Origin: Jaapia argillacea MUCL 33604
Lineage: Eukaryota; Basidiomycota; Agaricomycetes; Jaapiales; Jaapiaceae
Assembly (NCBI GenBank): GCA_000697665.1
Contig: KL197769.1
Coordinates: forward strand, 51,799 to 78,270
Length of the DNA stretch: 26,472 bases
Direction: 5' to 3'
Positions 1-26,472 of the stretch are shown in pieces. The notes beneath the pieces are model-generated. The model was not told the origin of the DNA. It saw only the letters and a program-made list of their open reading frames with translations, and did no database searches. The position numbers and the translations under genes are program-made. Numbering within the stretch: position 1 is the stretch's first letter; the number at the start of each line of letters is the position of its first letter.

Positions 1-300
1 AATGTGGAGGACAGCCGAGACATGCGATTTGTGTAGAAAGTAAAACGGGAGCGAAGAGAATGAAAGATAAGATAACTGAATTGAAGATCGTGAGGGATGG
101 AGAGATAAGATAAACGAACCGAGTCCTCCGACGTGTAGGTGGTGCATCCGCGAGGGGCTACACATGGTTCGACGACAGTGTAGGCTTGTCTTCTTGTGAC
201 TTTTTCGATTCAGGTAGTTTGTGTTCTAAGGCTAGATTCAATTGTGAGTGTATTGAAAACAGATTTGATTCTGATTTAAAAGTAAGAGTCTATCGTATTT
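1..300. other. Non-coding stretch beyond the P450 break
   Basis: No gene is recognisable here. I searched both strands for the missing second half of the adjacent truncated P450 (I-helix AG[RK][17 protein letters not shown]) and found no trace. The stretch is purine-rich at the left and AT-rich near 240-300. If the P450 continues, it does so beyond the left edge of the window. Confidence 0.6.
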
Positions 301-1698
301 CTACGTGTAGACTGCCCTCTCCTTCCACACCGATGTAAACTTCACGAGGTGTTCTAGCAATGTCTCGCCTTCCTCCACCTCTTCTTCGTTCCCTTCCTTA
401 CCATCCATACCTCTATCTCGCCTCTTTTCCAATGCCTCCCTCAATATCGGTTCAATATACCCATTGACGACAGCCATCGGTTCCTTTGTCTTATCCTTAA
501 ACATCTCCAATAAAGGCCATACATCTCCCATCCTCGACCTCTCCGCAATAATATGCTGCGATTCGGCCAAAGCCCTCGAAAACCGTTCTGCTTGAGACAA
601 CCTCAAATTGGAGGGGTCGAGCGTGGGTGCAGAGTTGTGTGGGTAGGGAAATGGAGAAGCGAGGGAGCAGACGTCGTTATCGAAGAGGAACTCGGTGGCT
701 GAGTCAAGGGTGAAGCGGTAGGCAAGGTCTTGGAAGTCAATGGCGTATCCGGCGTTTAGACGTTCTTTCATTCGAGTTATGGCTGCTTCGGCGTGTCGGT
801 CGAATATGTCGAAATGGCTGATTCGATCACGGGAGAAGAAGGGTCGGGTCATTGAGCGATGAAATCTAGAATTTTGGTCAATATCTGAGAGTGGTTGGGA
901 TGAGATGCTCTGACTTCCACATAGCACCTAGATTGAGTAACTGAGATTTAGAAAGTGGATACATAGATGGTCGGTCTACAAACCGTCTGCATTGAATACT
1001 CCGGAACCGAGGACTGACTCGATGGAGTATTTGAATCTGTCACCTAGAGAATACTCAGTAAATTCTAGTAGAATGGTCCTGAGTGGAGACCCTCGTACCC
1101 TTAATAAAATTCTGGAAGTCGGTCGCCAACATAGCCTGAAAAGCAAGATTCAGTGAGACGAAGATGGTGACCAAGACTCCACTTGCCTTGATGTGTTCAG
1201 GTTCGGTTGTAAAGATACAATCCTCCCATAACACCCAAGCGTTGATGGTGTTCGAACCCAACTCCTCTGTCCACTGCATTTGTGCCTCGCCTTTCCACTC
1301 CAACGATATTTGAGTCAGCGTCTGTGGATGCCCCGAACGGCAGGGGTCTTAGTATACTCACCAGGATATCCATCGCGAGATCTAGCTACAAACTCGATCA
1401 TAATATCAAGGTTCCCAGGCAACTTCCCTTTAATGACAGGAGCCAACCTCGCACCCAACTTCGCAGCGGCTCTCGTATCCATACATTTCTTCCAGAGTCT
1501 GCGAAGGATAAACGAAAGGGGCGCACTCGCGAGACATAGTGGTGTTGACACCCATATCGGAACGCGGAGGGAGAAACCAGTCGCGACGAGGAGATCGTCT
1601 ATGACGAAGGTGACGACAACTGGAGCTAGGAAAGAAAAAGAAAAGATGTTTGCGACGAGGTAAGACATCCCAGGAGGGAGAGAGCTGAAAAAGTTCAT
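301..1698 (-). pseudogene. Truncated CYP63-like cytochrome P450 (N-terminal part only)
   Basis: Paralogue of the two complete P450s at 10.3-15.9 kb. Exons by frame and alignment: 1698-1362, 1290-1187, 1135-1099, 1043-984, 927-915, 865-301. The start at 1698 gives MNFFSSLPPG, aligned with [11 protein letters not shown] and [10 protein letters not shown] of the paralogues. It has the N-terminal hydrophobic anchor, the [14 protein letters not shown] segment and the [19 protein letters not shown] block. Homology stops after HLVKFTS near 331, exactly where the paralogues place an intron, and the frame then runs to a TAG at 301. The predicted product is 371 aa against about 598. The I-helix oxygen-binding motif, the ExxR motif and the heme-cysteine loop are all missing, so it cannot be a working monooxygenase. 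The remaining splice sites are intact apart from a GC donor at 1186 and a weak GTCAGA donor at 914, which suggests recent loss. A gene split by a large insertion with its 3' half outside the window is the alternative. Confidence 0.85.
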
Positions 1699-2329
1699 TT
1701 TCTCGTCGCGACCCCACTCAGGTTGCACAGGGTGGTCTGTCTTGAGTTGAAGGACAACAGTAGCTCATGACGGATATGAAACTGGACACTCGTGTTCGCG
1801 GGGCACCATTGAACGAGGCTTAAATGGCCAAGTTGCATTGGCCAAATCGAGTCCCGTGCCGTCCGAGCAAGGGTAGATTGACAGCGGTTAAACGCCGTCA
1901 ATTTAGATAAATCTCGATGAGTCTGCTAGTATTCGATGCAGGGCAGGACATCTGCACAACAAGGAGGCGGAGGATTGTAGTGAAAGGAGCCTTGAAATCG
2001 GGAAAGAGGAAGGAGTGCAAACAGGTGGACGAGCCCCACGTTTTGGGCGCTTCTCGTATCACAGTATCCTCCGCCGCGGTCCATTGAACCTTATCGAAGC
2101 TTCCGCCCCGGCGCTCTGCATGCTCAGCTAGCTAGGACTGGGACCTTTAGGAAAACTAGTCGGATGTCGGTTTGGAGAAAATCCCTACCGTATATTTTGC
2201 TCTTACTCCCGTTGGGGGCCGCGCCTCGCTCGCCGAACAACTGACTTCAACTTATGCTGACATCCATGCTTGACGTGACTCGCTGCGTTGAAGTCGTGTT
2301 CTTCCTATCTCCCGCTATCACTTACACCC
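1699..2329. other. Intergenic region between divergent P450 fragment and DUF6534 relic
   Basis: About 630 bases with no supported gene. It would hold the promoters of the minus-strand P450 and the plus-strand DUF6534 relic. I see no convincing TATA box for either. Confidence 0.5.
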
Positions 2330-2884
2330 ATGTTCCTTCAAACCCTTCAGCAACACCCAGTGACCTATCTTGCACGGACACCTCCGAGTATGGTTGCTCA
2401 AGCCTCTCAAGCCAGCGTCTTCGACCTTTCCGTAAAATGTTGCCGGAAAGGAGCACATTGGCACCAAGGTGATGGTCGTCTCTGTCTCTGTCGTGGCCCT
2501 GTACGTCCATTATTGTGACATATCTGTTCAGCGAGTACTTATTAACTTCAGTTTGTAATCATCAAAACCATCCTGGGCAAATTCTACGCTGTTACTTCGC
2601 TGATCACTCTGTGGGTCATATCAAAGCTAAATCACATCTAATGCTTCCACGCTTTTCTTTTCGACAGACATAGCCGCGCTCGGCTCCGTAAACCGGAGTA
2701 TGTGATGCACGGTATGAACTCTCACATCCCACCCAGCCTATATGTCACCACGTTGTTTTCTGTCCCCCCTTAACTTCGCTAATTTGGTTCACCCAGACCG
2801 ACATGGCTGCCAGTATCCCCCCGAGCAGTCTCGCGTCTCATTATGGCCCTGTAGTCGTGTACAAGGTCCTCAAACCGTGTCGGT
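2330..2884 (+). pseudogene. Relic of a DUF6534-type membrane protein gene with internal deletion
   Basis: Two separated pieces of the gene at 3710-5388 lie close together here. The first (2330 to about 2500) starts with ATG and reads HPVTYLARTPPSMVAQ, matching HPVAYMAPGLASMIVQ of the full copy. It then changes frame near 2440-2465, after which KVMVVSVSVVAL matches RVMVVFVTLTA. After only about 50 bases a segment at 2552-2610 reads VIIKTILGKFYAVTSLITL, matching the penultimate conserved helix (FFQAILGKLYAMSFLITL) of the full copy, with the same split Leu codon at the exon end. A short exon at 2668-2711 (HSRARLRKPEYVMH) matches the NARLGL segment. The exons for helices 2-6 are gone. The right limit is uncertain; a weak open continuation runs to about 2884. 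Confidence 0.75.
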
Positions 2885-3709
2885 TGCCCGCTAGTGTTGG
2901 CACCTGTTAATCTCCACGACTGCTTAGCGCTTGGGTCATCATTTTGCCCTACACACCCTTCTTCACTCAATTTCATTTCTCGTTGTAACGGCAAGCCCTG
3001 GATAGACGCGGTCAACCTAACAGATATGCCATGAGCACAGGTCACGCAATCTAGGACCTATTCAATGTTATCCTATCCCATGATTGTTATTGATCAATCC
3101 ATGCACAAACGTGGACTATCAAATTCGTGTGGGTTCGTCATATGTCCCCAAATATTTTTGTCTCATGCGGGGAAGGCCACGCTCACGGAACCTTCTTCAT
3201 CTCCGTGAATAGCCTCGCGGTACCCCGCGATCCAAGCCGTACGTGACGCTAATCATAGTTGGACATGGCAACCAGATATCCCAAATGTCCCAAAATCTGC
3301 CTTCTAGTTGTCCAAAACACGGTAATACTTCGGAAGAAACTCAACCTCAGCCGTTGACCTGGCCATCCGTTGCTTTAGATTCGAATGGCCAGTGTCTTTG
3401 CCATTAATCCCTTCAGGCCTCATCGTCCCATCGGCACTGAAGTTATCCTCAGCGACGTGGATGGCAGCTCAAAGCACGAAGCGACAGTTTACCTGCTCCA
3501 CAACTGGCTTTACTTTCCCACGCGATCTCGGCATTTTGCGGTCTCTGCCACGATCCTCCTTGAGAATACGGTTGTCAAGAAGCGAGTTCCCCACCGATGC
3601 TCGCTGTTCTGGCCGCCTATTCACTTTCTTTCCGTGCTTCTGGTGTGAATTGTGCTTGGTATTATAACTCGCGGTACCCCGGGCCCATGTTCACACGGCG
3701 GTGCTCACC
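2885..3709. other. Unassigned spacer before the DUF6534 gene
   Basis: No recognisable gene. Two overlapping open frames (starts near 3385 and 3392, about 90 codons each) cover 3385-3667 but show no family motif, and one is the shadow of the other. A minus-strand frame at 2779-3045 is likewise featureless. Confidence 0.45.
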
Positions 3710-5388
3710 ATGTCTTTCGTTTCCGAGCACCCCGTCGCCTATATGGCTCCCGGTCTGGCAAGCATGATTGTTCAATCATTTCAAACAGGCTGGCTTGTGG
3801 AGCTCTTCTGTGATTTCTTGTCTCGCTCGCATCGCGAGACCCTTACCATTAGAGTGATGGTCGTCTTCGTGACTCTGACCGCAATGTGAGCCTTTCTAAT
3901 CCTTCGATATTCGTGTCCTGACGTCTGTTGGGGAAGATTTCAAACAATCACAGCCTTCCTTTCAGCTTGGCGGATAGGCGTCGTTCATTTCGGTGATTGG
4001 GCAAGTGACGGTGTTGATTGTGCAAGGCTTCTTATTAACATTGAGAACTAGACGGAGATACTCCAGGAAAAGTGGCCAGATAAAATCCAGACTCTGATGG
4101 TGAGTAACCTACAACACGTTAACGGCTGCCGAAACTAACTGTCGTAGACAGCATCCTTGGCAGCTCCCTTTCAAGCATTCTTAATTCGAAGATGCTGGAT
4201 GGTGGGTATCATTTACCGATGCTGTTATTGTATTCGTTGAACGGGATGTCCTACAGGTCACGAACAGGAGCTGGTTTGTGCTCGTGAGTGTTCCCTCGAT
4301 TTATCGACGTAGAAAGCCCTTATCTCGCTCAGGTGCCGTTGACGGCGCTGCTGTTCGTTACTACATCTCTGAAGATATATCAAACAATTGCAATGTTTGG
4401 CCCTTACCGACCGTCTCAAGACGGGCTACCAACCACAGTACTACCGGTGACTTATAATCCTACCATCGTCTCGTTGCTATTCTCATGAGTCACCTAGAGC
4501 ACCAAATCTCGTGGGTCCCCACCTCGTCAACTAACAGAGTGTTCTTTGAACTTATGGGCTCGTCAGTCATCCTCGGTCTAATTTTATCCGCGGGTAAGAG
4601 CAACTGTCATTATCACCTCCCGACTCAACTGACGACCCAACAGTTCTTGACATATCGTTGACAACGATCAGTAAGGTTACTGCGACCCCTCCCCTTTACT
4701 CGTCTTGACCATGGTTCATTGCTTTAGTATTTACCGTTATTTGGCGTGCTCGCTCATGTATATACTCTCGACGGTTTCGGCGGGTACGTGAATCCCTAAC
4801 TTCAACCGACTGACGAGTTCTCACGTGTGCATCAGACAATTCGTCGGGTTGTGCTCGTCTCTTGGGAATCGGCTGCCGTTCCTTCGGCATGCGCGGTCAC
4901 TTCCGCCCTGTTATACATCATATGGGTCACTATCTCTCGTCACGTACAAGGTGGTGGGAACTCACGATATCCCCTGTGTGTAGGGTGAAAAATCAGCCTG
5001 GTATCTTTTCTTTCAAGCCATTCTGGGGAAGCTATATGCGATGTCATTCTTGATCACATTGTTAGTAATGCTCGTCTTTTTGCAGCAGCCTACTAATAGT
5101 TTTTGAGTAGGAATGCCCGACTTGGCCTATGCAATTACCCTTCCGAATCGAGCGAAGTTGGCGCGCCAGCTCCCCCAATGTCCATGGTACGGGGTAATCT
5201 TCAAGTGATTGTAAGTGACATGGTGTATCGTTCGCAAATGGGATGGTGTGGCTGACTTCCTCATTCAGGTTGCTGAATCGGGAGAGGGTGATATACTCCC
5301 AATAACTCGAACGCACCACACGATTCCTCCAGCATCAGAACCTCCACCTGAAAAGACTGGGTACCACCCCCCAACCATTGCCGAGTGA
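3710..5388 (+). CDS. DUF6534-type seven-helix membrane protein
   Basis: Fungal integral membrane protein of unknown function. Likely exons: 3710-3885, 3937-4012, 4052-4099, 4148-4201, 4257-4283, 4333 to about 4408, 4538-4593, 4644-4670, 4728-4783, 4836-4943, 4984-5060, 5111-5210, 5269-5388. Segments read in order: QSFQTGWLVELFCDFLSRS (helix 1), IFQTITAFLSAWR and HFGDW (helix 2 and loop), APFQAFLIRRCWM, VPLTALLFVTTSLKIYQTI, MGSSVILGLILSAVLDISL, a basic loop IYSRRFRRTIRR, SAACAV-like helix 6 near 4880-4920, and FFQAILGKLYAMSFLITLNA (helix 7). This order, and the RxxR loop followed by the KLY...TLNAR helix, is the DUF6534 pattern. The tail after NAR is Pro/Ser-rich and ends in IAE. The exon 6 donor is unresolved (GTCTCA near 4409 keeps frame). 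Two introns of only 39-40 nt must be accepted; without them there are stops, so mild decay cannot be excluded. Confidence 0.75.
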
Positions 5389-7395
5389 GCGGGGATTCAA
5401 CGACAATACCTCTTCACGTTTATGACCCCCATATCTCAATTGGGTTGGCCATCCCACATTCAGACTCCTAATGATGGGCTCTCGCTGAGGTTTGAAGCTC
5501 CCCGTCCTATGATGATGTGGCCAGTGGATTCCTCGTAGGAATGGTGGTCGGCTGGTAGCACTGCAAGACAAGATACTGTATGTAAGAGAAGGCAATCGTT
5601 GTAATAGCATTTGAACACCTCGTCTGGAAACGCGATGATCTTCCAGCTTTTCCACTCCTCCTACGCTCATAGTCGACTCCTCGTTCTCTGGCGTTCATCC
5701 GACTAGAGGCAGATCAGGACCTCCTCCACGACCCAACCATGTTCCATTGCCAGACTGATCACCTGCACACTCTGATGATCGAGGCATTAAGTGATCCAGT
5801 GGCCTTTTCAGCCGATTGAGGTTGTCATCCGAAGTGCTTCCACTCTCTGGACACTCATGTCTCAGCCTTGGCCTCATTCCCCGAAAGTCTCGTTGTCGGT
5901 TCCGTCGGAACCGGACGCTTGGCAAACACTGAAGATGAGACGAATGCAGTGTCCCACCCACTGCCTAGAATCCATTCCTTTCTACAAGCAGGTTGTCGAC
6001 GCTCCAGAGCATCAAGACCTCACAGCTCATTGATGGCTGGACCAATCAAACCTGAGCATAGTAGTCTTCGTATTCTTCTAACCAGGAAGTCGCTCGTGAA
6101 GGAACTGAAGTGGCATTCCGAACCCACCAGATCAAGACCTCACGCAGACATACGTCACGACGATCTTCCCATAGAAGGAGAGGGCCAGCTGGTGAAATGG
6201 GGTCTGGGGCACAGTCGAAGTGGGATATTTCGACTCTGATCCCTGGATATCGTCAGGTTCTCGTGAGATGGCCGGTCGCGTTGATGTGAAGCCCCAACCA
6301 TGCCGTTCAATTGTAAGAATCGGGTTGTGGAGCAGTAGTATTTCAAGACCAGAGCGTAAATTCCTGTAATAAACATCAGTCGGTGTAAGAAGACGTGATC
6401 CTGTCGTGAAGGAATAAGTGATATCAACTTCACTCTGACTTCGCTGTATGCCTCAGGCCGGAGGGTGCGCGAAAGCTTGAGCCACGAGGATCGAGGATTG
6501 ATTCGACAGGAGGATGTTCAACTAGAAAGGTGAAGAAGAGAGAGATACGGCATTACGAGTGCGGGGTATAGAAGCGAAGGAAGCACAACCGTGCGTGGCT
6601 TAAAATATCCTCCCAGGACTCGTGGAGGAGTAGGTGCGATAACATATACAGCCGTCTGGTCAGCCCGGGTACTACAACAAATCTCTGTCAAGGACGGTTT
6701 GGAGGCTAGGGAAAGATGTACGGCTTGTATGAGTAAAGAGGGGCTTATCGTGCGTGCTGACACGCGGAGAAAGCCAAGAAGTCAATCCGTGAGGCACGAG
6801 TAAGCGCTCAGAAGGTTCAACACAAGGCAGATTGTCCAGAAATATACCCAAGTGGCTCAAGGACGGGCAAAGGATTCGTCGAATGGGCAGGCTTCGGGGT
6901 ACCGGGTTGGTCAATGTTGCTTGCACGCGGCGGCTCCGGCAAATATCCATTGACCAATGCCGATGACACCGAGGCTTGGTCTCCACAGGCACCGAACTTG
7001 CCAAGTGCAGTACAAGATAGACATTCGAGTAAACAGGAAGCAAAAAGAGGGGGAAATTGCGCAGGTGAAAGTGGTTGTTGACTTTGGATTTCTCTGGCAA
7101 AAGATTCAGAAAGGCAGAGGAGGATGAGGACAGGAAAAGCGAAACATATGGTGGTTTGATATCAAGGACGCCAAGCCTGAATATGTCGGGGGTTCGTGCC
7201 TTGTTGGGAACGTTCCAAATAAAGAAGTGCCAAACCATCCCTCTTCTCGAATCTGCGACGCCAGCAAATAAATCTATTCCTTCCCACTCCTTCCGCTCAT
7301 TCATTCCCGCCTTCTCGTCCGACCCTCATTGCCGTTTGTACTTCCTCTACACTTCTCCGCTGGCACGACGACTCTGACGCAAGTTTTTGACCAAG
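5389..7395. other. Gene-poor 2 kb stretch
   Basis: Open frames occur on both strands (for example plus 5868-6239, minus 5335-5670, minus 6672-7304), but none has a family motif, consistent splice structure or paralogue in the window. The last 200 bases must contain the promoter of the methyltransferase-like gene, including the dyad at 7207-7216. Confidence 0.5.
7207..7216. promoter_or_regulatory. Perfect dyad GGAACGTTCC upstream of the methyltransferase-like gene
   Basis: A 10-bp perfect palindrome made of two inverted GAA units (GAAcgTTC), about 180 bases before the ATG at 7396. A second inverted pair, TTCtcGAA, lies at about 7244-7251. Inverted nGAAn units are the building blocks of heat-shock elements, but two incomplete dyads are weak evidence. 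Confidence 0.25.
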
Positions 7396-8848
7396 ATGGC
7401 TTCACTAGTCCTCTCGCGACACCCCCGTTACGCTCTCCTAATCTTCTTGGTCCTCATGGGCACACTTTACATGCTTGCTTCCGACAAGATACCAGAATAT
7501 GAAGGATACGGTGTGAACGAATCCAAAAAACCGCTAGGTTACGATCCGGATTTGGGTGTAAGGGTACAGAGAGCCGAGAGGGTTTATCAGAAGATGTTGA
7601 AGAATAGGGAGGCACTTGTCGACAAGTTTGGGCCAAATCCGAACGACGTTGTAAAGTGAGTCTTGCTTTATCTCTGGTGGATGTTGGTTGAGCGGTGGAT
7701 GTGTGGGGAATGGATGTTAACAATCTCCTTGTGCTCAGTTTCCCTCCGGATCGTGAACCATGGCCAGCGTACACTGTTTGTGCGTAACCATGTGTGTTTC
7801 CGGATACCATCACTAATCACTGAAATGCGTCAATTGGATGCTACAGGGGACTTCTTCCCCCCTTCATTTAACTGCCCTCATGAAGTCGAGCGGATAGGTG
7901 CAATGGGCGACGGTGGGAAGTGGATTTGTGGGTTATCACGATTGACAGATAAACCTGATTGTATCATTTACTCTATTGGTACGTTTTCCATCCTTATCCT
8001 ATAACCTTCGCCCTCTGACCATCATGTTCCCCTTCCCGTTCCCCACTACCCAGGCGTAAATTACGAATCATCCTTCGAAGCAGAAGTCCTCGAACGAACC
8101 AAGCACTGTCAAATATGGGGTTACGACTTCACAACAGAATCCTTCGGTCCTCAAATTCCTCGACTTCTCCGTTCGAGAGCGCACTTCAAACCTTGGGGGT
8201 TAGGAACTAAGGATGCGCATGGTAGTGGGGATGTCCAGAAGATGTACACATTGGAGAGCTTGATGAAGATGAATGGTGCGCTTCCGTCCCCTGGCTTGTC
8301 CTGCTTTCCGATTTTAGCAGTTTCTCTGGTCTCGATGATGATCGTTGCTTGATTGCTGACAATTGCGAGGCGTTTCAGGCCACACACATATTGACATCCT
8401 GAAGGTCGATATGGAGTCTGGGGAATTTGACACCTTAACCGCTATCGTCAAACCCTACCTGACTTCTGAGCTACCTCTACCTTTTGGTCAACTCCAGTTG
8501 GAAATTCACTTATGGGGGAAGAGTTTCGCGGAGTTCAAGCAGTGGTGGGAGATGTTGGAAGAGGCCGGGTTAAGACCTTTCTTTACTGAGGTGCGTTGGC
8601 CATCATAGTCGTTCTTCAGGGAACACTTGTTTATTCGGTTTCGTTTTCGTGTTCCTAGCCCAATATGGTGTATCAGAACTATAATAGGGACGGCTCACCG
8701 GAGTTGTCAGAGGTCGGTCACCTCTCTCTACCTTCCCCCACACCCTCTAACTTTCTCGTCCCCGATACAGTACACATACCTCAACATCAAGGGAAACAAC
8801 ATCTTTATCTCAGACGGATCCTCCTCCGATTACGTCCGACATAGTTAA
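7396..8848 (+). CDS. Membrane-anchored Methyltransf_22-type protein
   Basis: Seven exons: 7396-7655, 7739-7779, 7847-7978, 8054-8275, 8379-8590, 8659-8712, 8771-8848, giving 332 aa with all phases consistent. The start ATG has good context (accaagATGGC). Residues about 11-27 (RYALLIFLVLMGTLYML) form a signal anchor, so it is probably a type II protein of the secretory pathway. The conserved domain begins at WDFFPPSFNCPHEVERIG and continues with GDGGKWICGL, a YSIGVNYESSFE block resembling the SAM-binding region, HIDILKVDMESGEFDTL, GQLQLEIH, and WWEMLEEAGLRPFFTEPN. This block order is that of the Methyltransf_22 / METTL24-like family, widespread in basidiomycetes. The acidic residues in KVDMESGE and the VNYESS turn are where the family is expected to bind SAM. 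The substrate is unknown. No neighbour appears functionally linked. Confidence 0.9.
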
Positions 8849-9290
8849 TCAACACTCACAACACTTGTCTATCTCCCTATTCTTCCTTGTATCTCTGTTT
8901 CGGTGGTGGTTTGGCTGGATTGGATTGGACGGCGTGCGTTCCAGTCGTTGTTTATGGGTGTTGTAGTGGAGTTGGGAAGAATGTTTGGAGTGAAGAATCG
9001 ACGAACAGGATATCTAAGTCCTTATATATTTGTTTGTTCACTTGTGTCACTCATGTTACCCTTGTGTTATATATCATACCATCGGAAGGACATGCTACAT
9101 GAGGAAGCGATGCGGGAGTCCTCGGAAAGGGGAAAGATGGCTATAATTGGCCTTACGCACCTAAATGTAAAATGTCGAGACGCCCGGCCAAAAGACCGAG
9201 GTTTTGGACTGAAGGTGATAACAGGATATTTGAACGTGGGGGTGCTCCCCTAGATTGCAAAGGCAAAATGATCCTGATGAAGTCAATATA
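8849..9290. other. Intergenic region, convergent with tRNA-Gly
   Basis: 3' flank of the methyltransferase-like gene and 3' flank of the minus-strand tRNA. No gene is supported. The open frame at 8903-9253 has no recognisable content. Confidence 0.55.
9265..9268 (-). terminator. Pol III terminator of tRNA-Gly
   Basis: On the minus strand a TTTT run follows the tRNA 3' end by 22 bases (AAAA on the given strand), the simplest RNA polymerase III stop. Confidence 0.6.
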
Positions 9291-9361
9291 TGCATTAAGA
9301 GGGAATCGAACCCCCGGCGGGTCGATGGCAACGACCCAGGTTACCACTACCCCATTAATGC
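9291..9361 (-). tRNA. tRNA-Gly (anticodon GCC)
   Basis: The reverse complement folds as a cloverleaf without intron. The acceptor stem GCATTAA pairs with TTAATGC, followed by discriminator A. The D arm holds TAGTGGTA. The anticodon stem GGTCG/CGACC closes a 7-base loop TTGCCAT with anticodon GCC. The T arm GGGGG-TTCGATT-CCCTC carries a perfect internal B box (GGTTCGATTCC). Length is 71 with the discriminator, and the pattern closely follows yeast tRNA-Gly(GCC). Confidence 0.95.
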
Positions 9362-10208
9362 GGTGTAATTGTGGCTCTCTGTGGCAATCCATTCATGGAG
9401 GGCCAAATGTCGTCCAAGTCGGTACTGGAACTGCGCTACGCTTCTCCTTCGAAACCAATTCTCGGCGTTCAGCCAGAAATTTTACTCAAGACTGGACAAT
9501 TGAAAGCTTTCCTTGATCTCTGGATCCCTTTACAGGATAGCGGCCAGCCTCGACCGACCTTCATTCATTGGACTGTATCCCTGCGTACTGTATGGATATG
9601 TAACTGGCGACAGATGTTCCTGAAACTCAGAGGAATGTTGTTCGTGGCTACTTGGTGTTCTCTGCGGATGTGTTTTACACGCAAGAGGTCTTGGCCTCCC
9701 AACGGTTCATGGCTCCCTGATTTTTGAAAGAATCATCAACTGGATCCGAGGTAAGTCTGCTTGTGCTGTCCCTCTTTCCAAACGTTGGCGCCATCCACAC
9801 TTCCTTGATCACAGGCTTCCCTTGTACCCCGAGAATCAACCCTGTTATGCCCTCTCTCCCTTGTTCCCTTCCACTTTCTAAGTTTCTTGACATTTTGGCT
9901 CGCCATTGTGCCTACGGCACCAGGTTCACGTGCACGCTTCGCGTAAGCCTACTCGTATAAGCGCTTGTGAGTCTTGTCCGTATTCGGTCTTGGATTGCTT
10001 CATCGTGGAGTCGCTTCACCGAGGCGTACGGGCGAAGCTCACGAGTACCATCCAAAGCTTATGTGTTCACACACATAGCAGAGCTGCGTTTGTTCACCCT
10101 CCCCGGCCCAGTTTCGGATCGATGTCTTGGTGAAAATCACATTGATAATCGGGGGGGCTAGTACTCAAGCCGTTGTTACTATACCCCGTTAGCTATTTGT
10201 GGGTCATC
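9362..10208. other. Unassigned region between tRNA and the P450 pair
   Basis: An open frame on the plus strand (first in-frame ATG 9371, next 9410) runs about 118 codons to 9727, but shows no motif I recognise and is crowded by other open frames. It may be a decayed gene or chance. Nothing else is supported before the TATA box at 10209. Confidence 0.4.
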
Positions 10209-10216
10209 TATAAAAG
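10209..10216 (+). promoter_or_regulatory. TATA box of the first complete P450
   Basis: TATAAAAG, 57-64 bases upstream of the ATG at 10273, which is the usual distance allowing a short 5' leader. Confidence 0.65.
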
Positions 10217-10272
10217 CAGGACTCCTGGCTTCCTGTCTTACCATCTTTGAACCGGACTCAACGATCGTCGAG

Positions 10273-12808
10273 ATGAAGATATTAGGCTTCCTCCCTCCTG
10301 GAATCCCATACGTCTTTCGAACCCTCTTTTCCGTTGTCCTAGCACCTCTTTCTGTCTTGTTCGCAGTCGACGTCCTCCGCACCCGATTCTCTGTGCAAAT
10401 TCCTATCTGGGTGTCTGCTTTATTATGCATTGTCAGCATTCCTCTCTTATTCGCCGCTCGCGTGGTTTGGAAGAGCCAGCAAGAGAAGCAGGAGGCGAAA
10501 AGGATGGGCGCGAGGTTCGCTCCAGTTATGAATGGGAATTGGCCAGGGAATGTGGATGTGTTGTTGGAGTTCGTGCGGAGTTCCAGGAATGATTATCCCG
10601 GTGAGGTTCAGTTGGGCTGGATGGCCCATCTGGGTACGAACGTCATGGACTTGCGGGTCTTATGGGAGGATATCCTCTTTACCACCGAACCTGAACATAT
10701 TAAGGTTCGTGGCTCCTCCCCCACCTGAGCGAACTCTCCATGAATCATTGTTTGTAGGCGATACTGGCTACGGATTTCCAGAATTTTATCAAGGGTGAGT
10801 TGGGTTTCACCGGATTCTTTCTACTGTCTTGATTCCCTCGGATGGTTCTGCAGGCGACAAGTTCAAATACTCTATGCGGTCCGTCCTTGGCACTGGGGTC
10901 TTCAATGCAGATGGTATGTTGTGTGTCTGAGACATTTTTTTCACGACCTAATCTCTCACACCATAGGTGATATGTGGAAGTGCGTCTTTCCGTCATCACC
11001 GGTGGGCAGCCAATCTGGTCATTGTCTAATATCACCCACCCCAGGTTCCACCGTTCCATGACACGTCCCTTCTTCTCTCGTGACCGCATCTCTCACTTTG
11101 ACATCTTCGATCGACACGCAGAGGATGCCATCGCGCGTATGAAAGAACGATTCCGCTCTGGCTACGCCATCAACTTCCAAGACCTTGCCTCTCGTTTCAC
11201 CCTCGACTCAGCTACTGAGTTCCTTTTTGGCAACGACGTTCGTTCGCTTGCATCGCCACTTCCGTATCCCTACTCTGCTCCTGCGGCTGAGCGCAGCAAC
11301 GTGGGCCTATCACACGCCGAACAGTTCGCTCGAGCCTTTGCGGAAAGCCAGGAGATCATTGCTGATCGCTCTCGGGTTGGCGCTACGTGGCCCCTTCAAG
11401 AGATGTTCAAGGACAAAACGAAGGATCCCATGAAGGTTGTGAATGGATACATCGAACCAATTTTGAGAGAGGCTCTGGAGAAGAAGCCTTCGACTGAAGA
11501 GAGGGGGGCGAATGGAGAGAAGATGGAAGTGGAGGAAGGAGAGACGTTGTTGGACAATTTGGTCAAATTTACTTCGGGTGAGCCTCCTTGCGTGGGGTTG
11601 TATCGGAGAAGAGCTCTGGTTGCTAATCTTATTATATAGACCCCATTGTTCTCAAGGACGAGATTTTGAATATCTTGATTGCTGGGAGGGATACCGTGAG
11701 TCTCCCTGCTGAAATTTCATCTTGTGTAATTTGAACTGGTTTTTAGACGGCGTCCACTTTGACTTTTGCGATCTACCTGCTGGCCATGCACCCACCCGTC
11801 CTTGCCAAACTTCGCTCGGAGATTATGGAACTCATTGGCCCTAGCAGGAGGCCTACCTACGACGATATTCGAGATATGAAATTTTTGAGAGCGGTCATCA
11901 ACGGTTAGTCCCCTCTCAATTTCCTCATGTTAAACTGCTTTCTGTGCTCCCTCGATCATCCACTGTTCCCGCGTTCTCGTCTGGATAAGCTGACATATGG
12001 TATGGTTTGCAGAAACACTGCGTCTGTTCCCCGTAGTGTGAGTTCATCGTTGACTAACTCTGTATCCAAGTATCTCACCTCAGTATTTTCCAGACCTTTC
12101 AATATTCGGTGCGTCAGCTTTCACGAGAGTGTCTCTAACCATAACATAAATCGACAATTTCTTCAGCGAATCTGTCAACTCAACGACGTTACCTTCCTCC
12201 AATCCTACTGAAAAGCCGATCTATGTCCCGGCTAGAACGAGGTGAGACCTCGTTGTATTCTCCCCTTCCTGCCGTTACTGATAAAGGTGTTGATAGCACA
12301 TCCTATTCGGTCTTCCTGATGCACCGTAGGACCGATTTGTGGGGACCTGACGGTTCGTGATTCATGTCATCCCCCTGCGGGAAGCATCCGACACTAATTC
12401 ATTGATTCAGCTGCGGAATTTGATCCCGACAGGTTCATCGACGAGAGATTGAAGAAATACCTCACTCCTCATCCGTTCATCTTCGTTCCGTTCAACGCTG
12501 GCCCTCGGATCTGCCTTGGTCAGCAGGTCCGTCCCCGTTATCTTTCTCTCCTTCTCCCGTAAACCTCCAACTGAAATGTCTTGCAGTTCGCGTACAACGA
12601 AATGTCGTTCATGTTGATCCGACTTTTCCAATCTTTCTCCTCCGTCACTCTTTCGCCCTCGTCCCACCCTCCTGGCACTCTGCCCCCTCCTGAGTGGTCT
12701 TCTGCGAAGGGAAGGAAGGGAATCGAAAAGTTCTGGCCAAAGAGCCATTTGACCATGTACTCGCTCGGGGGGTTGTGGGTGAATATGGAAGAGGCTAAAG
12801 ATGCGTGA
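10273..12808 (+). CDS. CYP63-like cytochrome P450 monooxygenase (13 exons)
   Basis: Heme-thiolate monooxygenase, expected in the ER membrane with NADPH-P450 reductase as partner. Exons: 10273-10704, 10758-10794, 10854-10913, 10967-10979, 11045-11577, 11640-11695, 11747-11903, 12013-12037, 12094-12108, 12167-12241, 12297-12352, 12411-12526, 12587-12808; 598 aa, all phases closed. The N-terminal hydrophobic anchor (residues about 8-60) includes the [10 protein letters not shown] start. [19 protein letters not shown] marks the C-helix region. The I-helix AGRDTT is at 373-378, ETLR (ExxR) at 430-433, FDPDRF at 490-495, and the heme loop [10 protein letters not shown] with Cys521. The sequence matches the CYP63 family of wood-decay fungi, known to oxidise alkanes, fatty acids and xenobiotics; this enzyme's own substrate is not deducible. 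Unlike its two paralogues it lacks the first intron. Exons of 13 and 15 nt are conserved with the neighbour. Confidence 0.95.
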
Positions 12809-13294
12809 GGTGTTTGTATGATCTTAATCATACGAGTGAGCGTAGTCGGATTTCGCGTCTAGTGTAAATGTAATTCGCCTTTGTATGTACTAATGAGATC
12901 TTCCTCCCCGTCTGTCTATTGGGGAAGCGTTGGGTTGGCGGAGTTGGTGACTTCTTGTCAATCATAAAGTGATCGGCTTCACCGAGCCTCGGGGCGGCGT
13001 AGCGGCGCGGATTCGTGTGGCTGCCTACACAACTGTTGCGTGGATTTTCCAGTGTTCCACCTTCCTCCCTGTCGTCTCGGAGCAATGCCTTTTGATATTG
13101 ATAGTGCCATTGAGTTGGATCTCATACCATTTCTCTCTGGTGTCGGATATCAACGGCCTGCAGCGTCGTCGCCGTCGAGCCCGGTTCCACAAATCCGGAT
13201 CTGTTGGCGCTAACGCCGAATCAAATGAAGAGGATAACGTATTTCTGGACAGACTGAACGTCTGGCTGTTGACTTGAGAGTTCATTCAACGAAC
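12809..13294. other. Spacer between tandem P450 genes
   Basis: About 490 bases holding the 3' flank of the first gene and the promoter of the second. No clear TATA box precedes 13295. No gene is supported here. Confidence 0.55.
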
Positions 13295-15894
13295 ATGAAG
13301 CATTGGCTGAGCTCCCTCCCTCCCGGTGTCCTTTTTCTGGTCGATAACGTCTTCTCTGTATCCTTCCTCGCCCCAGCTTCTGTCCTCGCTGCTACCAACA
13401 TCTTCTACACACGTTTCTCCCTTCATATTCCGAACTGGCTGTCGGCGCTGTCATGCCTCGTCAGCCTTCCCCTTGTGTTTGCAGGTCGCATAATATGGAA
13501 GAGTTTTGCTGATGAGAGGGAAGCAGCTAGGATGGGCGCAAGGATGGCTCCTGTTATGAATGGAAAGCTTCCAGGAAATCTTGACATTCTAATGAAGTTC
13601 TTGAACGGCTCGAACAATGACTATCCCGGTGAGTGGTAGGCTTTGAGCTGAAAATATTAGGATATTGGTTCACCCATGGTTGCGGCGTTGCGACGACAGG
13701 CGAGGCTCTGCTGGAATGGATGGAGCACTTGAACTCGAACACTTTCAATCTCCGGTTGTTGTGGGAAGACTTCATCGTGACCACTGAACCTGAATATATC
13801 AAGGTCGGTGATTCACTCATCCTCAGGCATTTCAGCAAAGTGAATACTATGTCGTTAGACTATCTTGTCGACAGATTTTCACAACTATGTCAAAGGTTCG
13901 TCCGTTAATGTGAAGAGTGTCCCCTCTTGCCCTGTATTAAACTCTCGCAGGCGAGAGGTTCCAGTATGCTATGGAGTCTGTCCTTGGCTCTGGTGTTTTC
14001 AATGCAGATGGTGCGTTTCCCTGCTACTCCCCCAAAACTTCTCTTACATTTGTCACCGACACACAGGTGACATGTGGAAGTAGGCACTCCTTTTCCCCAT
14101 CTACCTTCGTAGCTTATGGCCCTGACGGAACTCTCAGATTTCATCGTTCAATGACACGCCCTTTCTTCACCCACGATCGTATCAGCCATTTCGACATTTT
14201 CGATCGACACGCCGAAGACGCCATTGCAAGAATGAAAGATCGCTTTGAGTCCGGATACGCCGTCGACATCCAGGACCTCATATCCCGCTTCACCCTCGAT
14301 TCAACGACTGAATTCCTTTTTGGAAAGGACGTCCGTTCTTTGGCTTCTCCATTACCATTCCCATACACCACCGGCACGAAGCTTCCCTCTGGGGACATAC
14401 ATCTATCTCAAGCAGAGCAGTTTTCGAGGGCGTTTGCCCAGTCGCAGCAGATAATTGCTGATCGATCTAGGACGGGTGAGGTATGGCCTTTACTGGAGAT
14501 ATTTGGGGATCAGACAAAGAAACCGATGGAGGTCGTCAACGGCTATATCGAACCAATCTTGAGAGAGGCATTGGAGAAGAGGAAGACAAGTGAGAAAGTT
14601 ATTGAGGGCGACAAGTACGAGGTTGGGGAAGGAGAGACGCTGTTGGATCATCTCGTCAAGTATACTTCGGGTGAGTGGATTTGTACAGGTAACCTTTTCA
14701 CAAAGTCTACAAAGTCACTGATTGTTCGCTTTTGTTCTCAAGACCCTGTTGTTCTCAAGGACGAGATTCTGAATATCATGATCGCTGGGAAGGACACGGT
14801 GTGTTTCGTTCTGTATCCCCTGTGCCTCTATCTGCCATTGTATGTATTGATAAAGCTCTTCCACATAGACTGCTGTGACTATGACTTGCGCTATCTATCT
14901 ATTAGCTATGCATCCCTCGGTACTCAGCAAACTTCGTTCTGAGATTTTGGAACGCGTTGGACCCCACAGGAGACCTACGTATGACGATATCAAGGAGATG
15001 AAATACCTGAGGGCTGTTCTCAATGGTTCGTCTCGTCTTTTCCTACACTTTCGTCTCACCAGGGATTGGCTAATACCTCGACTAAAGAGACACTCCGATT
15101 ATTTCCTCCTGTGTGAGCGTTCCTTGCTGGCGTATTTTGAACGATGGTTTCTCACTTACCATAATTCCAGCCCTTTCAACGTGCGGTTAGTTTGATGTCT
15201 TCAATCGGTGCTTGAGGTGAATCTTATGATCACTGAACGCAACTTCACCACCAGCGATTCCGTGAATGCAACAACGTGGCCTTCCTGCGATCCTACCCAA
15301 AAGCCAATTTATATCCCTGCTGGCACCACGTCAGTAATCTTTGCCTTTCGCTCCCAGGAGCTTGGGTTGATCTCTCTGCCCGTTCTCCAGTATTCCGTAT
15401 TCTGTATTCTTGATGCATCGCAGGACCGACTTATGGGGACCTGACGGTACGTCACATTCAACAGGCGCCCGTCGCTGAGTTCATAACATCTCCTGTTCAG
15501 CTGACGAATTCGATCCGGAACGCTTTATCGATACGAGGCTGAAAAAATACCTCGTTCCCAATCCATTCATCTTTCTCCCATTCAACGCTGGTCCCCGAAT
15601 CTGCCTCGGTCAACAGGTCTGTCACCTTCCAATTACGGGTTACCCATGTATCCATGTCTAAATCGATCATTACAGTTTGCGTACAACGAAATGTCATTCA
15701 TGTTGATCCGACTTTTCCAAACCTTTTCATCCGTCACGCTTTCACCTTCGTCTCATGTTCCTGGTACGCTGCCACCTCCGGAATGGTCTTCGGCACGGGG
15801 GAGGAAAGGGATAGAGAAATTTTGGCCGAAGAGTCATTTGACGATGTACTCGCTTGGGGGCTTGTGGGTGAACATGGAGGAGAAAGAGGTTTGA
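13295..15894 (+). CDS. CYP63-like cytochrome P450 monooxygenase (14 exons)
   Basis: Tandem paralogue of the gene at 10273. Exons: 13295-13628, 13700-13803, 13859-13895, 13951-14010, 14067-14079, 14138-14670, 14743-14798, 14869-15025, 15088-15112, 15171-15185, 15255-15329, 15391-15446, 15501-15616, 15676-15894; 599 aa. Exon lengths from the third onward equal those of the upstream gene except for the last, which supports the model. The start [11 protein letters not shown] is chosen by alignment. Motifs: N-terminal anchor, [20 protein letters not shown]-helix AGKDTT at 375-380 (Lys where the sister has Arg), ETLR at 432-435, FDPERF, and [10 protein letters not shown] with Cys523. An ER-membrane monooxygenase of the CYP63 type is inferred. 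It keeps the first intron (13629-13699) that the upstream gene lost. It looks intact. Confidence 0.95.
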
Positions 15895-16338
15895 GATTGA
15901 AGACCATCCAAGAGTTGCCGCTGGTGCGGGGTATGTGGTTTTAATTAGCATGTTCTTAAAACCGCACTTAACCTACGGGTCGCAACAACATTCCATGGCA
16001 GATGTACGCTGATCCAAGGCTACAGTATATGCATGTCGCCGTCCACGACCCCGTGCTCCGCGGACGATGACGCTTTCCACTTAACGTGACTATGAAGCCC
16101 CAATCTTTTAGTTATTGTTGGCAGTGGTATTATGGAGTATGTAATGATACCCCAGCATACAGTATACCTGAAGGGGAAGGGGATGGAAATTCGAGTTGCG
16201 GAGACTTGTACAGAGATCAAGTGTGAAAAGCCGATCAAGAAGGTTTACGGAACAGGCTTCCAAGAATAAGAATCGACCAAGTCCATACCGTTTGCACCTT
16301 GGGGCGGATAATCGGTGCAACGATGGATGCGCAAGGGA
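15895..16338. other. Convergent intergenic region and left edge of duplicated unit
   Basis: The 3' flanks of the plus-strand P450 and the minus-strand membrane-protein gene meet here. From about 16020 the sequence is clearly related to 18239 onward, so the duplicated unit begins here. No gene is supported. Confidence 0.55.
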
Positions 16339-17649
16339 TTAAGTATCGTAAATTTCAGGTAGGCCCGGGTGCCTGACAGGCCCTGGCGGGGGTGACTGTG
16401 GGTAGGTCGTCTGAACAGGCGAACCGGGATACGAGGGGTTGGATGAAGTCGGTCGTGTTGGGTCCTGTAAACGTTGACCCAGTGGTCATTGCTACTCACT
16501 TGAGTAGCAAAATGAAGATACGTACGTAGAATGCAGAGTTCTCGAACGTAACCGGGGGTGTGAGGGGTTGTTGCATCGTCGATGGGGTAGGAGGGCAACC
16601 TGGATTGTTCATGATGGGCACTGTGTAGAAGACCTTCAATAAAGTGGTAACGCATTGGAACAGCGACATTGGATTTGCCTTTTTCCTGCCTCCGCTTATA
16701 CCATATCCACAACACCAACCCCATTACAGCGACAACGACAACGAGGACTCCCGCAGCAACGCCACCCACTATTGCACCCATATGGCTCTGCTTGGCCCCA
16801 GATATCCTTGAAGGGATAGCAGTGGTTTCCGGGGTACCTAAACACGAAGATAGGTGTCTCTGCCATCGAAGGAGGATGCAAAACATACCACCGACAAGCA
16901 GCGCCGTCGAGGCATTAAAAGTACCACCTGTAGCCTGAAGGAATGGGATCTCGTATTGACGGGACGCGGATAAATGACAAAACGACACATACGTCTGGGT
17001 CAGTATACGCCCAGTGTGGAATGCTTGTGCCAATAGGGAGGGTACCCGGAAACCTGAACGGATGAAGATAAATTCGAGCGTAGCTGGGAACAATGCGAGA
17101 CAGGGCTTACCCTATGAGATCCATTTTAGTTGAACAGTTTCCTATCCACTCGGAGTACCTATCTTTCGTCTTGGTAAGATTAGTTCCAAAAGTGTGAGTA
17201 GACGCACATTCCGATCTTTCCGCCTTGACACCACGCACAAGCGCTAACCATTGTATAGAAAACCGTGCTGCACGTGCATGGGTTCACAGTATTATAGGCT
17301 AGCTCGGGCCCCTGATAGACGAATCCGAATGGGAGAGGCCGAAGAGGTGTGACTGTCGATGATGGATGAGCACTGAGGAGGGAAAGCCGGTGAAACGGAA
17401 TAAGTACATACGATCGCCCAGACAGATGCCTTTCAAACTTGTAGCGATCGCGCAGTCATCTTGGCCTAGTAAGTTTTGGGACTGGAAACGGTAAGGTGAG
17501 AAGGATTTCAAGACTGGATACGGGTGCAAACGAACGATGGGCGAAGCAACGTTGCAACGGGCGACATTATCTGCCTGACCGATAGCTCTGAGGGGCAAGA
17601 CAGACGCTACGAGAAGCAATGATCTCGCAAAGAGGAAAACTGAATCCAT
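16339..17649 (-). CDS. Secretory single-span membrane protein with Cys-containing ectodomain (copy A)
   Basis: Nine exons on the minus strand: 17649-17536, 17481-17412, 17352-17208, 17158-17111, 17053-16993, 16934-16889, 16837-16679, 16620-16526, 16464-16339; 287 aa. Start MDSVFLFARSLLLVASVLPL is a signal peptide ending near IGQA. The ectodomain carries GQDDCAIATSLKGICLGD, then PCTCSTVFYTMVSACAWCQG, a WIGNC element and GTSIPHWAYTD. This is the cysteine and Trp/aromatic pattern of a family common in mushroom genomes, usually annotated only as transmembrane protein. A very short stalk (TPETTAIPS) leads to the membrane helix at about 182-208 (GAIVGGVAAGVLVVVVAVMG), followed by basic residues YKRR and a Pro-rich tail with PLTPPVTFENSAFY. 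Intron 7 (16678-16621) has a GC donor; frame demands it. A cell-surface role is inferred; the function is unknown. Confidence 0.85.
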
Positions 17650-17709
17650 AAGAGTGTGAGCGGAGAGTTGGTGAGAAACTGGCGCCAATACACATGAACT
17701 CCCGTCGGC

Positions 17710-17716
17710 ATATATA
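17710..17716 (-). promoter_or_regulatory. TATA box of membrane-protein copy A
   Basis: TATATAT on the minus strand, 61-67 bases before the start codon at 17649. The same element sits at exactly the same distance in copy B. Confidence 0.6.
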
Positions 17717-17835
17717 CAAAGCGGAGACAGTGTTCTCCCTGGCCCTCCCTAGTCCACAAAAGCTCATTCATTAGAGCCTTGTCAACACAGCCTTGACAGC
17801 CTAGCCGAGGGGCGACTTTGCTGGGCGAGGACTAC

Positions 17836-17849
17836 CCATATCGATATGG
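17836..17849. promoter_or_regulatory. Perfect palindrome CCATATCGATATGG (copy A)
   Basis: A 14-bp perfect dyad 187 bases upstream of the copy A start codon. It lies inside a block (gcgaggactacccatatcgatatggta) that is unchanged in copy B although the flanks have diverged, which suggests a protein-binding site. Confidence 0.45.
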
Positions 17850-18557
17850 TATGAAATAAGTCCAACCAGTAGGTGGAGGCCCCGGGACTCCTTTGTGGAT
17901 CCAGGATCAATGAATACACGATTCCAAAGGGTGGGCGAAGGTTCAGAGGAGATAAAGTAGCCATAAAAGTGGTGGAGCAGCAGCGATGTCAGTTTGGACA
18001 GGTGATACAGATGCCTGCCTGCCTCACCTAAGAGGATCCAGAGCGGTCCGGTCGGAAGCCAAGCAACGCAAGAACTTGAAGCCAACCGACGAAGAGGAAT
18101 GGAGACCACCAGATTCGAAAGGGAGTCGCGTCTCCCCTGAGCGTCCTTGATGTAGAGTGGTTTTTGGTGCCGAGGGTGTTTTGGGCGAATATAGATGAGG
18201 AACCATGGACACGCTCATTCAGGGAGAGCTGGCCCTCTGGTATAGTAAGTGGATGTCGCTTTCAATGACCCGGTGCTCCGCAGACGATGGCACTGTCCAC
18301 TGAGCGTGACTATGGAGCCCAACTTTTAATTATTGTTAGAGAGTGGTATTATCAAGCTTGTTTGTTACGATATATCCCAAAATACAGTTTATCTGGAAGG
18401 GAATGGAACCAAAAAAAATCTTGCGGAGACACGGACATATAGAGACGAAGTCTTAAAAAGGACGACGGAACAGGCTTCCAAGAATTCAAATCAACGAAGT
18501 CCATACCGTTCGCATATGGTGGCGGATAATTCATACAAGGGTGTGATGCTTAAGGGA

Positions 18558-19954
18558 TTACGCATTGTACACTTCAGGTAGGCCCGGGTGCCTGACAGGC
18601 CCCGGCGGGGGTGACTGTGAGTAGGTCGTTTGAACAGGCGAGCCAGGATACGAGGGATAGGATGCGATCGGGCGATTTGGGTCCTGTCAAATTTGACCGA
18701 GCGGTCATGGCCTGCGACTCACTTGAGTAGTAAAAGGAAGATACGTACATAGAATGCGGAGTTCTCGAACGTAGCCGGGGGTGTGAGGGGTTGTTGTATT
18801 GTCGAGGGGGTAGCAGGGTAACCTGGGTAGTTCGTAGTGGGCACTTCACAGAAGACCTTCAACAAAATGGTAAAACATCGGAACAGCGAAGTAGGACTTG
18901 CCTGGATCCCGATTCCGCCTGTGCAATATGTACCACACCAACCCGATCACAGCGATGGCGATAACGACGACTCCCGCAACAACGCCACCCACTATCGCAC
19001 CCGTATGGCTCTTCTTGGCTCCAACTACGCTTGAGGGGGTAGAGGAACTCGAAGATGAGGAAGAGGTAGCGGATGAGGTCGTTGAAGTCCTCGATGAAGT
19101 CGTTGAAGTGGGTGAAGGGGTGGCAGTGGTTTCTGGGATATCTAAAGACGAAGTTAGGCATCTCAGCTATTAAAGGAGAAAAACACGGCATACCGCCAAC
19201 GAGCACAGCCGTCGAGGCGTTAAAAGTACCGCCCGTTCCCTGAAGGATTGGGTTGTCGTATCACGGGACGCAGATTCAGAGCAAAAGAATACGTACACGT
19301 GGGTCGGTATAAGCCCAGTGTGGAATGCTTGTCCCAGGAAGAAGTTTTCCCGGAAATCTGAACGGATGGTCAATGTTGGTGCCAAATTGTGAAAAGAAGG
19401 GGAGAGGACTTGCCCTATACTTTGCAACGGAGTCGAACAGTTTCCTATCCACTCGTTGTACCTATCCATCCTTATGTATCAGCCGAATTACTTCCACAAA
19501 AATCAATGGACTCACATCTCCCAATCTCCGCCTTGACACCATGCACAAGCGCTAAACATTGTATAATAAACCGAGCTGCATGTGCAATTGTTTACGGTAT
19601 TATAGGCCGGCTCGGGTTCACGATAGACATATCCGAATGGGAGAGGGGTAAGAGGTGTGACTGTTGACGATATATGAGCGCTGAGGGAAAGCCGATGAAA
19701 TGAAGTAAGTACATACAATCGCCCAGACAGATACCTCGCAAAGCCGTAGCGATCGCACAATCATCTTGCCCTAGTAAATTTTGGGACTGGGAACCATAAG
19801 GTTAGCAGGATGCCAAGACTGGGTGTGAGTGGGAACGAACGATGGTTGAAGTAACGTTGCAACGGGCGACATTATCTGCCTGACCGACAGCTCTGAGGGA
19901 CAAGACAGACGCTATGAGAAGGAACGACCTCGCGAAGCGGAAAACTGAATCCAT
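18558..19954 (-). CDS. Secretory single-span membrane protein with Ser/Thr-rich stalk (copy B)
   Basis: Paralogue of copy A. Exons: 19954-19841, 19786-19717, 19660-19516, 19461-19414, 19357-19297, 19239-19194, 19141-18902, 18843-18749, 18683-18558; 314 aa. All exon lengths equal copy A except exon 7, which is 81 nt longer. Signal peptide MDSVFRFARSFLLIASVLSL; ectodomain GQDDCAIATALRGICLGD, NCTCSSVYYTMFSACAWCQG, WIGNC, GTSIPHWAYTD. Residues about 166-198 are a Ser/Thr stalk including eight consecutive serines, probably O-mannosylated. The helix is at about 209-235 (GAIVGGVVAGVVVIAIAVIG), then HRRNR and a tail with PLTPPATFENSAFY. Introns 4 (19413-19358) and 7 (18901-18844) both use GC donors (GCAAGT). 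The first intron (19840-19787) must be spliced to avoid a stop and has a perfect CTGCTAAC branch site. The function is unknown; a surface sensor or wall-associated role is only a guess. Confidence 0.85.
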
Positions 19955-20014
19955 GAGAGTGTGATCGGAGAGTTAGTGAGAAACTGACGCCAACACACAT
20001 GAACTCCCTTCGAC

Positions 20015-20021
20015 ATATATA
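20015..20021 (-). promoter_or_regulatory. TATA box of membrane-protein copy B
   Basis: TATATAT on the minus strand, 61-67 bases upstream of the start at 19954, matching copy A in sequence and distance. Confidence 0.6.
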
Positions 20022-20139
20022 CTAAGCGGAGATAGTTTTGTCTCTGGCCCTCCCTAGCCACAAACTCGTTTGTGTCAGAGCCTTGTCAATGAAGGTTTGG
20101 CGGTCTAGCTGAGGGACGACTTCGCTGGGCGAGGACTAC

Positions 20140-20153
20140 CCATATCGATATGG
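20140..20153. promoter_or_regulatory. Perfect palindrome CCATATCGATATGG (copy B)
   Basis: Same 14-bp dyad as in copy A, 186 bases upstream of the copy B start codon. Confidence 0.45.
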
Positions 20154-21223
20154 TACGAAATGCAGCGGACCTAAGTCCAGCCAACCCGTGTGGACACTGC
20201 GGGATTTGAGGATTCAGGCAGGTCCAGGACCAATGAAAACACACAATTCCAATGGGTGGGTGAAGGTTCAGAGGAGATAAACTGGCCATGTGACGAGTGT
20301 GGAGCGCCGGCGACGTGAGTTCGGACAGGTGATACAGATGTGTGCCTGAAATGCCCGGAGAGGATCCGGAACAAGGTCGGAAGCCAAGACAAGCAAGAAG
20401 TCGACCGACGATGAGGAATCGACAACACCAGGTTCGAAAGGGAGTCGCGCCTCCCCTAAGTATCCTTGATGGAGTGGTTTACGTTGCTGAAGGTGTCGAC
20501 AAGATACAAATCCGACCCGTTGAGAGAGAAGGCTCAGATTCCGAGAGAGGCGCCCAATGAGCCTAGAGACAAGTCGGGCCAACGGAAAGGATATGAAAGA
20601 CAGGCTCGGCAAAGTCGAGGGGGTTAGGAGGGGGTTAGATAACTAAAACGCCTTGGCTTAAGCCAGCTATTTGAAGATGTGTGCCAAGGTGTGTGTGTGA
20701 TCATGAGGACCCCAACCAAGAACCTAGCCGAGAGCGGGGCCAGAGCAAACACTTGGCACTTGTCCCTAACCGCGAAGGTTCAGGTCGCCCTGGATAGCGC
20801 TCAGGTGGCCGTGTAGCAGCTGTATAACAGTCTGCGAGGTAAGGAAGACATAGTATCGCAAAGCCACTGGTGGTTGTGCTGGAATTCGCGAATTCCTTGC
20901 TGGCGAGCCACGGGGTTTTCCGCGTTGTCTCAAGTGACCGTGACTGTGCCCATTCAAAAGAAAGGGATGAATGTGAGGATTGGAAAAAACTGAAGTTCTA
21001 AGCTCTGTTCTATCAAACAGAATGACACCAGTGGACCCAGGATCAAGGAGTTCAGAGACGAGAAGGCAAACGAAGGGAAGGGGGGGGAATCACTGAAAGC
21101 GGTTTTGGTTTGCGCGCCACATCCATGTGGCCTCCACGTGTGTTGGCCAGTCTCGGTTCTCTCACCCATTCGAGTCGTCAATAATAACTCGTTCGTCTCC
21201 ACAACTTTCTATCCAGACCAGCC

Positions 21224-22480
21224 ATGGAATCTCTCAATCTAAACACCCTAGCGAATTCCTTACCGCCCTCAAACCTCGCAAATGCAGAGAAAGATCTCAT
21301 GGACAAGTTCAAAGGTTCGTCCTCGCAAACCCTCGTTCCATTCTCATCTCCTACAAATGTACTGATGAACAACTGTTTTGACTCGCTGAATGAACAGCGG
21401 CCGCTTTGAGTATAACGACTCTGTATCGCTCCTCCAGGCGAACGTCGAAACGAGCCTACAACTCGGGTTATGCAGCCGCATGTCAAGATCTGCTGCTCAT
21501 GATTCAGCAAGGTGTCTCAGCTTCTGATGCGACATCTGAAATGCCAGGCGAAGGGATGACGATTGGAAGGATTATGGACTGGGTAGAGGCCAGGTTGGAA
21601 GCTGTCAAGTCAAGAGAGGAGGAAGAGGAGGAAGATGAAGAGAGGGATCGGAGGGGCAGTACTGCGGGTGGTGGTGGTGGTGGTGGGGAGGGAGTTACGG
21701 GAGGTGGTGGTAGAGTGAGAGACGGTGCATCGTCGGGAACAGGAATGGGGAAAGCTACGACACCCACTCCTACCGCCAACCGGAAAGATACGACAGTATG
21801 TTGTTTTTTCCTCCCATCCCTTTTTTCAAGCATACACATCGATCTGACTCTTATTTGACCCCCACCAGACGAACTCGATCCCACTGACGCCCCTTTCTCC
21901 TCCTCCCGTCTCCCACCAACACCAACATCAACCATCGTTACCATCTTCCCCAACTCCCTCCCCTCCCCTACTTCACCGACCCCTCCAACCACGCCCTCTT
22001 TCGATCACCAACGCCACCGCCCCGCACACTTCTTTCAGCCTCAACTCTGGTGCGCTGAGCGTCAATCCAGCCATGAATGCCAAGCTCCGCATTCTCTCCT
22101 CCGCCTCTGGTTCAACTGTCTCCATCAATCCCAAGGATATCTCGTCGTCATCAGCGTCGGCTGCCATCTTACCTTCCTACGGTAATGGACGCGAACACTC
22201 GAACGATATGGACGTCCTTGGCTCGAATGGGCTGGGTACAGGGCTTAAACGCAGACACGAAACTATGACTTCAGATCCACCTTCCACATCCACGTCCTCC
22301 CCTGTCAATTCAGCCTCAATTGGTCGGAGGCGCACCCGATCTTCCATCCGTATGAGCGCCATGTCCAACTCGAGTGCGAACCAGAATAGTGCGTTGGATT
22401 ATCGGCAAGGACCTGGGTTTGGGGATGAGATGGATGTGGAAGAGGAGGGTAGGGAGAGGAAGAGGGTTGCGAGGAGATGA
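21224..22480 (+). CDS. HAPSTR1/TAPR1-like conserved protein, probably nuclear
   Basis: Three exons: 21224-21314, 21398-21795, 21869-22480; 366 aa, phases closed. The first about 90 residues hold the conserved part, AALSITTLYRSSRRTSKRAY followed by NSGYAAACQDLLLMIQQG, predicted helical. Its order (AA..(I/V)T.LY..S...(S/R)(K/R)RAY..GY..).. recalls the TAPR1-like (DUF4588) domain of HAPSTR1/C16orf72, which in animals partners HUWE1 in stress signalling. The assignment is by eye and moderate. Next come an acidic run (EEEEEEDEERD), a Gly-rich stretch, a Pro/Ser/Thr-rich and His/Gln-containing linker, and basic clusters KRRHE, GRRRTRSSIR and RERKRVARR that could act as nuclear signals. The rest looks disordered. 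The start is supported by the short helical N-terminus and the CCATGG context. Confidence 0.8.
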
Positions 22481-23068
22481 TGCGATGATGGTTTTCGTTC
22501 TGGGGGAAAGAAAGGGAAGTGTGGTGCTTGTTGGATGATTTGTTCGCTGGGTGCTCGCTTAGAGGGACAGTCGTGGCGATGACGAGCCTGAGTGGACTTG
22601 TATTCTATCTCTTTTGGGGTTAATTCCGGTCGGAGGGTTGGCTTCACTTCATTCCATTCACCACCTTCTCTTCTCATCATCTAGTTCACCATACCTTCTT
22701 TTCTCTCCCTCCCCCTCTTCACCGTCCCATTCCTTTTTGTTTGCATGAGCATGAATTTCTGTAACTCACTCACACTTCAATCACGTAGTAATAGTAGCAC
22801 ATCATTCCATCCATTCACTGTCGTCTTGTCCTTACAAGTTTGTATGTTTTATGTATGCCTATGTTCAAGTTGCCGTTATCATGATCCAAGTCAAGGTTCA
22901 TGGCGAAGCCTCCAACTACGCATACACTCATCTCCTGACTGCCCCCAGCGTACGAATGGCGGGAAGTCCGTGGATAGATTCCAGAATCTCGCGTTCAATC
23001 CTGGCTCGTGGCATTTCCATTTTGGGATCGTACCCGTTAAACCTCGAGAGGATGGCTTGCTCGACATC
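22481..23068. other. 3' flank and unassigned sequence before the inverted repeat
   Basis: No gene is supported. It includes the 3' flank of the HAPSTR1-like gene and a stretch at about 22850-23060 whose open frames lack motifs. Confidence 0.5.
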
Positions 23069-23506
23069 CCACAGAACGGCCGGTATATTTTCTGGATAGG
23101 TTTTGAGTGGGATATTGTATAAACCAACATTTTTGAGGGGTAATAAATGGATTTTTTCGAAATTAATGAGTGTACATGGGTGTTACTGAGTACTCTGGTG
23201 ATACTGAGAGGCGAGAAAGAGGGTGGTGGGGAGGTGGAGGGATGATAAAAATGGAGGGGAGGAGGGAATGAAGATGTAGGGTGAATAGGGGAGGGGAGGG
23301 GGGACAGGATGTGAATTGAAACAAGGGGTTGAGGGGGTGGGGGGGTGAGACACTGAGACAGAGCTGGCAGGGACAGGGAGGGCTGGAAGGGGAGAGGGAG
23401 AAGGAGGAGAGGGAGGAAGAGGAGAGGGAGGAGAGGAAAGGAGGAGAAAGGAGGAAAGGGGTGTGAGAAGGATGGGAGGAGGGAGGGAGGGAAATGGATA
23501 AAGTGA

Positions 23507-24590
23507 ACATACTTGTGTGGCCTTCTTAAACCACTCAAACTATCAAACCATCCATAGAGCATCCATCATCTTTGGAGTTCTCCAAATCATCTCTTCGTTG
23601 AGGCTGGCATGCAGATGCAATACTGAAAAGAGGGTACCACTAGCAAGGATAGAGATCATGGTGATACAAGTGTTGACAGTGGTAGAGTCTGGGGCCTGCA
23701 GGATCTCGATGCCGTGTGGGGAAGTATGGGAAGGTGCGGTGGTGAATCAGGTGGCAAACCTTCATCGTGGCTACCCTTACTGTGGTCTGGGGGCAGAATT
23801 AGACTGTATGCGAAAGCATGTTTTGAGAAATGCCTTCAGTACTTGTCACCATAGTCGCGGCAGTCAGGTTATAATGGTGGGGTGAACAGGGTTGACCACT
23901 TGAAGTGACCTGGCGGACCGAAACGGACTGTCGCGGACGTGTCCGGTCCCTACCAGAACCCGTCCCGACCCCACATTCCTTACCGACTCTGCACCTTCCT
24001 AATCCGTCTCAAGTGGCTGAAACACTGTTTTACTCGATATCTCTATTCAGTCGCTCCTTATGCCTTATGGACCATGCAGGGCTCCTTTATCTATGCCCAC
24101 AACCCTATGCTATGTGTATAAAGTACATACTGTGTTGTACACTTGAGTTCCTTAGTCTACCGTGAACAGAGAGAGCTTACACTGGTTCTTTCATTCGTGT
24201 GAAGACTACCTATTCTGGCTAGTGTCACATGCCCAGGTTATTCCCTTGCCATGACACAGACTGAGGGTGTTGAACGCACTCTGTTTGTTGTGCCTATCTG
24301 CAACTTGTCCCTTATTATCACTCTCGTTTCTCTTGCACTGCTGCCTGACTTCACTAGCTTGATTCATGTACGCTCGCAGATTAACAAGGTGAAGATCTCA
24401 CCCCAAATGCGGCTGCAATGCTCTCCAGCTCTGCTCCTCACCAACTCCGCTGCCCAAAATCTTGTCAACCCACACTTGGAGGACTTGGCTAGTATGATCA
24501 ACAGAAACATGGTCAGATGGATCTGAGAGGCATGTATGAAAGAATTATTAGTTAGTTGTGAGTTAATTTATTCCCACTGTTCATTTGGCC
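23507..24590. other. Interior of the inverted repeat, no gene recognised
   Basis: Open frames at 23517-23885 and 24251-24526 have no family motif. The most structured part is the CGGAC cluster at 23914-23949. Confidence 0.45.
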
Positions 24591-25200
24591 TTCCTTCTCC
24601 CAAATTGCTGTCATTCTCTTCTCCTTCATCTCAATCCTCAGATCCTGTCCCTTGTTTCCTCATCCCCCCCCTTTCCCCCAGCCCCCCCTTCCTCATTCTT
24701 TATCTCCACTGTCTTTTCTTTCCCCTCAGTCTGATCCTTTCCCTCCCTCCTTGTATTATGCTCATTGTCTTATTGTCTCTACCCATACTCCTTTCCTTCT
24801 TCTCTTCCTCCCTCTCTACATCCCTCTACATATCTTATTTCTCTCCTTCTTATCCACTATTTCACCCACCTTCCTGTTCTTCCTCTATCTCCTCTCCCGT
24901 CTTCCCACACTCCTTCCCTCCTTTCTCCCCTCTTCCTTTCCCTTCTCCATTCACTCTTCCTTCACCTTCCTCACCTCCCCTTCTACTCCCTCCCCTCCTC
25001 CTCCTCCTCCTTCCTCTCCCCTTCCAGCCCTCCCTGTCCCTACCAGCTATCTCTCAGTGTCTCCCCCCACCCCCTCAACACCTTGTTTAACTCACAACCT
25101 GTCCCCTCTCCCCTCCCCTATTCACACTACATCTTCATTCCCTCCTTCCCTCCATTTTTATCATCCCTCCACTTCCCCACCACCCTCTTTCTCGCCTCTC
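24590..25200. repeat. Long polypyrimidine tract
   Basis: About 600 bases that are almost all C and T on the given strand. Its right part is the inner portion of the right arm of the inverted repeat. Long open frames here (Pro/Ser/Leu/Phe only) are products of the composition. Confidence 0.8.
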
Positions 25201-25343
25201 AGTGTCACCAGAGTACTCAGTAGCACCCATATACACTCATAAATTTCGAAAAAATCTGTTTATTACCCCTCAAAAATGTTGTTTTATACAATATCCCACT
25301 CAAAACCTATCCAGGAAATATACCAGCCATTCTGTGGCACTTT

Positions 25344-26472
25344 GGGAGTAAGGGTATTCTAACCTTCCCTGGGTATCTGTGAGAATGTAATGCCGGAATA
25401 AAATATTTAGGTGCCCTCAGAATTTGTTGTTCCTACTGAACATAAATTCAAAGTCTTTTGTGTGTTCCGAATGAGATGAGGAACTTGAAGTTTAGAGTGG
25501 CTTAGTCAGTTGCTTTATCAGGAAAACGGTGGGGGTTTGACCTAGCCTTATAATGCATTGTCTAAGCTAGAATGTCCATAATAACCAGTATTCTGATAGT
25601 TGAGTTGATCATCGTTGACCTGGCTAAATAACACAGGTGTGAGATTTTATGGTGGGTCAAGGCTGTCAGGTAGACAGCCATGACAATGTCTGATAATGAT
25701 GCACGCAGAGATGCCGAAGAAATGAAATACCTATTTCCAAATATCTGAGATCAATCATAACTCAGATGCTGGGGTCCTTGACCTTTACAACCTCGATTTC
25801 GAGATCAAAACAAAACAAATATTTATTCAACAAGTAACGATGACAACACATGTGGCAAAAATGAACAAGTATCGATACATCAGAGACAAAGGATCTCAGG
25901 CACCCCATAAAAACTCCAAATGTTGAAATGAGGGCTTGTTGTGAACACATTCAGACTTGTATATTTTCTGTTGTTTTCATTCTTTTATCAGGACTTCATT
26001 CGCTTTTGTATCATTTCCTTTGTCCATGATATGTAGCCTCGTTTCATCTTCTCTTATCTTGGACATTATCTTATCTTGGACATTGTACTATTATTAGTAT
26101 CCAATAACTCGCCTAGTACAGCCTCGTATAGCCTCATCATTGTTCTCTATTTTCATTGTTACTATGTTACTACTTCGACTCCGCCTGTGCTCTTACAGAG
26201 CTAAGGATCGTGCCTCGGCGGATCTAACTAGACAGGTCACTGTAACTAAATCTCCGACATACGTCGACTTCTGGGGCTTGACCCAGTGTGATTCTGCGAT
26301 GGTGATCTCGTCAACAGCTCCCCATGAGATGTAAGAAAGAGAGTAGAAGAGAAATGAGTGCAAGGTAATCAAGGTCGCAACATCGTCGAGAAACCCAAAA
26401 CCAAAGAAGTGACACCTGAAAGAAGGAAAGAGAAAATCCCGACAACGAATGTGATCCTGGCTCCCAAAGCCA
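25344..26472. other. AT-richer non-coding sequence with short tandem repeats
   Basis: No gene is supported. Two adjacent 17-bp copies of cttatcttggacattat/gt lie at 26053-26086, and two 10-bp copies of GTA(C/T)AGCCTC at 26116-26135. Base composition is more AT-rich than the gene-bearing part. Confidence 0.5.

What the first reader, a model, noticed from the sequence alone, without database searches (positions are those of the whole stretch)
23069..25343. Foldback-like inverted repeat with arms of about 440-490 bp and strand-asymmetric composition
The two arms are reverse complements over hundreds of bases, best at the outer ends. The inner arms are nearly pure purine on one side and pure pyrimidine on the other. 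Transcription across it would give a long RNA hairpin, and the mirror-type tracts could form triplex DNA. No transposase was recognised inside, so it may be a non-autonomous element that is not catalogued.
Basis: seen in the sequence. Interest (0 to 1): 0.7.

Follow-up and report, generated by a model that had tools for sequence, protein, structure and literature searches.

The report
Fungal foldback transposon with purine-rich arms
The inverted repeat is a worn copy of a small jumping-DNA family, probably in a fungus: no enzyme gene was recognised in it, it duplicated a few bases of host DNA on insertion, and its long mirrored ends carry an unusual one-sided purine stretch.

Summary
The inverted repeat is real: 23069-23493 pairs with 24914-25337 at 87.7% over 432 columns. 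It is the long terminal inverted repeat (TIR) of a multicopy DNA-transposon family. The true left end is window 22951. The outer 117 bp of the right arm lie outside the window, at C61:85555-85671, displaced by about 8.4 kb of inserted DNA. CCCAGCG flanks both ends. A pattern made from known ends finds 25 ends, 0 in the reversed control. All 8 contigs with two ends have them facing inward, 1.2-14.9 kb apart. Flanks match best at 7 bp in 7 of 8 pairs (exact in 4, 6/7 in 2, 4/7 in 1) and at 8 bp in one. Eleven of 13 arm profiles turn purine-rich 250-300 bp from the tip; both C10 arms do not, and the unprofiled C58 right arm shows no tract. The interior holds a solo LTR. Best reading: a non-autonomous foldback-type cut-and-paste element moved by an unidentified transposase. 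Its anatomy is closest to Galileo/Foldback. Superfamily, RNA-hairpin and triplex roles remain unshown.

The parts
22944..22950 (.). Left copy of the 7-bp target-site duplication, CCCAGCG; the right copy follows the right end at C61:85671, outside the window
   Evidence: Flank comparison, 7 of 7 at offset 7; other offsets from 4 to 10 bp match poorly
22951..23493 (+). Left terminal inverted repeat, about 543 bp; begins TACGAATGGCGGGAAGTCCGTGGAT
   Evidence: The six other places found with the left flank begin here; inner part pairs with 24914-25337
23231..23493 (+). Purine-rich inner part of the left arm (purine 0.88; 77-base pure purine run at 23385-23461; imperfect tandem units of 9-24 bp)
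23494..23928 (.). Left part of the unpaired interior, no Pfam match in the one frame scanned and no match elsewhere
23929..24256 (.). Solo LTR (TGT...ACA, about 328 bp), 94-97% identical to four LTR copies aligned; imperfect 5-bp flanks CGGAC / CAGAC
24257..24913 (.). Right part of the interior; pyrimidine-rich from about 24590 (purine 0.16)
24914..25337 (-). Inner part of the right terminal inverted repeat, pyrimidine-rich on the + strand from 24914 to 25180
25338..26472 (.). Start of about 8.4 kb of other DNA that splits the right arm (25338-26168 matches dispersed repeats); the arm's outer 117 bp resume at C61:85555-85671

Best explanation
The repeat is one old copy of a non-autonomous, foldback-type DNA-transposon family. 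Before later insertions it was about 2.2 kb: two arms of about 543 bp round a short interior without a recognised gene. Shown: shared ends, inward-facing end pairs, short target duplications that are mostly 7 bp, long arms with a purine tract at a similar distance in most arms read, and later insertion of a solo LTR and of about 8.4 kb of other DNA. Inferred: a transposase made elsewhere binds the conserved ~70-bp ends, cuts the element out, and inserts it with a 7-bp staggered cut. Also inferred, and weaker: the internally repetitive purine tracts help transposase binding or end pairing, as proposed for the repetitive arms of Galileo and Foldback elements.
For: Terminus pattern, up to 2 mismatches: 25 hits (12 forward, 13 reverse), 0 and 0 for the reversed pattern; the pattern was made from ends already seen. 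All 8 contigs with two hits have them inward-facing. At 7 bp the flanks of C61 (ours), C10, C6 and C13 match 7/7, C20 and C27 6/7, C58 4/7; 7 bp is the best offset of 4-10 in each of these 7. C3 matches 8/8 at 8 bp. 17 arm ends from 10 places: 24 invariant columns, all within the first 72 bases of the window copy. Purine tract from 250-300 bp inward in 11 of 13 arm profiles. C27's coding stretch is a separate nested element: C13 shows the uninterrupted sequence, and C17 carries the block with the same two edges.
Against: No transposase was found: 10 of 19 listed C20 frames had no Pfam match at E 0.1, 10 of 25 C27 frames none at E 1, and only part of the C10 frames were scanned. 9 of 25 ends have no partner. 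C58 flanks match only 4/7, and C3 fits 8 bp (1/7 at 7 bp). Both C10 arms share only about 80 bp and lack the purine tract, and the C58 right arm shows no tract. The window copy's interior outside the LTR matches nothing else in the genome search nor in 16 fetched loci. Several copies run into N stretches, so inner arms there could not be read. No duplication was recognised at the 8.4-kb insertion.
Confidence: 0.9

Rival explanations
1. A one-off inverted duplication or hairpin-type rearrangement with no element behind it.
For: Single ends without a partner (9 of 25), and an interior that, outside the LTR, matches no other place. Of the single ends, C7 and C8 run straight into N, so a partner there could be hidden.
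Against: Shared termini at 25 places, 8 inward-facing pairs and 7- or 8-bp flank matches.
Confidence: 0.03
2. The family is a large, cargo-carrying or autonomous transposon like the 14.9-kb C10 copy, whose frames include a weak integrase-core (rva_4) match; the short foldback copies are its deletion derivatives.
For: C10 has 7/7 flanks and holds an rva_4-like fragment (E 0.014, 15.5 bits against a cut-off of 26), an alpha-kinase match and P-type (E1-E2) ATPase matches.
Against: The exon next to the rva_4-like fragment has one match in the genome, itself. C10 lacks the purine arms. C27 is large because of a nested insertion, and C3 may be (two short matches).
Confidence: 0.12
3. The inverted repeat is kept as a source of double-stranded RNA or small RNA, or as a triplex-forming regulatory site.
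For: Long complementary arms and the 77-base pure purine run.
Against: No expression or small-RNA data were on hand; the mobile-element anatomy explains the structure without it, and the right arm is interrupted.
Confidence: 0.05

Closest known systems
Galileo (P superfamily, Drosophila)
   Same: Long TIRs (0.5-1.2 kb) with conservation between species restricted to about 40 bp at the tips, 7-bp flanking sequences, internal tandem repeats in some arms, copies made only of two TIRs (passages of PMC3573991, and PMC3688188).
   Different: Galileo has a known THAP/P-type transposase; none is known here. The tip sequences were not compared. No purine tract was mentioned in the passages seen.
Foldback (FB) and Mutator/Foldback elements such as Tm1 of root-knot nematodes
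   Same: Composite TIRs with a distinct tip and an internally repetitive part; MITE-like copies; a 12-bp purine-rich motif near the inner end (passages of PMC3169594).
   Different: Tm1 duplications are 8-10, mostly 9 bp; repeat motifs differ; a putative transposase is known there, none here.
IS3EU of rust fungi
   Same: TIRs end TAYGG..CCRTA (section 3.1 of PMC12730594); most ends here begin TAYGAA, alike in the first four bases, though others begin TAGG.
   Different: 6-bp duplications there, mostly 7 here; no IS3EU transposase was seen in the frames scanned.
hAT7 of rusts and Kyakuja of Laccaria
   Same: 7-bp duplications (PMC12730594).
   Different: Kyakuja has CA..TG ends and no TIRs; no hAT or KDZ match in the frames scanned.

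Membership tests
TIR-order DNA transposon (class II) | Inverted terminal repeats at fixed ends in dispersed copies | tested here: met
   25 ends, 8 inward pairs, control 0 and 0; 17-arm alignment
TIR-order DNA transposon (class II) | Target-site duplication of constant length | tested here: met
   7 bp best in 7 of 8 pairs, one of them only 4/7; 8 bp in the eighth
TIR-order DNA transposon (class II) | Transposase in some copy | tested here: inconclusive
   A sub-threshold rva_4 match in C10; none in 10 of 19 C20 frames; C27 genes lie in a nested element; C3, C6 and the single-end copies were not read through
Foldback-type element (structural class) | Long TIRs making up much of a short element, with repetitive inner arms | tested here: met
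   Arms about 543 bp in about 2.2 kb here, tandem units; C13 is similar; C58 has arms of about 205 bp in 1,154 bp
Galileo (P superfamily) | THAP-domain P transposase | not tested
   No search with a P-element profile was made
Galileo (P superfamily) | 7-bp target-site duplication with long TIRs | tested here: met
Tm1 (Mutator/Foldback) | 8-10 bp, mostly 9-bp, target-site duplication | tested here: not met
   7 bp best in 7 of 8 pairs; C3 alone reaches 8 bp. MULEs at large are not excluded by this
IS3EU | 6-bp target-site duplication and TAYGG ends | tested here: not met
   7 bp in most pairs; ends TANGAA
Kyakuja | CA..TG ends without TIRs | tested here: not met
   TIRs present, ends TA..TA

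The most novel reading that the evidence does not exclude
The polypurine tract, on the inward-reading strand and about 250-300 bp from the tip in 11 of 13 arms profiled, is a functional transposition module. It stays in place while the arm sequence diverges between subfamilies, and a foldback family with unrelated tips (C12:1049583-1054848) carries one too. If so, this is a transposon class whose ends work through a non-B purine structure or a purine-tract-binding transposase subunit.
Probability: 0.1. Interest if true: 0.65.

Novelty: new member of a known kind. Interest (0 to 1): 0.4.

Why it matters
It turns an odd inverted repeat into a defined transposon family with exact ends and a countable target duplication, so it can be annotated and dated in this and related genomes. 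The purine tracts border N stretches in several copies, which would fit places that are hard to assemble. The similar position of the tract across diverged subfamilies is a testable clue to how foldback arms work, which PMC3688188 calls uncertain for Galileo (passages).

Tried and rejected
One-off inverted duplication: rejected by the shared ends and flank duplications. Reported limits as the element's ends: rejected, since the six other places found with the left flank begin at 22950/22951. C27 reading frames as the family's transposase: rejected. They lie in a block (L069 about 1608-8308, ends CACCACCA..TGGTGGTG, flanked by TA); C17 carries it with the same two edges, C76 matched only its right part, and C13 shows the uninterrupted sequence. 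Two of my notes were wrong and are corrected here: an 8-bp duplication for that insertion (note; it is TA) and an 8-bp one for C13 (note; it is 7 bp). A C12 foldback (ends CACCTCAACC, apparent 8-bp flanks CTTGAAAA, my reading) has purine arms but unrelated tips, so it is not counted in the family. Pfam scans of part of the frames of C10, C20, C27 and the window gave no transposase above its cut-off. Six paper searches showed no description of this family in the rows listed (listings only, except passages and section 3.1 of PMC12730594 and passages of PMC3573991, PMC3169594 and PMC3688188); most subscription papers are not held.

Full report
Setting. The window is C61:51799-78270 of an unnamed 43.7-Mb genome in 95 contigs, with no relatives held. 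P450-like frames and LTR elements fit a fungus, probably a basidiomycete; that placement is my inference and comes from no call.

The observation. The inverted repeat exists as described. BLASTN gives 23069-23493 against 25337-24914 at 87.7% over 432 columns, and the ungapped outer 275 bp are 90% complementary. Shuffles never come near: 581 against at most 53, and 458 against at most 43 for the outer 275 bp (200 Markov shuffles each). The inner left arm is 88% purine and the inner right arm 14%.

True ends. A genome search with the left flank (22640-23100) gave the window itself and six other places, which begin at query 311 or 312, i.e. window 22950/22951. One of them, C61:85555-85672 on the minus strand, is 95% identical to 22950-23067 and lies 8.4 kb to the right of the window's right arm: it is the missing outer part of that arm. 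Between them, the first 831 bp (25338-26168) match dispersed repeats: one stretch on C28, one on C7, C22 and C33, and one with 35 of the 40 scored matches. The rest was not classified and includes a 1,344-base N stretch that starts where the window ends. The outer ends are TACGAATGGCGG.. and ..CTATTCGTA, flanked on both sides by CCCAGCG. Taking out the later insertions leaves about 2.2 kb (my arithmetic).

Copies. A first terminus pattern found 11 ends, control 0 and 0; a looser one found 25, control 0 and 0. All 8 contigs with two ends have them facing inward: C6 4.0 kb, C10 14.9 kb, C13 3.3 kb, C20 13.0 kb, C27 9.1 kb, C58 1.15 kb, C61 (ours) 10.9 kb, C3 10.7 kb. Nine ends are single: C2, C7, C8, C9, C12, C25, C29, C46, C83. 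Over offsets of 4-10 bp, 7 bp is best in 7 of the 8 pairs: 7/7 in C61, C10, C6 and C13, 6/7 in C20 and C27, 4/7 in C58. C3 gives 8/8 at 8 bp and 1/7 at 7 bp.

Anatomy. I aligned 17 arm ends from 10 places (of 25 found); the 24 invariant columns fall in the first 72 bases. Composition profiles of 13 arms show ordinary DNA for about 250-300 bp, then at least 150 bp of 75-100% purine in 11; the two C10 arms do not. The C58 right arm was not profiled, but the tract scan shows only a left tract in that copy. Arms cut short by N (C20 left, C6 right) or fetched only in part (C3) were not profiled. The tract scan covered 28 sequences, some overlapping, 162,675 non-N bases. Tracts of at least 120 bp with 88% or more purine or pyrimidine occur in the window and 14 loci. 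Most lie in arms of these elements or of the C12 family. Three do not fit so simply: a pyrimidine tract in C10's interior (L035 4751-5090), one about 1.7 kb inside C20's left end with the opposite strand to a left arm (L063 471-680), and one on C9 (L066) with no element assigned. The loci were picked for resemblance, so this is no genome-wide rate.

Contents. The window copy's interior holds a 328-bp solo LTR whose relatives include pairs 8.8-11.7 kb apart on C40, C8 and C15; the rest of the interior matched only itself in the genome search, and the two interior frames scanned had no Pfam match. C27's frames belong to a nested 6.7-kb element with ends CACCACCA..TGGTGGTG: C17 carries the block with the same edges, C76 matched its right part, and C13 shows the uninterrupted sequence with one TA. 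C27's size therefore says nothing about an autonomous member. C3 may be similar, from two short matches. C10 carries P-type ATPase and alpha-kinase matches and a sub-threshold integrase-core match; the exon next to the latter has one match in the genome, itself. No transposase can be assigned.

Age. The outer 274 aligned bases of the window arms differ at 17 places (12 transitions, 5 transversions). Other copies, over stretches of different length, differ at 7 of 245 (C27), 7 of 300 (C13), 17 of 200 (C58), 9 of 270 (C6) and 1 of 117 (C20). The window copy is the second most diverged of these six, in line with its nested insertions.

Comparison. By anatomy this works like Foldback-type elements, and of those Galileo is closest: 7-bp flanking duplications, tips conserved over tens of bases, long and partly repetitive arms, two-TIR copies (passages). 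Membership of the P superfamily needs a P transposase, which was not sought. Tm1 (mostly 9 bp), IS3EU (6 bp) and Kyakuja (no TIRs) fail a tested feature. It is therefore reported as a new family of a known kind, superfamily unassigned.

Noticed in passing
window 23929-24256: Solo LTR of an LTR element with paired copies on C40, C8 and C15, inserted inside the foldback interior.
   Followed up: partly
L069 1608-8308 (C27); C17:103503-110224; part at C76:76583-80867: A 6.7-kb DNA element with CACCACCA..TGGTGGTG ends and a TA duplication; the frames of it that were scanned had no Pfam match; C13 shows the site without it.
   Followed up: partly
C12:1049583-1054848 (L064, L065): A second foldback family with unrelated tips but purine-rich inner arms, 88.8% arm identity over 956 columns.
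   Followed up: partly
C10:1122148-1137047 (L034, L035): A 14.9-kb stretch bounded by the family's ends and an exact 7-bp duplication, with P-type ATPase and alpha-kinase matches and an rva_4-like fragment.
   Followed up: partly
window 301-1764 and 10179-15894: Related cytochrome P450-like genes in both orientations; two of the frames scanned match PF00067, one below its cut-off.
   Followed up: no
window 16021-20496: A tandem duplication with a shift of about 2.2-2.3 kb, about 78% identical.
   Followed up: no
L033 7544-7566 (C61, where the right arm resumes): A short perfect palindrome, TTGCTCGACAT-C-ATGTCGAGCAA, at the junction of the 8.4-kb insertion; no duplication at the insertion point was recognised.
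   Followed up: no
L063 471-680 (C20) and L066 91-330 (C9): Pyrimidine tracts not explained by the arms described; the C20 one has the opposite strand to a left arm.
   Followed up: no
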